64,000 nt of DNA from Desulfurobacterium sp. TC5-1 (GTDB lineage Bacteria; Aquificota; Aquificia; Desulfurobacteriales; Desulfurobacteriaceae): positions 1,047,087 to 1,111,086 of the forward strand of contig NZ_ATXC01000001.1 of NCBI RefSeq assembly GCF_000421485.1. Direction: 5' to 3'. The notes beneath the pieces are model-generated. The model saw only the letters and a program-made list of their open reading frames with translations, was not told where the DNA came from and searched no databases. Shown one piece after another: positions 1-64,000 of this stretch (positions are counted from its first letter, which is position 1; the number at the start of each line of letters is the position of its first letter). Made by a program: the position numbers and the translations under genes.

Positions 1-599
1 CTGATCTTGTGATGGCAGGTCTTGGTTCTCTTCCGGCAGGTGGTGCGGAGGTTTTTAAGGAAACACTGCGAAAGAAGTTGTGTCCCGAAAAGCTTTCCTC
101 TTCCCGTTACATAGAGATTCATAAAACTGCCCATAGGTTTGGATTAAAGAGTAACGCTTCCATACTTTACGGTCACGTTGAAACGGTGGAAGATAGGGTT
201 GACCACCTTATTAGACTGAGAGAAGCCCAGGATGAAACGGGCGGATTTCAGGCTTTTCTATCGTTTGCGTACCATCCTGACAATACGCAGCTTGGTGGAA
301 AGCCCACTACAGGTTTTGATGATTTAAAGATGCTTGCCGTTGCACGGCTTATGCTTGATAACTTTCCCCACATAAGAGCCTTCTGGATAATGTTAGGAGA
401 AAAGCTTGCCCAAACTTCTCTCTTTTTTGGTGTAGATGATCTTGATGGGACAGTTATAGAAGAAGAGATAACGCATTCAGCAGGGGCAAATACCGGAAGT
501 TACATGCCAAAAAGCAGGCTTATAAAACTTATTAAAGAAGCTGGCAGGATTCCCGTTGAGAGGGATACAGTTTATAATGTTGTCAATGTTTATCTGTGA
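1..599 (+). CDS. mqnE: Aminofutalosine synthase-like protein (5' end outside window)
   Basis: This is the C-terminal half of a radical-SAM aminofutalosine synthase, the enzyme that joins 3-[(1-carboxyvinyl)oxy]benzoate to SAM in the futalosine route to menaquinone. The reading frame is open to the window edge, so the [4Fe-4S] CxxxCxxC segment lies upstream and is not visible. The visible part aligns end to end with the next gene, sharing IHKTAHR, DETGGFQAF, RLMLDNF, WIMLGEK and DDLDGT blocks typical of MqnE; MqnC has different residues here. It ends 9 bases before the next gene, so the two are probably co-transcribed tandem paralogues. The family is certain; whether this copy keeps the same reaction is not. 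Confidence 0.85.
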   Translation, partial: DLVMAGLGSLPAGGAEVFKETLRKKLCPEKLSSSRYIEIHKTAHRFGLKSNASILYGHVETVEDRVDHLIRLREAQDETGGFQAFLSFAYHPDNTQLGGKPTTGFDDLKMLAVARLMLDNFPHIRAFWIMLGEKLAQTSLFFGVDDLDGTVIEEEITHSAGANTGSYMPKSRLIKLIKEAGRIPVERDTVYNVVNVYL

Positions 600-608
600 G
601 GTCTAAAG

Positions 609-1709
609 ATGGAAGCATTTTCTTTCATAAAGGATAAAAATCTCTATTCAATTGCTGAAAAGGTTTTTTCTGGAGAAAGGCTCTCTTTTGCAGATGGTTT
701 AAAGCTTTTTGAAAGTAACGATTTAAACGCAATTGGCATCCTCGCATCTTACGCAAATGAGAAAAAAAATGGGGATAAGGTCTATTTTAACGTTAATGTT
801 CACATAACACCGACAAACATCTGTGTTGGAACGTGTAAGTTCTGTGCCTTTCGTAAGAATAAAGGTGATGAAAATGCTTACGAGCTTTCGATAGATAGAA
901 TTCTTGAAAAGATGAGAAACATGAATCTATCCGGTGTTACTGAAGTTCATATTGTTGGCGGGCTTCATCCTGAATGGGGATTTGACTATTACCTTGAAAT
1001 GGTTAAAAGGATTAAAGAGGAATTTCCTGAAATTCAGATAAAGGCTTTCACTGCTGAAGAAATTAAGCATATAGCAGGGAAAGGTGGAAAAAGTATAGAA
1101 GATACACTTATATCTTTGAAAGAAGCAGGACTTTCATCGATGCCAGGAGGAGGCGGAGAAATATTTGACGAAGAGATAAGACAGAAATTGTGTCCTGATA
1201 AGATTTCTGGTGAGGAGTATTTAAACATACATAAAACTGCTCATAGATTAGGTATAAAGACCAATGCAACGATGCTTTTTGGTCATGTTGAGACCTATGC
1301 CCACAGGGTTGACCACCTTATCAAACTGAGGGAAGCTCAGGATGAAACGGGCGGATTTCAGGCGTTTATTCCTCTGGCTTTCCATCCTGTGAATACAGAG
1401 ATAGAGGGGGCAGATTACACTACAGGTGTTGATGAGATAAAAACGCTTGCCATATCAAGGCTTATGCTGGACAATTTTCTCCACATAAAGGCTTACTGGA
1501 TAATGCTTGGCGAGAAAATATCTCAAATGTCACTCTTTTACGGTGTTGATGACCTTGACGGGACGGTTGTAGAGGAGGAGATAACGCAGGCTGCCGGTGC
1601 CAGAGCTGGTGAGTACATGCCAAAATCAAGATTGGTAAGGTTGATAAAAGAAGCGGGAAAAACGCCTGTGGAGAGAGATTCTCTATACAACGTTATAAAA
1701 GTATATTGA
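609..1709 (+). CDS. mqnE: Aminofutalosine synthase MqnE (radical SAM)
   Basis: This enzyme acts early in menaquinone synthesis by the futalosine pathway, forming aminofutalosine with a SAM-derived radical. The 366-residue length is normal for the family. The radical-SAM cluster motif CVGTCKFCAF sits near residue 75, followed by the EVHIVGGLHP and IKAFTAEEI blocks that separate MqnE from MqnC, and the C-terminal blocks shared with the partial gene upstream. The start ATG follows a GAGG element eight bases away. It is the second of two tandem mqnE-like genes and ends at a hairpin shared with convergent purD. Confidence 0.9.
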   Translation: MEAFSFIKDKNLYSIAEKVFSGERLSFADGLKLFESNDLNAIGILASYANEKKNGDKVYFNVNVHITPTNICVGTCKFCAFRKNKGDENAYELSIDRILEKMRNMNLSGVTEVHIVGGLHPEWGFDYYLEMVKRIKEEFPEIQIKAFTAEEIKHIAGKGGKSIEDTLISLKEAGLSSMPGGGGEIFDEEIRQKLCPDKISGEEYLNIHKTAHRLGIKTNATMLFGHVETYAHRVDHLIKLREAQDETGGFQAFIPLAFHPVNTEIEGADYTTGVDEIKTLAISRLMLDNFLHIKAYWIMLGEKISQMSLFYGVDDLDGTVVEEEITQAAGARAGEYMPKSRLVRLIKEAGKTPVERDSLYNVIKVY

Positions 1710-1735
1710 GAGGCAGGTCGAACCTACCTCTCTTT
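1709..1735. terminator. Hairpin between convergent mqnE and purD
   Basis: The arms AGAGG-C-AGGT and ACCT-A-CCTCT pair around a CGA loop with one internal mismatch, and TTT follows on the plus strand. The hairpin overlaps the mqnE stop and the purD stop, so it probably ends transcription in both directions. Confidence 0.6.
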
Positions 1736-2998
1736 AAGAGCTTTTGCGCCTATATCTTTTCTATAGTGCATTCCTTCAAAGTGTATTCTGTTTACTGCTG
1801 CGTAAACGTTGTCCATGGCTTCCCTGATGTCTTTCCCCATAGCTGTGACGTTTAGAACTCTTCCTCCGTTTGTTACCAATTTTCCGTCTTTTATAGCTGT
1901 TCCTGCGTGGAATACAACAACGTCGTCAATCTTTTCTGCCTCTTCTATGCCTGTTATCTCTTTACCTTTTTCGTATTTTCCGGGATATCCTCTGGAAGCA
2001 AGAACAACACATATGGCGGTTCTTTCGTCCCACTCGATCTCCTCTATCAAGTTACCTTCGATTGTTCTTTCACACAGTTCAATCAGATCTGTTTTCATTC
2101 TTCTCAAGATAACCTGTGCTTCAGGATCGCCAAATCGGACGTTAAATTCGAGAACCTGAATGCCTTTGTTCTCTGTAACCATTATTCCTGCATAGAGTAT
2201 TCCTTTAAATGGTGTTCCCCTTGCTGCCATTCCTTTTAGCATAGGTTCTATTACTTTCCTTTTCACTTCCTCTTCAAGTTCTGGTGATAGAACAGGCGCC
2301 GGAGAGTATGCCCCCATTCCGCCAGTGTTTGGTCCTTTGTCGCCGTCAAAGACTGCTTTATGGTCCTGTGCAGGGGCAAGGGGTATGTAGCGTTCTCCGT
2401 CGCTTATTACAAGGTATGAAGCCTCTTCACCTTTGAGGCACTCTTCTACAACAACTCTGTTGCCTGCGTCTCCAAACACTTTGTCCACCATTATCCTATC
2501 TATGGCTTCAAGTGCCTCTTCGATAGTTTGGGCAACGACTACACCTTTACCGGCTGCAAGCCCATCAGCCTTTACCACGATAGGAGCGCCTTTTTCTTTT
2601 ATGTAGGATTTTGCTTCTTCTGGATTATCAAAGATTTTAAATTCTGCAGTTGGAACGCCGAACGCCTTCATCATCTCTTTTGAGAAGGCTTTGCTCCCTT
2701 CGAGTCTTGCCGCCTCTTTTGAAGGACCAAATATCTTTAATCCTCTTGATTCAAATTCATCAACGATGCCGGCAACTAAAGGAGCTTCCGGGCCAACGAC
2801 AGTAAGGTCTATCTTCTCTTTTTCAGCAAAATCAGCAATGGCTTTAATGTCAGCAGGGTCTATCTTTATGCATTTGGCTATCTGTGCTATTCCAGGGTTT
2901 CCAGGGATTGCGAAAATCTCTTTAACACGGTCGCTTTTTGATATCTTCCAGGTAAGAGCGTGCTCTCTACCACCGGAACCTACTACAAGAACCTTCAT
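1724..2998 (-). CDS. purD: Phosphoribosylamine-glycine ligase
   Basis: PurD catalyses the ATP-dependent ligation of glycine to phosphoribosylamine, the second step of purine synthesis. The 424-residue protein has the family N-terminus VLVVGSGGREHAL and a downstream ATP-grasp domain with KADGLAAGKGV (about residue 145), GPNTGGMGAYSP (about 225) and LEFNVRFGDPE (about 285). Its length matches single-domain bacterial PurD. The start ATG is preceded by GGAGAGG. The gene is alone on its strand, divergent from hisG, with a TATAAT-like element at 3029-3034 on its upstream side. Confidence 0.96.
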   Translation of the reverse strand: MKVLVVGSGGREHALTWKISKSDRVKEIFAIPGNPGIAQIAKCIKIDPADIKAIADFAEKEKIDLTVVGPEAPLVAGIVDEFESRGLKIFGPSKEAARLEGSKAFSKEMMKAFGVPTAEFKIFDNPEEAKSYIKEKGAPIVVKADGLAAGKGVVVAQTIEEALEAIDRIMVDKVFGDAGNRVVVEECLKGEEASYLVISDGERYIPLAPAQDHKAVFDGDKGPNTGGMGAYSPAPVLSPELEEEVKRKVIEPMLKGMAARGTPFKGILYAGIMVTENKGIQVLEFNVRFGDPEAQVILRRMKTDLIELCERTIEGNLIEEIEWDERTAICVVLASRGYPGKYEKGKEITGIEEAEKIDDVVVFHAGTAIKDGKLVTNGGRVLNVTAMGKDIREAMDNVYAAVNRIHFEGMHYRKDIGAKALKER

Positions 2999-3028
2999 TG
3001 CCTCTCCTTAACAATCTGGTTTAGGCAA

Positions 3029-3034
3029 ATTATA
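3029..3034 (-). promoter_or_regulatory. Candidate -10 element of purD
   Basis: A perfect TATAAT lies on the minus strand about 30 bases before the purD ATG. No convincing -35 hexamer is visible at 16-18 bases, so this is weak evidence. Confidence 0.3.
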
Positions 3035-3100
3035 GCAGGTTTTTAGACTCTCTGTTTGTGTTAAAATGAAAACGGATGCAACCTGTGATAAGAGGTATTG

Positions 3101-3736
3101 ATGAAAAGAGAAAAGCTGACGTTTGCCCTACCAAAAGGAAGATTGTTGAAAGATGCTGTTAAGTTACTTTCAGAAGTTGGTATTGACGCTTCGTCAACCC
3201 TTGAGAAGACACGTAAACTTATCTTTGAAAGTGACGAATTCAAGTTTATCCTGGTTAAGCCCATGGATGTTCCAACCTACGTCTATTACGGAGCGGCAGA
3301 TCTTGGTATAGCGGGTAAGGACGTTATAGATGAGAAAGGGCTGGAAGTGTATGAGCCTCTTGATTTAAAGTTTGGTTTTTGTCGTCTGTGTGTTGCGGAA
3401 CCTGTTGATATTGCGGAACCTTACGATATTGAGAAACTTTCTTTTATAAAGGTGGCTACAAAATTTCCAAGAATAACCGATAAATATTTCAGAAGCAGAG
3501 GTGTTCATCCAGAGATTATTGAGCTTTACGGTTCTGTTGAAATAGCACCGCTGCTTGGTTTGAGTGAGCGGATAGTTGACCTTGTTCAGACGGGAACAAC
3601 TTTAAAAGCCAATGGCCTCAGAGAAGTTGATACCATATTGATATCAACGGCAAGGCTCATAGTGAACAGAGCCAGTTTAAAGACAAAGTATGACAAGGTT
3701 AAACCGATTATCGATGCTATTAAAAGGTGTATTTAA
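3101..3736 (+). CDS. hisG: ATP phosphoribosyltransferase, short form
   Basis: HisG starts histidine synthesis by condensing ATP and PRPP. The 212-residue protein starts with LTFALPKGRLLKDA and carries the ADLGIAGKDV block (about residue 67) and a PRPP-binding segment, LVQTGTTLKANGL, near residue 165. It lacks the C-terminal regulatory domain of the long form, so by family knowledge it should work as a hetero-octamer with HisZ, which is not in this window. The ATG at 3101 follows AGAGG by five bases and is preferred to TTG at 3098. The gene stands directly before the glycosyltransferase run. Confidence 0.94.
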   Translation: MKREKLTFALPKGRLLKDAVKLLSEVGIDASSTLEKTRKLIFESDEFKFILVKPMDVPTYVYYGAADLGIAGKDVIDEKGLEVYEPLDLKFGFCRLCVAEPVDIAEPYDIEKLSFIKVATKFPRITDKYFRSRGVHPEIIELYGSVEIAPLLGLSERIVDLVQTGTTLKANGLREVDTILISTARLIVNRASLKTKYDKVKPIIDAIKRCI

Positions 3737-3744
3737 ACGGGGGA

Positions 3745-4536
3745 ATGGTGGATTACACGGTTATTGGAAATTCGCCTGTTAACTATCTTTACATTCCTGA
3801 ACGTTTGCGGGAAGTGGAAAATAAGAAATATCATCAAGAAGATACCTTTAAAGTCCTGCCTAATACAACGTTTTACATTGTTTCAAATTATCTTAAAAAG
3901 AATTCTGTTGTTCTCGATGTTGGGTGTTCTTCAGGATATTTTGGTAAGTTCCTCATAGACACTTTAGGTGCAAAGGTTTATGGGGTTGATATTGATGAGA
4001 AAGGCTTATCCATTGCAAAGGAAAGAGGTTACTCCGATGTTTACAAAATAGATTTGGATAATGATATTGAGACTTTTGGGTTCGTATTGGATGATGTTAA
4101 GCCAGATTACATATTGTGTCTTGATGTTGTTGAACATTTAAAAACCGCAAGCTTTTTCATGAAAAAGCTACTAAGATTCTTGAAGAAAAATGATTCAGAG
4201 TTAATTGTGAGTATTCCGAATATTGGTCATATAGATATCATTTACAATCTGCTTATGGGAAGGTTTAACTATTCTTTACTGGGAATTCTTGATAATACAC
4301 ATTTAAGATTTTTCACGAGAAGCTCATTTAAAGAATGGATAAAATTGATAGCAGAGGATGTCGGCTTGGAGTTAGACGTTTGTTTGATCGGAAAGACAGA
4401 AGCTCCATTTTGCTTAAACGAAAAGGAAAAAAATTTTAATAAAGACATATCGAGACTGCAACATATGGCAAAAAGAGTTAATAACGATGACCTTTTTACG
4501 GTTCAATTTGTTTTTTCCATAAAAAAGAGGGTGTAA
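3745..4536 (+). CDS. SAM-dependent methyltransferase, class I
   Basis: A Rossmann-fold methyltransferase of about 263 residues. Motif I, VVLDVGCSSGYFGKFL, lies near residue 55, the acidic ribose-binding GVDID near 80, and the LCLDVVEHL motif near 125. These match the methyltransf_11/23 type common in polysaccharide and glycan modification loci. The substrate is unknown. The gene follows hisG by eight bases and precedes the triple-domain glycosyltransferase, so it may methylate a sugar on the flagellin glycan (inference). The start is uncertain: ATG 3745 sits next to a G-run, and GTG 3727 or GTG 3748 are alternatives. Confidence 0.78.
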   Translation: MVDYTVIGNSPVNYLYIPERLREVENKKYHQEDTFKVLPNTTFYIVSNYLKKNSVVLDVGCSSGYFGKFLIDTLGAKVYGVDIDEKGLSIAKERGYSDVYKIDLDNDIETFGFVLDDVKPDYILCLDVVEHLKTASFFMKKLLRFLKKNDSELIVSIPNIGHIDIIYNLLMGRFNYSLLGILDNTHLRFFTRSSFKEWIKLIAEDVGLELDVCLIGKTEAPFCLNEKEKNFNKDISRLQHMAKRVNNDDLFTVQFVFSIKKRV

Positions 4537-4548
4537 TATGGGGAACGC

Positions 4549-7458
4549 ATGGCTAAAATCAGTGTTGTAATTCCTACATATAACAGACCTGAGTTTTTAA
4601 AGCAGGCAATAGAAAGTGTAGTTAATCAAAGTCGAAAACCAGATGAGCTTATAATTTTAGACGATAACCCGGAAACTGTTAAAAACGAAAAGGTTGTTTT
4701 GCCGTTTGTTGAGAAATTTTCCTTTATTAACTATGTGAAAAATAAAAAAAATCTTGGTGTTGTAAATAATTATAAAAAAGCTTTTGAGATTGCTTCAGGT
4801 GATTATGTTAAGTTGCTATCTGACGATGATATTCTTCATCCTGATGCACTGCTTCTGATGGAAAAGGTGCTTGACGAGAATCCCGATTGCACAGTTGCGG
4901 CTTCTTCAAGGATTATGGTGGATGAATCACTTCGTTTTAAGCAGCTCCTTTCTCTTCAAAAGTCTGGAAAGTTAGATGGGAAAACTCTTATAGTTGATTC
5001 ACTAAAGCGGGGAGAAAATATCGTCGGCGAATTTTCTGCCTTATTTTTCAGGAAAGCTCTTGTGGATATAGACTTTTTTAGATTTAAAGAACTTAACATA
5101 AGGGCCAATGCCGATTGGTATTTATGGATGTATCTTGCTTCAAAAGGTAGCGTTTATTATTTTGATAAACCCCTTGTTCTTTTTAGATATACTGAGAAAA
5201 ATGACCAGAGCAAAATAGATGTATTTATTTCTGGTGTAAAAGAAAAGCTACAATTTTTGACAAATGAAGATTTTCATAGCCACTTGGGAATAAATTTTCC
5301 CCTTTCCTGTCAGGTAAAAGCTTTTGCCAGAATGTCTAAGGACTTTAAAAAAATTTCAGACATGGTAGTGAAAAATGCTCTGTATGCTAAAAAATTTGAT
5401 AGTGAATGGAAAGATATAAAAAATAGATTTTTTTTCTGGCTTAATAAGATAGAAAAAAAGATACTTCAAAAACGTTCTTCAGTTTCTGTAATTATCGTTA
5501 CTTATAATTCTGAAAAATACATTTATAACTGTCTTAAATCGCTCCTGAATACTTTAAATGCAGAAGATGAAATTGTTGTTGTAGATAACAATTCAGAAGA
5601 CAAAACAGTAGAAATAGTAAACAGTATCGCTAAAGAATCTCCGATTTCCATTAAACTTGTATCTTTTCAGGAAAACCTGGGTTATTCAAGAGCAGTTAAT
5701 GAGGGGATCAAACTATCAAGCAGGGATTTCCTTGTGTTTTTGAATCCTGATACCCTTGTAACAAAAGGTATGTTTGAAAATTTACTTTCTGCTCTGGAAA
5801 AGGAAAATGTAGGTGCAGCGGGACCGCTCAGTGTAAATGTTACATACACCCAGCATTTTTCAAGGTATTTACCAGTTCTGGACTACCTAATGTCAGGTAA
5901 AGAAATTCTTGATTACAGGGAAGCTATTGCAGCATTTTTAAGTAATTATTTCGAGGGTACTTTAATTGACACTAAACTTCTGATAGGTTTATGTCTTGCT
6001 GTCAGGAGAGATGTTGTTGAAAAAATCGGTGGTCTTGATGAAAATTTATTCTTGGGAATGGATGACTTTGAATTTTCCTGGCGCCTGAGAGAAAATGGAT
6101 ATAAGTTGAAAATTGTTCCTTCAGCATTTGTCTATCATTTCGGGCATGCATCGTTTAGAACTATACCTGAGAAAAAGGCCAGCAAATATCAGGAAGATGC
6201 CGTTAAAAATTTATGGGAAAAATTGATTGTCCACTATGGTTTTGGAAACGTTCCGTGTATAGATGAATTGTGGAACATAAATAGAGCTGTCTTCCCTGTA
6301 AATTTTCCTCAGAGGAAATATAACTTCATGTTTAACTTTTCCCGTAAAGAAAAAGGAGAAAATTGGTTTAAGAGAAAAGGCCGTTTTTTAATTAAAAATC
6401 CGGAAGTTGCAATTGTTACGGTTTCTTACTTTTCTTCGGAGGATATGGTTCCTCTCTTTGCTTCTGTTAAGAAATCTTCTTACCCTGTAAAGCTTATCGT
6501 TGTTGACAATTCAGAAAATGATGCTGAGTTTGAAAGGCTTGTTAAAACAGCCGTTTCTGTTTTTGGCAAAGAACAGGTCAGACAGTGTTTGCCCGGGAAA
6601 AATGCAGAAGGGCAGGTTGTTGTTATAAAAAACAGCAATACTGGTTTTGCAGGTGGGGTGAATTTAGGTGTAAAGTCTGCTATGGATAGAAATATTCCAT
6701 TTATCTGGATTTTAAATCCGGATACGGTCATAGCACCTAATGCGGTGTTTGAACTTTTGAAAGCTTCTATATATACCGGTGTTCCGGTTGTTACATGTGA
6801 AATCAGGGATATGGAGAACCCTTCAAGAGTGCAGTATAATGGTTATATTGTTAATTTAGGTGGCGTAAAAGATAGAGCTTATTATGTGAAAAAGGTTAGA
6901 TATTTAAGCGGTTCAAACATTTTCTGTAAAAGTGAAGTCTTTGAAAAGGTTGGATTTTTGAAAGAGCATTATTTCCTTTATTTTGAGGATAATGACTTTT
7001 TTGAAAGGCTTCTTCAAGCCGGGATTCATCCCATTTACATACCTTATACATTTATACTCCATAAAGGTGGTACTTCAACAGGGAGATTCCTCGAGAGTCC
7101 TGTTTCCATGTATTACTTTGTAAGAAGCATGCTTTATTTCTATAAAGAATTAAACAGGGCGTTCCCGTTTTCAAATATTTTAAGTTTGTATAAGTCATAC
7201 TCTTATGATAAGCAGCTGTTGCGAAGTATTATAGAGGCAGTTTATGATTTCAGTAAGAACATTACGGGCAAGAAAGAGTTTTCATTTCTTAACCCTTCAG
7301 TGAAATCCAAGAGTGTTCATACGGATGAATTTTTGAAGATTTCTATAAATTTTACAATAGATTACCTGAGAAATTTTTTAATTTTGAAACCGAGAAAAAG
7401 TGTAAAGTTTATAGAGTTTTTATCTCTTGTTGAAAAGAAGGAGCTGCTTTATGGTTGA
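4549..7458 (+). CDS. Triple-domain family 2 glycosyltransferase
   Basis: A 969-residue protein that seems to contain three GT-A (GT2) domains in series. Domain 1 starts at ISVVIPTYNRPEFL (residue 4) with a LSDDD metal motif near 90. Domain 2 starts at VSVIIVTYNSEKYI (about 314), with NPDTL near 400 and DDFEFSWRLRENG near 505. Domain 3 starts at VAIVTVSYFSSED (about 622), with NPDTVI near 725 and DNDFFERLLQAG near 815. Domains 2 and 3 look like rhamnosyltransferase-type enzymes. No membrane segment is obvious, so it should be cytoplasmic. It probably builds an oligosaccharide in several steps. Co-orientation with flagellin suggests flagellar glycosylation (inference). The region is clearly A/T-rich. 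Confidence 0.85.
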   Translation: MAKISVVIPTYNRPEFLKQAIESVVNQSRKPDELIILDDNPETVKNEKVVLPFVEKFSFINYVKNKKNLGVVNNYKKAFEIASGDYVKLLSDDDILHPDALLLMEKVLDENPDCTVAASSRIMVDESLRFKQLLSLQKSGKLDGKTLIVDSLKRGENIVGEFSALFFRKALVDIDFFRFKELNIRANADWYLWMYLASKGSVYYFDKPLVLFRYTEKNDQSKIDVFISGVKEKLQFLTNEDFHSHLGINFPLSCQVKAFARMSKDFKKISDMVVKNALYAKKFDSEWKDIKNRFFFWLNKIEKKILQKRSSVSVIIVTYNSEKYIYNCLKSLLNTLNAEDEIVVVDNNSEDKTVEIVNSIAKESPISIKLVSFQENLGYSRAVNEGIKLSSRDFLVFLNPDTLVTKGMFENLLSALEKENVGAAGPLSVNVTYTQHFSRYLPVLDYLMSGKEILDYREAIAAFLSNYFEGTLIDTKLLIGLCLAVRRDVVEKIGGLDENLFLGMDDFEFSWRLRENGYKLKIVPSAFVYHFGHASFRTIPEKKASKYQEDAVKNLWEKLIVHYGFGNVPCIDELWNINRAVFPVNFPQRKYNFMFNFSRKEKGENWFKRKGRFLIKNPEVAIVTVSYFSSEDMVPLFASVKKSSYPVKLIVVDNSENDAEFERLVKTAVSVFGKEQVRQCLPGKNAEGQVVVIKNSNTGFAGGVNLGVKSAMDRNIPFIWILNPDTVIAPNAVFELLKASIYTGVPVVTCEIRDMENPSRVQYNGYIVNLGGVKDRAYYVKKVRYLSGSNIFCKSEVFEKVGFLKEHYFLYFEDNDFFERLLQAGIHPIYIPYTFILHKGGTSTGRFLESPVSMYYFVRSMLYFYKELNRAFPFSNILSLYKSYSYDKQLLRSIIEAVYDFSKNITGKKEFSFLNPSVKSKSVHTDEFLKISINFTIDYLRNFLILKPRKSVKFIEFLSLVEKKELLYG

Positions 7459-8302
7459 GCTTGATGAAAAAACCATAAAGATTGCTGATAAGATTAAAGG
7501 TAAAAAGTTTTTCAGAAAAATCCTGCAAAAGATATCCCGAAAGAGGTTAATTTTTACCGTTACAACAGGCAGGAGTGGTACGGCTTATCTTTCAAATCTT
7601 TTAGCTTCTTTTGATACAGTGGCTTCTTTCCATGAACCTGATCCAAATTTCGCTATAGTTATGAGAGATGTTCAGAAGTTTCCGCATTTAGCCATTCGCT
7701 TTCTTTTCGAAAAGAAGTTACCTGTTATTGCTTCTATTGATAAACCTATATATTGTGAAACAAGTCACCTTTTCTGTAAAGGATTCTTCTTTCCTCTACT
7801 TGAACTGGGCGTGCTTCCTGAGATTATAGTTTTGAAGAGGAACAGAAGAGCTGTAGCAAAAAGCCTCTTTGAGCTTAATACCATCCCGGGAAGAACTTCT
7901 GTTGCTCTTATGTTCTATTTAAAACCTGATGATAGGGTTTATTTGCCAGTAAATAACTGGCAGAAACTTCATGATTATCAGCTGTGCTACTGGTATTGTC
8001 TTGAAATTGAGAAAAGAATGGAAATTTATTCTAAAGAAATAAAAAATAGAGGAGGCAGAGTTTATGAAGTTAATCTTGAAAATCTGTTAGATATAAAAGA
8101 TGTTGTTAAATTTTTCGAGAGTCTAAATCTTACAATTTCGGAAAAAAGCCTGGCGAGTCTTAAATCCAGAGTGGGTACTCCTGTCAATACCAAAAAGAAC
8201 ATTAAGATTAGAAGTCTGTGGCAGGAATTAAATGAACAGGCTGTTTTAGAGATGGAAAAAGAAATAGAAGAAATCGCATATCAGGGAGGAAGTTATGAAT
8301 AA
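7451..8302 (+). CDS. Sulfotransferase-like protein
   Basis: A protein of about 283 residues with the nucleotide-binding layout of PAPS sulfotransferases. An N-terminal strand-loop-helix, TTGRSGTAYLSNLL (near residue 39), matches the 5'-phosphosulfate loop, and IVLKRNRRAVAKSL (near 135) matches the 3'-phosphate motif with Arg and Ser. This suggests transfer of sulfate to a sugar or protein, perhaps the glycan made by its neighbours (inference). The ATG at 7451 has AAGGAG seven bases upstream and overlaps the preceding gene by eight bases, so translation is probably coupled. The family is divergent, so the activity is unproven. Confidence 0.65.
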   Translation: MVELDEKTIKIADKIKGKKFFRKILQKISRKRLIFTVTTGRSGTAYLSNLLASFDTVASFHEPDPNFAIVMRDVQKFPHLAIRFLFEKKLPVIASIDKPIYCETSHLFCKGFFFPLLELGVLPEIIVLKRNRRAVAKSLFELNTIPGRTSVALMFYLKPDDRVYLPVNNWQKLHDYQLCYWYCLEIEKRMEIYSKEIKNRGGRVYEVNLENLLDIKDVVKFFESLNLTISEKSLASLKSRVGTPVNTKKNIKIRSLWQELNEQAVLEMEKEIEEIAYQGGSYE

Positions 8303-9524
8303 ACAGGTCGATGTTCTTATTATTTCTTCGGATGTTGTAAATCAGGAGTTAATAGAATCTTTAAATGAGAACGGCGATTTTATTTCTGCTGTGTTCGTTT
8401 CTGGAAGTGAGAAAGAATTTTATTCTAATCTTGATTTAGATGTAAACTTTCTAAATCTTGATTCTTCTAATAAAGGCTTCTTAAGGAATAGGCTACTTGA
8501 AGCTTCTAAATCGCGTTATGTTTTGTATATTTCAGAAAGTACATCTCTTGATGATGATACGCTGGAAGAGCTGTTTTCAGCTTTTGAGGAAAGACCCGAT
8601 GCCAATATAATATATCCCAACGAAGTTATTTTCTGGAGGGATGAGGAAACTGTTCGTAACTTTGATGAATATGCCGGAAGAGAGCTGGAACTTCTTCAGT
8701 CTTTAGCAATAGAAAATATGCTACCGGAGTTTGGAGTAATTGTTGATGCTAATTTTTTAAAAGAAAAAGGCGGTTTTGATGAGAGATTCTGGGATTACGA
8801 GTTCTATGATTTCATTTATAAACACATAAAGGACATCAAGTTAAAGTGGGCTGAATTTGCATTTGTAAATTCTACATTGCAAAGCAGTTTCATAGATACT
8901 TCCTACAGGAGCCTTGCAGTAAGGGAAGTGATTAATATTTATGACTGGAAGAAGGAAATATTTCCTTTACTTGGATGGGATAACAATGAAAATGTTGCCC
9001 TTGCAACGGCCAATACAATTATAGGAGATAGGATTGCTTCCTATATTGATTTTCTAAACGCTTCAGAATTTTACCGCCGTTCTCTCTTCTGCTTTCACAA
9101 TACAGTTTCTCTTGGAAAACTTTTTGATGTTTACCTTTTAATGGGAAGGTTTGATGATGCTTTTGCCCTTCTTGGTGAAGGTTTTTCAGATGATGAAAAA
9201 AATGAAAGGAAAGAACGGTTAGAAAATGTCAAGAAAATTATTTCAGGTCTCGAGGAGGCAGTTGAAAAAGGACAGTTGGAAGAAGTTATTGCTGTTATGA
9301 ATGAGGTTGCCAGCTATTATAAGGGTGCCCCTATACATAATATCATGGGGGTTATTGCTTACCTAAAGGGAAATTTTGAGGAAGCTTATAAATTTTTCTT
9401 TAAGACTGTGACAATGAATCCTCTTGAAAAGGATTATCTCATGAATCTTACTGATATGGCTAAAAAACTTGGAAAAGAGCAAGAGGTCATTGGCCTTATA
9501 GATAGACTTGTCAAGCAGGGGTGA
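8295..9524 (+). CDS. Degenerate GT2-like protein with C-terminal TPR region
   Basis: A 409-residue protein. The N-terminal 200 residues follow a GT-A pattern: VDVLIISSDVVNQELIESL at the start, RNRLLEASKSRYVLYISES in place of the usual DxD region, and KEKGGFDERFWDYEFYDF resembling the acceptor motif of GT2 enzymes. No clear DxD is seen, so it may be inactive or a binding subunit. The last 150 residues are helical with TPR-like repeats (IMGVIAYLKGNFEEAYKFFFKTV). It overlaps the previous gene by eight bases and is three bases from the next, so it belongs to the same transcription unit. Confidence 0.6.
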   Translation: MNKQVDVLIISSDVVNQELIESLNENGDFISAVFVSGSEKEFYSNLDLDVNFLNLDSSNKGFLRNRLLEASKSRYVLYISESTSLDDDTLEELFSAFEERPDANIIYPNEVIFWRDEETVRNFDEYAGRELELLQSLAIENMLPEFGVIVDANFLKEKGGFDERFWDYEFYDFIYKHIKDIKLKWAEFAFVNSTLQSSFIDTSYRSLAVREVINIYDWKKEIFPLLGWDNNENVALATANTIIGDRIASYIDFLNASEFYRRSLFCFHNTVSLGKLFDVYLLMGRFDDAFALLGEGFSDDEKNERKERLENVKKIISGLEEAVEKGQLEEVIAVMNEVASYYKGAPIHNIMGVIAYLKGNFEEAYKFFFKTVTMNPLEKDYLMNLTDMAKKLGKEQEVIGLIDRLVKQG

Positions 9525-9527
9525 TTA

Positions 9528-11009
9528 ATGATATCTGCGTGTGTGATAGCCAAGAATGAAGAGAAAAATTTGCCACGCCTCTTGAAAAGCTTAAAAGGAA
9601 AGTTTGAAGAAATAATTCTCGTTGACACAGGTTCTACTGACAGAACAATAGAAATTGCAAGGTCCTTCGGCTGTAAAGTGTATCAGATAAACTGGACTGG
9701 ATTTGCTGATGCAAGAAATTTTGCAGTATCAAAAGCTAAAGGTGAATGGATATGGCATTTTGATGCCGATTTTGAGATAGATGAAGAAGAATTCATAAAA
9801 GCAAAAAGGCAGCTTCTTCTGTTGGACGAAAAATATAACTCTGCAGATGTAATTATTGAGAATTACAATATAGACGGGACAATTCGTTCCTATTCTTCTC
9901 ACTGTTTTATTCACAGAAACAAGCCTGAAATAAAATGGAAAGGAAAGGTTCACGAGTATCTCGAAAATGCAGCATTAACATTTGGTCTCAATGTTAAGGT
10001 AAAGCATTTTGGTTATGAAGATGATGCTGTGCTGCGAAAAAAAGCTTTTCGAAATATAGAACTTCTGGAAGCAGAAATTGAGGAAATAGAAAAAAAAGAG
10101 GGGGCAAATTCGCCAGAATATGCTTACAAGCATTTTTACCTTGCTCAGTCTTACACTGTTCTTGGTTTTTCCGATCCGAAATATTTTAAAAAAGCTATAG
10201 AAACTGCAGAGAAATACTTTTCTCTCAGAGGAAATCTCAGTGAAACCAACATTTTTGATGTTCACATTTACACCTACATAGTGGAAGCTCTTATAAAGAT
10301 AAACAGATATGGTGAAGCAAAAAAATACCTCAAAGAAGCGCTGTTGTTAAAACCCAGATATGTTGATTTTCTCTTTTTAAAGGCCTGTCTTGAAGAGCTA
10401 ACGGAAAACCTTTCTGCCGCTTTTAAAGGATACTGCGACTTTCTTTTTGAAGTTGATAGTTTTATAAAGGATAATCCATTCAAAAAGGTAGATGGATTAA
10501 CATTTCTCTCTGACAAAGCTGTGCATGCCTATCATGTTGCCTCTGAAAAGATACCCGAACTTTTCTGTAAATTAGATTATGCTTTAACCGAAAGAGAACA
10601 CCTTGAGAAGCTGTGGCAAAAAGAAAAGGGCCTTTACACTGGAATAGCACTTGCAAGGGTTTTAAAATTAGTCGGAGAAAATGAAGGAAAGATATTGAAG
10701 AAACTTTACAGGGTTTACAATAGTAACTACCTCGTCCATTTTGAAATGGGAAACTTTTATCTTGCTAAAGGACAACCTGACAAAGCTGTAAAATACTTTT
10801 CAAGGACTTTGGAGTTAAATCAGAATTTTGTGGTTGCCAAAGCCTTCCTCGGCTATGCCAGGATGGCTGCTGGCAGTTCAGATACAAAAACATTGATAGA
10901 GGCTGTTTCCTCTCTAAAAGACTACTTTGAGAGAACGAAAAATATCTCTGTTCTACCTCTTCTAAAACGGTGTCTCCAGCTTCTTAAAGATATAAAAACA
11001 AAAAAGTGA
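9528..11009 (+). CDS. GT2 glycosyltransferase with TPR repeats
   Basis: A 493-residue protein. The N-terminal 230 residues are a GT2 domain of the type that begins ISACVIAKNEEKNLPRLL, with VDTGSTDRT near residue 37 and the DADFEI metal-binding motif near residue 82. The rest is built of TPR helices, for example HFEMGNFYLAKGQPDKAVKYF near residue 410. This domain order occurs in protein O- and S-glycosyltransferases that act directly on polypeptides, so it is a candidate for the enzyme that attaches the first sugar to flagellin (inference). It ends just before the sigma-28 promoter of the flagellin gene. Confidence 0.8.
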   Translation: MISACVIAKNEEKNLPRLLKSLKGKFEEIILVDTGSTDRTIEIARSFGCKVYQINWTGFADARNFAVSKAKGEWIWHFDADFEIDEEEFIKAKRQLLLLDEKYNSADVIIENYNIDGTIRSYSSHCFIHRNKPEIKWKGKVHEYLENAALTFGLNVKVKHFGYEDDAVLRKKAFRNIELLEAEIEEIEKKEGANSPEYAYKHFYLAQSYTVLGFSDPKYFKKAIETAEKYFSLRGNLSETNIFDVHIYTYIVEALIKINRYGEAKKYLKEALLLKPRYVDFLFLKACLEELTENLSAAFKGYCDFLFEVDSFIKDNPFKKVDGLTFLSDKAVHAYHVASEKIPELFCKLDYALTEREHLEKLWQKEKGLYTGIALARVLKLVGENEGKILKKLYRVYNSNYLVHFEMGNFYLAKGQPDKAVKYFSRTLELNQNFVVAKAFLGYARMAAGSSDTKTLIEAVSSLKDYFERTKNISVLPLLKRCLQLLKDIKTKK

Positions 11010-11011
11010 TA

Positions 11012-11038
11012 TAAAAAAAGAACAGCTGTCTCCGATAA
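11012..11038 (+). promoter_or_regulatory. Sigma-28 (FliA) promoter of flagellin
   Basis: TAAA at 11012-11015 and TCCGATAA at 11031-11038 are separated by exactly 15 bases, matching the sigma-28 consensus TAAA-N15-GCCGATAA with one change. The promoter lies about 40 bases before the flagellin ATG. The same -10 octamer and spacing occur before flgM. Confidence 0.85.
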
Positions 11039-11078
11039 TAAGAATAGAAAAGTTAAAACCCTATGGGAGGTAAGAGTC

Positions 11079-11933
11079 ATGGCACTGCGAATTAACTACA
11101 ACTTTCAAGCGGACTTTACCCACGCTAATCTTTTAAAAACTGAAGCAAACATGAACAAGTCCCTTGAAAGATTGGCAACAGGTTACAGAATCAACAGTGC
11201 GGCGGATGACGCTGCAGGTCTTTACATTGCTGACCAGCTTAAGACATACGCTGTGTCCCTTGACCAAGGTATCAGAAATGCTCAGGACGGTGTGAGCATT
11301 GCTCAGATTGGTCAGGGTGCGTTAAGTGAAGTTTACAACATTCTTAACGACGTGAAGTCAAAAGTTATCCAGGCTTCAAACACCCTTGACACACAGGCAA
11401 GACAGGAAATTCAGCAGGATATTAACCACCTTATTGATTCTGTTTCAAAGATTTTCAGCGATACAGAGTTTAACGGTATGAATCTTTTTGCCTCTTCTGC
11501 AACAACATTTACGATTCACTATGGAGGACGTACAAATCAGGAGTTGGCCATTGTTATTTCAACCGCTCAAGCATCAGCAGGTACTTCAAGTACTGCTCCA
11601 TCTACAGTTACAATAGGAACTACAGGCTACGCTATTGACGTAACTTCACAGACAAGTGCTAACGCAGCTGTGCAGACGGTTGATAATCTCATTAAAGCTG
11701 TTGATGACCTTGCTGCAAAACTTGGTTCTTATCAGATTGAACTTGAAAAAATCATCAGCAACAATCAGACAACAAGAGTTAACACTTCTGAAGCAGAATC
11801 TCGTATCAGAAACGTTGATTTTGCTGCAGAGATGGCAAACTTCACCAAAAACCAGATTCTCATGCAATCCGGTACTGCCATGCTTGCTCAGGCAAACCAG
11901 CTTCCTCAACTTGTCCTACAGCTTCTCAGGTAA
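11079..11933 (+). CDS. fliC: Flagellin
   Basis: The structural subunit of the flagellar filament, 284 residues. The conserved D0/D1 N-terminus (INYNFQADFTHANL, then LERLATGYRINSAADDAAGL) and C-terminus (NQILMQSGTAMLAQANQLPQLVLQLL) are complete. The variable centre is short and rich in Ser and Thr (about residues 160-185), which could be O-glycosylated by the glycosyltransferases encoded just upstream (inference). It has a GGGAGG ribosome site, a sigma-28 promoter and a strong terminator, so it is likely a highly expressed single-gene transcript. Export would be by the flagellar type III route with FliS as chaperone. Confidence 0.96.
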   Translation: MALRINYNFQADFTHANLLKTEANMNKSLERLATGYRINSAADDAAGLYIADQLKTYAVSLDQGIRNAQDGVSIAQIGQGALSEVYNILNDVKSKVIQASNTLDTQARQEIQQDINHLIDSVSKIFSDTEFNGMNLFASSATTFTIHYGGRTNQELAIVISTAQASAGTSSTAPSTVTIGTTGYAIDVTSQTSANAAVQTVDNLIKAVDDLAAKLGSYQIELEKIISNNQTTRVNTSEAESRIRNVDFAAEMANFTKNQILMQSGTAMLAQANQLPQLVLQLLR

Positions 11934-11942
11934 CAACCATTC

Positions 11943-11967
11943 GGGCGGGTCAGTCCCGCCCTTTTTT
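11943..11967 (+). terminator. Flagellin rho-independent terminator
   Basis: A perfect seven-base-pair GGGCGGG/CCCGCCC stem with a TCAGT loop is followed by six T residues, ten bases after the flagellin stop. Confidence 0.93.
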
Positions 11968-12049
11968 CAGCGGCTTCTCAGAGCCGTTGAGGAAAGGGCA
12001 GGAAAGTGATAAATTAGTAGATAGGGTTAAATGCAATCCGGGGTAAAAG

Positions 12050-12418
12050 ATGGACGTTAAGAATGTTGCTAATATTCAGGCTACTATTCAAATGAATAAT
12101 CCCCAGAATGTGGGAAGAAATGTTCGTATCGGAGTTCAAAATCAAACCAGAAAGGCAGTGCAGGAAGAGGAAAAGAAAAAGCTTTCCCCACAGGAAATGG
12201 AGAAACTTTTAAATGACCTTAAAGAAAAGCTTTCCATGCTTAATACCCAGTTAAAAATAGAGATTGAAAAAATAGGTGATGGGGAAGAGATACCCGTTAT
12301 AAAAGTGATAGACACCAAGACGAAAGAGGTTATAAGACAGATACCTCCAGAATACATGATAAAAATTGCAAAGTATATAGACGAAATTACCGGACTGCTG
12401 CTCCGTGAAAAGGCTTGA
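12050..12418 (+). CDS. flaG: FlaG family protein
   Basis: A 122-residue protein of the FlaG family, found beside filament genes and linked to filament length control. The C-terminal half carries the family signature, PVIKVIDTKTKEVIRQIPPEYMI followed by a helix ending near GLLLREKA. The N-terminal half is low-complexity and charged. It precedes fliD, whose ribosome site overlaps its stop codon, so the two are probably co-translated. No sigma-28 box was found in the 80 bases upstream, so its promoter is unidentified. Confidence 0.88.
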   Translation: MDVKNVANIQATIQMNNPQNVGRNVRIGVQNQTRKAVQEEEKKKLSPQEMEKLLNDLKEKLSMLNTQLKIEIEKIGDGEEIPVIKVIDTKTKEVIRQIPPEYMIKIAKYIDEITGLLLREKA

Positions 12419-12429
12419 AGGAGACAAAT

Positions 12430-13800
12430 ATGGCAGGAGAACTTTATTTAAGCAACCTTGTAGGTGGATTTGATTACCAGCAGATTCTGGATCAGATGTA
12501 CTCTATTAAAAGCGTTCAGATTCAATATTATCAACAAAGGGAGTCAGAGCTTCAAAATAAAAAATCTGCCCTCTCAAGTTTTGATTCTTTACTTGAAAAG
12601 TTTCAGGATGTTGCAAATGATCTTTTTGATGATTCCATCTTTGAGCAGAAGTCTGTTTCCGTGTCTAACGAATCCGCGGTGAATGTTACTATTACAGATC
12701 CAACAGCAGTGGATGCATCTTCTTTTGACCTTTCTGTTGTTCAAACTGCGAAGAAAGATGTATGGCTTTCCCAGGCCGGTGTTTCCGATGAAACGGCAGC
12801 TGTGGCAACAACGGCAGGGACACTCCAGATTTCTTATGGCGGAGATGTGGTGGCAACGATAGATTACGATGCCGATACTTCAACTGATACGCCTTCCACC
12901 ATTCAGGAAATTGCAAACGCAATAAATGCTGCTCAGGATAAGGTTAAAGCAACGGTATTTTTTGATGGAACAAATTACAGGCTTCTGCTTTCCGGAGCTG
13001 ATACAGGTGCCAATAATACCATTTCAATAACTGAAACAGGTGGAGGTGATTTACTTGATGTTCTGCAGCTGGGAGATGCCTACGTTAATAGCCATGTGCA
13101 AACAGCTCAGGATGCAATTATAGAAATTTACGGTACACAGGTTTCGAGTTCAACGAATGATTTTACCAGTGTGATTCCTGGAATGACGATTACTGTAGAA
13201 ACGCCTACAAGCTCACCTGTTACAGTTACAATTGACCATGATTATAGTCAGGTAAAGGACAATCTTCAAAAGCTTGTAGAAGCTTACAATTCCATAGTTG
13301 ACTTTGTAAAAGAATACACCGGTAAAGATGGAGCGCTTTCAGGAGATTTTACACTTCAGGACATCCGTTCAACACTTTTTGACAAACTCGATCCCCTGTT
13401 TCAGCTTGGTATTTTTGAAGTGGATAAAGATACAGGCCATCTTTCTATAGACACTTCTAAAGTTGACGAGATTCTTTCGACAAATCCTGGGAGTCTCGAG
13501 GATGCTCTTACTAAAGACTTGAAAGATAACCTTTACGATTATCTCATCTATATTACGGGTGTAGATAGCCCTATTTCTACAGAACAGCAGAGTTATGACA
13601 ATCAGATAAACTACATAGAAGACCAGATAGAGCTTACAAATAAGCGTATTTCAGAAGAAATAGAAAGTATGAAGAAGCAACTTGTTCAGTTACAGCTTTA
13701 TATGGCTAAGATGCAGGAAGTTCAGGCCAGGATAACACAGACATTTGGAACACCTTCTATTATTCCGGGAACTTCTGTTAATACAACTACAGGTGCATAA
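12430..13800 (+). CDS. fliD: Flagellar filament cap FliD
   Basis: FliD forms the cap at the filament tip and helps flagellin monomers fold into place. About 456 residues. The N-terminal helix region (YLSNLVGGFDYQQILDQMYSI), the FliD_N adhesin-like domain with flagellin-hook-like repeats (about residues 115-190), and the C-terminal coiled coil (YDNQINYIEDQIELTNKRIS... QVQARITQTFG) all match the family. The ATG at 12430 has AAGGAG six bases upstream and is preferred to TTG 12415. It sits between flaG and fliS, the usual order. Confidence 0.93.
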   Translation: MAGELYLSNLVGGFDYQQILDQMYSIKSVQIQYYQQRESELQNKKSALSSFDSLLEKFQDVANDLFDDSIFEQKSVSVSNESAVNVTITDPTAVDASSFDLSVVQTAKKDVWLSQAGVSDETAAVATTAGTLQISYGGDVVATIDYDADTSTDTPSTIQEIANAINAAQDKVKATVFFDGTNYRLLLSGADTGANNTISITETGGGDLLDVLQLGDAYVNSHVQTAQDAIIEIYGTQVSSSTNDFTSVIPGMTITVETPTSSPVTVTIDHDYSQVKDNLQKLVEAYNSIVDFVKEYTGKDGALSGDFTLQDIRSTLFDKLDPLFQLGIFEVDKDTGHLSIDTSKVDEILSTNPGSLEDALTKDLKDNLYDYLIYITGVDSPISTEQQSYDNQINYIEDQIELTNKRISEEIESMKKQLVQLQLYMAKMQEVQARITQTFGTPSIIPGTSVNTTTGA

Positions 13801-13811
13801 AGAGGTGGCGG

Positions 13812-14171
13812 ATGGTTAATCCTTATTTAAAAATGGACGTTGAGACAGCGTCACCTGTAAGACAACTGGTGATGCTTTATGAAAAGGCTATTCTGTGTAT
13901 GAGCATTGCCGTTAAAGCAATTGAAGATAGCGATGTTAAAACGAAGGTTGATAATATCCTTAGAGCACATGATATAGTGAGAGTTTTAAACGCTTCCCTT
14001 GATATGGAAAAGGGCGGTGAGATAGCAAAGAATCTGCGGGCTCTCTATGATTTTATTGAGGAGTCTCTTTTGAAGGTTAACACCAGTAATGACACTGAAC
14101 TTCTTAGAAGGATAATTGATATAATGGTAGAATTAAAGAGTGCGTGGGAGGAGTTAGAATCAAAACTTTAA
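13812..14171 (+). CDS. fliS: Flagellar chaperone FliS
   Basis: FliS binds the flagellin C-terminus in the cytoplasm and prevents early polymerisation. The 119-residue protein is all-helical and starts with NPYLKMDVETASPVRQLVMLYEKAI, close to the family pattern (Y...v.tasp..Ll.mLYdgai). DMEKGGEIAKNLRALYDFI near residue 65 matches the conserved second half. The length is usual. It lies 11 bases after fliD and overlaps the next small gene. Confidence 0.93.
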   Translation: MVNPYLKMDVETASPVRQLVMLYEKAILCMSIAVKAIEDSDVKTKVDNILRAHDIVRVLNASLDMEKGGEIAKNLRALYDFIEESLLKVNTSNDTELLRRIIDIMVELKSAWEELESKL

Positions 14172-14398
14172 AGGAAATAATGTCTCAGATGGCTATTGCC
14201 ATTGAAGATGGTGATTACAAAACGGCGACAGAACTTGCCCGTGAACTTTCAAAAATTGATTTTTCCCGGTTTTCCTTAAATGAGAGGAAGAAGCTTCAGA
14301 TGGAGATTTCTAACCTTATCGAAAAAGCAAAGAAACAGGAACTTGAAATTGCTGAAACCATTTCTAAAAAATTGAAAGCGAGGAAGTTTGTTCAATGA
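14144..14398 (+). CDS. Small helical protein, possible FliT-like chaperone
   Basis: An 84-residue (or 72-residue) helical, lysine-rich protein. There is no clear sequence signature, but position directly after fliS is where the FliT export chaperone is often encoded, so a FliT-like role is inferred from context only. The start is ambiguous: GTG 14144 overlaps fliS by 28 bases and lacks a ribosome site, whereas ATG 14180 has AAGGAA three bases upstream. The stop codon overlaps the bioD start (ATGA). Confidence 0.6.
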   Translation: MGGVRIKTLKEIMSQMAIAIEDGDYKTATELARELSKIDFSRFSLNERKKLQMEISNLIEKAKKQELEIAETISKKLKARKFVQ

Positions 14399-15012
14399 TA
14401 ATTCTTGTTACCGGAACAGATACGGGTGTTGGCAAAACGTTTTTTACAGTTAACTTTTTAAGGATTTTAATTAAAAGTGGGAAAGATGTAACAGGGCTGA
14501 AGATAGTTGAGACAGGATGCAACCCTGTGTGTGAAGATGCCAGGAAGATTTCTGACGTATGCGGTATGGAAATACCGCCGATCTACTCTTTTAAAACACC
14601 AGTTGCACCCGCTGTTGCGGAAAGGCTGGAAAGAAGGCAGATAGATGTTGAATACATAAAAACGAAAATGCTGAATATGTCAAAACACTATGAGATTTTA
14701 ATAGCGGAAGGTGCTGGGGGTATAATGGTTCCAATATCAGGAAGTTATACCTTCCTCGATTTAGCAAGAGAAATAGCAGATATGGTCTTTGTTGTTGCCT
14801 TGAATAAGTTGGGTGTAATTAACCATACACTTTTAACAGTTGAGGTTTGCAAATACAATAACATTCCGGTTAGGGGTGTTTTCTTAAACAACTTTAAAGC
14901 ATCAGATGTCAGTGCGGAAACAAACAGAGAAACGCTGTCTTACCTTCTTGATGTGCCTGTTTATGAATTTTCCGATTCTTCTGACTTTGAGAAATTCGTG
15001 GATATTATTTGA
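14395..15012 (+). CDS. bioD: Dethiobiotin synthetase
   Basis: BioD closes the ureido ring of dethiobiotin from 7,8-diaminopelargonate, CO2 and ATP. The 205-residue protein begins with the family P-loop, ILVTGTDTGVGKTFFT, and has EGAGGIMVPISGSYTFLDLA near residue 104 and the LNKLGVINHTLLTVE block near 137. Its start overlaps the preceding flagellar-cluster gene (ATGA), an unusual coupling of biotin synthesis to a flagellar unit. The 3' end overlaps the convergent aroK by eight bases. No other bio genes are in the window. Confidence 0.92.
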   Translation: MIILVTGTDTGVGKTFFTVNFLRILIKSGKDVTGLKIVETGCNPVCEDARKISDVCGMEIPPIYSFKTPVAPAVAERLERRQIDVEYIKTKMLNMSKHYEILIAEGAGGIMVPISGSYTFLDLAREIADMVFVVALNKLGVINHTLLTVEVCKYNNIPVRGVFLNNFKASDVSAETNRETLSYLLDVPVYEFSDSSDFEKFVDII

Positions 15013-15502
15013 CGATCTTTTCCATAATCTCATTTGCAATTTGTTCAGGCGTTTTATTCTGCGTATTGACTATGATTTTTGCTTTTTTGTAAAAATTTTC
15101 CCTTGTCTTGTAGAGTTTCATAAGTTCATTTTTCCCGCGCTTTACAAGCGGTCGATTGCTATCAGCCTTTATTCTTTCCCATAAAGTTTCAAAATCTGCT
15201 TTTAAATAGATAGATATAGAGTGTTCATTCAATATCTTAAGATTATTTTTGTAGGACGGCATTCCACCGCCTGTGGATATTATCACTTTATCGAAGTTGC
15301 TTATTATTGCTTTAAAAATCTCTATTTCTTTTTCTCTGAAAAAATCTTCACCAAATTGTCTGAATATTTCCGGTATTGAGGTGCCTACTTTTTTTTCAAT
15401 TTCTTCATCTATGTCAATGAATGGAAAGTTAAGCTTTTTTGATAGCAGTCTTCCAACGGTTGATTTCCCGCATCCCATAAATCCTATTAACGATATTTTC
15501 AT
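15005..15502 (-). CDS. aroK: Shikimate kinase
   Basis: AroK phosphorylates shikimate at the 3-hydroxyl in the chorismate pathway. The 165-residue protein has the Walker A loop GFMGCGKSTVGRLL at the N-terminus, the shikimate-binding FIDIDEEIE near residue 30, and the STGGGMPSY loop near 80, followed by a lid region with SNRPL. ATG at 15502 is preferred because AGGCAGGA precedes it. It may form a unit with the two membrane-protein genes upstream. Confidence 0.93.
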   Translation of the reverse strand: MKISLIGFMGCGKSTVGRLLSKKLNFPFIDIDEEIEKKVGTSIPEIFRQFGEDFFREKEIEIFKAIISNFDKVIISTGGGMPSYKNNLKILNEHSISIYLKADFETLWERIKADSNRPLVKRGKNELMKLYKTRENFYKKAKIIVNTQNKTPEQIANEIMEKIVK

Positions 15503-15509
15503 TCCTGCC

Positions 15510-16337
15510 TCACGGAATAACAAACAGTGAAGAGTTGCTGAGGTCCGGCAATTTTAATACTAAATCATCAGATGTACCCAGCTTTCTGTCCGGTCCGGGG
15601 CTTATCAAATAGCCGTTTTTATAATATATGTTATTAAAGAAGGCATCTTTCACAGGCAGTTTTTCCGGTAATTTGTAGTTTAAAATTCTTTTGGCATTTA
15701 TTTCGTTTTCTATTTGCTGCATTTTCACATAGGATACAATTGTCCTTCCATATGGAAAGAAGGCAACAACAATTGCTGCAAAAATGAAGATAAAAGTGAT
15801 TCCGGCAAACAGAGGAGCTATTCTGTCCATTAGGTTTATCTTTTGAATTTCAATAATACCATCATTTTCCCACGTGCATAGATCAAGGAGAGAAAATGAT
15901 GAACTGTTTAAAACAAGTTCCCTTTCTACAGGATACCTGGAGAAGGTTTTTAAAATAGCAGGAACTTTATCGCTATCAATAATCTTTATCTTGAACTTCG
16001 ACGGTATCTGCCGGATATATTTTATGGATTCAACTATTTTAATCAGTTCATCTTTACTTATTTTTTCACCTTCAGGACATTTATCGAGTGCTGGAATTAT
16101 TGTAAACGTTATTTCTTTCCTTCCTTGAATAACCCATTTTGACAGTTTTCTTTTAAGTTCATGAACATCTACAGAGTTTCCATTTGAAACTATGGTAAAC
16201 GTTCCTTGTTCTGCACAGAAAGTTATGTGCTCGTCTCCACATTTCAGTCTGAAAAGAACATCGTCTCCCAAAAATTCAAGTAATTTCAGAAACTGCTCAA
16301 AGTCGTTTATCTTTCCCTTTACAGGTTCATTGAGCAT
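15510..16337 (-). CDS. Single-pass membrane protein with pseudopilin-like tail
   Basis: A 275-residue protein of unrecognised family. The first 165 residues are predicted soluble; a strong membrane segment follows (about residues 172-194, IAPLFAGITFIFIFAAIVVAFF). After it, MQQIENEINAKRIL and a C-terminal stretch, YLISPGPDRKLGTSDDLVL, recall the tail of GspG-type pseudopilins, where a similar GPDG...TDDD loop binds calcium. That similarity is by eye and the domain order is not that of a pseudopilin. It overlaps the upstream TPR membrane protein by 19 bases, so the two are likely coupled. Confidence 0.6.
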   Translation of the reverse strand: MLNEPVKGKINDFEQFLKLLEFLGDDVLFRLKCGDEHITFCAEQGTFTIVSNGNSVDVHELKRKLSKWVIQGRKEITFTIIPALDKCPEGEKISKDELIKIVESIKYIRQIPSKFKIKIIDSDKVPAILKTFSRYPVERELVLNSSSFSLLDLCTWENDGIIEIQKINLMDRIAPLFAGITFIFIFAAIVVAFFPYGRTIVSYVKMQQIENEINAKRILNYKLPEKLPVKDAFFNNIYYKNGYLISPGPDRKLGTSDDLVLKLPDLSNSSLFVIP

Positions 16338-17617
16338 AGCATGCTCCCTATGATGATTTCAAGAGCCATGATGGCTCCCAACAGCAGGAACAGAGCACTG
16401 TATCTGTTTGCATAGTACAGTCTGTACCCTGGAAGATAACTGAAAAATGGATTTATACTGATAAGGGCTGCTGCTTTTTTTACATTCATTACTGCTAAAC
16501 CTAAAAGGATACCTACAACGATAGCGATTAAGCTATAAATAGGTATAGAAAAATCAGGTTTAGGAAAACCTATGTCGCTGATGTTGGCTATTAGAGGAAT
16601 CGTTCTATTAAAAGAAAAGTTTGCCTCTTCAAGTTTTTTTGAATACGCTTCCGCTTCCTGAGGTTGTAGCAGAGAAGAGTAGGTTATAAACAGATTGTAA
16701 TAAGTTTTAACCATTGGATAGAATCCTTCTGCCTTTTTGAATAGATTAATGGCTTTTTTAAGGTTACCTTTCTGGAAAGCAACACACCCCAAGTTATTAT
16801 ATAAAATAGCTTTCATTTTTCTATCACGAACCTCTTCAGCCAGGTCTTTAAGTTTCTTAGTGTCTATTTTGTGAAGCAGTGCCTGTTTGTTCGCTATGGA
16901 AGCTATCTTGACCATGTTAGCAGGTGCCTTGCCGATTAAAAAAGGGGGAGCATAGTTGTCCCTGTTCAGTTTCACATACAAAAGGTTTTCGGGATTAGAG
17001 ATGTAGTTAAAATATCCTTTTTCTGCACCTACGCCCCATGTGTGGAGAAGCAGGAGAAAGATCATAGCTATAGAAAAAGGTATTTTTTCTTTAAAACGAA
17101 GTCCCAACCCTGCAATTGCGGCGAATATTAAATAGAATGGAATGTTTTGGAATATTAGTCCACATATTATTAAAATTGTACCAATGAAAACAGCAATGTT
17201 TCTTTTTGCTTCAGAAGAAAACAACCTATCTGAAGCATATATAAGTGTAAAAATAGAGAGAATAACTATTCCAACGGTAGCAGTACTTACGCCAATATCT
17301 ATTTTTATGATTTTCTCTCTTATCTTATCTACAGAAGATGGAGGAACGTTCTCAAATTTTTCTCCGGTTATGTAGTTTATCTCTGGCAGATAGAATATTG
17401 ACGAAGAATCTTTTATCTCCATCAATCTCTTTATTTCTTCATTTATTTTTTTTATGTTTTCTCCTTTGGAAATATCTTCCTCTATTTTCTTAAGATATTG
17501 GTCAATGGGAGTTGTGTTGTTGACCACAGCATGAGCCGCCAGAGGAAAGACTGTGATTAATATAATAAGCATGGATATGGTGAGTTTCTTAATCTTTGCA
17601 CCCAAAGTCAATCTCAT
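16319..17617 (-). CDS. TPR-containing multi-pass membrane protein
   Basis: A 432-residue protein. It starts with a signal-like hydrophobic segment (LTISMLIILITVFPLAAHAV), has four hydrophobic segments near residues 98-190, a TPR-like helical region near residues 260-315 (NLGCVAFQKGNLKKAINLFKKAE), and two more membrane segments near residues 345-365 and 405-425. The layout suggests a periplasmic or cytoplasmic TPR platform held in the inner membrane. The family is not recognised. The overlapping downstream gene encodes a single-pass membrane protein, so they may form a complex. Confidence 0.6.
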   Translation of the reverse strand: MRLTLGAKIKKLTISMLIILITVFPLAAHAVVNNTTPIDQYLKKIEEDISKGENIKKINEEIKRLMEIKDSSSIFYLPEINYITGEKFENVPPSSVDKIREKIIKIDIGVSTATVGIVILSIFTLIYASDRLFSSEAKRNIAVFIGTILIICGLIFQNIPFYLIFAAIAGLGLRFKEKIPFSIAMIFLLLLHTWGVGAEKGYFNYISNPENLLYVKLNRDNYAPPFLIGKAPANMVKIASIANKQALLHKIDTKKLKDLAEEVRDRKMKAILYNNLGCVAFQKGNLKKAINLFKKAEGFYPMVKTYYNLFITYSSLLQPQEAEAYSKKLEEANFSFNRTIPLIANISDIGFPKPDFSIPIYSLIAIVVGILLGLAVMNVKKAAALISINPFFSYLPGYRLYYANRYSALFLLLGAIMALEIIIGSMLCSMNL

Positions 17618-17739
17618 TTGTTCCCCTCAAAGCGAAAACCACAAATGCATCCAGATTAATTATAGTAGATTTTTTACAATAAAGCTAAATTTCATCATTC
17701 AAATTATGGAGTGTTTATAAAAATTAATGACGGTTGCCT

Positions 17740-18087
17740 TTATAACCAGTTATCTTCTCTCGTTTCTATGACTGTTTCAATGATTATGAGGACAACGGAG
17801 AATATATTTGCAACCAATCCACCCCATGCCATTGCTTTTACAAGGCTCATCCTTGTTCCTATTTCGTAAAATATAAGTGCCGGAATTAAGTGGAGGTCAG
17901 CTGCCAGACTCGTCGATAGAAGTTCGGCACTCAACGTTTTTTTGCTTCCAAGTTTTAGAAGGGTTGCTATTAAATTGAAGGTTACAGATGCTATGAGTGC
18001 GTAGGGATCACCATCGTATATGAATCCTACAGTTGTTGTAAGTGACATCATTACAAAGAAAGAAGTCCAAACTTTACTCCAATCCAT
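17740..18087 (-). CDS. DUF6394 family membrane protein
   Basis: A 115-residue hydrophobic protein with about four membrane segments, beginning WSKVWTSFFVMMSLTTTVGFIYDGDPY. The pattern ALIASVTFNLIATLLKLGSKKTLSAELLSTSLAADLHLIPAL matches my memory of DUF6394, a family found beside TrkA-type ion channels. Its start overlaps the channel gene by 14 bases, so it is likely an accessory subunit or regulator of that channel (inference). Confidence 0.72.
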   Translation of the reverse strand: MDWSKVWTSFFVMMSLTTTVGFIYDGDPYALIASVTFNLIATLLKLGSKKTLSAELLSTSLAADLHLIPALIFYEIGTRMSLVKAMAWGGLVANIFSVVLIIIETVIETREDNWL

Positions 18088-19219
18088 CTTCCCTCTCCTT
18101 CAGCTTTTTCTTTAATAAAACGCCTCTTGAAAGAACGCCACTCTTAACAAATATTTTTACAGCTTTTTTAAGATTCTTTTTGGGTGCCACAACGGCTAAT
18201 ATATCACCGGGTTCCAGGACGGTTGCTTCGTCAGGAAGATACACAACGCTTCCGTCTTCTTTTTTTATTGCTATTACCGTTACTCCAAACTGCTTTTTAA
18301 GATTAAGTTCCCTCAATGTTTTACCACATACTGGTGATTCGGGTGTAATTAATAGCTCTTCAATATCTATAAAGGTTTCTTCTCCAAAAAGGAGCTCTTC
18401 TAAAAACGATCTTTCGCCAAATATTGGTGGTTTTTCTGCTAATGAGGCTATCCGTCTTGAGGTGATTTCTGGTATTGTTTCAACATAGTCTGCACCAACG
18501 AGTTTAAGCTTCTCTTTAAAGTTTTCATTGTTGATTATAGAGAATATGAAAAAATTTCTGATTTTTAACTTCTTAGCAACATTTTTAACAGTAAGAGTTA
18601 TGGCGAGATTTTTGTAATCCTCAGTTTCCGCTACAATCGCGCCAACTGCTCTTTCTATATTGGCGAGATAGATGGTATTTTCATTTGAAGGATCAAGATT
18701 GAGGTAAAATTTGATGTCGTTTTTCTTTGCAAAATCTTCAATATTTTCGGAGTTACTGATTACGACATATGGAATACCTTTTCCGTTAAATTCTCTTGTA
18801 AGATGAACAACATAGTCGTTTAGTCCAAATATTAAATAGTGGTTTTTCAAGTTATTTATGTCCGAAACCATCTTTCTAAACCTCACGATTTTTTTTACTT
18901 CGCCTGATGTGACTATGTTTATTAGAACGGCTATGGAATAACCCATTACGCTTCCAACGCCGAAAGTCATTACCAATATGTTGAAAATTCTTCCCTTTGC
19001 TGTCATATTCCACATTTCGCCGTAACCTATGGTCGTGACGGTCAGGATAGTCATGTAGAAAGCCTTTAAAAGTCTGACATGAGAGATGAGCATATATCCG
19101 ATGGTGGAAACCATTATAGTTATTAGTGCAATAATAAGAGGAGGCCTAAATTTCATGACTATCTCGAGGATTCTATCCTCTCCAAATTCTGAAGGCATTC
19201 TTTTTTCTATCTTTTTCAA
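18074..19219 (-). CDS. Potassium channel with TrkA N and C domains
   Basis: A 381-residue two-transmembrane, RCK-gated channel. Membrane helices lie near residues 28-48 and 75-100, with the pore loop TILTVTTIGYGE between them; the selectivity filter is TIGYGE rather than the usual TVGYGD. A Rossmann-type TrkA-N domain starts near HYLIFGLNDYVV (about 127), and a TrkA-C domain with LEPGDILAVVAP lies near 335-345. The TrkA-C domain may bind a ligand that gates the pore. It shares a 14-base overlap with the DUF6394 gene downstream. Confidence 0.85.
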   Translation of the reverse strand: MKKIEKRMPSEFGEDRILEIVMKFRPPLIIALITIMVSTIGYMLISHVRLLKAFYMTILTVTTIGYGEMWNMTAKGRIFNILVMTFGVGSVMGYSIAVLINIVTSGEVKKIVRFRKMVSDINNLKNHYLIFGLNDYVVHLTREFNGKGIPYVVISNSENIEDFAKKNDIKFYLNLDPSNENTIYLANIERAVGAIVAETEDYKNLAITLTVKNVAKKLKIRNFFIFSIINNENFKEKLKLVGADYVETIPEITSRRIASLAEKPPIFGERSFLEELLFGEETFIDIEELLITPESPVCGKTLRELNLKKQFGVTVIAIKKEDGSVVYLPDEATVLEPGDILAVVAPKKNLKKAVKIFVKSGVLSRGVLLKKKLKEREDGLE

Positions 19220-19274
19220 GGACTCCTCTCCCCCGATAAAACTTTATCAATTATATCGTAAAGTTTGGCGCAAG

Positions 19275-19302
19275 TGGACACTACAAGCGGGATTGCTATA
19301 TT
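19275..19302 (+). promoter_or_regulatory. Promoter of tRNA-Sec
   Basis: TGGACA (19275-19280) and TATATT (19297-19302) with a 16-base spacer fit a housekeeping sigma promoter and place the start about ten bases before the tRNA. The 383-base gap between the channel gene and glnB holds this promoter, the tRNA, a short inverted repeat and the glnB promoter region. Confidence 0.6.
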
Positions 19303-19319
19303 TAATTTTAAACTTTTAA

Positions 19320-19414
19320 GGAGGCAGATGGAGGCTGGTGTCTCCCCCGGACTTCAAATCCGGTGGTCCCGCGAAGAGCGGGACGGTAGGTTCGATTCCT
19401 ATCTGCCTCCGCCA
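19320..19414 (+). tRNA. selC: tRNA-Sec (anticodon TCA)
   Basis: The sequence folds into a selenocysteine tRNA. The acceptor stem has eight base pairs (GGAGGCAG with CTGCCTCC), then discriminator G and an encoded CCA. The anticodon stem CCGGA/TCCGG holds a CTTCAAA loop with TCA at 19354-19356. A long variable arm (GTCCCGC-GAA-GAGCGGGAC region) and a T-loop TTCGATT follow. The eight-pair acceptor and long variable arm are diagnostic of bacterial tRNA-Sec. The host should therefore insert selenocysteine at UGA codons, but no selA, selB, selD or evident selenoprotein gene lies in the window. Confidence 0.96.
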
Positions 19415-19448
19415 TTTCTGCACTTGATTTATTCAATATATCTCTTTA

Positions 19449-19467
19449 GTGCACAAAAAAAGTGCAC
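19449..19467. repeat. Short inverted repeat GTGCAC-A7-GTGCAC
   Basis: Two copies of the self-complementary GTGCAC flank seven A residues. It could form a six-pair hairpin downstream of tRNA-Sec or be a regulator site before glnB. No T-run follows, so a terminator role is doubtful. Confidence 0.35.
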
Positions 19468-19541
19468 ATTTCTTCTCCTGAAATTTAATTAACGCCTTCT
19501 CTGCAAAGTTTTTCCAAAAACTTTTCCCATTCCTTCCAATT

Positions 19542-19557
19542 TGGCAAGAAATTTGTT
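19542..19557 (+). promoter_or_regulatory. Sigma-54-like promoter of glnB-glnA
   Basis: TGGCA-A-G-N4-TTG-TT matches the sigma-54 consensus TGGCAC-G-N4-TTGC-W except for C to A after TGGCA and C to T in the -12 GC. It lies 45 bases before the glnB ATG. Nitrogen genes are classical sigma-54 targets, which supports the call; the imperfect -12 lowers it. Confidence 0.45.
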
Positions 19558-19583
19558 TAAATAATACCCGAGGTGAATTCTAA

Positions 19584-19940
<357 letters not shown>

Positions 19941-19972
19941 TTAAATTTAGAAATATCCTGCAGGAGGTAGAT

Positions 19973-21391
19973 ATGAAGCCAAGTAACGCTAAGGAAGTTG
20001 TAGAGCTTATCCAGAGGGAAGGGGTTAAGTTCGTTGACCTCAGATTTTCTGACATGTTCGGCACATGGCACCATGTAACATTTCCAGCCCATGAGATTTC
20101 CGAAGAGTCTTTTGAGCAGGGACTTTTCTTTGACGGTTCTTCAATCAGACAGTGGCAGCCAATTAATGCAAGTGACATGATGTTCAAGCTTGATCCAACC
20201 TCAGCTGTCATCGATCCTCTTTCTGAGGTTCCCACACTTGTCGTAATTGCTGACATTGTTGATCCTGTTACAAAAGAGCCTTACGAGAAGGACCCAAGAA
20301 ACATTGCGAAAAAAGCACTCGAGTACCTTAAGTCAACGGGGATCGGTGATACCGTTTACTGTGGTCCTGAGCCTGAATTTTTCATTTTTGATGATGTAAG
20401 GTTTGATGCTGGAACAAACTACAGCTTTGCCTTTGTAGATTCTGAAGAAGGTTGGTGGAGAACAGGGGAAGAAGAGGGACCGAACCTTGGTCATAAAGTT
20501 AAGCCAAAAGGTGGTTACTTCCCTGTTCCACCGGTAGATGCTCTTGACCATATAAGAAAGATGATGGCTCTTAAAATGGAAGAGGCTGGCTTAGTTGTTG
20601 AGTGCCTCCACCACGAAGTTGCTACAGGCGGTCAGTGCGAAATTGACTTTAGATTTGGAGATCTTATAACAGCTGCTGACAACATCATGTGGGCTAAGTA
20701 CATCGTTAAAAATGTTGCTAAGATGTTTGGAAAGACTGCAACATTTATGCCCAAGCCACTTTTTGGCGATAACGGAACAGGTATGCACACTCACATGTCT
20801 ATATGGAAAGATGGTGAGAACCTCTTTGATGGTGACAGCTATGCCGGACTTTCTGAAACAGCTCTCTACTTCATCGGTGGTATTATAAAGCACGCCAAGG
20901 CAGTTTGTGCATTTACAAACCCAACAGTAAACTCTTACAAGAGACTTGTTCCTGGATTTGAGGCGCCTGTTAACCTCTGCTACTCAGCAAGAAACAGATC
21001 TGCTTCTATCAGGGTTCCCGTTGTAACAAATCCTAAGGCCAAGAGAATTGAAGTAAGATTCCCTGACAACTCAGGTGCTCCTTACCTTGCATTCACGGCA
21101 CTTCTCATGGCAGGTCTTGATGGTATTGAGAACAAGATTCACCCAGGCGAGCCCGTTGATAAAAACCTCTACGATCTTCCACCGGAGGAACTCAAAGACA
21201 TTCCAACAGTTCCCGGTTCTCTTGCAGAAGCGATTGATGCCCTTGAGAAGGATTACGAGTTCCTTACAAAAGGTGGCGTAATGACAGAGAAATTCCTCGA
21301 GGATTACATTGAATACAAGAGGACAGAGGAGATTGACCCTGTTAGACTCAGACCGACACCAATGGAGTTTCTCCTCTACTACGATGTTTAA
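19973..21391 (+). CDS. glnA: Glutamine synthetase, type I
   Basis: GlnA makes glutamine from glutamate, ammonia and ATP. About 472 residues, the normal length for the type I dodecamer. Visible blocks are [10 protein letters not shown] near residue 50, EPEFFIFD near 130, [10 protein letters not shown] near 265, the NRSASIRVP block near 342, and NLYDLPPEE near 398, whose Tyr matches the adenylylation site of the GSI-beta form. The ATG at 19973 is chosen because AGGAGGT precedes it; the frame is open further upstream. A strong terminator follows. Confidence 0.97.
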
Positions 21392-21411
21392 TGTTCCTTT
21401 GATATTTTTCG

Positions 21412-21436
21412 GGGGCGGCCTTTGTGCCGCCCCTTT
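21412..21436. terminator. Bidirectional terminator between glnA and the ResB-like gene
   Basis: An eight-pair GGGGCGGC/GCCGCCCC stem with a CTTTGT loop is followed by TTT on the plus strand and preceded by T-rich sequence that reads as A-rich on the other strand. It separates two convergent units. Confidence 0.85.
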
Positions 21437-22078
21437 CTATTTTCTGAGGAAGGTTTTTACCGTCTGGATTGAAAGGGAGATAACAAAACAGACAGCGCAT
21501 AAAAGCGTTACAAAGGGCAAGATAGAGAAAGGCTGGTATTTGAAAATCATACCATTTGAGTCCACTCCCGATATCCACACGACACCGTTTTTGGTTATCA
21601 GAGGATCGTTAAAAGAAGTTGTGCCTTCAACAATTTTTTTATTTTTCTCTATCGAAATTCTTGCGGTAACTGACATGGTTTGAGGATTTACACTTACATT
21701 TTCCACTTTTATTTTAATGTCTCCTCCCCTTACGACGCCTTCAGGAAAGCCCCTGAACTGATATACAGGAAGAAACAGAAACAGGATGCATAGGACAACC
21801 GTTAAACCACCGCTGATATGAACAATATTTTTCAAGGATAGTTTTTTAAAGGAGAAGAGTGAGCAGAGAAAGGTCTGAAGCCCTGTTATAAAGAGCAGGA
21901 AAGCTGTTACCATTATGGGAATTTTCAGATAGAGCGGCATGACAGGAAAAAATCGATAAAGGCCCATTTCGTTTATCACTGTTCCTCTACCTGAGAATAC
22001 TACGATAAATGAAGTTAGAAAGAAAAGTAGTATAAGAACCAGAAAAACTTTTTTTGACTTTATTAGATTAGAAACCAT
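21437..22078 (-). CDS. ResB-like cytochrome c biogenesis protein
   Basis: A 213-residue membrane protein with membrane segments near residues 12-30, 50-72, 84-104 and 188-205, and a soluble region of about 80 residues in between, probably periplasmic. This is a reduced form of the ResB/Ccs1 layout. The call rests mainly on its 11-base overlap with a CcsA-like gene; the system II machinery pairs these two to deliver haem and keep apocytochrome cysteines reduced. It is shorter than typical ResB, so it is a divergent member. Confidence 0.65.
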   Translation of the reverse strand: MVSNLIKSKKVFLVLILLFFLTSFIVVFSGRGTVINEMGLYRFFPVMPLYLKIPIMVTAFLLFITGLQTFLCSLFSFKKLSLKNIVHISGGLTVVLCILFLFLPVYQFRGFPEGVVRGGDIKIKVENVSVNPQTMSVTARISIEKNKKIVEGTTSFNDPLITKNGVVWISGVDSNGMIFKYQPFSILPFVTLLCAVCFVISLSIQTVKTFLRK

Positions 22079-22709
22079 GTGTTCCTCCGAAGAGGAAGTT
22101 TATTCCGAAGAACGAGAAGAGAACGAAGCCACCGGCAGCAGCGATGAAATAATGTTTAAATTCCTTGAATGCCTTATCCGTTTCCACGTGCAGGAGAAAT
22201 GCGGTATAAAACCATAAAAACAGAGAAAAAAGGGATTTCGGTTCAAAAGGGAACAGGTCTGCCCAGGCAAGGTAAGCCCATATTCCACCAATAACCATAG
22301 ATACGGAAAACAGGAGAAATCCAAGTAGTAGAGGTTTCTTATAGGTTAAATTTTTTTTCTTTAAATCAAACAGTGCTATTACCGACAGAGATAGAAAAAT
22401 TGCGTAGGATACCATGGCAGAGGTTACGTGGATGATAAATAGAGGCGTTCTTATAATGGGAGGTATTTCCTTGATAGACTGTGGAAGAAAAAATAGAGGA
22501 ATAGTTAAAAAGATGGACAGGATAGTTCCTGCTATACCTGTTTCCATGAGTCCTGAAATTAGTGCAAATACTGCTGTTAACAGCAGTAGGGAATCAAATG
22601 GAGAGAATATAGGAGGATACCCTGTTTTGAAGGTTCTGTAAATCTCTATAACGGTTAAGATAACGAAAACCGTGAAGTTTAGAAATTTTTGAGTCTTTTT
22701 TAAGTTCAT
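22068..22709 (-). CDS. ccsA: CcsA/ResC-like cytochrome c assembly protein
   Basis: About 214 residues with six or more membrane segments. In the last third, GGIWAYLAWADLFPFEPKSLFSLFLWFYTAFLLH follows the CcsA haem-handling region (W..W.W.P.....l.tW..y...lH), with some Trp replaced. CcsA moves haem across the membrane and attaches it to CxxCH sites outside, a need that fits the many multiheme cytochromes in this window. The ATG at 22709 is preferred; a longer frame would run into the DUF1847 gene. It lies one base after that gene. Confidence 0.78.
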   Translation of the reverse strand: MNLKKTQKFLNFTVFVILTVIEIYRTFKTGYPPIFSPFDSLLLLTAVFALISGLMETGIAGTILSIFLTIPLFFLPQSIKEIPPIIRTPLFIIHVTSAMVSYAIFLSLSVIALFDLKKKNLTYKKPLLLGFLLFSVSMVIGGIWAYLAWADLFPFEPKSLFSLFLWFYTAFLLHVETDKAFKEFKHYFIAAAGGFVLFSFFGINFLFGGTHGF

Positions 22710-22710
22710 A

Positions 22711-23280
22711 TCATTCCCCCATGATTCTACGCAGATGGTACGGTGTGTAAAGTGCACCTGCAGGGTTGTGAGAGAGTACTCTGTCTTTAACGATGAATAC
22801 TGTTGAAGGTGCATCAGAGTATTTCTGAAACAGAATATCGTGGCCGACGCAAAGGCCTATTACTATGTTAAGGTCTGTTCCCTTTTCGTTTAAGGCTTTT
22901 GCCTGTCCTATGGGGTTGCATACAGCTTCTTTCCCTTCTTTAAGTTTTGGTATGTTCAGTGTTTCTTTATCTACGCTTCCAATCTTACAAATGGCTGAGA
23001 AAACTTCAAATCCTTTTTTGGTTAAGATTTCTGCGACAGTCTTTGCTTCATTGAAAAGCCCTATGCAGAACGCTATGCCTATTCTCCTGTATCCCATTCT
23101 CTTTGAAAATTCTACGATTTCCTCTATTCGGGTCATTTTGCAGTAGAATTCTTTTTCTATTTCGGAAGCCGTTTTTAGCATCTTCAGGTCTTCTTTTGGA
23201 AGAGTATGTAATTCAGGGGATTTCTGACATACCTTTCCTTCACGGTAACATCCTTTATCGTTACACAGGTGACACTTCAT
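22711..23280 (-). CDS. DUF1847 family metal-binding protein
   Basis: A 189-residue cysteine-rich protein. The N-terminus CHLCNDKGCYREGKVC has four closely spaced cysteines, and later motifs RRIGIAFCIGLFNEA, VFSAICKIG, AVCNPIGQA and IVIGLCVGHDILF match DUF1847, a family of probable iron-sulfur or zinc proteins. Function is unknown. It lies between a NifX-like gene and the haem-delivery genes, 11 bases from the former, so all four are likely one transcript. Confidence 0.82.
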   Translation of the reverse strand: MKCHLCNDKGCYREGKVCQKSPELHTLPKEDLKMLKTASEIEKEFYCKMTRIEEIVEFSKRMGYRRIGIAFCIGLFNEAKTVAEILTKKGFEVFSAICKIGSVDKETLNIPKLKEGKEAVCNPIGQAKALNEKGTDLNIVIGLCVGHDILFQKYSDAPSTVFIVKDRVLSHNPAGALYTPYHLRRIMGE

Positions 23281-23291
23281 ATTTTTCTCCG

Positions 23292-23663
23292 TCAGTGGTG
23301 GTGTCCGCCTTCAGAAGGCTGTGTAAGTGGTTGTAGTTTTCCTTCATTGTAAAGGCTTATGGCATCTTCTACAAACTTTATATTTTCGGGTATGAGGAAA
23401 ATTTTTATGCCGGCGGTTTGAAGGTTAAAGAACGCTCCTTCACCCATCTCTTTCACAAGAACTACATCAACGCCGTTTCTCATAAAGAGATCAGCTATTA
23501 ATCGTCCACCTCCGTAACCTGCTCGTTTCTTTGGATTTTCAACAAGCATCGATTCTCCCGTTATTCCGTTGAATATCACAAATGCAGGTGCTTTTCCAAA
23601 GTGAGGACTTATGAGCTTTTTTCCATTAACTTCCGTTTCTACTGCCGGAATAGCGATAATCAT
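23292..23663 (-). CDS. NifX/NifB-type iron-molybdenum cofactor-binding-like protein
   Basis: A 123-residue protein of the dinitrogenase iron-molybdenum cofactor family (PF02579). Visible features are IAIPAVETEVNGKKLISPHFGKAPAFVIF at the start, the GGGRLIADLFMRNGVDVVLV block near residue 51, and a C-terminal GGHHH that could bind metal. Many such proteins occur outside nitrogen fixation and are thought to carry iron-sulfur or Mo-Fe clusters. GAGGAGGTG precedes the ATG. The GC-rich non-coding island lies just upstream on the same strand. Confidence 0.85.
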   Translation of the reverse strand: MIIAIPAVETEVNGKKLISPHFGKAPAFVIFNGITGESMLVENPKKRAGYGGGRLIADLFMRNGVDVVLVKEMGEGAFFNLQTAGIKIFLIPENIKFVEDAISLYNEGKLQPLTQPSEGGHHH

Positions 23664-23705
23664 GCAACACCTCCTCGGGTTAGGTTATACTAATAATATG
23701 ATTTT

Positions 23706-23875
23706 AGCGGGAAAGTTGCCAGTGACTTTCTTCCCGCTTCACAGGGCGCTACTGCACCCTCCACGGACATGAGCTTGCGGACAGCCCATCCCCACCACCC
23801 TTTTAAGGCGGGCGAGACCTCCTTCTTCGCTGTCGCAACACGGTGCGATGACACTGCCTTGAAAAGGAAAGGATT
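23706..23875 (-). ncRNA. GC-rich structured non-coding island, candidate RNA
   Basis: This stretch is clearly richer in G and C than its surroundings, a hallmark of structured RNA in thermophiles. Read on the minus strand it forms several hairpins: TCGCA/TGCGA with a CCGTGT loop; AAGG-A-GG/CC-G-CCTT; AGGGTGC/GCGCCCT with an AGTA loop, which needs a G-U pair available only on the minus strand; and an AGCGGG...CCCGCT stem containing an AAAGT/ACTTT inner helix. It lies 3' of the AGOG gene and 5' of the NifX-like gene, both on the same strand. It may be a leader RNA, a small RNA, or the remnant right end of an IS200/IS605 element (omega-RNA region). One frame is open and reads VEGAVAPCEAG, which is not recognised as a gene. 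Confidence 0.5.
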
Positions 23876-23889
23876 AGCGCAGACTTATC

Positions 23890-24552
23890 CTAAACTTTCC
23901 ACTTTTTGTGGGATAGCCATAAAACTGCATCAATGTGAATCAGGGGAATTCCCGTCTCTTCTTCCAATCTTTTCCAGAAATTTTTATCTTCTGAAATTGA
24001 GCGGATGCGGCTGTCCATTGGTATGAATATACCTTTCGGTGCGGTAAGGTTTTCATCATACATTGTACGGCATGCATAGATAAACATTTTTATTGCAAAG
24101 ACAACGGTTTTTGCATCTTTTCTCTGCTTAAGGGCTTTTGAAAGTTTATCCAATAATCCTTTTATGTCTTTCATTGCAATTTCCACATCATTTTCTGTTT
24201 TAAAAATCTCGTCCACGGCTCTTTTAACCTTTTCAAATCTTTTAAGCCGCGTTTTTAAAAGCCTATAGTTGTTCAGTTTTAAAAATTCTGGAAAGTCTTC
24301 AATTCTGCTGTGGACAGAAAAAAACTCAGAAAACCTTTTCCAGTATTCTTCACCTCTCATTGGTAGCTGGTAAGAGAGGAGAGCATTTATAACCACGAGT
24401 TTTACAAAAGAAACTCTTTTATCTTTGTAGTAGGTGGAGAGTTCTTTAATTGCCTGAAACTGGGGATCGCTTTTTTCAATTTGAATAACATCGTTTATAG
24501 TCATTGATGATAAAGTTTTCTTCATTCCGGAATAAACCTTACTGTTCAACAC
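23890..24552 (-). CDS. AGOG-type 8-oxoguanine DNA glycosylase/lyase
   Basis: A 220-residue protein matching the archaeal GO glycosylase family (PF09171), which removes 8-oxoguanine and cleaves the strand by a lyase step. Recognisable are INALLSYQLPMRGEEYWKRFSEFF near residue 55, the helix-hairpin-helix-like region leading to DAKTVVFAIKMFIYACR near 145, whose Lys is the likely Schiff-base residue, and FIPMDSRIRSIS near 176, whose Asp is the likely catalytic acid. The start is GTG 24552 or the adjacent TTG, both after AGAGG. It diverges from cooS. Confidence 0.8.
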   Translation of the reverse strand: MLNSKVYSGMKKTLSSMTINDVIQIEKSDPQFQAIKELSTYYKDKRVSFVKLVVINALLSYQLPMRGEEYWKRFSEFFSVHSRIEDFPEFLKLNNYRLLKTRLKRFEKVKRAVDEIFKTENDVEIAMKDIKGLLDKLSKALKQRKDAKTVVFAIKMFIYACRTMYDENLTAPKGIFIPMDSRIRSISEDKNFWKRLEEETGIPLIHIDAVLWLSHKKWKV

Positions 24553-24609
24553 TTTCCTCTTTAAGAATGGTAATCATTCCTGTTAAGTATGGTGAAAATA
24601 AAGGAATCC

Positions 24610-24623
24610 TTGACGTAAATCAA
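24610..24623 (+). promoter_or_regulatory. FNR/DNR-type operator upstream of cooS
   Basis: TTGAC-GTAA-ATCAA differs from the FNR consensus TTGAT-N4-ATCAA at one base. It lies 72 bases before the cooS ribosome site region and about 60 bases before a GATAAT -10-like element (24664-24669), compatible with class I activation. A Crp/Fnr regulator with an ETVSR recognition helix is encoded two genes downstream. Confidence 0.6.
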
Positions 24624-24694
24624 AGATATCACAGGTCTATTCTAACAAATTTAGAAGAGAATGGATAATAAAACTAAATTTTCAGGAGGAGAAG

Positions 24695-26611
24695 ATGTTC
24701 AAGAAGCTTTTTGGCGGTGCGCCGGAAGAGAACGGAAACGATGTTATCAGTTTCCACAAAAGTATCAACTATATGTATAAGAGAGTAAAAGAAGCGCAGC
24801 TCTCTAATGTTGCCGACAGATTTGAAGCGATGGAAAAGGTTAGATGCAAATTCTGCAAAGAGGGTGTTTCCTGTCAGCTCTGTTCAATGGGTCCCTGCCG
24901 TATTACTCCACAAACACCGAGAGGGGTGTGTGGTATAGATGCTCACGGCATTGTTATGAGAAACCTCCTTCACAAGACAAATATGGGACTTGCCGCCTAC
25001 ACGTACCATGCCAGAGAGGTTGCTGAAACACTGAAAGCTACAGCTGAAGGAAAGACAATATTTACCATAAAGGATGCTTCAAAGATAGACCTTTTAGCTG
25101 ATATCTTTGATGTTGACCAGTCTCTTGAACTTAACGAAAAGGCAAAGGCAGTGGCAGAAAAATATCTCCAGCTTCTTGCTGAAAACAGGGAGTCAACGCT
25201 TGTTGAAAAGCTGGCACCACAGTCAAGAAAGGATGTTTTCCGTAAATTGGGTATCTTTTCTAAAGGTCCGCTTCAGGAGCTTGTAGATTCTGTTGCAAGA
25301 GGTATGACAAACATTGACGGTGATTATATAAGCCTTGCCCTTGCCGCTTTAAGAAACGGCGTTGCTTCCCTGTTTGGTGCCTTAGTTCCTCTTGAACTTA
25401 TGCAGGATGCACTTTATGGAACACCAATGCCCCATGAGGGAGAAGTCGATTTAGGTATCCTTGACCCGGAATACGTTAACATCCTTCCCAACGGTCATGA
25501 GCCTTTTGTTGGTCAGGCTCTCATAGAGCTTGCAAAGGATGAAAGGCTTCAGCAGATGGCAAGGGAGGCAGGTGCAAAAGGTATAAAAGTTGTTGGCTCT
25601 ATTGAGACAGGTCAGGAACTGCTTGCCAGAAATCCTGTTGATGAGGTTTTTGCAGGTCTTACAGCAAACTGGATAGGTATTGAATACTATCTTTCAACAG
25701 GAGCTGTTGATGTCTTTGCAATGGATATGAACTGTTCTCTTGCAAACCTTAAGGAGTATGCAGATAAGTATAAATTCAAGCTTGTTGCAGTTTCAAACAT
25801 CATAGGCGTACCGGGAGCTGAAAGGCTTGAGTACAGGCCGGGAAATGAGAAAGAGGTTGCAAGAAAAATAATAGAGATGGCTATCGAAAACTTCAAGGAG
25901 AGGAAAGCAACTGTTAAGGGAGAGAATCTTTCAGAATACAGGCAGAAGGCTATAGTTGGATTTTCGGCTGAGGCAATTATCAACGCCCTTGGCGGAAGTT
26001 TGACGCCGCTTCTTGAGGTTATAAAGTCCGGCGATATTAAGGGTGTTGTTGCGCTCGTTAACTGTACTACTCTTGCCAACGGACCTCAGGACAGCCTTAC
26101 TGTTAATCTTGCCAGAGAACTTATAAAGAGAGACATTTTAGTCATAGGCGCCGGTTGCGGTAACGCAGGCCTTCAGCAGGCGGGACTTGAGACGCTTGAA
26201 GCTGCTGAGAAGTATGCAGGTGAGAGGTTGAAAGGTGTTTGTAAGGCTCTTGGTATTCCACCGGTTCTCTCTTTTGGCACCTGTACAGATACAGGAAGAA
26301 TTGTTATGACAGTTGTTGCAATAGCAAATGCGCTCGGCGTTGATACGGCTGACCTTCCCGTTGCTGTTACCGCACCTGAGTATATGGAGCAGAAAGCGGT
26401 TATTGATGGATTTTCAGCCGTTGCCATGGGACTTTACACCCATGTTTCACCAACTCCACCGGTTACAGGTTCAGATAAGGTTGTAAAGCTTCTCCTTGAA
26501 GATGTTGAATCTCTCACAGGTGGTAAGATAGCCATTGGTGATGATCCTGTTGAAGTTGCCAATGGTATTGAAGCCCATATTCTTAAAAAGAGAGAAGCTC
26601 TGGGTATATGA
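24695..26611 (+). CDS. cooS: Anaerobic carbon monoxide dehydrogenase, catalytic subunit
   Basis: CooS interconverts CO and CO2 at a Ni-Fe-S C-cluster. The 638-residue protein has the N-terminal B/D-cluster cysteines (CKFCKEGVSCQLCSMGPC near residue 50) and a GVCGIDAHG block. Further downstream are NGHEPF, MDMNCSLANL, NCTTLANGPQDSL, GAGCGNAGLQQ and FGTCTDTGR blocks that supply the C-cluster ligands. No cooF, acetyl-CoA synthase or hydrogenase genes adjoin it, so it is a stand-alone type; it may supply CO or electrons to carbon fixation or allow CO oxidation. The ribosome site is AGGAGG. It ends at a long palindrome. Confidence 0.96.
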   Translation: MFKKLFGGAPEENGNDVISFHKSINYMYKRVKEAQLSNVADRFEAMEKVRCKFCKEGVSCQLCSMGPCRITPQTPRGVCGIDAHGIVMRNLLHKTNMGLAAYTYHAREVAETLKATAEGKTIFTIKDASKIDLLADIFDVDQSLELNEKAKAVAEKYLQLLAENRESTLVEKLAPQSRKDVFRKLGIFSKGPLQELVDSVARGMTNIDGDYISLALAALRNGVASLFGALVPLELMQDALYGTPMPHEGEVDLGILDPEYVNILPNGHEPFVGQALIELAKDERLQQMAREAGAKGIKVVGSIETGQELLARNPVDEVFAGLTANWIGIEYYLSTGAVDVFAMDMNCSLANLKEYADKYKFKLVAVSNIIGVPGAERLEYRPGNEKEVARKIIEMAIENFKERKATVKGENLSEYRQKAIVGFSAEAIINALGGSLTPLLEVIKSGDIKGVVALVNCTTLANGPQDSLTVNLARELIKRDILVIGAGCGNAGLQQAGLETLEAAEKYAGERLKGVCKALGIPPVLSFGTCTDTGRIVMTVVAIANALGVDTADLPVAVTAPEYMEQKAVIDGFSAVAMGLYTHVSPTPPVTGSDKVVKLLLEDVESLTGGKIAIGDDPVEVANGIEAHILKKREALGI

Positions 26612-26645
26612 TACCAGCCACTCCTCCTCTTCAATATTTTCCCTT

Positions 26646-26673
26646 AGAGGGAAGGCTTTAAAGCCTTCCCTCT
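26646..26673. repeat. Perfect 28-base palindrome after cooS
   Basis: Two 14-base arms, beginning AGAGGGAAGG, meet without a spacer. It lies 34 bases after the cooS stop and just before TATAAT at 26676-26681. It may act as the cooS terminator, although no T-run follows, or as an operator for the next gene. The AGGGAA in its left arm can also pair with TTCCCT just upstream (TTCCCT-TAG-AGGGAA), so two exclusive hairpins are possible. Confidence 0.7.
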
Positions 26674-26675
26674 GC

Positions 26676-26681
26676 TATAAT
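26676..26681 (+). promoter_or_regulatory. Candidate -10 element before the NO-stimulated promoter family gene
   Basis: A perfect TATAAT three bases after the 28-base palindrome and about 12 bases before the downstream ATG. The -35 region would lie inside the palindrome and does not match TTGACA well. The short leader makes a near-leaderless transcript likely. Confidence 0.35.
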
Positions 26682-26692
26682 CGGAATTGATT

Positions 26693-27010
26693 ATGGGAAT
26701 AGAAAAAGAGAAGAGAACTATAGAGAAAATGATTTTAGTATTCTGCCACGGAAAACACGGAACGCGAGAGGGTTTGTGTCCAGAGTGTCAGTCTTTAAAA
26801 GATTACGCTTTCAGCAGACTTGACCTTTGCCCTTTCGGCGATAAGAAACCTTCTTGTAGAAAGTGTCCCGTTCACTGCTACACACCTGAAATGAGAGAAC
26901 GGATAAGAGAAGTAATGAGATACAGTGGACCCCGTATGGTCTTTCATGCACCTTTTGAGTGGTTTAAACACAGGGTAGAGGAAATTCTTGATAGAATATT
27001 TAAAAATTAG
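26693..27010 (+). CDS. Nitrous oxide-stimulated promoter family protein
   Basis: A 105-residue protein matching PF11756. Conserved blocks are VFCHGKHGTREGLCPECQSL, SRLDLCPFGDKKPSCRKCPVHCYTPEMRERIREVMRYSGPRMV. The cysteine-rich centre (CPFG...C..CPVHC) probably binds an iron-sulfur cluster or zinc. The family name comes from expression in response to nitrous oxide; the biochemical role is unknown. It lies between cooS and a Crp/Fnr regulator gene, which suggests it belongs to a redox- or N-oxide-responsive unit. ATG 26693 is used; there is little ribosome site. Confidence 0.85.
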   Translation: MGIEKEKRTIEKMILVFCHGKHGTREGLCPECQSLKDYAFSRLDLCPFGDKKPSCRKCPVHCYTPEMRERIREVMRYSGPRMVFHAPFEWFKHRVEEILDRIFKN

Positions 27011-27027
27011 ATTACCGGGGTGTTCCT

Positions 27028-27639
27028 GTGCATGTTTTGAAATCTCTTCCTCTCTTCTCCACACTTACAGATCTGGAAATCAGGAAGATAGAGAATGTTC
27101 TCATTTACAGAAGATACCATCGAGGGCAGGTTTTATTCTCTTCTTACGACGAGGCTAACGGTATCTACATTCTTACACACGGTAAGGTTAAGTTGTATAA
27201 GTCTTTTGGTGGAAAAGAACAGACGTTAAGGATTTTTGCGCCCGTTTCAATGATAGGTGAGGCAGGAGCATTAAAAGGGGGAAATTTTCCGGCAAACGCA
27301 GTAGCCCTTGAGGATACAGAAGTTCTTTTCCTCCACAGGAAAGAGTTGACAAATATTATTAAAAATAATCCAGATATTGCAATGAAGATGATAGGTATTC
27401 TTTCAGAGCGTCTCTTTCACCTTGTCAGTCTTGTTGAAAATTTAAGCTTGAAAGACGCGGTTTCCAGAGTTTACGACTATATAGTCCATAAGGCAGATGA
27501 GAGTGGAAGATTGGAGTTTAAAACGACGATTGTTGCCATGGAGCTTGGCCTTACCGTGGAAACAGTTTCCAGGGCAGTTTCTCAATTAAAAAAGAGAGGT
27601 AAAATAAGAAAAACCGGAAAAATTGTAGAACTTATTTAG
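27028..27639 (+). CDS. Crp/Fnr family transcriptional regulator
   Basis: A 203-residue regulator with an N-terminal cyclic-nucleotide-binding-like beta-roll (about residues 15-115, with GIYILTHGKVKLYK) and a C-terminal winged helix. The recognition helix reads TVETVSRAVSQL; the E-x-x-S-R pattern is that of FNR/DNR proteins which read TTGAT-type half sites, and such a site lies before cooS. The protein has no cysteine, so it cannot hold the FNR iron-sulfur cluster; it is more like DNR (haem/NO) or another ligand sensor. The GTG start follows a GGGG run. It probably controls cooS and perhaps respiratory genes (inference). Confidence 0.88.
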   Translation: MHVLKSLPLFSTLTDLEIRKIENVLIYRRYHRGQVLFSSYDEANGIYILTHGKVKLYKSFGGKEQTLRIFAPVSMIGEAGALKGGNFPANAVALEDTEVLFLHRKELTNIIKNNPDIAMKMIGILSERLFHLVSLVENLSLKDAVSRVYDYIVHKADESGRLEFKTTIVAMELGLTVETVSRAVSQLKKRGKIRKTGKIVELI

Positions 27640-28791
27640 CTATTCGGATAAAACGATTCTGTCTCTCCCGCTATTTTTAGCCCGGTATAGAGCTTTATCA
27701 ACTCTTTTAAGGTTCTCTTCAAAGCTCTTTTCCTTGTCGATTTTGCAGACTCCTACAGATACTGTAACTTTTATTTTTTTACCTTCGTAGTTAACTTCCA
27801 TTTTTCTAATAGAACTGTGAATCCTTTTTGCCACCTTCATGGCCAACTCTTCTGTAGGTGTATCCACGGCAATTAAAAACTCGTCTCCTCCAAATCTTAT
27901 GATAACATCTCTGTCCCTCAGGAGCTTTTTGAACATGCTGCCCAGCGTTCTTAAAACCTCATCACCGGCATCGTGTCCGCAGGTATCGTTGATTTCCTTA
28001 AAATTATCTATGTCTATAAATAATAAGTATGTAAATCTGTTTATGATGTCCTCACCAAAATCTTCCATAAAGCGTCTGCTGTAAACCCCTGACAATGGAT
28101 CCGTATAGAGTTCCTTGTTGACCTCTGATAGTTTTATGTGAGAACGGTAAAGAATTTCCAGTTCATGCATGAGCTTCTGATTTTTCTTTAAAAATAGGAG
28201 GGACAGGGTGTTTAACTTTACAAATGTTGACAGAATATGGGTTTGCAAAAATTGATTGTTGAGCGTTGTAGAGAGCCAGGTATAGAGGTTTTCCGCCAGG
28301 TCGGATGTGTACATTAAAAACATGGAGTCAAAGAGAGCATCGTCGATTTTCTCTTTTTCGTAAAAGTTAGCCATCCGAGTAAAAAATTCCTGATTAAAGT
28401 TTTTTATGAAAAGTTCGTCATAGTAGTTTTTAAAAAAAGTTTTAAGAAAAGTTTTTTCGTGCTTTCTTTCTATAGATTCTATTGAATAGATCGTTTTTGA
28501 AAGAATTTCTCTAAATAATGAAGAGCCTTTAAACGCTAAAAAGTACCTCCTGTACATCTGCAGATGCTTTTTAAATTCAAATCCAAGTTCTTTTAATATT
28601 TCTGATACGGCTACGTCTTCAAGTGGCCACAAATCCTCGGGAACACTTGCACCCGATTTTTTTCTCAGGTATCTGTGACAGTTTTCGTAATCTGCTCTGC
28701 AAAACAGCGTAACTATTTTGTCCCATGTGTCTTCTATTTTTATGTAGTTTATGAAAGTACATCCGTCAAGGAATGGACACGTTTTTTTCAT
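27640..28791 (-). CDS. Diguanylate cyclase with N-terminal cysteine motif
   Basis: A 383-residue protein. The C-terminal GGDEF domain has DPLSGVYSRRFMEDF near residue 228 and an intact RFGGDEF active site near 312, with an RxxD inhibitory site five residues before it. The N-terminus carries CPFLDGCTF, then FC and ENCHRYL: four cysteines that may bind a metal or sense redox state. The middle region is helical and unrecognised. It makes c-di-GMP, presumably in the cytoplasm since no membrane segment is seen. It is the last gene of the cytochrome operon, with no gap after the previous gene. Confidence 0.88.
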   Translation of the reverse strand: MKKTCPFLDGCTFINYIKIEDTWDKIVTLFCRADYENCHRYLRKKSGASVPEDLWPLEDVAVSEILKELGFEFKKHLQMYRRYFLAFKGSSLFREILSKTIYSIESIERKHEKTFLKTFFKNYYDELFIKNFNQEFFTRMANFYEKEKIDDALFDSMFLMYTSDLAENLYTWLSTTLNNQFLQTHILSTFVKLNTLSLLFLKKNQKLMHELEILYRSHIKLSEVNKELYTDPLSGVYSRRFMEDFGEDIINRFTYLLFIDIDNFKEINDTCGHDAGDEVLRTLGSMFKKLLRDRDVIIRFGGDEFLIAVDTPTEELAMKVAKRIHSSIRKMEVNYEGKKIKVTVSVGVCKIDKEKSFEENLKRVDKALYRAKNSGRDRIVLSE

Positions 28792-30003
28792 TTACCCCTC
28801 GGATTTGTTTAAAGCGGCTTGAAAAACTGCTCCCGGTATATCCCCCACCGTTTCTACAGAGAGGGAAGATTTATTGATAATAAAATATTTTCCGGTCTTT
28901 GAAAAGATGAACAATTTGTCGTTACCGATTAAAATTTCAGAACTTTTTTTTATATTAAAAGTGATATATGGGTTTAAAGAGAATGTATCAAGAGCAATGA
29001 CTTTTGAAGGAGTTGTAACGAAGAGCAGGTGTTCGGATATTCTGAGTTTTAGAGGTTTCTCTGGCATGTCTTCTGAATCTGATGTTTTTGATAACAAGGA
29101 GTATTTAATTATAGAACTGGTAAAACTGTCAGCAGCATAAATATTTTCTCTGTCTCCACACACTGAAACAATGTTACCGGGAATTGTAACAGCACCGGTT
29201 AGCCTTCCGTTAATTAGACTGAAGATGTTTATGTCGCCGGTTCCGCCGTCGGCAGTGAGAATTGAATTAGTTGCATTGTTTATAAAAAAGTCTGAAACTT
29301 TCCTGTGAAAGTGGATACTGCTCAAAGTTCCTGATGATGTGTCGTATATGAAAAGATTCTGTCTGCTGGCAGATAAAATGTAAAGGTTCCCTTTTACACT
29401 TTTTATTTCAGCTGAACCGGCTCCTGGGATGGATATATCTGAAACAGGAAACCCGTTTTCCATTGATAAAACTGAAACGATAGGAAGGCCTTTAAAGCCG
29501 ACATAAATTCTGTCACCTATCATGCCAATACCGGAAGGTTTCTCTTTAAAACCGATAAATCCTGCAATAAGTCCCGAATCACCATCTATTACGCCTACGG
29601 CATTTTTGTCTGGAATTGAAAACAGAACCTTATCTTTTACAGAGAGAAGATTTTGAGAGGCAACGTAGATTCCGTTTTTTGTTGTTTTAATAAAGACAGC
29701 CTTTACACTGTTATCTTTGATGTTCAGGGTTGATGCCAAAGTATAGACTTTGTCGTTCATTTTTATAGAATGGATTTTTCCTTTGAGATGGAAGGTGCCC
29801 AATAAAAATTGTTTCTGCGTTTCTGTCGGATTGAATGTTTTGTTTAAGGTTAGCGTTTTATTCTCAATTGATATACTTCCTATCTTTATCGGTTTTTTTA
29901 CCTCTTCAAACTGAAGATAGACAAATAGAGAGGATGCATGTGCCGTCAACAGAAAACCAAAAACAGTTAAGTAAATTCCAAAAATCACAATTATCTTTCT
30001 CAT
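28792..30003 (-). CDS. Exported beta-propeller protein of the cytochrome operon
   Basis: A 403-residue protein with a signal peptide (KIIVIFGIYLTVFGFLLTAHAS) and a repeated strand pattern typical of a beta-propeller: NAVGVIDGDSGLIAGFIGFK, GNLYILSASRQNLFIYDTSSGTL, NSILTADGGTGDINIFSLINGRL and similar units about 40 residues apart. No catalytic residues are evident. It ends exactly where the diguanylate cyclase begins and follows the octaheme cytochrome by 14 bases. It may be a scaffold or chaperone for the extracellular cytochromes (inference). Confidence 0.65.
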   Translation of the reverse strand: MRKIIVIFGIYLTVFGFLLTAHASSLFVYLQFEEVKKPIKIGSISIENKTLTLNKTFNPTETQKQFLLGTFHLKGKIHSIKMNDKVYTLASTLNIKDNSVKAVFIKTTKNGIYVASQNLLSVKDKVLFSIPDKNAVGVIDGDSGLIAGFIGFKEKPSGIGMIGDRIYVGFKGLPIVSVLSMENGFPVSDISIPGAGSAEIKSVKGNLYILSASRQNLFIYDTSSGTLSSIHFHRKVSDFFINNATNSILTADGGTGDINIFSLINGRLTGAVTIPGNIVSVCGDRENIYAADSFTSSIIKYSLLSKTSDSEDMPEKPLKLRISEHLLFVTTPSKVIALDTFSLNPYITFNIKKSSEILIGNDKLFIFSKTGKYFIINKSSLSVETVGDIPGAVFQAALNKSEG

Positions 30004-30017
30004 CGCTTACCTTACTT

Positions 30018-31412
30018 TTAGAAGGTTCTTCTTCCAGTGTAATAACTCGGGTTGATTGTCAGCAGAATACTGTCATCGCCGCCGTGAAAGTGGCAGTACT
30101 GACAGTCCTCACCAGTCCAGCCGAAAGTTCCGTGACATCCTATGCATCTTGTTGGATATTTATAAGGTGCATCCGGATTTGTATGATGTATCACATACCA
30201 TGTCTGAGGTATAGAACCCCCATATACTTGATGGCAGTTTACACATAGCTTCCAGATATCGTTTGGTGATGAAATGGTCGTATTGTAACCCAATGTGGAC
30301 GCAAGTCCGTCAACAAGCTCTTTTCCGTTCACCTCTTCTCTTATTAAGTAGAGATTCTTTGAACCGTGAGCCTCGTGACAGTCCATACATGAAACAACAA
30401 ATCCTGCACCATTTGCATTGACAGGAAGGGATGTATTGTTGTAAGGTGCCTGAAGTGAAGCGGTATTTGGGTCTGCCAGTGTGGTATTGGAATCCGCCAC
30501 CCTGAATCCGTGCTTATCTCCGTTTGCAGAGAACCAGTCAATAGAATAGAGATTGCCGCCCGTTGTAACGGTTCCCGTATTAGGGTCAAAGTGCTGAATG
30601 GTGGTGCTGTAAATGATATTAGTTGTATTGTGGCAGTCTGTGCAGAAGCTTATGTAATCGGGCATCTTGGCAGCCTGCTGGGCAGGGGTCCCTGCAGTGC
30701 CGTCAGGCTCAAACGTAACTGTTGAACCATAGTAGTAGGGCGGCTGGTACATGTCTGTCAAAGCTGCCAGAGTTTCATTGGCATCATCACCCCAGAGATG
30801 GCTGTGGTCGGAGGGTTTTGAGAGGGGTGTATAGTAAGGATTATCAACATTTCTCCTGTTAGCCCTGACTATGTGAGGGTTGTGGCAGGCATCACACGGA
30901 TTTGACTGGGGTTTAAAAAAGGATGAAAAAGGCAGGGTGGTACTGCCTGCGTTTCCCGTTGCAAACTGGTAAATATCGTAGAGATTGTGGTAGGAAGCCT
31001 GATTAAACATCTGGAATATACCTGTTACATTTGATGCGTTGTAACCTCCAAATGTATAACTGAAATTGTGGTTATCTATTCCGCCATTTTGCAGTGAACC
31101 GTCTGTGGTGGTGGAGTGGCAGTAGAAGCAGTAATCGTCAGACAGCACGTAAGGATTGGTGGTTTTGGCCGTATTGAAGTTTGGAGCAAAGAGTGCAAAT
31201 GGTGACGGAGCTCCGTTGACCGGTGCAGGCTCTGCACCGTTCTGGCTTGCGTGCATTTCGTGGCAGTTGTCACAGTTTCCGACAGAGTATCCGGGCATGG
31301 ACGTTCTGCTGACGCCGTATGTTGTGTTGCCGTGGGCGGACAGCAGATAACCACCAGCATGGGCGGTAGCGCTTGCCAAAAGCAATACTGCTGTTAAAAT
31401 TGCTGCCCTCAT
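30018..31412 (-). CDS. Octaheme c-type cytochrome, exported
   Basis: A 464-residue protein with a signal peptide (ILTAVLLLASATAHA) and eight CxxCH haem sites: CDNCH, CFYCH, CDACH, CTDCH, CMDCH, CVNCH, CIGCH and CQYCH. The long inserts between sites are rich in Asn, Thr, Gly and Tyr, as in extracellular cytochromes, rather than compact like periplasmic c3-type proteins. Motifs such as CHEMHASQNG and CHEAHGS resemble those of Geobacter outer-surface cytochromes. It follows the OmcS-like gene by 15 bases. A role in long-range electron transfer to minerals, sulfur or partner cells is inferred. Confidence 0.88.
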   Translation of the reverse strand: MRAAILTAVLLLASATAHAGGYLLSAHGNTTYGVSRTSMPGYSVGNCDNCHEMHASQNGAEPAPVNGAPSPFALFAPNFNTAKTTNPYVLSDDYCFYCHSTTTDGSLQNGGIDNHNFSYTFGGYNASNVTGIFQMFNQASYHNLYDIYQFATGNAGSTTLPFSSFFKPQSNPCDACHNPHIVRANRRNVDNPYYTPLSKPSDHSHLWGDDANETLAALTDMYQPPYYYGSTVTFEPDGTAGTPAQQAAKMPDYISFCTDCHNTTNIIYSTTIQHFDPNTGTVTTGGNLYSIDWFSANGDKHGFRVADSNTTLADPNTASLQAPYNNTSLPVNANGAGFVVSCMDCHEAHGSKNLYLIREEVNGKELVDGLASTLGYNTTISSPNDIWKLCVNCHQVYGGSIPQTWYVIHHTNPDAPYKYPTRCIGCHGTFGWTGEDCQYCHFHGGDDSILLTINPSYYTGRRTF

Positions 31413-31427
31413 TCTTCCCTCACAAAT

Positions 31428-32618
31428 TCAGTCTTTTTGTGTATGACATATAGTGCACCCGTTTAATTTACCGTTTGCCGGCCAGTTTCTAAAGTCCCAC
31501 CTCAGGATATCTGCATACGGTGTTCCGTGTGCTCTGTGGCACGATATACAGGTTACGATCGCAGTTCCCGGAGGGTCACCAGGTTTTACATCCACTACAG
31601 AAAGAACACCCTTTGTAAGGTCATCAGATGCAACAGGTGCAATAACGCTGTAAGGTGCTGCTGTTGAGTTGGTGGCACCGTTGTAGTACTGATATTCACT
31701 TCCTGAAGCATCCGTCATATCAAAGTCCGTTGGATGACGGAGCCACGGCGAAACGCCGTAATCACTTGAGGAAATTTGCCCGCTTCCTGAGTGGTAATAT
31801 CCGTGACATTCAGCACATAGATAAGATATTGTATGTTTGTCCGCCGTTGAAGCTGTCAAAAGTGTTGTACTGTCTCTCACCTGACCGTAGTATTGATTGT
31901 GATTTGTCGCTGTTGGATGGTATTCATAATTTGCGCTTTCTATTCCGTATATTCCAAGTAAGAATCTGTAGCTGTTGCCGACCGTTGTTGCGTTCGTAAG
32001 TGGAGTTATTCCGTCATTTCCTTTGTTTCCGTGGTGGGCTCCGTATATTCCTTTGTAGTCGTCATCACCCGGTCTGTGGTGCCCGTGGCATCCGTAAAGG
32101 CCTGCACATGTGACCTGCTGACCTGCCGGCCATGTACCATTGCCTACAATTTCACCTGCAGCATTTGCAAACGTTCCGTCAAATCCCGGCGGCGCCGACA
32201 GTATGTCATCGGGATTTCCAAGCTCTGCTACATTGTGCCCGCATTCATCGGCAACTGTGTTAGGCACACTTGTTCCATAGACCATCCAGTAAAAGTTTCC
32301 GCCAGCAAGTGTATTTGTATCCGGTTCTGTTCCGGTAGCATTATATATGGGTGGCGTCTGGGAAAACACATACGGAGTCTTGTTTGTTCCATCATTTATT
32401 CCAGTATGGCATGCTATACAGCTTTTATTCAGCAGGAAGGGGTGAGTTCCATTGCTGTTAACAGCAATACCGTTTTGAACATTGTGCATTGTATGGCAGT
32501 TGTAGCACGGTCCCGATACCGCGAAAGCGGTACTTCCGCACACCAAGGTTACCGCTACTGTTAACAGGTTACTTTTTAGACTTAGCAGTTTGTTTGTCAA
32601 AGACTTCAACTCTTCCAT
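31428..32618 (-). CDS. OmcS/OmcE-like hexaheme cytochrome, candidate nanowire subunit
   Basis: A protein of about 396 residues with a signal peptide ending near CGSTAFAVSG. Canonical haem sites are CYNCH, CIACH, CAECH, CISCH and CTICH; a sixth candidate is CAGLYGCH, with five residues between cysteines, followed by GHH. The order and flanks resemble Geobacter OmcS as I remember it: CxxCHTMHN at the start, a GG-(D/N)-F-x-W block, a LRHP segment after the fourth site, CxSCHRAH near the end, and a last CxxCH almost at the C-terminus. OmcS forms micrometre-long haem filaments, so this is a candidate filament subunit. ATG 32618 follows AGAGGG; it overlaps the upstream gene by 50 bases. Confidence 0.82.
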   Translation of the reverse strand: MEELKSLTNKLLSLKSNLLTVAVTLVCGSTAFAVSGPCYNCHTMHNVQNGIAVNSNGTHPFLLNKSCIACHTGINDGTNKTPYVFSQTPPIYNATGTEPDTNTLAGGNFYWMVYGTSVPNTVADECGHNVAELGNPDDILSAPPGFDGTFANAAGEIVGNGTWPAGQQVTCAGLYGCHGHHRPGDDDYKGIYGAHHGNKGNDGITPLTNATTVGNSYRFLLGIYGIESANYEYHPTATNHNQYYGQVRDSTTLLTASTADKHTISYLCAECHGYYHSGSGQISSSDYGVSPWLRHPTDFDMTDASGSEYQYYNGATNSTAAPYSVIAPVASDDLTKGVLSVVDVKPGDPPGTAIVTCISCHRAHGTPYADILRWDFRNWPANGKLNGCTICHTQKD

Positions 32619-33453
32619 TTCCCTCTTCCGCAATCCATAAATTTCCATATTTATCAAAATTTATATAGGATGGATAGTAGAGCTTACCTCTCTTTTCACC
32701 TCTCTCTAAGATTATATCTAATAATGCACCCTGCGAGTTGTATATCTTAATATTTCCGGCGTCCTTGTCACAGATATATATGAAACCGTTTTTGTCTATG
32801 TCTATAGATACGGGAAGGAGAAGCTTGTGGTTTTTGTCTTCAAGTTTTATGGCTTTTCTTTTTCCTGTTTTAAGGTCAAATTCCACTACAGTTTTTGATA
32901 TGGGTTTAAGGCAGACGATTTTATCTTTTCGGATTTTAAAGTCTATGAATCCATCATCTTTGCCGTGAGTAAAAACTTCTTTTACGTTAAATTGATTGTT
33001 GAATTTGTATATATCGCCTGTCAGCCTATCAAGAATGTAGATGTATCCCTTGTGAATAAAAATTTTATCAGGGATTATTCTCATCCGTATTTTTTCAATC
33101 TTTCGAGTCTTTAAATTGATGATATCAATCTCCTGGTTGCCGCGGTTAATTACTATAATCTTCTCTTTCGAAAATTTCGCCATAGCTACAGGTTTGTTTA
33201 AAACCCCCTTAGCAAAAAAGGCAGGCTTAGGAACTCCCCTTTTAACAGAATACGAAAAAAGCTTCCCGGTCCCGTCAACGATGTACGCCCGGTTGCCGTC
33301 TTGTGAAAATGATACAAAGAGAGGACGTCTCATAAAGGTTTCTCTTTTGTCTTTCTTTAGTGTCATGTACCAAGTATAGTTAAAGGACCCGGCAAAAACT
33401 GCTTTGGGTAACGCAAGTGTAAATAGACTCAATATGGTTAACAAAATATTCAT
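32569..33453 (-). CDS. Exported NHL-type beta-propeller protein
   Basis: A protein of about 294 residues with a signal peptide (ILLTILSLFTLALPKAVFA) and NHL-like repeats, for instance PVSIDIDKNGFIYICDKDAGNIKIYNSQG and PSYINFDKYGNLWIAEEGNGRVEVFD. Propellers of this kind are frequent neighbours of extracellular cytochrome genes in Geobacter (from memory), although their function there is not settled. ATG 33453 is preferred because AGGAGGA lies six bases before it; ATG 33468 is in frame upstream. It begins 19 bases after the hexaheme cytochrome gene. Confidence 0.78.
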   Translation of the reverse strand: MNILLTILSLFTLALPKAVFAGSFNYTWYMTLKKDKRETFMRRPLFVSFSQDGNRAYIVDGTGKLFSYSVKRGVPKPAFFAKGVLNKPVAMAKFSKEKIIVINRGNQEIDIINLKTRKIEKIRMRIIPDKIFIHKGYIYILDRLTGDIYKFNNQFNVKEVFTHGKDDGFIDFKIRKDKIVCLKPISKTVVEFDLKTGKRKAIKLEDKNHKLLLPVSIDIDKNGFIYICDKDAGNIKIYNSQGALLDIILERGEKRGKLYYPSYINFDKYGNLWIAEEGNGRVEVFDKQTAKSKK

Positions 33454-33471
33454 AAATTTCCTCCTCATACT

Positions 33472-34068
33472 TTACTTGTACCTTTTCGGTGAGTGGCACT
33501 GATAACACAGTGCCGATTCACCGTTCTTTTTCAGCAAGTACTTGTAATCTGTTCCCATTGTGTAATGGCAGGTAATACACGTAATTGGCTGTCCGTTTCT
33601 CGGGTCTAAGTGTTTGTCACCCTGAGGATGGACACAGTACCCTTTACTGTTTTTGGCATGGCACCTTAAACATACTATTATTCCATTACCTCTTAGCATT
33701 GCTATATTATCACTTTGGTGTGGATCGTGACACAGCACGCAGTTATTTACGTTTTTATGGTGATATAGATGAGAAGAGATTCTTTTATATACATCCTGGT
33801 GACATTTGATACAAACGAGCTCACCGTTAATTTTTTCTACATCTTTACGGGAAGGATTTTGGGAAGTGTGACAGTATGAACATGAACCTTTACCATTACC
33901 GAAACTGTGAATATGTATAAACTTAAAGTTAACTTCCTCTGGTTTTTCCTGAAGTGTGAAGGTATCCTTACCGTTTTTGCCTGTCACATGTTTAAAATGC
34001 GCCGGCGCGCCCTGAGCGGTATTCCCATATAAAACTAAAAAAACGAAGAACAACAATGTTTTTTTCAT
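33472..34068 (-). CDS. Small hexaheme c-type cytochrome (doubled CxxCH family)
   Basis: A 198-residue exported protein with a signal peptide (LLFFVFLVLYGNTAQG) and six CxxCH sites: CSYCH, CIKCH, CVLCH, CLRCH, CITCH and CYQCH. Haem density is high (one per about 25 residues after the signal), as in compact periplasmic carriers of the NrfB/DmsE type. It may pass electrons from the inner membrane quinone pool across the periplasm to the outer-surface cytochromes encoded next to it (inference). It overlaps the foldase gene by four bases. Confidence 0.87.
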   Translation of the reverse strand: MKKTLLFFVFLVLYGNTAQGAPAHFKHVTGKNGKDTFTLQEKPEEVNFKFIHIHSFGNGKGSCSYCHTSQNPSRKDVEKINGELVCIKCHQDVYKRISSHLYHHKNVNNCVLCHDPHQSDNIAMLRGNGIIVCLRCHAKNSKGYCVHPQGDKHLDPRNGQPITCITCHYTMGTDYKYLLKKNGESALCYQCHSPKRYK

Positions 34069-35780
34069 CTTATACGCTCCATATTTTTATAATATGCAAT
34101 CCCGCTGATGATGACAAGTGAAAGCAGAAATAGATAGAATGCGTAAATTCCATTGTACTGCTCCTGTTTTTTATGACCGTTCACAATAGAATTCCAGACA
34201 TCCCAGTTCACTTTTACTTCTTTTCCCTTAGATAGTAGATTCATATAAAGTTGTTTTATGTATTCCTGCTTAATTGCTTTAAATTTATCTTCAAATAGTT
34301 TCCTTTTGATTTCTTCTTTTACTTCTGAAATGGGTTTATAACGATTTTTTTGAAGTTTTAATACCTCCACCATGAAATATGTGTTCTTTATTTTAAACGG
34401 TTTTGAAACTTCGCCTATTTTGAGTTTATCTATAACCTCCCTGGACTCCGGAAGGAGGTGTGAATAAGGAATCTCAACTACATTATCGTATCCCATAATT
34501 TCCTTAGTTAAGTCTTTGAAATTTTTTCCAGCTTGCAGTTCTTTGTACAGTTTCCTTGCCAGTCTTCCGTCGCTGGTCTGCAAGAATCTTATTTTAATTT
34601 TGTCAGGGAGACGGTATTCGGACTTATGTCTCATGTAATAATTCCTGATTTCAGAATCTGAAATTTTGACCTTTGGTTTCAGCACACGATTTTCAAGCTC
34701 CTTTATTATTCTGTTTTGACAATAGAATTCAAACATGGATTTTAGAGGTTCTTTCTTCTCATAGTGTCTATTTAAAGCTTCCAACCCCACGAGTGTTTGA
34801 TTAATTATGGAATCAACCACTCTCCTTTTGGCAATTTCTAAATTGACTTTTCCAAATCGAGAATGTTTTTCCCATTCAATTTCCTGCTTGAGAAATTTTA
34901 CAAAGCCGCCCACGGTTAGTGCGTAGTTGCCGACTTTTAAAAGTATTTCTTTTTTCATCTTTTCAGGAACATTTTGAGGGTCTATTTCTCTGAGAAGCTT
35001 TTCGTTTACCCACACAGGATATTTCTTTCTCAACTCTTTTAAAAGTTGTTCCGTCGCTTCTGCTTCCTTTATTTTGATTAATTTATCTTTTGCACTTTTA
35101 AGCACTTCGCTGATGTTATTTTCTTTGTCCGTTTTATCAGAAACCACTATTATCAGCCACACTTTTCCATCATTAACAGGGCCAATAACTTCGCCTTTTC
35201 TTGCTTTTAAAATCAATTCTCTTTGCGCTGTGTTCCTTATCTCAAATGGCCGCATCCAATCGGTTTTCCTTTCAAAGTGCATTTTATTTTTGATTTCAAG
35301 GGCTTTTGCGAGTTTCTCGCCTGTTATTCCCCTTTCTATGAGTTTTTTCGCTTTAGCTGCTTTCCTTTTTGTTTGGAAAAAGTAGATATCAAGCTTAAAC
35401 TTTGGTATGTAGTTTTTTTTGTAATAATTCATCACCTCTTTATCTGATACTTTTTTCGCAGGTGCAAGGGTGTCTCCTTCAAGTAAAAGGAGCGAGCGGA
35501 CTTTGACAAACTGTCTTATCTTTTTTTGATAGCTTGGAAGTTTATACAGCCCAAGTTCCGTTCCGTTTTCAAATAGAAGCATCCAGTCTATAAACGGTGT
35601 GGGATTTTCAGGAAACTTTGAACCGTCAACTTTCCAGTTTTCCCACCAGTTCTGGAAATCTTTAACTGTGTATGTTTTATTACCTATTTTTACCAGCCAT
35701 TCGTTTTGAGGTATTTTAGAAAAGGCTGTGGAGCTGATTGATAGTAACGTGATAACAGCGATTATTACTCTTCTAAACAT
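34065..35780 (-). CDS. SurA/parvulin-like foldase with C-terminal membrane anchor
   Basis: A 571-residue exported protein. After a signal peptide (VIIAVITLLSISSTAFS) it contains two similar halves, each with a helical SurA-N-like part (VGNYALTVGGFVKFL and KIGNKTYTVKDFQNWW) and a parvulin-type part (KIRFLQTSDGRLARKLYKELQAGKNFKDL... KIGEVSKPFKIKNTYFMVEVL). The active-site residues are not clearly conserved, so it may be a chaperone more than an isomerase. A C-terminal hydrophobic segment (IYAFYLFLLSLVIISGIAYY) should hold it in the inner membrane, facing the periplasm. It probably helps fold or export the cytochromes. Confidence 0.75.
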   Translation of the reverse strand: MFRRVIIAVITLLSISSTAFSKIPQNEWLVKIGNKTYTVKDFQNWWENWKVDGSKFPENPTPFIDWMLLFENGTELGLYKLPSYQKKIRQFVKVRSLLLLEGDTLAPAKKVSDKEVMNYYKKNYIPKFKLDIYFFQTKRKAAKAKKLIERGITGEKLAKALEIKNKMHFERKTDWMRPFEIRNTAQRELILKARKGEVIGPVNDGKVWLIIVVSDKTDKENNISEVLKSAKDKLIKIKEAEATEQLLKELRKKYPVWVNEKLLREIDPQNVPEKMKKEILLKVGNYALTVGGFVKFLKQEIEWEKHSRFGKVNLEIAKRRVVDSIINQTLVGLEALNRHYEKKEPLKSMFEFYCQNRIIKELENRVLKPKVKISDSEIRNYYMRHKSEYRLPDKIKIRFLQTSDGRLARKLYKELQAGKNFKDLTKEIMGYDNVVEIPYSHLLPESREVIDKLKIGEVSKPFKIKNTYFMVEVLKLQKNRYKPISEVKEEIKRKLFEDKFKAIKQEYIKQLYMNLLSKGKEVKVNWDVWNSIVNGHKKQEQYNGIYAFYLFLLSLVIISGIAYYKNMERIR

Positions 35781-36367
35781 TTTATGCCGGCCTCCTGAAG
35801 ATTTTTCATCAGTTCATCGGAGCTTACAAATATAAGTTTTGTCATACTTTTCACAACGCCAAACTCTAAAACTTTTCTAAAGTCGTCCCCCCGATGAACG
35901 ACGTAGGCAGAAAATACTCTCCTGCCCGTTCTGGTGCTTATCCCCTCTATCCATATCCTTACCTCAGGATACCGGCTTCCTCCCCCGTAGGGTTTGTATG
36001 TCATTACTTTTCCTGTTATAGCTAATCCAACGCCAAGGTTGTTTCTTAAAAAGTCAAGAAATGCCTGAGGAATGCTCTGATATGGAAAAAAATGCCTCCC
36101 TACCATCAGGTTTTTAACATCCTGAGGGAGAACAACATCTATGCCATTTGAAACAAAGGCTGAATAAAAGATCAATGCAACCTTTTCACCTGCATTTTCA
36201 TCTTTTACTTCGTTCTTAAAGGGCAGTATAGCAACTTTACAGGGACTTATTTTTTCTTTTCTAAAAATTCTGACGTAACCTGAATCGGATTCTTTCACCG
36301 GAACAGTTGAACAGGATGATAGCAACCCTATTATCAATATAAAAACTACTGCCTTAAAATTCCTCAA
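35765..36367 (-). CDS. CsgG/GNA1162-like lipoprotein
   Basis: A 200-residue lipoprotein; the signal ends with the lipobox GLLSSC near residue 19. CKVAILPFKNEVKDENAGEKVALIFYSAFVSNGIDVVLPQDV matches the start of the CsgG/GNA1162/FlgO fold (VAVLPF...). CsgG forms the outer-membrane channel for curli; GNA1162 relatives are outer-membrane lipoproteins of unclear role. The length is shorter than CsgG and no channel strands are evident, so a role in assembling an outer-membrane complex is more cautious. TTG start with AGAGG five bases before; overlaps both neighbours. Confidence 0.68.
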   Translation of the reverse strand: MRNFKAVVFILIIGLLSSCSTVPVKESDSGYVRIFRKEKISPCKVAILPFKNEVKDENAGEKVALIFYSAFVSNGIDVVLPQDVKNLMVGRHFFPYQSIPQAFLDFLRNNLGVGLAITGKVMTYKPYGGGSRYPEVRIWIEGISTRTGRRVFSAYVVHRGDDFRKVLEFGVVKSMTKLIFVSSDELMKNLQEAGIKCLEE

Positions 36368-37772
36368 CCCAGCCTCTCTGCTCTTCCATTTCTCTGTAGG
36401 ATTTTACCTTCAATTCGTAATCCTTTTCAAGTTTGTTTCCGATTTCATCCTGCATAAACAGACGTACCTTAAGCTTATTAAAATCGCTGTCAAATATTAC
36501 TTCTGCTGGAAGTTTTTTGATTTCAGTTTCACCTAAAGGATACCCTTTAGGTGAGAATACAACAATTCTAATTTTCTTAAGTTTATCCGGAATCTTTATC
36601 GATTTAATCATTATGGCAGTTTTGCCTTCCTGTGTCTTGTAGATGGTTATCTCAGGTGCCGGTATGTTGTGGAAATAGTAGAATTTTTTCTCAAGAAAAG
36701 CTGTGTTGCCGGCAACATCTGTAACTTTTAGTGATATTTTATAAATTCCTTCCTGAGTTAGAGCTTTTACCGGATTCCATGTTATTGCAATAACAGGTGC
36801 CCCGTTCCCGAACCTCTTAAATATTTCTTTTCCCTGAAAATCGGAAATAGTTAAATCCCATCTCATTATGCTGTCCGGCTCTTTCAGTCCTGCCGTTAAC
36901 AGAAGTTTATCGTTTGCAAAGTATATCTTGCCGGCTTTCTTTAATCCCTTTATTGTAAGGTAAATCTTTGGAGGTACATTATCCACGGTAAGTTCGTCAA
37001 GCATCAACTTTTTGCCATTTTCGTAAAGAAATACTGGATACTTTCCATCACCGAGGTTGGGGATAAAAATTCCTGTATAAGCACCGTCGTTTCTCCTCAG
37101 AGTGACAGCTTTACCGTCTATATGGATGGTTATGGAATCAGTTTTGGGTTTTCCTACAGGCTTTAAAAGCAAATTCACCTCGTCTCCGTCCTTTACATAC
37201 CTCGGGAACAATGAAAAATGCTCTACCTGAAATCCCGAAGGAAGAATTTCTTTACCTATTTTCTCTCCGGGAAATGACTTTACCACTTCATCCGCTATGC
37301 GGTCTTCCATCTGTTCGATAGAGAGATTGTTCCCTAAATTGAGAAGGTGCTCTTCAGGCTGGTAGTAAAACACTTTACTCCAGTAAGTTTTTCCATCAGG
37401 AACGGATGTGGCAAACAGAACAATTCCGAACAGGTGTTTTTTCCCGTCAGCTTCTATTTTCGCACCCCATAACATTGTGGAGCCCTTTAGCTCATAAGAT
37501 AGAGCAACTTTTGATGCTCCTGGTAGCCCTGTTGCGTATATTCCTTTTGAGGATAGGGCAGAATACAGTTCATCCCCTGATATAACAATGTCACCTCTTC
37601 TTTTCAAAGCCTTAGCTATTTTATCTGTAAGTTTCAAATCTATTCCCGGCGGATCTACTGTAAGATCTCTAATGGGAAAAACCACTATCTGCCCTAAGGA
37701 CCTGTCTATAAACATCCCTAAAATGAATATCAGTGCCCATACAAGGATTTTTATCGCGTTCCTTGAATTCAT
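36354..37772 (-). CDS. CsgG-like N-domain protein with Ig-like repeats
   Basis: A 472-residue protein with an N-terminal hydrophobic segment (IKILVWALIFILGMFI) that could be a signal or anchor. Residues 28-165 (QIVVFPIRDLTVDPPGIDLKLTDKIAKALKRRG...) follow the same alpha/beta pattern as the flanking CsgG-like lipoproteins but without a lipobox. The rest is beta-rich, with about three Ig- or FlgD-like modules (for example KISLKVTDVAGNTAFLEKKF). It shares an ATGA overlap with the upstream gene and 14 bases with the next. Probably a periplasmic or outer-membrane partner of the two lipoproteins. Confidence 0.58.
   Translation of the reverse strand: MNSRNAIKILVWALIFILGMFIDRSLGQIVVFPIRDLTVDPPGIDLKLTDKIAKALKRRGDIVISGDELYSALSSKGIYATGLPGASKVALSYELKGSTMLWGAKIEADGKKHLFGIVLFATSVPDGKTYWSKVFYYQPEEHLLNLGNNLSIEQMEDRIADEVVKSFPGEKIGKEILPSGFQVEHFSLFPRYVKDGDEVNLLLKPVGKPKTDSITIHIDGKAVTLRRNDGAYTGIFIPNLGDGKYPVFLYENGKKLMLDELTVDNVPPKIYLTIKGLKKAGKIYFANDKLLLTAGLKEPDSIMRWDLTISDFQGKEIFKRFGNGAPVIAITWNPVKALTQEGIYKISLKVTDVAGNTAFLEKKFYYFHNIPAPEITIYKTQEGKTAIMIKSIKIPDKLKKIRIVVFSPKGYPLGETEIKKLPAEVIFDSDFNKLKVRLFMQDEIGNKLEKDYELKVKSYREMEEQRGWVEEF
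36529..36554. repeat. Perfect 11-base inverted repeat inside a coding region
   Basis: TCACCTAAAGG and CCTTTAGGTGA flank a four-base loop within the Ig-like part of the preceding entry. It could form a strong RNA hairpin in the operon transcript, perhaps affecting processing, or may be chance from the encoded S-P-K-G-Y-P-L-G-E. Confidence 0.4.
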
Positions 37773-38350
37773 TTTTTGCCCTTAAGTTCCTTAGGGTTAA
37801 AAGTTTCTAAAAGTTCATAGCAAAACTTTTGAAGAGCGATTATAGGATCATCGGTTTTTAGACCTAACAGTCGGCCAAGTGTGCTGTAGTAACTTTTTAC
37901 ACCTGAAGCCTGCCAGATAACGTTTCCGTTCGTGTCGAGGATTTTTATAGTTAAGGCCACTACAGGGTAGCTGTAAGCACCTCTTCTCTCGATTTTATAT
38001 TCATCTACAGAACCCTGAACAAATCCATTAACTTTCAAAACGTCTGCAAGAACTCTAAGATCATTAACATCAAAGTAGAAACCTCCAGGTACACCGAGCC
38101 TTTTTACCTCTCTATCAACTTCTCCTTTTGGAACTACATCAATGCCCTTTTCAAGCAGTGCAGTTATGACAAAATCTCTGGCTCTTCCCCCGGCAAATTT
38201 ATCTGACGAGAAATTCATAAAAGGTAAAACGGCTACTCTCTCTATCCGGCTTATGCTTTCAGGTTTAGAAAAATAGTTTATGTTCCCCTGAGTTGCACAT
38301 CCACATATGAAGAAGATAGGAAAAATAAAAACCATTAACAGCTTCTTCAT
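37769..38350 (-). CDS. CsgG/GNA1162-like lipoprotein, first gene of the cytochrome operon
   Basis: A 193-residue lipoprotein with lipobox FICGC at the end of a short signal. ERVAVLPFMNFSSDKFAGGRARDFVITALLEKGIDVVPKGEVDREV is a clear CsgG-superfamily start, close to the second lipoprotein of this operon. VNGFVQGSVDEYKIERRGAYSYPVVALTIKILDTNGNVIWQAS near residue 110 follows the family pattern of the conserved beta strands. It is preceded by GGGAGGCGG and about 130 bases of A/T-rich sequence that should hold the operon promoter; no convincing -35/-10 pair was found there. Confidence 0.72.
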   Translation of the reverse strand: MKKLLMVFIFPIFFICGCATQGNINYFSKPESISRIERVAVLPFMNFSSDKFAGGRARDFVITALLEKGIDVVPKGEVDREVKRLGVPGGFYFDVNDLRVLADVLKVNGFVQGSVDEYKIERRGAYSYPVVALTIKILDTNGNVIWQASGVKSYYSTLGRLLGLKTDDPIIALQKFCYELLETFNPKELKGKK

Positions 38351-38478
38351 AACCGCCTCCCGGTAGATAACTGTTAAACACTTTTAGTAATTTTACCATT
38401 TAGAAATTAGAAATCAGGACTAAATATACCACAAATTAGTGAAAAGAGGTAATTGAAATATTAATAAATTTAAGATAT

Positions 38479-39834
38479 TTAATTGTTTTCATTCGTCCTC
38501 GATGAGTAACAAATTACCCGATTTTTACCAAGTTTTTTCGCTTTATACAGTGCTTCATCTGCCTTTTCTATGAACTCTTTATACTTGCTTCTCGCATTTT
38601 CTGTAAGTTCTTCTGGAGGAATAGGATAGCATCCTATACTTACAGTTACTTTTATTAATTTTCCTTCAAATTCAAATCTGTGTTTTTCTATACTTTCTCT
38701 AATTCTTTCAAATACTTTTCCGCCGTCATATTTGTCAGTGTTGAACAGCACCATCAAAATTTCTTCACCTCCGTAGCGCAGTACCAAATCTATGTCCCTT
38801 ACATGGTGTTTTACGATTGACGATAATGTTCTAAGTACATAATCTCCGGCAAGATGACCATATGTATCGTTTATTTTTTTAAAATCATCTATATCCATCA
38901 TTCCTACCACCAATGGCTTGTTTTCTCGCCCTGCTAAAGATATTAGCTCTTGAAACCTTTTCATACCGAATCTTCTGTTATAGAGCTTTGTAAGCGGATC
39001 TAAGTATGATTCTTCCTGCAATCTTTTGTAGTTTCTTGCATTTGTAAGCCCAAGAGACATTAAATCTCTTATTCTTCTTAAGAATTTTAGCTCAAATCCC
39101 GAGAATTTTGTGGGTTTGGCAAGTATGAGAATGGCTTTTACATCTATTGAAGTTAAAGGAACTATCAAAAGCTCCCTAACGTCCGTTTTGTCTAAAAGCT
39201 CAATTTTTACATCGGAAACATTTATTAGTTTTAAATCTTTAAAGCTGAAGCATGCTTCTATGAAGTCTGTTGTTTGACACTCTCTAAAGTTGAAACATGC
39301 TATTCTTGTTGTTACTCCTTCAGAGTCTTTCATATAAGCTGCCATAGCAACTATTCCGAATTTTTCCAGTAGAAAGTTATAAAAAGACTTTGCCAGAACT
39401 TCAGGAGTTGCTAAAGTTGCAAACAGCTTTCCGACCTCTCTCTGGTAGTTATCTAAGATTTCACTCATGTAAAGATTTTCTATGAAATGGTTTATTTCTT
39501 TAGATACCTCGTATATGAAATCGTCTTCTTGCGCTTCTATTTTTAGCTGCTTTATTTCCTCAAGGGAATGGGCTTTTGAACCTTCCAGCACTCTTCTTAT
39601 TCTGCGAAAAATGTCCGTTACATTGTCAAAGTACTCTTTTAAATTCCCCCTGACTATTACATAATATATAAACCAGCCTAATATAAAGTTGGATATGAGA
39701 GAGGTGGCAAATTCAAGGGGATCTATAGGATGGCCCTGGAGGAAAAATCGATGTATTACTATTGGAGCAGCAACTCCGGAAATCACGGACATTATTGCTA
39801 TATCTCTTATAAGTTTTTTCTTAATGTTAACCAC
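38479..39834 (-). CDS. Membrane-bound diguanylate cyclase with GAF-like region
   Basis: A protein of about 451 residues. Two N-terminal membrane segments (IAIMSVISGVAAPIVIHRFF and ISNFILGWFIYYVIV) are followed by a helical linker, a GAF-like domain (about residues 140-270) and a C-terminal GGDEF domain with DPLTKLYNRRFGMKRF and the active-site variant RYGGEEI; an RxxD inhibitory site precedes it. It should make c-di-GMP at the membrane in response to an unknown signal. GTG 39834 has a G-run five bases upstream and is preferred to ATG 39855, which lacks a ribosome site and would leave two bases to the divergent gene. Confidence 0.85.
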   Translation of the reverse strand: MVNIKKKLIRDIAIMSVISGVAAPIVIHRFFLQGHPIDPLEFATSLISNFILGWFIYYVIVRGNLKEYFDNVTDIFRRIRRVLEGSKAHSLEEIKQLKIEAQEDDFIYEVSKEINHFIENLYMSEILDNYQREVGKLFATLATPEVLAKSFYNFLLEKFGIVAMAAYMKDSEGVTTRIACFNFRECQTTDFIEACFSFKDLKLINVSDVKIELLDKTDVRELLIVPLTSIDVKAILILAKPTKFSGFELKFLRRIRDLMSLGLTNARNYKRLQEESYLDPLTKLYNRRFGMKRFQELISLAGRENKPLVVGMMDIDDFKKINDTYGHLAGDYVLRTLSSIVKHHVRDIDLVLRYGGEEILMVLFNTDKYDGGKVFERIRESIEKHRFEFEGKLIKVTVSIGCYPIPPEELTENARSKYKEFIEKADEALYKAKKLGKNRVICYSSRTNENN

Positions 39835-39857
39835 ATCAACCCCCGGAGGAACCATAG

Positions 39858-40064
39858 ATGAAAAATACTGAATTCAATTATACACAAAATAGTTTCAGTA
39901 ATGTTGCAAAAGCCGTTGCTGGTGAGATAGGCATTTCGGAAAAGGAAGTATTTGAAGCTATACACAAAGTGAAAAAGCCAATCCCTTCAGAAGTGGAAGG
40001 ATTGGCTTCCATAGTCGTTTTTCATGTTTTAAATGTTATAGACCAAGAAATTCCTTTAAAATAG
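39858..40064 (+). CDS. Small protein opposite the flgM 3' end
   Basis: A 68-codon frame with ATG seven bases after GGAGGA, encoding MKNTEFNYTQNSFSNVAKAV... and a hydrophobic C-terminal stretch (GLASIVVFHVLNVIDQ). The family is not recognised. Its ribosome site overlaps, on the other strand, the ribosome site region of the divergent diguanylate cyclase, and its 3' end overlaps flgM by 29 bases. The good ribosome site argues that it is translated; it could be linked to flagellar or c-di-GMP control (inference). Confidence 0.55.
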   Translation: MKNTEFNYTQNSFSNVAKAVAGEIGISEKEVFEAIHKVKKPIPSEVEGLASIVVFHVLNVIDQEIPLK

Positions 40065-40329
40065 ACTCAGAAATTTTATGTATATCAACTGGATAATTTC
40101 CAGAATTGATAGCTTCTTTTATCTCCTGAACACGAATAGTATCTACACTCTGAAGCTGGACTTGCTCTTTGACTGCTTTTTCAATCTCTGTACTTTCATT
40201 TACAGATACGGCGTTAGGTTCCTGCAATACCGTTTCGTCTGCTTGCCCGTTCCTTGCACGTTTCCTTATCTGCTTCTTGAGGTGCTGTGCCTCAACACCT
40301 GCTATATTCTGAAAACCTTCTATTTTCAT
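40036..40329 (-). CDS. flgM: Anti-sigma-28 factor FlgM
   Basis: FlgM binds FliA (sigma-28) until the hook is complete and is then exported, freeing sigma-28 for late genes. The 97-residue protein has a polar N-terminal half and the family C-terminal motif RVQEIKEAINSGNYPVDIHKISESIL (R..I...i..G.Y.vd...ia). GGGAGAAG precedes the ATG. A sigma-28 promoter lies 48 bases upstream, so FlgM is expressed under the factor that it inhibits, a usual feedback. It is far from other flagellar genes here. Confidence 0.88.
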   Translation of the reverse strand: MKIEGFQNIAGVEAQHLKKQIRKRARNGQADETVLQEPNAVSVNESTEIEKAVKEQVQLQSVDTIRVQEIKEAINSGNYPVDIHKISESILKEFLGL

Positions 40330-40376
40330 GGTACTTCTCCCTACCTTCCGATTACCGCATACACCTTCACCCTACA

Positions 40377-40403
40377 TTATCGGATGAATTCAACCAAATT
40401 TTA
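40377..40403 (-). promoter_or_regulatory. Sigma-28 (FliA) promoter of flgM
   Basis: On the minus strand TAAA (40400-40403) and TCCGATAA (40377-40384) are separated by exactly 15 bases. Both elements and the spacing are identical to the flagellin promoter in this window. Confidence 0.85.
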
Positions 40404-40440
40404 CACCTTCTTTATAACGAATCAAACTTGAGAAATGTTC

Positions 40441-40842
40441 CTATTCAGGTATAACTTTAACAAACACTCTCCTCTGCCTTGGTCCGTCAAATTCACAGAA
40501 GTAGATAGCCTGCCACTGTCCTAAGAGGAGCCTTCCGTTTTTTACAATTACAGTGGTGTTGCAACCCATCAGAGAAGATTTGATGTGGGCGGCAGAGTTA
40601 CCCTCTATGTGTTCAAAGTAGGACTCTTTCCATGGAACATGCTTTTCGAGATATGTAATAATATCTTTTCTAACGGATGGGTCAGCATTTTCATTTATGG
40701 TAACGCCTGCAGTTGTATGAGGTACATAGACTACACATATGCCATTTTCAACACCACTTCTTGACACAATACCCTGAACTTCTCTTGTAATATCAATGAA
40801 TTGAGAACGCCTTGCTGTTTTAAGAGCGATTTCGTAAATCAT
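40441..40842 (-). CDS. yjbQ: YjbQ family protein (UPF0047)
   Basis: A 133-residue protein matching UPF0047/YjbQ, a family with thiamine phosphate synthase-like side activity reported but no settled role. Conserved blocks are [24 protein letters not shown] near residue 40, the [14 protein letters not shown] block near 80 with a candidate metal-binding His, and [22 protein letters not shown] near 105. Its start overlaps the panC stop by four bases, so the two are translationally coupled. Confidence 0.92.
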
Positions 40843-41693
40843 ATCTCCTCCCCAACAACCCAGTTGTCTATAAGTCGTGTATCACCAACAAAGACTGCAA
40901 GAGCAATCAGGTTACCCTCTTTTATAAATTCTACATCTTTAAAGTTGTCCTGGTCAACAATTTCAATATAATCTATTTTTTTTACATTAGGATGGGAAAG
41001 AATAAATTTTTCCATCTGTTCCTTTATTCTGGGAGCTCTCCTTTCTCCTTTTTCAATAAGTTCTTTAGCAAGCTTCAAAGCGTTGTAAAGTGAAAGTGCG
41101 GATTCTCTTTCCTCCAGTGATAGATAGATGTTTCTTGAACTCATTGCAAGACCATCGTTTTCTCTGACAATAGGACATCCCACAACTTCAACGTCCATAT
41201 TCAGGTCTTTTACCATCTGTTTTATTACTTTATATTGCTGAAAATCTTTCTTTCCGAAGTAGGCTCTATCGGGTTTTACTATGTTAAAAAGTTTTGTAAC
41301 AATCGTGGTAACTCCCCTAAAGTGTCCTGGTCTCCTGGCACCGCACAGAACCTCTGTTATTTCACTCACCTCAACATACGTCCTATAAGGTTCAGGATAA
41401 AGCTCTTCAACAGCTGGAAGGAAAAGTATATCTACACCTTCCCTTTCAGCCAATTTAGAGTCTCTCTTTTCATCCCTTGGATATTTTTCAAAATCTTCAT
41501 TGGGTCCAAACTGAGTGGGATTAACGAAGATGCTCATTACAACAATATCGTTCTCTTTTCTTGCCCTTCTTACGAGACTTAAATGCCCTTCATGAAGATA
41601 TCCCATCGTTGGAACAAATCCGATACTTTTACCCGCTCTTTTAAAAGCTTCTGCAATACCTTTCATTTCTTTAACAGTTCTTACTTTCTTCAT
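40839..41693 (-). CDS. panC: Pantothenate synthetase
   Basis: PanC condenses pantoate and beta-alanine using ATP. The 284-residue protein has the nucleotidyl-transfer motif [16 protein letters not shown] (HxGH) near residue 25, [13 protein letters not shown] near 55, the [14 protein letters not shown] block near 145, and MSSRNIYLS near 185. ATG 41693 has AGAGG six bases upstream. It overlaps the 3' end of the yihY-like gene by 23 bases. Confidence 0.96.
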
Positions 41694-42492
41694 ACTCATC
41701 CTCTGCAATCATTTTCGCCTTCAGTATTCCTGCTCCTATGAGCACCATTATTGCCGAGTAGTATATCCATAATAAAAATATAATAACTGCCGCAAAAGAA
41801 CCAAAGAGCAGGTCAATTTTTGAAACATTTTCTATGAAATAGAGGAAAAGTCTTTCAAATATTGTCAGCATCGTAAATACGAAGACGGAAACTTTTAAAA
41901 CAATTTTCCAGTGGAACTTTACAGGTAGTAGAAAGTAGTATAGGCAGAACAGAATTAGAAACATTACAGTTAAAGCACCGACAGATGAAAGCAGGGAAAC
42001 CATGAAGTTTAAAGGAAAGACAACGGCAAAGAGAAGTTTCAATGTATAAAAGGCAAACATAAGTATCCATAGAACGAATATAAAAAGGATAACAAGAAGG
42101 TTTCTTCCTATGTAGCCTGCCGGGTTGCACTTTCCAAGTATATATGTAAACGAACGTTCGACAGCCAGAAAAACACCTCTTGCAAACCAGAGCATTATAG
42201 GTATTGCCGTTCCACTCAGTATGCCCGTAGTGGTAATTATGTGTTGAACCCTTTCAAAGAGCGGTTTTAACGGTGAATTTAAAAGCTCTTTGGGAACAAG
42301 TGAAAGGACATTGATATCAAAAACGATGATTTCTATAAAGAAAAACGTTATGAAAAGAGGAATGATGGAAACGAGAGTAAAGTAGGCTATTGCTGCCGCG
42401 CAGAACATGTAATCGCTCTCAAAAGCATCACATACGGCAAACAGGACGAAATTTATAAATCTTTTTTTCTTCAGAAGCTTTTTACATATCAT
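41671..42492 (-). CDS. YihY/BrkB family membrane protein
   Basis: A 273-residue inner-membrane protein with about six membrane segments, beginning with [38 protein letters not shown]; the AxAIAYFxLxSIxPL pattern is typical of the YihY/BrkB family, once wrongly named ribonuclease BN. Function is unknown, possibly a transporter. It heads a small reverse unit with panC and yjbQ and diverges from the HAO-like gene. Confidence 0.85.
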
Positions 42493-42556
42493 AGGATAAA
42501 TGATACTAAATATTGCATTTGAGGTTAATCGGTAATTGTGAAATTCTTTTACTCCC

Positions 42557-42600
42557 CTGTGACAAAACTTACAGAAAAGTATATCATTTAGAATGATAAT
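42557..42600 (+). promoter_or_regulatory. Crp-type activator site and -10 of the HAO-like gene
   Basis: CTGTGA-N6-TTACAG (42557-42574) is a near-perfect dyad of Crp/Fnr type. A GATAAT -10-like box lies at 42595-42600, giving a start near 42607; the dyad is then centred at -41.5, the standard class II activator position. The regulator is not identified. Confidence 0.55.
42582..42598. promoter_or_regulatory. Perfect 7-3-7 inverted repeat over the -10 region
   Basis: TATCATT-TAG-AATGATA spans the spacer and -10 of the HAO-like promoter. A protein bound here would block RNA polymerase, so it is a candidate repressor operator acting with the Crp-type site just upstream. Confidence 0.5.
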
Positions 42601-42623
42601 TAATTGCAGTTTGTGGAGGAAAT

Positions 42624-44123
42624 ATGAGAAAAGAGCTGGGACTTTTGATTGCAGCTTTTATTCTAACAGGTTGCCAGCAGTCTATGAACGGTGGTACTGT
42701 TAAGGTTTCTGAAGAAAAACCGAGAATAAGTAACGCAACGCAGAAATGTCTTGGCTGTCACAGGATAGTAACGCCGGGTATTGTTGCACAGTGGGAGAAG
42801 AGCCGGCACGCCCATATAACCATGGCTGAGGCCATGAAAAAAGGAAAGCTCGAAAGACTCGTTTCGGCAACTTCTGTACCTGATGAGTTTAAGAATGTTG
42901 TTGTCGGCTGTGCAGAATGTCACACTCAGAATCCATCTTCTCACGCTGATACATTTGAACACAATGGTTTTAAGGTTCACGTTGTTGTTACGCCAAATGA
43001 CTGTGCTTTATGTCATCCTGTTGAAGTAAAAGAGTATTCTCAAAGTCTTAAGGCGAATGCCTATGCTAACCTGATGAAGAATCCCGTTTACCATGAACTT
43101 GCGGCAACCGTTGTTGCAGAGAAAAAGTATGTCCATGGGAAATTTATTATTGAAAAGGCAAGAGAAAAAGATTTTAAAACCGCCTGTTTAAAGTGCCACG
43201 GAACGGTTGTTAAAGTTGAAGGATTTACTGAAAAAGACACACCGTTTGGAAAAATGAGGTTCCCTGTTCTGGAGGGCTGGCCCAATCATGGTGTGGGAAG
43301 GATAAATCCTGACGGTTCAAAAGGTTCCTGCACACCGTGCCACACTCGCCACACTTTCTCAATGGAAATGGCACGAAAGGCTGAAACCTGCGGTGAGTGT
43401 CACAAAGGTCCGGATGTTCCTGCGTACAAGGTTTACATGGCAAGTAAGCACGGTGCCATTTACAAATCCATGGAGCACAGGTGGAATTTTAATGACCCTT
43501 CGTGGGTTGTTGGTAAAGACTTCTCGGCTCCAACCTGTGCGGCGTGCCACATGAGCAGGCTTATAGATAAAAACGGTAACATAATAGTTGAAAGAACTCA
43601 CAGGATATTTGACAGGCTTCCATACAGGCTCTTTGGTATCTTTGCTACACCTCACATTAAGTACTCTGAAACTTATAAAGCTAAAAATACTGCCGGATTG
43701 CCTCTCCCTTACAACCTTAACGGAACGCCTGTCAAATCTTCTGTCATTTCAAAAGAGGAAATGAATTCAAGAATGAACAACATGAAAAAGGTATGCCTTG
43801 CGTGTCATGCCCAGACGCTTGTTGATAATCACTTTGAGGAGCTTAAAGAAATCATAGATTACACAAATAATGCAGAGGTTTCTGCTACAAACCTTTTGGT
43901 TGATGTGTGGAAGAGAGGTATTGAGAAAGGTTTACCTCAGGGCGGCAATCCGTTTGATGAACCGATAGAACAGAGATGGGTTGAATCCTGGCTGTTCTAT
44001 GCAGATTCTATAAGGTACGGAGCCGCCATGGCCGGCCAGGACTATGTTACGTTTGCAAACGGCAAGTGGTATCTTGGAAAGACGTTAAAAACCATGGAAA
44101 TGCTGAAAAACTTAAAAAAATAA
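42624..44123 (+). CDS. HAO-like octaheme cytochrome c lipoprotein
   Basis: A 499-residue protein with a lipoprotein signal (lipobox LTGC, residue 17) and eight CxxCH sites: CLGCH, CAECH, CALCH, CLKCH, CTPCH, CGECH, CAACH and CLACH. The VAQWEKSRHAH motif after the first site and the overall spacing match hydroxylamine oxidoreductase relatives (HAO, epsilonproteobacterial Hao). In ammonifiers lacking NrfA, such proteins are proposed to act in nitrite or hydroxylamine reduction to ammonium. The tyrosine that cross-links the active-site haem in oxidative HAO cannot be placed by eye. A lipid anchor would place it on the membrane facing the periplasm. GGAGGA precedes the ATG. Confidence 0.83.
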   Translation: MRKELGLLIAAFILTGCQQSMNGGTVKVSEEKPRISNATQKCLGCHRIVTPGIVAQWEKSRHAHITMAEAMKKGKLERLVSATSVPDEFKNVVVGCAECHTQNPSSHADTFEHNGFKVHVVVTPNDCALCHPVEVKEYSQSLKANAYANLMKNPVYHELAATVVAEKKYVHGKFIIEKAREKDFKTACLKCHGTVVKVEGFTEKDTPFGKMRFPVLEGWPNHGVGRINPDGSKGSCTPCHTRHTFSMEMARKAETCGECHKGPDVPAYKVYMASKHGAIYKSMEHRWNFNDPSWVVGKDFSAPTCAACHMSRLIDKNGNIIVERTHRIFDRLPYRLFGIFATPHIKYSETYKAKNTAGLPLPYNLNGTPVKSSVISKEEMNSRMNNMKKVCLACHAQTLVDNHFEELKEIIDYTNNAEVSATNLLVDVWKRGIEKGLPQGGNPFDEPIEQRWVESWLFYADSIRYGAAMAGQDYVTFANGKWYLGKTLKTMEMLKNLKK

Positions 44124-44130
44124 CCTTAAC

Positions 44131-44150
44131 GGGGGCTTTGCTTTGCCCCC
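44131..44150 (+). terminator. Terminator after the HAO-like gene
   Basis: GGGGGC and GCCCCC pair around a TTTGCTTT loop eight bases after the stop codon. The T-run after it is poor (TCTGAT), so it may be leaky into the rhodanese gene. Confidence 0.6.
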
Positions 44151-44188
44151 TCTGATATAATCTCTCAAAACGGTTTTGGAGGGCTTTG

Positions 44189-44581
44189 TTGAAAAGGATG
44201 CCTTTCCTTCTTTTTATTCTAATTTTTCCTTTCTTTCTCTTATCCTGTGGTGGTAAAAGCAACGTTAAAGAAATTTCTCCAGAAGAGACATTAAAACTTA
44301 TTGAAAGAGGTGTTGTAGTAATAGATGTCAGGACGCCTGAAGAGTTTGTTATCGGTCACATTCGGGGTGCTAAAAATATAGACTTTATGTCTCGTGACTT
44401 TTTCAAAAAGATAAAAAAGCTTGATAAAGATACACCTTATATAATTTGCTCAAGGGACGGAAGAACCGGAAAAGTTGCTGCAAAAGTAATGGAGTCTGAG
44501 GGTTTTAAAAAGCTATATAATATGGATGGTGGAATTATTGGCTGGGCAGAAAAGAACTATCCGGTCATTACAGGACATTAA
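44189..44581 (+). CDS. Rhodanese-domain lipoprotein
   Basis: A protein of about 130 residues with a lipoprotein signal (lipobox LLSC) and a single rhodanese domain: VVIDVRTPEEFVIGHIRGAKNIDF, then the active-site loop YIICSRDGRTGKVAAKVM with catalytic Cys. Such proteins carry or transfer persulfide sulfur in the periplasm, in keeping with a sulfur-respiring host. The start is TTG 44189 with GGAGGG five bases upstream; ATG 44198 is the alternative. It follows the HAO-like gene by about 60 bases. Confidence 0.83.
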   Translation: MKRMPFLLFILIFPFFLLSCGGKSNVKEISPEETLKLIERGVVVIDVRTPEEFVIGHIRGAKNIDFMSRDFFKKIKKLDKDTPYIICSRDGRTGKVAAKVMESEGFKKLYNMDGGIIGWAEKNYPVITGH

Positions 44582-44595
44582 TCAGGGAGGCAGGA

Positions 44596-46050
44596 ATGGA
44601 ACTTGTACATTCAGTTAGAAAACCGGCTGTTAAGAAAGACGAGGCGTTTATCGTAGGTTGCTACGAAAATGGCAAGTTTGACGCTGCCGTTTCAGAGCTA
44701 CTTGAGAAAGAGGGAATTAACAGAGAAGTTTTAAAGACTTTCAGTTTTAAGGGAAAGATCGGTGATGTTGCGGCTGTTCCTGGCAGTAAAGGTCATCTGT
44801 TCATCTTTACCGGGCTTGGAAAGAAAAGTGAATTAAACAGGGAAGCGGTGAGAAAGGCTATTGGAGTGGCTATAAAAGAGGCAAAGACCAAAAAGGTAAA
44901 GAGAGTTGCAGCTGTTATGTTTGATTTTGGCAAAAAAAGTGACGGTTTTGCCGCCGCATTTGCAGAGGGTATTCTACTTTCAGCTTACTCTTTTGAGAAA
45001 TATAAGTCAGAGAAGAAAGAGATAGAAGCGGTAACCGTCTACGGTGCAAAAGAGTTTAAAGAAGAGTTTAGCTACGGTAAAGTTCTTGCTGAAGCTGCAA
45101 ACTTTACAAGGGACATCGTTAATGAACCTGGCAACGTTGTTACACCTGAAACCCTTGCAGAAATAGCAAAAGATCTTGCTTCAGAGTACGGTTTTAAGTG
45201 TAAGATTTTTAAAGAAAAAGATCTTGAAAAGAAAAAAATGATAGGAATTCTTACAGTTGGCAAGGGAAGTAAAAATCCTCCAAGGTTTATTCATCTTACA
45301 TACAAGCCGGAAAATCCTGTTAAAAAGTTTGTTCTTGTTGGGAAGGGTGTAACTTTTGACAGTGGTGGTCTTAACATAAAACCTGAACAGTTCATGAAGA
45401 AGATGAAAATGGATAAGGCCGGTGCCTGTGCCGTTTTGGGCATTATGAAGGCGGTTGGAGAGTTAAAGCCCGATGTAGAGGTTCACGCCCTTATACCTGC
45501 TGTTGAGAATATGCCCGACGGAAAAGCTTACAGGCCTGACGATATACTTGTTTACAAAAACGGTAAATCTGTTGAAATACACAGTACCGATGCTGAAGGA
45601 AGGCTTATTCTTGCAGATGCCCTGATATACGGTAGTGACCTTAATCCTGATATTATGGTTGATATGGCGACGCTTACAGGTGCATGTGTTGTTGCACTTG
45701 GACATTACACTTCAGGGCTTTTTACAGCTGATGATAGGTTTGCACAGACTCTTCTTTCACTTTCTCAGGAATCTGGTGAGAAGATGTGGCGTCTTCCTCT
45801 TGATGAAGACCTTGAAGAGGAAATTAAAGGAACACAGAGCGACATTCAGAACGTTGGAAAATCAAGGTACGGTGGTGCCATTACGGCTGCTCTTTTCCTT
45901 AAAAACTTTGTCGGTGAAAACGTTAAAACATGGGCTCACATAGATATTGCAGGTCCTGCTTTTGTTGAGAAGGACTGGAAGTATTACGGCTACGGTGCTA
46001 CCGGTCAGCCTGTAAGGACTCTTGCGGAGCTTATCAAGGATTTAAAATAA
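44596..46050 (+). CDS. pepA: Leucyl aminopeptidase
   Basis: A 484-residue M17 family aminopeptidase. The catalytic domain shows VGKGVTFDSGGLNIKP near residue 250, MKMDKAGACAVLGIM near 270 with the metal-binding Lys and Asp, and the family signature NGKSVEIHSTDAEGRLILADAL near 320. The C-terminal YGGAITAALFLKNFV and WAHIDIAGPA complete the fold. Length is normal. The protein is cytoplasmic and may also bind DNA in some bacteria. It lies 14 bases after the rhodanese gene. Confidence 0.95.
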   Translation: MELVHSVRKPAVKKDEAFIVGCYENGKFDAAVSELLEKEGINREVLKTFSFKGKIGDVAAVPGSKGHLFIFTGLGKKSELNREAVRKAIGVAIKEAKTKKVKRVAAVMFDFGKKSDGFAAAFAEGILLSAYSFEKYKSEKKEIEAVTVYGAKEFKEEFSYGKVLAEAANFTRDIVNEPGNVVTPETLAEIAKDLASEYGFKCKIFKEKDLEKKKMIGILTVGKGSKNPPRFIHLTYKPENPVKKFVLVGKGVTFDSGGLNIKPEQFMKKMKMDKAGACAVLGIMKAVGELKPDVEVHALIPAVENMPDGKAYRPDDILVYKNGKSVEIHSTDAEGRLILADALIYGSDLNPDIMVDMATLTGACVVALGHYTSGLFTADDRFAQTLLSLSQESGEKMWRLPLDEDLEEEIKGTQSDIQNVGKSRYGGAITAALFLKNFVGENVKTWAHIDIAGPAFVEKDWKYYGYGATGQPVRTLAELIKDLK

Positions 46051-46057
46051 GGTTGCT

Positions 46058-46681
46058 ATGGCAAAAACTGAAAGTTTTGACCGCTTTTATAGAGAGTATG
46101 AGAATTGGTTTGAAAGGAACCATGATATTTATGAGGCCGAGTTAGAGCTTATCAGGTCTTTACTTCCTCAAGGGAAAGGTATTGAAATAGGGGTCGGCAC
46201 CGGCAGGTTTGCCGCCCCCCTTGGTATAAAGATTGGTATTGAGCCGTCTGATGCCATGGCTGAAGTTGCCAGGCAACGGGGAATAGATGTTTTGAAAGGT
46301 GTTGCCGAATCGCTTCCTGTTCCTAACGAATCCTATGACTTTGTTTTAATGGTTACTACTGTTTGTTTTGTTGATGATGTGCTTAAGTCTTTTAAAGAGG
46401 CCTTCAGAATCTTAAAAAAGGGCGGTGTTTTTATCGTTGGATTTGTTGATAAGAACTCACCTTTGGGAAAACGTTATCAAGAGAAAAAGGATAAGAGCCG
46501 CTTCTATAAAGAAGCCACATTCTACTCAACAGAAGAAATAGTCGACTTTCTAAAGAAGGCAGGCTTTTCTGAAATTTCTGTTAAGCAGACGCTTATAGAG
46601 AAGGACGGTAAAATGTTGCCTGTTATAAAGGACGGCAGCGGTGAAGGTGGATTTGTTGCCGTCAGGGCAGTAAAATGCTGA
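46058..46681 (+). CDS. SAM-dependent methyltransferase
   Basis: A 207-residue class I methyltransferase of the methyltransf_11 type. GKGIEIGVGTGRFAAPLG near residue 39 is the SAM-binding loop, IGIEPSDAMAEVARQRG near 58 holds the acidic residue, and ILKKGGVFIVGFV near 125 is motif III. The substrate is unknown. It begins seven bases after pepA and its 3' end overlaps the convergent KamA-family gene by 20 bases. Confidence 0.83.
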   Translation: MAKTESFDRFYREYENWFERNHDIYEAELELIRSLLPQGKGIEIGVGTGRFAAPLGIKIGIEPSDAMAEVARQRGIDVLKGVAESLPVPNESYDFVLMVTTVCFVDDVLKSFKEAFRILKKGGVFIVGFVDKNSPLGKRYQEKKDKSRFYKEATFYSTEEIVDFLKKAGFSEISVKQTLIEKDGKMLPVIKDGSGEGGFVAVRAVKC

Positions 46682-47669
46682 CATCCTCTACCTTAAACAG
46701 GTATCCTTTTTCATCTCTCTTATACTCCGCACCTTCGGGAAAGAGAATTATCTTTCCCCTGTAGGTATCAACGGCGTAGTAGGGAAGTGCAAGAGGTGAA
46801 AGTTTCTTTTTTAGGTTTTTCATTATTTCGAGTCCCTTTTCAACGGATGTGGCAAAGTGGAAGACGCCGTTTACGGGGTCGCATCTAAAAAGGTAGTATG
46901 GTCTTACCTTTATTCTCTGAAGTGTTGAAAATAGCTTGTAGAGTGTTTCTTCATTATCGTTTATGCCTTTTAACAGCACCGTTTGATTGTTAACGGGAAT
47001 GCCTGCCTTTAAAAGCTTTTTTACGGCTTCTTTTGAGCTTTTTGTTACTTCGGCAGGATGGTTAAAGTGGGTGTTAAGCCAGACCTTTTCGCCTCTTTCA
47101 AGAATTTTTATCTTTTTCTCTGTCAGCAGGTTTGGGGCAACAACTGGCAGGCGGCTTCCAATTCTTACTATGTCAACAGTTTCTATCTCTTTTAGTTTTA
47201 AAATCAGGTACTCAAGGATTTCATCAGGAATTGTAAGCGGTTCGCCACCAGAGATAAGGACGTCTCTAACTTTAGTTGTTTTAATGTACTTTGTTATTTC
47301 GTCAATCTGTTCTTTTGTTATGACGAACGATTGCTTTTTCCAGTTTCTTTTCCTCATGCAGAATCTGCAGAGGACGGGACAGTAGTTTGTCGCAACGATT
47401 AAAACTCTGTCGGGATACTTATGCGTAAGTCCGGGAACGGGTGATTGGATTTCCTCTTTAAACGGGTCGTCAGGTAGAAAATCTTTTAGCTCTTCAACCG
47501 TGGGAAAAACGGTCTTTTTTATAGGGTCATTCGGGTTATTTCTGTTTGCAAGGGATGCGTAGTATTCTGTGCATCTAACAGGAAAAGTGTCGATTACCTT
47601 TTTTGCTCCTTCTATCTCTTTTTCTGTAAGGTTGAAGTATTGTTTAAAGTCATTAAGGGTGGAGAGCAT
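46662..47669 (-). CDS. KamA family radical SAM aminomutase
   Basis: A 335-residue PLP- and SAM-dependent enzyme. The cluster motif CPVLCRFCMRKR lies near residue 97, SGGEPL near 140, and RIGSRLPVVAP near 172. Length is close to EpmB (the lysine 2,3-aminomutase that supplies beta-lysine for EF-P) rather than the longer clostridial enzyme, so beta-lysine synthesis for EF-P modification or another aminomutase reaction is likely; context does not decide. It shares the junction base with the upstream coiled-coil gene, so the two are co-transcribed. Confidence 0.87.
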   Translation of the reverse strand: MLSTLNDFKQYFNLTEKEIEGAKKVIDTFPVRCTEYYASLANRNNPNDPIKKTVFPTVEELKDFLPDDPFKEEIQSPVPGLTHKYPDRVLIVATNYCPVLCRFCMRKRNWKKQSFVITKEQIDEITKYIKTTKVRDVLISGGEPLTIPDEILEYLILKLKEIETVDIVRIGSRLPVVAPNLLTEKKIKILERGEKVWLNTHFNHPAEVTKSSKEAVKKLLKAGIPVNNQTVLLKGINDNEETLYKLFSTLQRIKVRPYYLFRCDPVNGVFHFATSVEKGLEIMKNLKKKLSPLALPYYAVDTYRGKIILFPEGAEYKRDEKGYLFKVEDVSILLP

Positions 47670-48403
47670 CAGTCAAGACTCCACCCTGAAGCGTCAAGTT
47701 CTTTGTAGATGTCGTCTCTCTGTCCAAATCGGTGAAACTTTATCGTGTCCCTGTCAAGTTTTGTATATATAGCCCTGAATTCACCGTACGGAGAGGTTAC
47801 TCTAATTCTGTAGATGTCCTGTTTGTCCCTTTTAAGGAGTTTTGAAGTTGTCTCGCACCTTGATAGAGCTGACATAAAGCTTTCAAATAGAAACGGTCTG
47901 CAGGCCACCTCTTTTGCGATATCTTTTCTGAACCGTTTTGAGAAGAGCACTTTCAGTCCGTTTTTCACAGTTATATTGGTGGCTATGCTGTTAAGCGCAA
48001 CTTCAATAAAGAGTTCAACTCTTGATTTTGGCAGTTCACTTGATTCGTAAGATTTTATCTTCTTATCTTTTTCTGCTATTTCTGATTTAAGGCATGCAAT
48101 TTCTTCTTTTAGTGATTCCACCTGCTGTTTGTACTTCTCCACTATGTTCTGGTCATATTTGAAACGCGAAAGTTCTTGATTTTCTTTCTCCAATTCTTCA
48201 ATTTTTCTGGTAAGCTGAGAAATTTCTGCGTAAAGCTGCCTTATCTTTGCATCTTTTCCCTTGAGTTTCTCGTTTAAATTCCTTATCTTTTTGTTTAAGT
48301 CAACCTTTTTCTGCGGTTTTGAAATCTTTTGCTGCGTGTTTCTTTTCGGATTTTCTGCTACTGAAAGAAAATATTCTTCTATATCTCTAAAGCCTTTTTC
48401 CAT
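47669..48403 (-). CDS. Coiled-coil protein with RelE-like C-terminal domain
   Basis: A protein of about 244 residues. Residues 25-125 form a long heptad-rich coiled coil with many Lys, Glu and Leu. The C-terminal 80 residues (KVLFSKRFRKDIAKE... YRIRVTSPYGEFRAIYTKL...IKFHRFGQRDDIYKELD) follow the RelE/ParE toxin fold pattern, with the typical strand pairs and the R-D-x-IYK end. No antitoxin gene adjoins it. It may be a structural relic of the fold rather than a toxin. GGAGAGG precedes ATG 48403. Confidence 0.55.
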   Translation of the reverse strand: MEKGFRDIEEYFLSVAENPKRNTQQKISKPQKKVDLNKKIRNLNEKLKGKDAKIRQLYAEISQLTRKIEELEKENQELSRFKYDQNIVEKYKQQVESLKEEIACLKSEIAEKDKKIKSYESSELPKSRVELFIEVALNSIATNITVKNGLKVLFSKRFRKDIAKEVACRPFLFESFMSALSRCETTSKLLKRDKQDIYRIRVTSPYGEFRAIYTKLDRDTIKFHRFGQRDDIYKELDASGWSLD

Positions 48404-48573
48404 GGCACCTCTCCTTCTAAGGTGAATTGTGATTCGTTGGCAGTTTAAGAACACGATAATTAATTTAGGGTGAAAAGGGTTTTTAGTAAAGTGGATTGAC
48501 CGCACCACAGGTTGTCTGCTAATTCTTTTACTTGTGGTAAACTTTTGCTGAATTTACCCTTCAGGAGGAAGAG

Positions 48574-49875
48574 ATGGGCGTTGAGAAATCAATGAGACTT
48601 TTTGAAGAGGCAAAAAGGTACATTCCCGGCGGTGTTAACAGTCCTGTTAGGGCTTTTAAATCTGTTGGTGACGTGCCAAGGTTTATTGAAAGGGCAAAGG
48701 GTTCTCACATTTGGGATGTTGATGGAAATGAGTACATAGATTACGTCTGTTCCTGGGGCCCTATGATTTTGGGCCACGCTCACGATGAAGTTATTGCTGC
48801 GATAAAAGAGCAGGCTGAAAATGGAACAAGTTACGGTGCACCGACAGAGCTTGAAGTTAAGCTTGCGAAGATGATTGTTGAAATGGTGCCTTCAGTGGAA
48901 AAGGTAAGAATGGTTAACTCTGGAACGGAAGCCACCATGTCTGCTATAAGGCTTGCGAGGGGCTATACAAAGAGGGATAAAGTTGTTAAATTTGAAGGCT
49001 GTTATCACGGTCATGTTGATTCCCTTTTGGTGAAAGCAGGTTCAGGTCTTGCTACCTTTGGCGTGCCAACAAGTCCGGGTATTCCAGAAGACTTTGCAAA
49101 GCATACAATTACAGTGCCTTACAACAACATTGACGCACTTAAAAAGGTTATAGATGAAGCTGGTGAAAACATAGCCTGTGTTATTATGGAACCTGTCATG
49201 GCAAATGCGGGACTTATTCTTCCTGAAGATGGTTTTCTTGAGAAAGTTAGAGAGATAACCGCTGAAAAAGGTATACTTCTTATATTTGATGAAGTTATTA
49301 CCGGTTTCCGCCTTGCACCGGGAGGTGCTCAAGAGTATTTCGGAATCACACCTGATCTTTCCTGTTTTGGAAAGATTATAGGTGGCGGTCTTCCTGTGGG
49401 TGCTTTTGGAGGAAAGGCAGAGATAATGGATTACCTTGCACCTGAAGGTCCTGTGTATCAGGCTGGAACGCTTTCCGGAAATCCTCTTGCAATGGTTGCA
49501 GGTATAAAGACACTTGAAATTTTAAAGAGACCTGGCGTTTACGAAGCTTTGAGAGAAAAGGGTAAAAAGTTTGCAGAGGGTATAAAGGCGGCTGCTGAAA
49601 AGGCCGGCGTTGCAGATAAACTCTGCTTTAAGAATCTTGAGTCTATTTCCTGCGTCTTCTTTACCAGTGAAACAGTTAAGGATTACGCTTCTGCTGCTAC
49701 GTCAAATACGGAAGCTTACGCTGCCTACTTTAGAGAGATGCTTAAAAGGGGCGTTTATCTTGCACCTTCGCAGTTTGAAGTTGCTTTTGTTTCAACAGCT
49801 CATACTGATAAAGATATTGAAAGAACAATTTCTGCAGCAGAGGAAGCCTTCTCATCTGTTAAAGATTTACTCTAA
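48574..49875 (+). CDS. hemL: Glutamate-1-semialdehyde 2,1-aminomutase
   Basis: HemL makes 5-aminolevulinate, the haem precursor, by the C5 pathway. The 433-residue PLP enzyme has the N-terminal [15 protein letters not shown], the [11 protein letters not shown] block, the cofactor site [10 protein letters not shown] near residue 230, and the PLP lysine in [17 protein letters not shown] near residue 270. Haem demand is high in a host with many cytochromes. It is a single transcript ending at a strong terminator. Confidence 0.97.
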
Positions 49876-49884
49876 TTTCAATTG

Positions 49885-49905
49885 AGGCGGGGATTCCCGC
49901 CTTTC
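49885..49905 (+). terminator. hemL terminator
   Basis: A seven-pair AGGCGGG/CCCGCCT stem with a GATT loop is followed by TTCTT, ten bases after the hemL stop. Confidence 0.83.
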
Positions 49906-49986
49906 TTCCTCCTTTCGTTGCAATAAAAATAAGGTAGTATAATTTTCCTGTTAAATTTCTAAATTCCCGTACTTAGAGGTTAAGAG

Positions 49987-51540
49987 ATGGTAAAAGATAT
50001 TCATGAAAGCAAGATTCTCATCCTTGATTTTGGTTCTCAGTACACTCAGCTCATTGCAAGGCGTTTGAGAGAAAAACACGTTTACTGTGAGATACATCCT
50101 TTCAATACGCCGGTTGAAAAGATAAGGAAGTTTGCACCGAAGGGAATAATTCTTTCAGGTGGTCCTGCAAGCGTTTATGCTGATGGGTCGCCAAAGGTTG
50201 GAATGGAAATTTTTGAACTTGGCGTTCCTGTTTTGGGTATTTGCTACGGAATGCAGCTTATAACGTACCTATTTGGTGGAGAAGTTGTCAGAGCTGAAAG
50301 GCACGAATACGGAAGAGCTGAGCTTTCCGTTCTTGATAATGAAGATCTTTTTAAAGGACTTCCCGAAAAGTTTACAGTTTGGATGAGTCACGGTGACAGG
50401 GTTTTAAAAATTCCAGAAGGTTTTGAGCCGATAGCAGAAACAGAGAACGCGCCTTACGCAGCCATAAGAAACAAAGAGAAGAATATATACGGTGTCCAGT
50501 TTCACCCAGAGGTTAAGCATACACAATTTGGCGACAAAATCCTTGAAAACTTTGCGGTGGAAATATGCGGTTGTGAGCCTTCATGGACAATGGAGAATTT
50601 TATTGAGTATGAGATAGATAAAATCAGGAAAACTGTTGGAAATAAAAATGTGATTTGCGCTCTTTCAGGCGGCGTAGACTCTTCCGTTGTCGCTGCACTT
50701 TTACATAAAGCCATTGGTGACCAACTTTATCCGATATTCGTTGATACGGGGCTTTTAAGGAAAGGAGAAAGAGAAAGCGTAGAGAAGACGTTTAAAGAGA
50801 AGTTTCACATGAAAAACTTTAGAACTGTTGATGCTTCTTCTCTCTTCCTTGAAAGGTTAAAAGGTGTTGTAGATCCTGAGAAGAAGAGAAAGATAATAGG
50901 TCACACTTTCATAGAAGTTTTTGAAAAGGCGGCGAAAGAGATATCAGATGCGGAATTTTTGGCACAGGGAACACTGTATCCTGATGTTATAGAGAGTGTT
51001 TCCGTAAAAGGTCCTTCTGCAACGATTAAATCTCACCACAACGTTGGTGGTCTTCCTGAAAGATTGAACTTTAAGCTTATAGAACCTTTAAGGGAGCTTT
51101 TTAAAGACGAGGTTAGAGAACTTGGCAAAGAACTTGGACTTCCTGATGAGATCATTAAGAGGCAGCCTTTCCCTGGTCCTGGCCTTGCGATAAGGATTAT
51201 TGATGAAGTTAAACCTGAATATCTTGAGATTTTGAGAGAAGCTGATGCCATTGTGCTTGAGGAGATAAAGAAAGCGGAGCTTTACGACAAAATCTGGCAG
51301 TCCTTTGCTGTCTTTTTACCTGTAAAGAGTGTCGGTGTCATGGGTGACGTGAGGACTTACGATTACGTTATCGCTATAAGGGCTGTTGAAAGTACTGATG
51401 GGATGACTGCTGATTGGGTAAAGCTTCCATACGAGCTTCTTGAGAGAATTTCTAACAGAATCATAAATGAGGTTCAGGGCGTTAACCGCGTTGTCTATGA
51501 CATTACATCAAAACCACCTGGCACGATAGAGTGGGAGTAA
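49987..51540 (+). CDS. guaA: GMP synthase (glutamine-hydrolysing)
   Basis: GuaA converts XMP to GMP with ammonia from glutamine. The 517-residue protein has a class I amidotransferase domain (catalytic Cys in GICYGMQ near residue 86; His/Glu in QFHPEVKHT near 170), the ATP pyrophosphatase loop [15 protein letters not shown] near 225, and a C-terminal dimerisation domain ending [24 protein letters not shown], as in all GuaA. It starts a run of biosynthetic genes on the plus strand. Confidence 0.97.
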
Positions 51541-51542
51541 AG

Positions 51543-52442
51543 ATGGAAATTTTGAAAGAGATAAAGAAGCTGAAGAAAGAGAAAAATGCGGTTATTCTTG
51601 CACATTACTATCAGGATGGGATGATTCAGGATATTGCTGATTTTGTCGGTGATTCCCTTGAGCTTGCGAGAAAAGCTGTTGAAATAGAAGCTGAAACAGT
51701 TTTAATGTGCGGTGTCTATTTTATGGCTGAAACGGTTAAGATTCTTAATCCGGAAAAGAAGGTTTTAATTCCCTATCCTAAAGCCGGCTGTCTAATGGCA
51801 GATATGGTTATAGAAGATGAGTTAAAAGCTTTTAAAGAGGAGAATCCCGATTACACGATTGTTACCTATGTTAACAGTTCAGCCGCCGTTAAGGCACTTT
51901 CTGACATCTGCTGCACGTCAGCTAACGCTGTAAAGGTGGTTTCATCTGTTGAAGGTGAAAAGGTTCTTTTTGTTCCGGATAAAAACCTTGGTAGCTATGT
52001 CGCCGAGCAGGTGAAGGACAAGGAGATAAAACTCTGGAACGGTTACTGTCCGGTTCATGAAAAACTTACTGCCCAATGGCTGGAACCTTTGAAGAAAAAA
52101 TATCCGAACGCAGAGGTTGTTGTTCATCCCGAATGTTCTCCTTCTGTGAGAAAGCTTGCCGATTTTATAGGTAGCACATCTCAGATAATTAGACACGTGA
52201 AGGCTTCCGATAAAGATAGCTTTATTGTCGGGACAGAAAGGGGAATTATCCATCAGCTTAAGAAGATTAAGCCTGAAGCAACGTTCATTTCTGCCTATGA
52301 AACTTTTATCTGCGACCAGATGAGAATGATAACACTTGATAGAATAGCTAATTCACTTAAAAATGGTGTTTATGAAGTGAAGGTTGATGCCGAAACTGCA
52401 GAAAAGGCGAAAAGAGCAATAGAGAGAATGCTTGCACTTTAG
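51543..52442 (+). CDS. nadA: Quinolinate synthase A
   Basis: NadA condenses iminoaspartate with dihydroxyacetone phosphate to give quinolinate for NAD synthesis. The 299-residue protein has HYYQDGMIQDIADFVGDSLELA near residue 21 and three conserved cysteines for the [4Fe-4S] cluster (in LMCGVYFMAET, in SDICCTSANA, and in the C-terminal YETFICDQM). VHPECSPSV near 195 supplies substrate-binding residues. ATG 51543 follows GGAG and lies two bases after guaA. Confidence 0.95.
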   Translation: MEILKEIKKLKKEKNAVILAHYYQDGMIQDIADFVGDSLELARKAVEIEAETVLMCGVYFMAETVKILNPEKKVLIPYPKAGCLMADMVIEDELKAFKEENPDYTIVTYVNSSAAVKALSDICCTSANAVKVVSSVEGEKVLFVPDKNLGSYVAEQVKDKEIKLWNGYCPVHEKLTAQWLEPLKKKYPNAEVVVHPECSPSVRKLADFIGSTSQIIRHVKASDKDSFIVGTERGIIHQLKKIKPEATFISAYETFICDQMRMITLDRIANSLKNGVYEVKVDAETAEKAKRAIERMLAL

Positions 52443-52451
52443 GAGGATTAA

Positions 52452-52919
52452 ATGGCCTTACCTCAGGGTAAAAGATTTGAAGTTTCACAGGAACCGCTTT
52501 TTATAGTGCTGCCGATTTTTATAGATGTTCTTTTTCTCATAGCGGCAATTATGGCACACGGTATTTTAAGGCTTCTTCTTTTTGGAATACTTGTTGCCCT
52601 TCTTTATCTTCTCTACCGCCAGCTTAAACCGATACTTACCAACTACAGGTTTGTTATGACGCCTAAATCTATCTGGATAGAGAATTTTTCGGGTAATAAG
52701 GTTAGAGAGGTTGACTGGAAAAAGGTAGAAGCTGCGGCCGCAGGTTATAAGATTACGCTGAAAAAAATCTACCTTTACAACTTTTACTTCAGGGTTAAAA
52801 AAGAGGAAGACCTGATATTTGCCGTTACGACGATCAAACCTGACCTTGCTTCAAAATTCCAGAATTTTATAAGGGTTTTTGTAAGGAAGAAGATACCCAT
52901 ACAGATTGTCAAACCGTAG
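52452..52919 (+). CDS. PH-domain-like membrane protein
   Basis: A 155-residue protein with two adjacent membrane helices (LFIVLPIFIDVLFLIAAIMA and LLLFGILVALLYLLYRQL, residues 16-55) and a C-terminal beta-rich part (TNYRFVMTPKSIWIENFSGNKVREVDWKKVEAA) that looks like the bacterial PH domain of YdbT/YdbS proteins. Function is unknown. It lies ten bases after nadA in a co-directional run. Confidence 0.6.
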   Translation: MALPQGKRFEVSQEPLFIVLPIFIDVLFLIAAIMAHGILRLLLFGILVALLYLLYRQLKPILTNYRFVMTPKSIWIENFSGNKVREVDWKKVEAAAAGYKITLKKIYLYNFYFRVKKEEDLIFAVTTIKPDLASKFQNFIRVFVRKKIPIQIVKP

Positions 52920-52931
52920 GAGATGGATTGA

Positions 52932-53348
52932 ATGAAAGAGTCTTCTGTTAAGCTTGTTCTTACGTTTCCAAAGGAGACGTGGGATAAACCGGTTATCTAT
53001 AAGCTTGTGAAGGATTACGACCTTGTCGTTAATATATTGAGGGCTGAAATACTTCCAAAGATGGAAGGTTCTGCCGTTCTTGAGCTTAAGGGAGATTCTG
53101 ACAGTTTAAAGAGAGCTGTTAAGTTTCTCAAGGGAATCAACGTAAAGGTTAGACCTCTTGAGCTTGACATATTCAGGGAAGATGAAAAGTGTATTCACTG
53201 CGGTGCGTGTATAGCACCGTGTCCGACGAACGCTTTTTACCTTGATCCTGTAACGTTTAGGGTTGAGTTTGACAAGACAAAGTGTGTTGGTTGCGGCCAC
53301 TGTATTCCTGCCTGTCCGACGCGCATAATCTACTCGCCGGAGTTTTAG
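52932..53348 (+). CDS. NIL-domain ferredoxin
   Basis: A 138-residue protein. The first 75 residues form a NIL domain (KLVLTFPKETWDKPVIYKLVKDYDLVVNILRAEI), an ACT-like fold. Two [4Fe-4S] ferredoxin motifs follow: CIHCGACIAPCP near residue 81 and CVGCGHCIPACP near residue 117. NIL-ferredoxins are common in anaerobes and are linked to methionine/homocysteine metabolism or electron transfer. The neighbours here do not identify its partner. Confidence 0.87.
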   Translation: MKESSVKLVLTFPKETWDKPVIYKLVKDYDLVVNILRAEILPKMEGSAVLELKGDSDSLKRAVKFLKGINVKVRPLELDIFREDEKCIHCGACIAPCPTNAFYLDPVTFRVEFDKTKCVGCGHCIPACPTRIIYSPEF

Positions 53349-53357
53349 GAGGAGAGG

Positions 53358-53591
53358 GTGTTTCAGATACTTCTTGTGATGCTACTTCTTTTGATAGTTA
53401 TGCTGTTTCTTTTCAGTCTGAAGATATATTTTATGCTTGATGGATTTTCACATAAGCTTATGGAGATAGACGCCAGACTTTTAAAGATAGAAAAAGAATA
53501 TTTTGAACTTAAGGCAAAGGTGGACCACATGGATACCAGTTTTAAGATGACAATGCAGAAATTAAATAGCTTGTTTAGGAGTGATAAATGA
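53358..53591 (+). CDS. Small membrane-anchored coiled-coil protein
   Basis: A 77-residue protein with one N-terminal membrane segment (ILLVMLLLLIVMLFLFSLKIYFML) followed by a short heptad-rich helix (LMEIDARLLKIEKEYFELKAKV). Unrecognised. GTG start after GGAGGAG; its stop codon overlaps the argF start region (ATGA), so it is coupled to it. Confidence 0.6.
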   Translation: MFQILLVMLLLLIVMLFLFSLKIYFMLDGFSHKLMEIDARLLKIEKEYFELKAKVDHMDTSFKMTMQKLNSLFRSDK

Positions 53592-54505
53592 AGGACTTTA
53601 TCTCTATGCTTGACATTACTAAAGAGGAACTTGCAGAACTTCTTGAGGCTACGGCAGTTATAAAAGAGAAACAGAAGAAAGGAGAAGTTTTTCAACCGTT
53701 AAAGGGAAAAACGGTTGCTTTAATATTTGAGAAGCCTTCAACAAGGACCAGAGTTTCTTTTGAAGTTGGCGTTTTCCAGCTTGGAGGACACGGCGTTTAC
53801 ATGGATACGAAAGGTTCTCAGCTGGGTAGAGGAGAACCGCTTAAAGATACAGCAAGAGTCCTCTCAAGGTACGTTGACGGTATCGTTATCAGGACGTTTG
53901 GTCAGGACAGAGTCGTAGAGATAGCAAGGTATTCAAAGGTTCCTGTTATTAACGCCCTTACCGACGAGGAACATCCGTGTCAGGTGGTTGCCGACCTATT
54001 TACCATAAAAGAGTATTTAAGAGAGCTTAAAGGTCTAAAAGTTGCTTACCTTGGTGATGGTAACAACATGTGCAACTCCTGGCTTATTGGTGCTGCTATG
54101 ACAGGAATAAACTTTTACGCTGCAACGCCTGAAGGTTATGAGCCACTGCCGTTTTACATTGAAAAGGCAAAAGAGATAGCCAGGAGCACCGGTTCGGAGA
54201 TAGTTGTGACTCATAATCCTCTGGAAGCAGTTAAGGATGCTGATGTTGTCTATACCGACGTCTGGGCAAGCATGGGACAGGAAGAAGAGGCAGAAAAGAG
54301 GAAAAGATTATTTATGCCTTATCAGGTGAACATGAAGCTTTTGAAGCATGCAAAACCTGATGTTCTCTTTATGCATTGTCTTCCAGCCCACAGAGATGAG
54401 GAAGTTACAGATGAGGTTATAGAGAGTTGCCGTTCAATTGTCTGGGATCAGGCTGAAAACAGATTGCATGCCCAGAAGGCGCTTCTTACAAAGCTGATAA
54501 AGTGA
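53588..54505 (+). CDS. argF: Ornithine carbamoyltransferase
   Basis: ArgF forms citrulline from ornithine and carbamoyl phosphate. The 305-residue protein has the carbamoyl phosphate loop STRTRVSFE near residue 53, EEHPCQVVADL near 130, the ornithine-side DVWASMGQEEEAEKR near 225, and MHCLPAHRDEEV near 265. All catalytic blocks are intact and the length is typical. Confidence 0.96.
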   Translation: MKDFISMLDITKEELAELLEATAVIKEKQKKGEVFQPLKGKTVALIFEKPSTRTRVSFEVGVFQLGGHGVYMDTKGSQLGRGEPLKDTARVLSRYVDGIVIRTFGQDRVVEIARYSKVPVINALTDEEHPCQVVADLFTIKEYLRELKGLKVAYLGDGNNMCNSWLIGAAMTGINFYAATPEGYEPLPFYIEKAKEIARSTGSEIVVTHNPLEAVKDADVVYTDVWASMGQEEEAEKRKRLFMPYQVNMKLLKHAKPDVLFMHCLPAHRDEEVTDEVIESCRSIVWDQAENRLHAQKALLTKLIK

Positions 54506-54518
54506 GGGAGGAATAGAT

Positions 54519-55523
54519 ATGTCAAAAGAACTTATTGTAAGGGTTAAAAGCCCTGAAGATAAAACCGTTGTTACAACAGCCCTTGAGTCTGGTGTTTTTG
54601 CCCTGCTGCTTGAAAACGGTGGCAGTGAGAAGATAAAGAAACTTGCAAGGGTTAAAACAATTGCACCTGATGGAGATTACAGGTTAGGTGAGGATTTTAT
54701 CGTTGTTGAGATAAAGAACAAGCAGGATGAGGAACTGGCGGCGAAGTATCTAAAGCAGGGAAAGAACGTTATTGTTAAAACAACCGACTGGACGATTATC
54801 CCTATAGAAAACCTTCTTGCCCAGGGTGACAACCTGTACGCGTGGGTGAGAAACGCAGAAGAAGCCAAAACTGCCATAACAATTCTTGAAAAAGGGACGA
54901 AGGGTGTTGTTCTTGACACCGAGGACATAAACGAGATTAAGAAGACCGGTGAAGTTATAAGGCTTGCCGGTGAGAGTGTTAACCTTAAAACGGCAACAAT
55001 TAAAAAGATAACACCTATAGGAATGTGTGATAGGGTGTGCATAGATACGGCTTCTCTCATGGAAAGGGGAGAAGGAGCGTTAGTTGGCAACTCTTCTGCC
55101 GGTATGTTTCTTGTTCATGCCGAAACAGAGTCCAACCCTTACGTTGCAGCAAGACCCTTCAGGGTAAATGCAGGTGCTGTTCACATGTACGTCAGATTGC
55201 CCGGCGGAAAGACAAAGTACCTTTCAGAGATAAAGAGCGGCGACGAGATTATGATTTACAACTATAAAGGCGAAGGAAGAGTAGCTTACGTTGGAAGGGC
55301 TAAAGTTGAAAGAAGGCCTATGCTTTTAGTAGAGGCTGAAACAGAAGACGGCAAAAAGGTTGCTGGAATCCTTCAAAATGCTGAAACAATCAGACTTACA
55401 ACGCCTGAAGGTAATCCAATATCCGTTGTTGAGTTAAAACCGGGAGATAAAGTTCTTGTTTATACTGAAAAGCCCGGAAGACATTTCGGAATGAAGGTTG
55501 AAGAGACAATCATAGAAAAATGA
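54519..55523 (+). CDS. 3-dehydroquinate synthase II (archaeal type)
   Basis: A 334-residue protein matching the MJ1249 family, which makes 3-dehydroquinate by oxidative deamination of 2-amino-3,7-dideoxy-D-threo-hept-6-ulosonate rather than by the AroB reaction. Conserved features are KEKIKxLA-like N-terminus, the block ITPIGMCDRVCIDTASLMERGEGALVGNSSAGMFLVHAE near residue 165 and RPFRVNAGAVHMYVRLPGGKTKYLSEI near 212. The partner ADTH synthase is not in the window. Presence in a bacterium is uncommon but known. Confidence 0.87.
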   Translation: MSKELIVRVKSPEDKTVVTTALESGVFALLLENGGSEKIKKLARVKTIAPDGDYRLGEDFIVVEIKNKQDEELAAKYLKQGKNVIVKTTDWTIIPIENLLAQGDNLYAWVRNAEEAKTAITILEKGTKGVVLDTEDINEIKKTGEVIRLAGESVNLKTATIKKITPIGMCDRVCIDTASLMERGEGALVGNSSAGMFLVHAETESNPYVAARPFRVNAGAVHMYVRLPGGKTKYLSEIKSGDEIMIYNYKGEGRVAYVGRAKVERRPMLLVEAETEDGKKVAGILQNAETIRLTTPEGNPISVVELKPGDKVLVYTEKPGRHFGMKVEETIIEK

Positions 55524-55539
55524 TAAGCGGAGGCGAAAG

Positions 55540-55827
55540 ATGGACAGCTATTTCAGAGAGTTTCTTGCAGATATTCCCGATTCAGGACTTGGAGAAGATA
55601 GAATATGTGATGTTTTCGTTCAGAGGGTTTACGATGACCCTACAAAGGCTACAAGCTTTAAGTGGGCCGTTTCCATTATGAGGTTTAAGGGTAACGACCT
55701 TGAAGAGGCAAAAACCCTTGCAACGTTCGTAAACTATAAACTTGCCCTTGATTTTGGCAAGAAGGTAAAGGAGGCTTTTGAGAAAAAAGGGTATGAGACA
55801 TATCTCAAGGGAGAGGTTGGAGAATGA
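55540..55827 (+). CDS. Small conserved-looking protein
   Basis: A 95-residue acidic protein with no recognised domain. It is predicted helical, with MDSYFREFLADIPDSGLGEDRI at the start and AFEKKGYETYLKGEVGE at the end. It has a GGAGG ribosome site, follows the dehydroquinate synthase by 17 bases and overlaps hldD by four (ATGA), which supports that it is expressed. Confidence 0.6.
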   Translation: MDSYFREFLADIPDSGLGEDRICDVFVQRVYDDPTKATSFKWAVSIMRFKGNDLEEAKTLATFVNYKLALDFGKKVKEAFEKKGYETYLKGEVGE

Positions 55828-56768
55828 GATTTCTTGTTACCGGCGGTGCAGGATTTATAGGTTCAAACCTTGCCTTCGAACTTAAGAAACGGTATCCGGA
55901 TGCGGAAGTTGTTATTCTTGACAACTTTTCTTCAGGTCATTTTAAAAATCTTATAGGTTTTGACGGCGAAATAATAACCGGTTCAATTACCGATGACAAT
56001 GTTATTGAAGAGATAGAAAAGAGAAACTTTGATGCTATCTTTCATCAGGCGGCAAATGTTGACACGACAGACCACAGACAGAAAGAAATGATGGAAACAA
56101 ACTGTGAGGCTTTTAAAAAGATTCTGAATGCCGCCTTGAAAACGAAAGCTTCCGTCATTTACGCTTCTTCTGCCGCCGTTTACGGAAATGGCGATGTTCC
56201 CATGAAGGTTCATCAACCTCTTTTCCCTGAAAATGTTTACGGTTTTTCAAAATATGCGATGGATATGTTTACCTGCAAGTTTATGAAAGAGCATCCGCAG
56301 ATGCACGTTGTGGGTCTCAGATATTTCAATGTTTACGGTCCCCGTGAGACGTTCAAAGGGAAAATGGCAAGCATGATTTTAAAGTTAACCGTTCAGATAA
56401 TGAAGGGGAAAAGACCGAGGCTTTTCAAATGGGGAGAGCAGAAGAGAGACTTTGTCTATGTTATGGATTGTGTTGAAGCCAACATAAAGGCTTATGAAAG
56501 TTTTAAAAACGGTATCTTAAACGTTGGAACAGGCAGAGCCAGAAGCTTTAACGAAGTTGTTGACGTTATCAAAAAAACTCTGGGTGTGGACATTGAAACG
56601 GAATACTTTGACAATCCCTATGACTTTTATCAGAACTATACGGAAGCTGATTTGACCAATACAAAAGAAATACTTGGCTGGACACCTCAGGTTCAGATAG
56701 AAGAAGGCATCCCTGCATACATAGACTGGATTAGAGAAAACGTGAACATCAATAAACTTGATTTTTAG
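55824..56768 (+). CDS. hldD: ADP-glyceromanno-heptose 6-epimerase-like
   Basis: A 314-residue short-chain dehydrogenase/reductase. The NAD(P) loop TGGAGFIGSNLAFEL is at the N-terminus, the SSAAVYG block near residue 113, catalytic Tyr and Lys in YGFSKYAMD near 138, and GLRYFNVYGPRETFKGKMAS near 163. The last block and the short C-terminus fit HldD, which makes ADP-L-glycero-D-manno-heptose for LPS core; a UDP-glucose 4-epimerase-type enzyme is the main alternative. The gene ends at a hairpin shared with the convergent HD-GYP gene. Confidence 0.8.
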   Translation: MRFLVTGGAGFIGSNLAFELKKRYPDAEVVILDNFSSGHFKNLIGFDGEIITGSITDDNVIEEIEKRNFDAIFHQAANVDTTDHRQKEMMETNCEAFKKILNAALKTKASVIYASSAAVYGNGDVPMKVHQPLFPENVYGFSKYAMDMFTCKFMKEHPQMHVVGLRYFNVYGPRETFKGKMASMILKLTVQIMKGKRPRLFKWGEQKRDFVYVMDCVEANIKAYESFKNGILNVGTGRARSFNEVVDVIKKTLGVDIETEYFDNPYDFYQNYTEADLTNTKEILGWTPQVQIEEGIPAYIDWIRENVNINKLDF

Positions 56769-56794
56769 GCGGAGGGCTAATCCGCCTCTTTTTC
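56767..56794. terminator. Terminator between hldD and HD-GYP genes
   Basis: A seven-pair AGGCGGA/TCCGCCT stem with a GGGCTAA loop starts inside the hldD stop codon and is followed by CTTTTT. The convergent gene ends within it. Confidence 0.85.
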
Positions 56795-57889
56795 TTCATT
56801 TTCATCCGGCAGAGATTCCTTTATTTCAAACAGTTCATCAGCTTTTCTGATTACGATTTCGGCTATCCTTGGATCAAAGTGCGTTCCGGCCTCTTCTTCT
56901 AAAAGTTTGATAACTTTTTCTTTTTGCCAGGCAGGTTTATAGGGCCTTTTTGATATTAGTGCATCAAATACATCAACAGCAGCAGCTATTCGACCGTAAA
57001 TGGATATTTCCTCTCCCTTCTTTCCGTAAGGGTATCCAGTTCCGTCAAATTTTTCGTGGTGCTCAAGGGCTATGAGAGCAGCTATCTGCAGTAACCGGCT
57101 TTTGCTTCCTTTTAGAATATTGAAACCTATTATCGTGTGCTTTTCCATAATTTTTCTTTCTTCTTCCGTTAACTTTCCCGGCTTGAGTAATATTCTGTCA
57201 GGTATCCCTATCTTTCCTATGTCATGCATTTGCGTGGCTAAAAAGAGTATGTTTATTTCATCATCGTCAAATCCAAGCTCTCTTCCCACAACCTTTGCGT
57301 ATAGACCTGTCCTTAAAATATGGTTTTTTGTTTCTTTGTCTTTGTATTCAGCAGCATGTGAAAGTTTTAAGACGGTTTCTTTGTAGGCGTCGTTAAGTTC
57401 CGCGTACAGGTTCGTGTTTTCTATGGCCGAAGCCGCATATCCGCTTAAGAGTGTCAACATATCTTCGTCTTCTTCAGAAAAGTTACCATATAATTTGTTG
57501 ATTGCCTGAAATACTCCAATCACTTCACCTTTTCGATTCAGGAGGGGTACGGCGAGAATGTTTCTCGTTCTGTATCCCGTTTTTTTGTCAATGCTTTTCT
57601 CAAACCTATAGTCGCTGTATGCGTCGTTAACGATGAGGGATTTACCATGCTGAAAGGTCCATCCAACGATACCTTTATCCCATGGAATCTCTATCCTTTC
57701 AACACCGTGAGCCACTATGGTCCACAGGATCTTATTTTCAGGATCTGCTAAAAAGAGACTGCATCTGTCAACATCGAGGATATCTCTTGCAACGTCGGAT
57801 AGGAGGGATAAAAGTTTATGTAAATCTTTTTCACGGGTAATCTTTTCTGCGAAAGTAAGAAGAATTTGTAGTTTCTTGTCGGCAGCCAT
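56777..57889 (-). CDS. GAF/HD-GYP c-di-GMP phosphodiesterase
   Basis: A 370-residue protein with an N-terminal GAF domain (about residues 20-160, with DVDRCSLFLADPENKILW) and a C-terminal HD-GYP domain. Metal and catalytic motifs are intact: HAAEYKDKETKNHILRT near residue 180, MHDIGKIGIPD near 220, and HHEKFDGTGYP near 280. It should hydrolyse c-di-GMP in response to a ligand or redox signal read by the GAF domain. It ends at the hairpin next to hldD and begins one base after the metallo-beta-lactamase-fold gene. Confidence 0.92.
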   Translation of the reverse strand: MAADKKLQILLTFAEKITREKDLHKLLSLLSDVARDILDVDRCSLFLADPENKILWTIVAHGVERIEIPWDKGIVGWTFQHGKSLIVNDAYSDYRFEKSIDKKTGYRTRNILAVPLLNRKGEVIGVFQAINKLYGNFSEEDEDMLTLLSGYAASAIENTNLYAELNDAYKETVLKLSHAAEYKDKETKNHILRTGLYAKVVGRELGFDDDEINILFLATQMHDIGKIGIPDRILLKPGKLTEEERKIMEKHTIIGFNILKGSKSRLLQIAALIALEHHEKFDGTGYPYGKKGEEISIYGRIAAAVDVFDALISKRPYKPAWQKEKVIKLLEEEAGTHFDPRIAEIVIRKADELFEIKESLPDENEEKEAD

Positions 57890-58657
57890 TTACACCTCTA
57901 CAGTTTTGCCGTCAGATAGAACTTTAATGTTCCACTTTAGTTTGGAAAGCTCTTCTTTTATTTCTTCAACAAACGGAAATTTAAGGTGGTAAGCATAGAT
58001 GGGAAGCTCTTTTGAAATGTTATTTTCTTCGAGGTCCTTTTTCAGTTCGCTTACACAGTAATGCTTTGCCTTTCGGGAAAGGTCCACCATGGATGAAGGG
58101 TAAGAAACATCAATAAAAACGGCTTTTATCCTGTTTTCATTTTTGACGAGATTCCACATCTGTTTACATTTATACGTATCGCCACTTATCAGGATACCTT
58201 TGTTTTCTTCAAATATAGCAAATCCGAAAGTTTTAACGGTATGGTTTGCCTTTAAAGGGTAAACCGTCAGGTTGCTAAGTCTCAATAGTTTTCCTTCTTC
58301 CAATCTCTTTAGGATTACAGCATCTTCACCGTTTGCCATTTTAAAATTTTTAAGCTCCGGCCAGACGGTGCCGTTGAATATGTGATTTTTGAGTGTTTGT
58401 ATAACTTCATCATTTCCATAAACGGTAAGTGGGCTTTTTCTGTTTTTGTTAAACGGAATTTCGTCAATGAAAAAAGGTAGATCCTGCAGATGATCCATGT
58501 GGCTGTGAGTGACCAGTATGTGCTCTATTTCTTCTCGATTTACTTCTTTTGCAAAGAGATTTCCACAGTCAACAGCTACTTTGTTCGAAATAATGAATGT
58601 TACAAGATTCATTAACTTGCTTTTTGAACCGTAACATCCAGCCACATTTATAATCAT
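57890..58657 (-). CDS. Metallo-beta-lactamase-fold hydrolase, class II cAMP phosphodiesterase-like
   Basis: A 255-residue metallo-hydrolase with the zinc motif THSHMDHLQDLPFF near residue 51, ANHTVKTFGFAI near 137, and LISGDTYKCKQMW near 157. The short layout and the early GCYGSKSKLMNLVTFIIS resemble class II cyclic-nucleotide phosphodiesterases (CpdP type); other MBL hydrolases cannot be excluded. Its stop abuts the HD-GYP start, so the two phosphodiesterases are probably co-expressed. Confidence 0.7.
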   Translation of the reverse strand: MIINVAGCYGSKSKLMNLVTFIISNKVAVDCGNLFAKEVNREEIEHILVTHSHMDHLQDLPFFIDEIPFNKNRKSPLTVYGNDEVIQTLKNHIFNGTVWPELKNFKMANGEDAVILKRLEEGKLLRLSNLTVYPLKANHTVKTFGFAIFEENKGILISGDTYKCKQMWNLVKNENRIKAVFIDVSYPSSMVDLSRKAKHYCVSELKKDLEENNISKELPIYAYHLKFPFVEEIKEELSKLKWNIKVLSDGKTVEV

Positions 58658-58674
58658 TTTTCATTTCCCTGTCT

Positions 58675-61005
58675 TTAGTAAATCGGCTTAAATATTTTAG
58701 CAATTACCGAAAAGTTGCCGTCGGAGAGTTTGCAGAATCTTGCAGCATAAACAAAATCCGGAATTTGAGGAACCTGGTATATATAGGTACCGTTTGTGTA
58801 ATCAAGTGACCAGGTATCGTTTGCCGAACCTCCATCAGAATCTATTATATTGAACTTACACGTGCCGGTGGCGTTGAATGAGGCCGGATCCCACGTCAAT
58901 ATGATGTCAAATCCCGAGTAGGAGGATATGGCATACGCTGTTTCATTTCCGACTATGTTTACAGAGATGTTAATATCTTCTCTTTCCCCCCTATTGTAAT
59001 TAATGGCATATCCGTTGATATCAGGAGCCATGTTGATTAAATATTGTAACGGGAGTGCTTTATCGGATGTTGTGAATTCTACTGTTCTGTTATTGGATAA
59101 AACGACGGTTGCTCTTTCATCCCAGTCTGTTGTAAAGTTTGCGCTGTTTTTGAAAACATCCATGTTCAGTTTGCCCGTTTTTACCACTGGTTTAAACGTA
59201 TAGCTGTCTATTTCTGAGTTTAATTTGAAAACCTTACCGATCTCCAGACTTCGCTGGCTGTTGTAACACAAAACTCTTATGTATTCGGTTCCGTCTGGAA
59301 TTGATGTTTCGAGAAACGGAACCGATGACGGCAGTTCTTTAACGGAGTAGAGCGGTTCTTTTGCCCCTTTTATTATGAAATATTCTCCTATCGGTGAAGT
59401 CTCTTCAACGTAAGGGTAACCTTTAACGGTGGCATTGCTCAAGAAGTCAACATCACAAAAGTCCACGATAGCGGGGTTAACATCTACAAGCATTTTCAGT
59501 GTTCCGTTTGACAGGCTGTAATCTATATTGCATGTTTCAGATAAAAGTGATGGGTTAAAGCTGAAAGAGAGGGAATTTCCACTTACGGAAATCGGCGTTT
59601 TTACTTTTATAAACTTTCCTTCCGGTGTAATGCCTTCGAGTATTCCCGTGCTGTTTGACGTTACGGTTTTGTTGGATGTAATGATCCCCGAAAAGTCTGT
59701 GAACGGAGATAAAGCTGCTATTTTTGCGCAGACAGAAGAGTAACCGTCCGGGTTTGTGAAATCTATTACCGGATGCAGTTCAGTGCCGTTCATGATTGTC
59801 TGAAAAATCGCAGCCTGCGTTCCGTTTAGCAGGTCGTCAAGGGCCGCGACTGTCAGTACAAACGGCTCGGGAAGTGTTTCGTTGAATGTGTAGTTGTACG
59901 TGTTTACGGTGTAGTTTCCGGGAAATACAGGCATTTGAACACCGAACGTTTCAAATGTAAAGTAGCTGTCGCCTGTTTTACCGTATTCCGGAAAGATGAA
60001 GATGCTGTCAAGGTTTGTATTTACTGTGAAATTTCCGTTGTAAGCGATTTCGGTTGCCGGGTAGAAGATTCCCTTAAAGTAACCGGAGTAGCTACAGGTT
60101 GTATTTACAAATTGGGGAATGTTCACGGAAACCGTTGTATCATTTTCGTCAATTAGAGTGATGTTGCTTGAAATTCCGCCGGACGGATAAGAGATCGTTA
60201 CATTGTCCGTTCTCAATGTTGATAGGTTGCTGTTAAAAGAATACATCTTATACGAACCGTTTCCGTTGTATTCAAACAGGGAGGATGTAAAGCCGGACAG
60301 TCCGAAAGGAGCCGTGTAATTTAAGAAAGAAAGGTCTATCCCCGATATGTATAAGTTTTCGATAAGATCGGATATGCCGTTGTTGAAAACGGAGAGAGTT
60401 CCTTTTCTCAGAATTATAGATTGAAAAAAGTCTTTCAGTATCAATTTCGTGTTATTGTATGTATCATTGTAGAAAACCTCGCCGGCGCTGCTAATGGGCA
60501 AAAAGTACTCAGAAAAAATGTCTCGAAATCCTGCAGGTGGATTATGAATAAAGTCGGCGTTTATTTCTTTTACAAAGGAAGTTATAAACGGATATTCCCC
60601 AGATGTGACATTTCCGTAGATTCCCGTTGTGACGAAAAGCTTTTTAAGTTTCACATTTACTGTTGTTTCACCGCTGATGTCTATTTTTCCAATACCAGAA
60701 TAGATCGGATATTTCAGTCCATCAATATCTCTATAAATAACAACTTCAAATATTCTGTCTGCTCCTGCCGGAACTTCTAAGACAAATGTATGGGCACCGC
60801 CAGAAATATCATCCCACTCTCTAACGATGGGATTTATATCTAAAGAATCAATGGTTATCTTTACATCATATAAAAATTCAGCCTTTTCCACCGGTATGGA
60901 TACATTTATGCGCAGGTTTCCCATATTATCGGAGGAAAGAGTGGAGTAGCCACACGAAAATAGTATTGAGCTAATAAAACAGATAAGTAATGAGAGCTTT
61001 CGCAC
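58675..61005 (-). CDS. Large exported lipoprotein, unknown function
   Basis: A 776-residue lipoprotein with lipobox LFSCG at residue 18. The N-terminal 110 residues look like an Ig-type module (NLRINVSIPVEKAEFLYDVKITIDSL); the remainder is beta-rich, with high Asn, Thr and Ser content and many Asn-x-Thr/Ser steps. No enzymatic motif was recognised. It is the last gene of a unit that starts with a TPR/beta-barrel protein and a FecR protein, so it may be displayed on the cell surface through that barrel (inference). Confidence 0.7.
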   Translation of the reverse strand: MRKLSLLICFISSILFSCGYSTLSSDNMGNLRINVSIPVEKAEFLYDVKITIDSLDINPIVREWDDISGGAHTFVLEVPAGADRIFEVVIYRDIDGLKYPIYSGIGKIDISGETTVNVKLKKLFVTTGIYGNVTSGEYPFITSFVKEINADFIHNPPAGFRDIFSEYFLPISSAGEVFYNDTYNNTKLILKDFFQSIILRKGTLSVFNNGISDLIENLYISGIDLSFLNYTAPFGLSGFTSSLFEYNGNGSYKMYSFNSNLSTLRTDNVTISYPSGGISSNITLIDENDTTVSVNIPQFVNTTCSYSGYFKGIFYPATEIAYNGNFTVNTNLDSIFIFPEYGKTGDSYFTFETFGVQMPVFPGNYTVNTYNYTFNETLPEPFVLTVAALDDLLNGTQAAIFQTIMNGTELHPVIDFTNPDGYSSVCAKIAALSPFTDFSGIITSNKTVTSNSTGILEGITPEGKFIKVKTPISVSGNSLSFSFNPSLLSETCNIDYSLSNGTLKMLVDVNPAIVDFCDVDFLSNATVKGYPYVEETSPIGEYFIIKGAKEPLYSVKELPSSVPFLETSIPDGTEYIRVLCYNSQRSLEIGKVFKLNSEIDSYTFKPVVKTGKLNMDVFKNSANFTTDWDERATVVLSNNRTVEFTTSDKALPLQYLINMAPDINGYAINYNRGEREDINISVNIVGNETAYAISSYSGFDIILTWDPASFNATGTCKFNIIDSDGGSANDTWSLDYTNGTYIYQVPQIPDFVYAARFCKLSDGNFSVIAKIFKPIY

Positions 61006-61016
61006 GGCTATCCTCC

Positions 61017-61751
61017 TTAGAGTCCTTCTATTGATGTGTCAGGAATTTCTATGTTGAAGTTTGCCCTGGACTTTTCAGGTTTTTCCACATCCATTTCCTC
61101 CATTATCTCCTCTTCTTTACCGTTGTAAGGTGTAAGAGAGGGATATTCTGTCTTTTCCGCTGACTCTCTCTCGTAGAAGATTTTTTTCAGCACCTCTTCA
61201 GGAGCAATTTTGGGATAGAAAAGCTTTCTTACCGGGTAAATTGTAATCATTTCACCTTTTTTAACTTCTATTAATTTTTGAGGGTAAAAGAGGTTTTTCA
61301 CTTCAACCAGTCCTGAATTTACTATCACGGTGACTCTGTTGATTGAAGAATCAACAAATAGTTCTGTCCCTTTCACTCCTATAATAGCTACGGGAGTTTT
61401 TATTATAAATTTTCCTCTGGTTCTTTTTACTATTTTATACACCACTTTTCCATATGGATTTTCTACGGCGACCGTTCCCGACGGAATGTATCTTTCAACT
61501 ATTAACCTGCTACTTTCTAACATTGTAACAGAACTTTTGTCTATAAAATTTATTGTGGCTTTACTTCTTCTTTTCGTTCTTACAACATCGCCCACATCAA
61601 AAATTCCCCTGATTTTTTTCCAGAAAATACCTTTAAATGTATCTTTTCTGACTACTTCCACCCTTCCCGTTGCTTTTACAATTTTACCCACGTATCCGTG
61701 AGCGCTGAGAGGTATTGCAAATAGAAACATTACTATCAAATATTTTTTCAT
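61017..61751 (-). CDS. Exported FecR-domain protein
   Basis: A 244-residue protein with a signal peptide (YLIVMFLFAIPLSAHG) and a FecR domain: VGKIVKATGRVEVVRKDTF, then FDVGDVVRTKRRSKATINFIDKSSVTMLESSRLIV, and a KTPVAIIGVKGTELFV block near residue 115. Without membrane helices it is not the sigma regulator type; exported FecR-domain proteins often accompany cell-surface systems. It lies 11 bases before the large lipoprotein gene and 9 bases after the TPR/barrel gene. Confidence 0.8.
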   Translation of the reverse strand: MKKYLIVMFLFAIPLSAHGYVGKIVKATGRVEVVRKDTFKGIFWKKIRGIFDVGDVVRTKRRSKATINFIDKSSVTMLESSRLIVERYIPSGTVAVENPYGKVVYKIVKRTRGKFIIKTPVAIIGVKGTELFVDSSINRVTVIVNSGLVEVKNLFYPQKLIEVKKGEMITIYPVRKLFYPKIAPEEVLKKIFYERESAEKTEYPSLTPYNGKEEEIMEEMDVEKPEKSRANFNIEIPDTSIEGL

Positions 61752-61760
61752 ATCAACCTC

Positions 61761-62951
61761 TCAAAAGCTTCCAGAGAATGTAAGTCCTGCTACGTATCTT
61801 GAATAGTTGTCTTCAAGACTACCGGAACCAAATCCCTTTTCGTATCTCAATTCCGTACTTATTTTTGTTAAGTTTGATAAACTTTTTTCAACAATAACAC
61901 TGCATCCCGGTATGATATTTCTGCTTCCGTCAGTATAGTATCTCATGTTCAGATAAGGAGTTATAAATACTGCAACCTCTGTTATATTTCTTTTTAATGT
62001 AAGAACGGTTTTTACCGCAATCTTATCCGGAAAACTTGCGAAATTTTTGTAAAGCACTGAAACTAAAATGTCTTTTATCTTTGAATTAATTTTTGCATAT
62101 AGAGCATTTTTGCTTGATGTTTCAAGGTTTATCTCGCCGCCAGCTGTAAAAGATGTGGAAAATAGGGAAAATCCTTTTAAGCCTGTTTGGAATCCAAGTA
62201 TATAGGATGAATCGTCCGTGTAGATATAATAGGGGCTCAGAGTAATTGTTTTATCATCTGATTTTCTTTCATAAAAGGGAGATAAAGAAATGTAGTCTAA
62301 AAATCTATTGTCTCTGTTTATCTGATAAGATACGAATGTTTTTACTCCCCATGAGGAATTCCTGGAAATTGCCGAATATTTAAAGCCTGTGTTAATCATC
62401 CAGCCACCGAACGTCTCCTTGAATTCATCCTCCGGTATAAACAGAGGGTTTGAGTCATATTGTATGGTAGAAAATACTTTTACAGTTTTTACAGGCAGTC
62501 CTGTTTTCAGTTTTAGTTCCGGATTTTTAATTTGTTCAGCTATTGACTTTGCCGTTTCATTTTTATTAAGTGCCCTGTAAGACAAAGCAGTCAGAAGTTT
62601 TACTTCATCAGGAACATGCCTGCCGAGCTTTTTGTATATTTCTATAACTTTCTGATAGTTTCTTCTTGAAAAGTAGATTTCTGCTAAAATTTTCCCCGTT
62701 TCGGGGAGGGGCTTTTTCTGGAAAGATAGCCGGAGAAGTCTTTCCCCTTTTTTGTAATTTCCGGTCATTAACATGGAAAATCCAAGATAAAGTAGCTCCT
62801 CTGCTGAAAGTCTCTGCTCCGGAACATTTTGGAGAATTCCAATTATTTCATCGTAGTCTTGATTTTTAAACATATTTCCTAAATTTTCTGCTGGAAAAGC
62901 GGTGCCTGTAAATACAATGAGAGATAGATATACCACTGCCAGTTTTTTCAT
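61761..62951 (-). CDS. TPR plus outer-membrane beta-barrel protein (Slam-like layout)
   Basis: A 396-residue exported protein. After the signal peptide (AVVYLSLIVFTGTAFP) residues 25-150 form TPR-like helices (LLYLGFSMLMTGNYKKGERLLRLSF, ILAEIYFSRRNYQKVIEIYKKLG). The last 240 residues show alternating beta strands with aromatic girdles and end in F (YVAGLTFSGSF), as in outer-membrane barrels. TPR followed by a barrel is the layout of Slam (DUF560) proteins that move lipoproteins to the surface, and a large lipoprotein is encoded two genes on. Family membership needs a profile search. Confidence 0.68.
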   Translation of the reverse strand: MKKLAVVYLSLIVFTGTAFPAENLGNMFKNQDYDEIIGILQNVPEQRLSAEELLYLGFSMLMTGNYKKGERLLRLSFQKKPLPETGKILAEIYFSRRNYQKVIEIYKKLGRHVPDEVKLLTALSYRALNKNETAKSIAEQIKNPELKLKTGLPVKTVKVFSTIQYDSNPLFIPEDEFKETFGGWMINTGFKYSAISRNSSWGVKTFVSYQINRDNRFLDYISLSPFYERKSDDKTITLSPYYIYTDDSSYILGFQTGLKGFSLFSTSFTAGGEINLETSSKNALYAKINSKIKDILVSVLYKNFASFPDKIAVKTVLTLKRNITEVAVFITPYLNMRYYTDGSRNIIPGCSVIVEKSLSNLTKISTELRYEKGFGSGSLEDNYSRYVAGLTFSGSF

Positions 62952-63027
62952 TAAATCCCCGTAGATGTTTTAATTAAAATTTATAATCATACAAACAGAA
63001 TATCAAGTTGGTTTAATTAAATTGAAT

Positions 63028-64000
63028 TCAAAATTCGAACCCGTAATCTTCATCCCCTTCATCAAATGTAAAGTCAGGCGGTGAGGAAGGTTTTGACTCC
63101 TCCATTATTATTGGCGGTTCTTCTTCAAGGTTCTCTTCTTCACTTTTTATAAGTTCTGTTTCTTTCAGGTTTTCAAACCTTGTAAGATCTTTTATAAAGG
63201 AAAGAGTTATCGTTCCGGTAGGACCGTTTCTCTGTTTTGCTATGATGATTTCTGCTATTCCCCTCTCTTCTGGCGGTGGATCTTTTTTGTAGACTTCCGG
63301 CCGGTGGATGAACATTACGACATCCGCATCCTGCTCTATTGAACCACTTTCTCTCAAATCTGCAAGCTGGGGTCTTTTGTCTGAACGGTGTTCAACCTGA
63401 CGGGACAGCTGGGATAGTGCTATTACAGGTATGTTCAGCTCTTTTGCCAGTCCTTTAAGGGAGCGGGAGATTTCAGATACTTCCTGTTGTCTATTTTCCG
63501 TTTTTCTTATTCCCCTCATAAGCTGAAGGTAGTCAACGATTATAAGATCGACGCTTTTTTCACTTTTAAGTCTTCTTGCTTTTGCCCTCATCTCAAGGAC
63601 GGATATGCCTGGTGTGTCGTCGATGTAGATGGGTGCTTCCCTTACTGTGTCTGCCGCTTCTATAAGTCTGTCAAGTTCCTGTGAGGACAGGAATCCAGAA
63701 CGGATTTTGTGAAGTGGAACGCCAGAGGCCTGGGCTAAAAGTCTTGTTATTAACTGCTCTTTTGACATTTCAAGTGAGAAAACGGCTACGCTTTTTCCCC
63801 TTTCAACAGCTACATTGTAGGCTATGGATAGGGCAAAGGCTGTTTTTCCCATAGATGGCCTTGCCGCTATAATTATCAGGTCTGAGTCTTGAAGTCCTGA
63901 AGTTTTGGTGTCGAGATCAGAAAAACCGGTTGGAATGCCGGTAACCATTTCTCTTTTAACGGCGAGTTCTTCTATTTCCTCAATAACTTTTGGGACGATT
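63028..64000 (-). CDS. dnaB: Replicative DNA helicase DnaB (5' end outside window)
   Basis: The C-terminal RecA-like domain of the replicative helicase; the frame is open to the window edge, so the N-terminal primase-binding domain lies beyond it. Visible motifs are [17 protein letters not shown], Walker [13 protein letters not shown], Walker [13 protein letters not shown], the [33 protein letters not shown] block, and [13 protein letters not shown]. The protein ends with an acidic tail, [11 protein letters not shown]. No intein is seen in the visible part. Confidence 0.96.

Follow-up and report, generated by a model that had tools for sequence, protein, structure and literature searches.

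The ten-gene operon found in the window analysed here (64,000 nucleotides of contig NZ_ATXC01000001.1 from Desulfurobacterium sp. TC5-1) is probably a reduced osc/oet-type cluster for the folding and export of cytochrome nanowires. It corresponds to the osc (omcS-companion) cluster of Geobacter, whose Desulfobacterota version has been published under the name oetABI, so that the system itself was already known. What appears to be new, as judged from gene content and predicted domains, is the restriction of the foldase to one genus within the phylum, the absence of a 26-haem cytochrome together with the shortening of P6, the unlinked outer-membrane barrel carrying a SPOR domain, and the anchoring of the foldase. 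A more specific reading, which is put forward tentatively, is that of a naturally minimal nanowire factory, in which the foldase, a PelC-like ring, the barrel and the propellers would have been kept and newly anchored to membrane and peptidoglycan, with the 26-haem protein lost and the 16-haem protein cut.

Organization and conservation of the operon

The genes of the operon and two further genes relevant to it are the following (window positions unless indicated):

27640..28791, reverse strand: P1, GGDEF diguanylate cyclase, last gene (GGDEF E=4e-38)
28792..30003, reverse strand: P2, exported putative propeller, 403 aa, in an OscD-like position (weak Pfam propeller matches)
30018..31412, reverse strand: P3, exported octahaem cytochrome, 464 aa, 8 CXXCH; keeps its place beside P4 in many clusters
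31428..32657, reverse strand: P4, OmcS-family hexahaem cytochrome, putative filament subunit (blastp, profile, Foldseek, conserved axial His)
32569..33468, reverse strand: P5, exported NHL propeller of the six-bladed type, 299 aa (NHL 30.5 bits)
33472..34068, reverse strand: P6, hexahaem cytochrome, 198 aa, 6 CXXCH; C-terminal third of a 16-haem cytochrome
34065..35780, reverse strand: P7, SurA/PrsA-like PPIC foldase with C-terminal membrane anchor, 571 aa, OscH homologue (Rotamase_2 4.7e-22)
35765..36367, reverse strand: P8, lipoprotein, 200 aa, related to P10, OscG-like (lipobox; profile scores)
36354..37772, reverse strand: P9, exported protein, 472 aa, with Ig-like domains and a putative CsgG-like N-terminal domain (Big_13 E=9e-4, below cut-off)
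37769..38350, reverse strand: P10, lipoprotein, 193 aa, PelC/GNA1162/LpoB-like fold, OscF by position and homology (lipobox)
38479..39855, reverse strand: another GGDEF protein, hydrophobic in its N-terminal part, occupying the slot of the barrel gene (OscE/OetI) of other lineages
C1:1120617-1123526 (contig coordinates, outside the window), reverse strand: barrel, OscE/OetI homologue, 969 aa (E=2e-75)

The initial annotation had proposed a reverse operon of ten genes with overlaps or gaps under 20 bases, and ten reverse open reading frames were indeed confirmed at 27640-38350, with intergenic gaps of 0-15 nt or else overlaps. The three exported multihaem cytochromes that it had credited with about 20 haem sites were recovered as P3, P4 and P6, whose sites total 20 (19 CXXCH and one CX5CH; eight in P3, five plus one in P4, six in P6). 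Pfam supported the assignments of P1 (GGDEF), P5 (NHL), P7 (PPIC foldase) and P3 and P6 (multihaem), with P4 just under the cut-off; P8, P9 and P10, searched as single sequences, gave nothing above it. The claimed membrane-anchored parvulin-like foldase agrees with the PpiC-type domain and C-terminal membrane segment of P7. The claim of two exported propellers held directly for P5, which adjoins the OmcS-like gene in most clusters, whereas P2 scored under the Pfam cut-offs by itself (E=0.004-0.007) and is supported by its position and by remote homologues encoded in the corresponding clusters (E=1e-8). The last gene does encode the predicted diguanylate cyclase; it is conserved in a congener, but the clusters of other lineages do not include it.

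Among the congeners, the gene order could be read in three and was intact in all of them, completely in one and as far as the contig end in the other two; since other lineages show it as well, these genes have not come together by chance. For each of the ten genes, amino-acid substitutions were much rarer than synonymous ones, with dS mostly saturated. In the congener comparison, P4 and P10 were among the best-conserved genes, with 91% and 85% identity to the nearest congener, respectively, and P1 (38%) and the fast-evolving P2 (37%) were the least conserved. The host genome comprises 1.65 Mb. In a scan for promoters and terminators, promoter-like sites (43 vs 34 +/- 6 in shuffles) and terminator-like sites (7 vs 10) gave no usable signal, and a PHROGs search was uninformative.

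Correspondence with known osc and oet clusters

Scanning genomes with the P4 family yielded 79 loci, onto which profiles of the window proteins were mapped. The order P10 - P9 - P8 - P7 - 26-haem - 16-haem - P5 - P4 - P3, often followed by a propeller-like gene, was met repeatedly in Desulfobacterota and related MAGs, and Nitrospirota have an abridged version of it. The lipoprotein/foldase half, whose conservation alongside the cytochromes the initial annotation had left to a synteny search, travels widely with them. Citrifermentans bremense and Geomonas have these families around an OmcS with 58% identity to PDB 6ef8.

Several descriptions of this arrangement have been published. One account of the osc operon, citing Shen 2025, assigns folding to OscH, secretion to OscEFG and morphology to OscD (PMC13194489), and the eight-gene block GSU2500-2493 has been tied to OmcS maturation and secretion (PMC12977616). 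The Desulfobacterota cassette has been described under the name oetABI, together with cytochromes of the OmcS-like and OmcX kinds (PMC10553843), and a large-cytochrome operon of SEEP-SRB1/Ca. Desulfofervidus has a four-gene core of propeller, 16-haem protein, 26-haem protein and foldase (PMC5539420). Hence the initially noted combination of filament subunits with folding and outer-membrane factors stands, as P4 with P7-P10, but not as a novel one (PMC13194489, PMC12977616, PMC10553843, PMC5539420).

With osc of G. sulfurreducens (GSU2504-GSU2493) the operon shares the OmcS-like hexahaem cytochrome, a propeller, the PelC-like lipoprotein, the OscG family and the PPIC foldase OscH, as judged from the equivalent clusters of Citrifermentans bremense and Geomonas, in which the homologous families were identified. 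The osc letters were assigned from gene order and profile scores (OscE, barrel; OscF, P10; OscG, P8/P9), and on this basis an OmcS-family cytochrome, an OscH-type foldase and OscE, OscF and OscG homologues (OscE unlinked) are all present. P2 occupies a position comparable to that of OscD, with weak and distant matches. In contrast with osc, Desulfurobacterium has no OscI 26-haem protein, its OscE is unlinked and SPOR-fused, its OscH is membrane-anchored, and it has two OscG-type genes (P8 and P9), an additional octahaem P3, the 6-haem P6 and a terminal GGDEF gene. Since the operon contains no 26-haem OscI, it is to be considered a variant of osc rather than a typical member. With the oetABI/SEEP-SRB1 operons (loci L028, L029, L032 and L064) it shares the order P10-P9-P8-foldase, followed further on by NHL propeller, OmcS-like protein and octahaem protein; it differs from the published four-gene core in having no 26-haem protein and a 16-haem protein cut to six haems. 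The complete conduit, made up of the OetI barrel and of the multihaem cytochromes OetA (periplasmic) and OetB (a lipoprotein), was not found in the operon, the barrel being unlinked, the 26-haem protein absent and the 16-haem protein shortened.

An OmcS-family cytochrome with conserved putative haem ligands

P4 belongs to the OmcS family, as indicated by sequence comparison and by its predicted model. Direct alignment (blastp) with OmcS, using the sequence of PDB 6ef8 checked letter for letter, gave 28% identity over 372 aa (E=4e-13), with collinear haem motifs and a terminal haem motif. The family profile (67 sequences) retrieved 6ef8 at E=6e-77, with the runner-up at 5e-4, a value that measures the unity of the family and not P4 alone, since the profile contains Geobacterales OmcS homologues. 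Single-sequence phmmer searches of P3 and P4 against PDB returned nothing useful, the link of P4 requiring the family profile or the direct OmcS alignment. The structural comparison of the hexahaem protein suggested by the initial annotation was run with an AF2 model (pLDDT 80, pTM 0.83): OmcS (6ef8) was the sole Foldseek PDB match (E=3e-5, probability 1.0), but with TM of only 0.42 and rmsd of 11.9, so that the haem stacking of P4 stays putative.

The mature P4 protein starts at about residue 47. The columns of OmcS H16, H110, H147, H247, H257 and H335 were His in 63-67 of the 67 family rows, and their conservation outside the CXXCH motifs makes them putative distal haem ligands. The H16 column, presumably that of the OmcS ligand reaching across to the haem of the next subunit, was His in 67/67 homologues. 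Proximal-ligand columns were His in five out of six; at haem site 3, CXXCH is replaced by C[AS]GxxGCH in about 42/67 rows, and the distal ligand there is uncertain. Thus, P4 has six c-type haem sites with bis-His ligand columns in OmcS order, with the reservation of the remodelled site 3. In OmcS, one of the 12 haem ligands is supplied by the neighbouring subunit (PMC6584659). Besides haem sites, motif order and axial His, P4 shares with the OmcS nanowire the N-terminal CHTMH as well as a haem motif <=4 residues from the C-terminal end, and it differs in its low overall identity, the CX5CH at site 3 and a shorter C-terminal segment; polymerization, known for OmcS, is putative for P4.

Filament-subunit features are confined to P4 among the cytochromes of the operon. 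The initial idea of several nanowire cytochromes therefore holds for P4 but not for P6, a remnant of a 16-haem protein, nor for P3, for which no solved relative was found in PDB. At another locus, all 4 genomes of the genus have a further OmcS-like gene, which is accompanied by a propeller partner of its own.

Foldase, lipoproteins and outer-membrane barrel

The P7 profile matched SurA at 2e-19, and the profile of its family scored 477-522 bits, after iteration, against OscH of Geomonas/Citrifermentans. Among the complete homologues examined, the C-terminal membrane segment was found only in this genus, to which the foldase is also restricted within Aquificota (4 out of 136 genomes).

The two lipoproteins, P8 and P10, share 32% identity and both have a lipobox. 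Among 37 members of the P10 family, Pfam matches were found to LpoB in 28, to GNA1162 in 26 and to CsgG in 12. The AF2 model of P10 (pLDDT 89) had PelC as its best Foldseek match (E=3e-11, TMt about 0.8; CsgG, 1e-4), and an HMM profile search led to PelC at 8e-10. In the model, the mature protein (176 residues) has one three-strand meander and lacks both of the hairpins that would insert into the membrane; alone, it would hardly make a CsgG barrel. The idea of P10 as a CsgG channel, to which its fold is distantly related, was rejected on the absence of these hairpins and on the better match to PelC. By predicted fold and lipobox, P10 is thus of the type of PelC, which forms the lipoprotein ring of the PelBC exporter. 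P10 and PelC are both outer-membrane lipoproteins with a separate barrel partner; their identity is about 20%, and the cargo of P10 would be a cytochrome, that of PelC (PelBC exopolysaccharide exporter) being a polysaccharide. The P8 profile gave 216-247 bits with the OscG-position proteins of Geomonas/Citrifermentans, and the Geobacterales OscG-type protein matches both the P8 and the P9 profiles. The P9 family occupies the same position in Desulfobacterota clusters.

These results refine the initial claims on the export half. Two lipoproteins of the CsgG/GNA1162 kind are supported by lipoboxes, mutual identity and family Pfam matches, but PelC is a likelier relative than CsgG; P9, announced as a CsgG-domain protein, is exported and conserved in position, but its domain evidence is weak and its Big_13 match falls below cut-off. 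The outer-membrane assembly factors attributed to the operon include the lipoproteins within it but not the barrel, which is encoded about 35 kb away and has gained an N-terminal SPOR domain. In other lineages, the readable genes upstream of P10 nearly all encoded barrel-like proteins, of ~700 aa when complete. Loss of the barrel from the genus was ruled out by the unlinked homologue. Its distribution equals that of P4 (4/61 genomes, one genus), a co-occurrence within one lineage that counts as a single evolutionary event and not as replicated evidence.

Missing and shortened large cytochromes

P6 aligned at 36-44% identity with the C-terminal ~150 aa of most of the 16-haem cluster proteins and is, as judged from this alignment, a 16-haem protein that has lost its first ten haems and kept the last six. 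A sequencing artefact was discarded as the cause of its shortness, given its own signal peptide, its 4-base overlap with P7 and the six haems found in three other congeners. The operon has no gene for the 26-haem protein, and a search of three genomes of the genus revealed no orthologue. The best match to the 26-haem protein in the host genome had E=1.8e-28, compared with 1e-183 to 1e-263 where the true gene exists; with such a score, a 24-haem protein encoded on contig 2 beside a cytochrome-b-like gene was rejected as a relocated OscI. In other lineages, both the 26-haem and the 16-haem proteins are nearly always present in the cluster. In the three Desulfobacterota-type clusters inspected, the 26-haem protein is apparently a lipoprotein, as expected of OetB.

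Proposed mechanism and alternative explanations

From homology, gene order, composition, fold matches and distribution, we infer an export route, polymerization and electron flow as follows. Apo-P4 would be exported by Sec and loaded with haem in the periplasm, where the membrane-tethered, OscH-type foldase P7 may keep it unfolded or assembly-competent. It would then be handed to a PelC-like lipoprotein ring (P10 and P8, with the Ig-domain protein P9) lying beneath an outer-membrane barrel, the candidate for which is the unlinked OscE/OetI homologue bearing the peptidoglycan-binding SPOR domain. Outside the cell, P4 might assemble by head-to-tail stacking into a haem wire of the OmcS type, with the propellers P5 and P2 as putative subunit-specific cap or shape factors. 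P6, and perhaps other multihaem cytochromes of the host (loci L122 and L128), could feed electrons to the wire, replacing the lost 26-haem/16-haem modules. The nanowire interpretation of the initial annotation is largely supported, and the passing of electrons to minerals, sulfur or partners that it proposed would be a putative function.

The wire reading has to be weighed against reports that the OmcS homologues OmcT, OmcJ and OscC are unproven as wires (PMC12977616), and the physiological role of OmcS wires themselves is disputed (PMC11077965). The same genes were read by Murali 2023 as an OetABI conduit and not as an exporter (PMC10553843), and an OetI-type electron conduit, in which the OmcS-like and octahaem proteins would be surface cytochromes charged through a porin-cytochrome route and not polymers, also accords with the barrel homologue still present in the genus. 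Nevertheless, a conduit would be expected to keep its haem chain, so the loss of the 26-haem protein and the cutting of the 16-haem protein to six haems count against it, as does the unlinking of the barrel, whereas the foldase, the lipoproteins and the OmcS-like protein are intact; a conduit is accordingly regarded as unlikely.

Somewhat less likely still is that P4, although of OmcS ancestry, forms no polymer and serves as a reductase or storage cytochrome, located either outside the cell or in the periplasm. Wires are undemonstrated for most OmcS paralogues (PMC12977616), and the low global TM to OmcS and the altered haem site 3 fit such a non-filamentous protein; however, the invariant His in the column of the presumed inter-subunit ligand, H16, and the co-retention of the entire assembly machinery argue against it. 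Finally, the lost 26-haem protein, the shortened 16-haem protein and the barrel relocated relative to donor-like clusters might reflect an acquired cluster that is eroding and has no current function. This is very improbable, in view of the intact frames in the congeners read, amino-acid change well below the mostly saturated synonymous change, the high congener identity of P4 and P10, and the gain of domains.

If the minimal-factory reading is true, the nanowire assembler and the electron conduit would be separable modules of the cassette, a six-haem adaptor would suffice to charge OmcS-type wires, and cytochrome wires would exit through a PelBC-like ring-plus-barrel exporter. The assembly machinery is here isolated from the large haem conduits and hence bears on the exporter-versus-conduit question, so that the genus offers a natural test of whether the two large cytochromes are needed for wire building, together with a structural hypothesis for wire exit (PelC-like lipoprotein ring plus OscE barrel) and a potential thermophilic source of wire protein.

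Distribution and origin

P4 was found in 4 out of 61 related genomes, all of the genus Desulfurobacterium (Aquificota). In its tree, P4 falls within the Desulfobacterota-type sequences, close to Desulfofervidaceae, with support that is not strong (SH-aLRT 83); for P3, Desulfofervidaceae are nearest by path length, so that the nearest kin of both cytochromes outside the genus belong to this family, and P7 is sister to Desulfobulbales-type foldases. The labels of these relatives come from MAG records, some of which (Heimdallarchaeota, Chloroflexi) are probably binning errors. These placements, together with the absence of the cluster from the other genera searched in the phylum, are most simply explained by horizontal transfer, and the cluster was probably acquired in this way, although the trees do not single out a donor. 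It would be the first osc/oet cluster described in Aquificota, hydrogen-oxidising vent thermophiles. Among the top-ranked papers of a literature search, none linking Desulfurobacterium with nanowires was found; the osc/oet clusters in the literature found were mainly from Desulfobacterota and also from Anaeromyxobacter.

Genes at the borders of the putative nanowire operon

Genes at the ends of the ten-gene operon and near it lie as follows (window coordinates):
24695-27639 (+), gene resembling the catalytic subunit of carbon monoxide dehydrogenase, plus a Crp/Fnr-type regulator
27640-28791 and 38479-39855, diguanylate cyclases, one at each operon end
42624-44123 (+), lipoprotein that is exported and carries eight CXXCH motifs
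44186-44581, rhodanese-like lipoprotein, after the octahaem lipoprotein gene

Diguanylate cyclases at both operon ends were found only in this genus, and may place wire production under c-di-GMP control. The carbon monoxide dehydrogenase-like gene and the regulator converge on the end of the operon. The octahaem lipoprotein, whose gene is also close to the operon in the congener G001 (L021 6954-8474), is a possible electron partner, in the outer membrane or the periplasm.

Haem site 3 and other multihaem genes of the genome

In about 42 of the 67 homologues of P4, the operon's OmcS-family hexahaem cytochrome, haem site 3 reads C[AS]GxxGCH (CX5CH). This form goes with a conserved HH pair (mature H162-H163) that OmcS lacks, and the combination may reflect unusual haem attachment.

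Elsewhere in the genome were located:
C1, about 946680-948050 (-; L026 7707-10054), second OmcS-like cytochrome
C1, 1120617-1123526 (L121 10118-13027), OscE/OetI-type barrel homologue, not linked to the operon, bearing a SPOR domain at its N-terminus
contig 2 (L122 8104-14632), multihaem cluster

The second OmcS-like cytochrome (41% against P4), accompanied by its own NHL propeller, is conserved across the genus, in each of its four genomes, and forms a branch of its own in the P4 tree. The contig 2 cluster encodes a 24-haem cytochrome, an NHL propeller, two kinds of smaller haem protein (3-haem and 6-haem) and a membrane protein resembling cytochrome b. It has the appearance of an inner-membrane gate that would pass electrons from quinol to multihaem cytochromes.

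Osc/oet clusters in other lineages

Single cytochromes of 31-42 haems, apparently fusions, replace the 26-haem and 16-haem pair at four loci (L083, L086, L098 and L104) from metagenome-assembled genomes labelled Gemmatimonadales, Fibrobacter, Latescibacterota, or unclassified. A bacterial osc/oet cluster was also present on a contig binned as Heimdallarchaeota (L030), a label that is probably a binning error.
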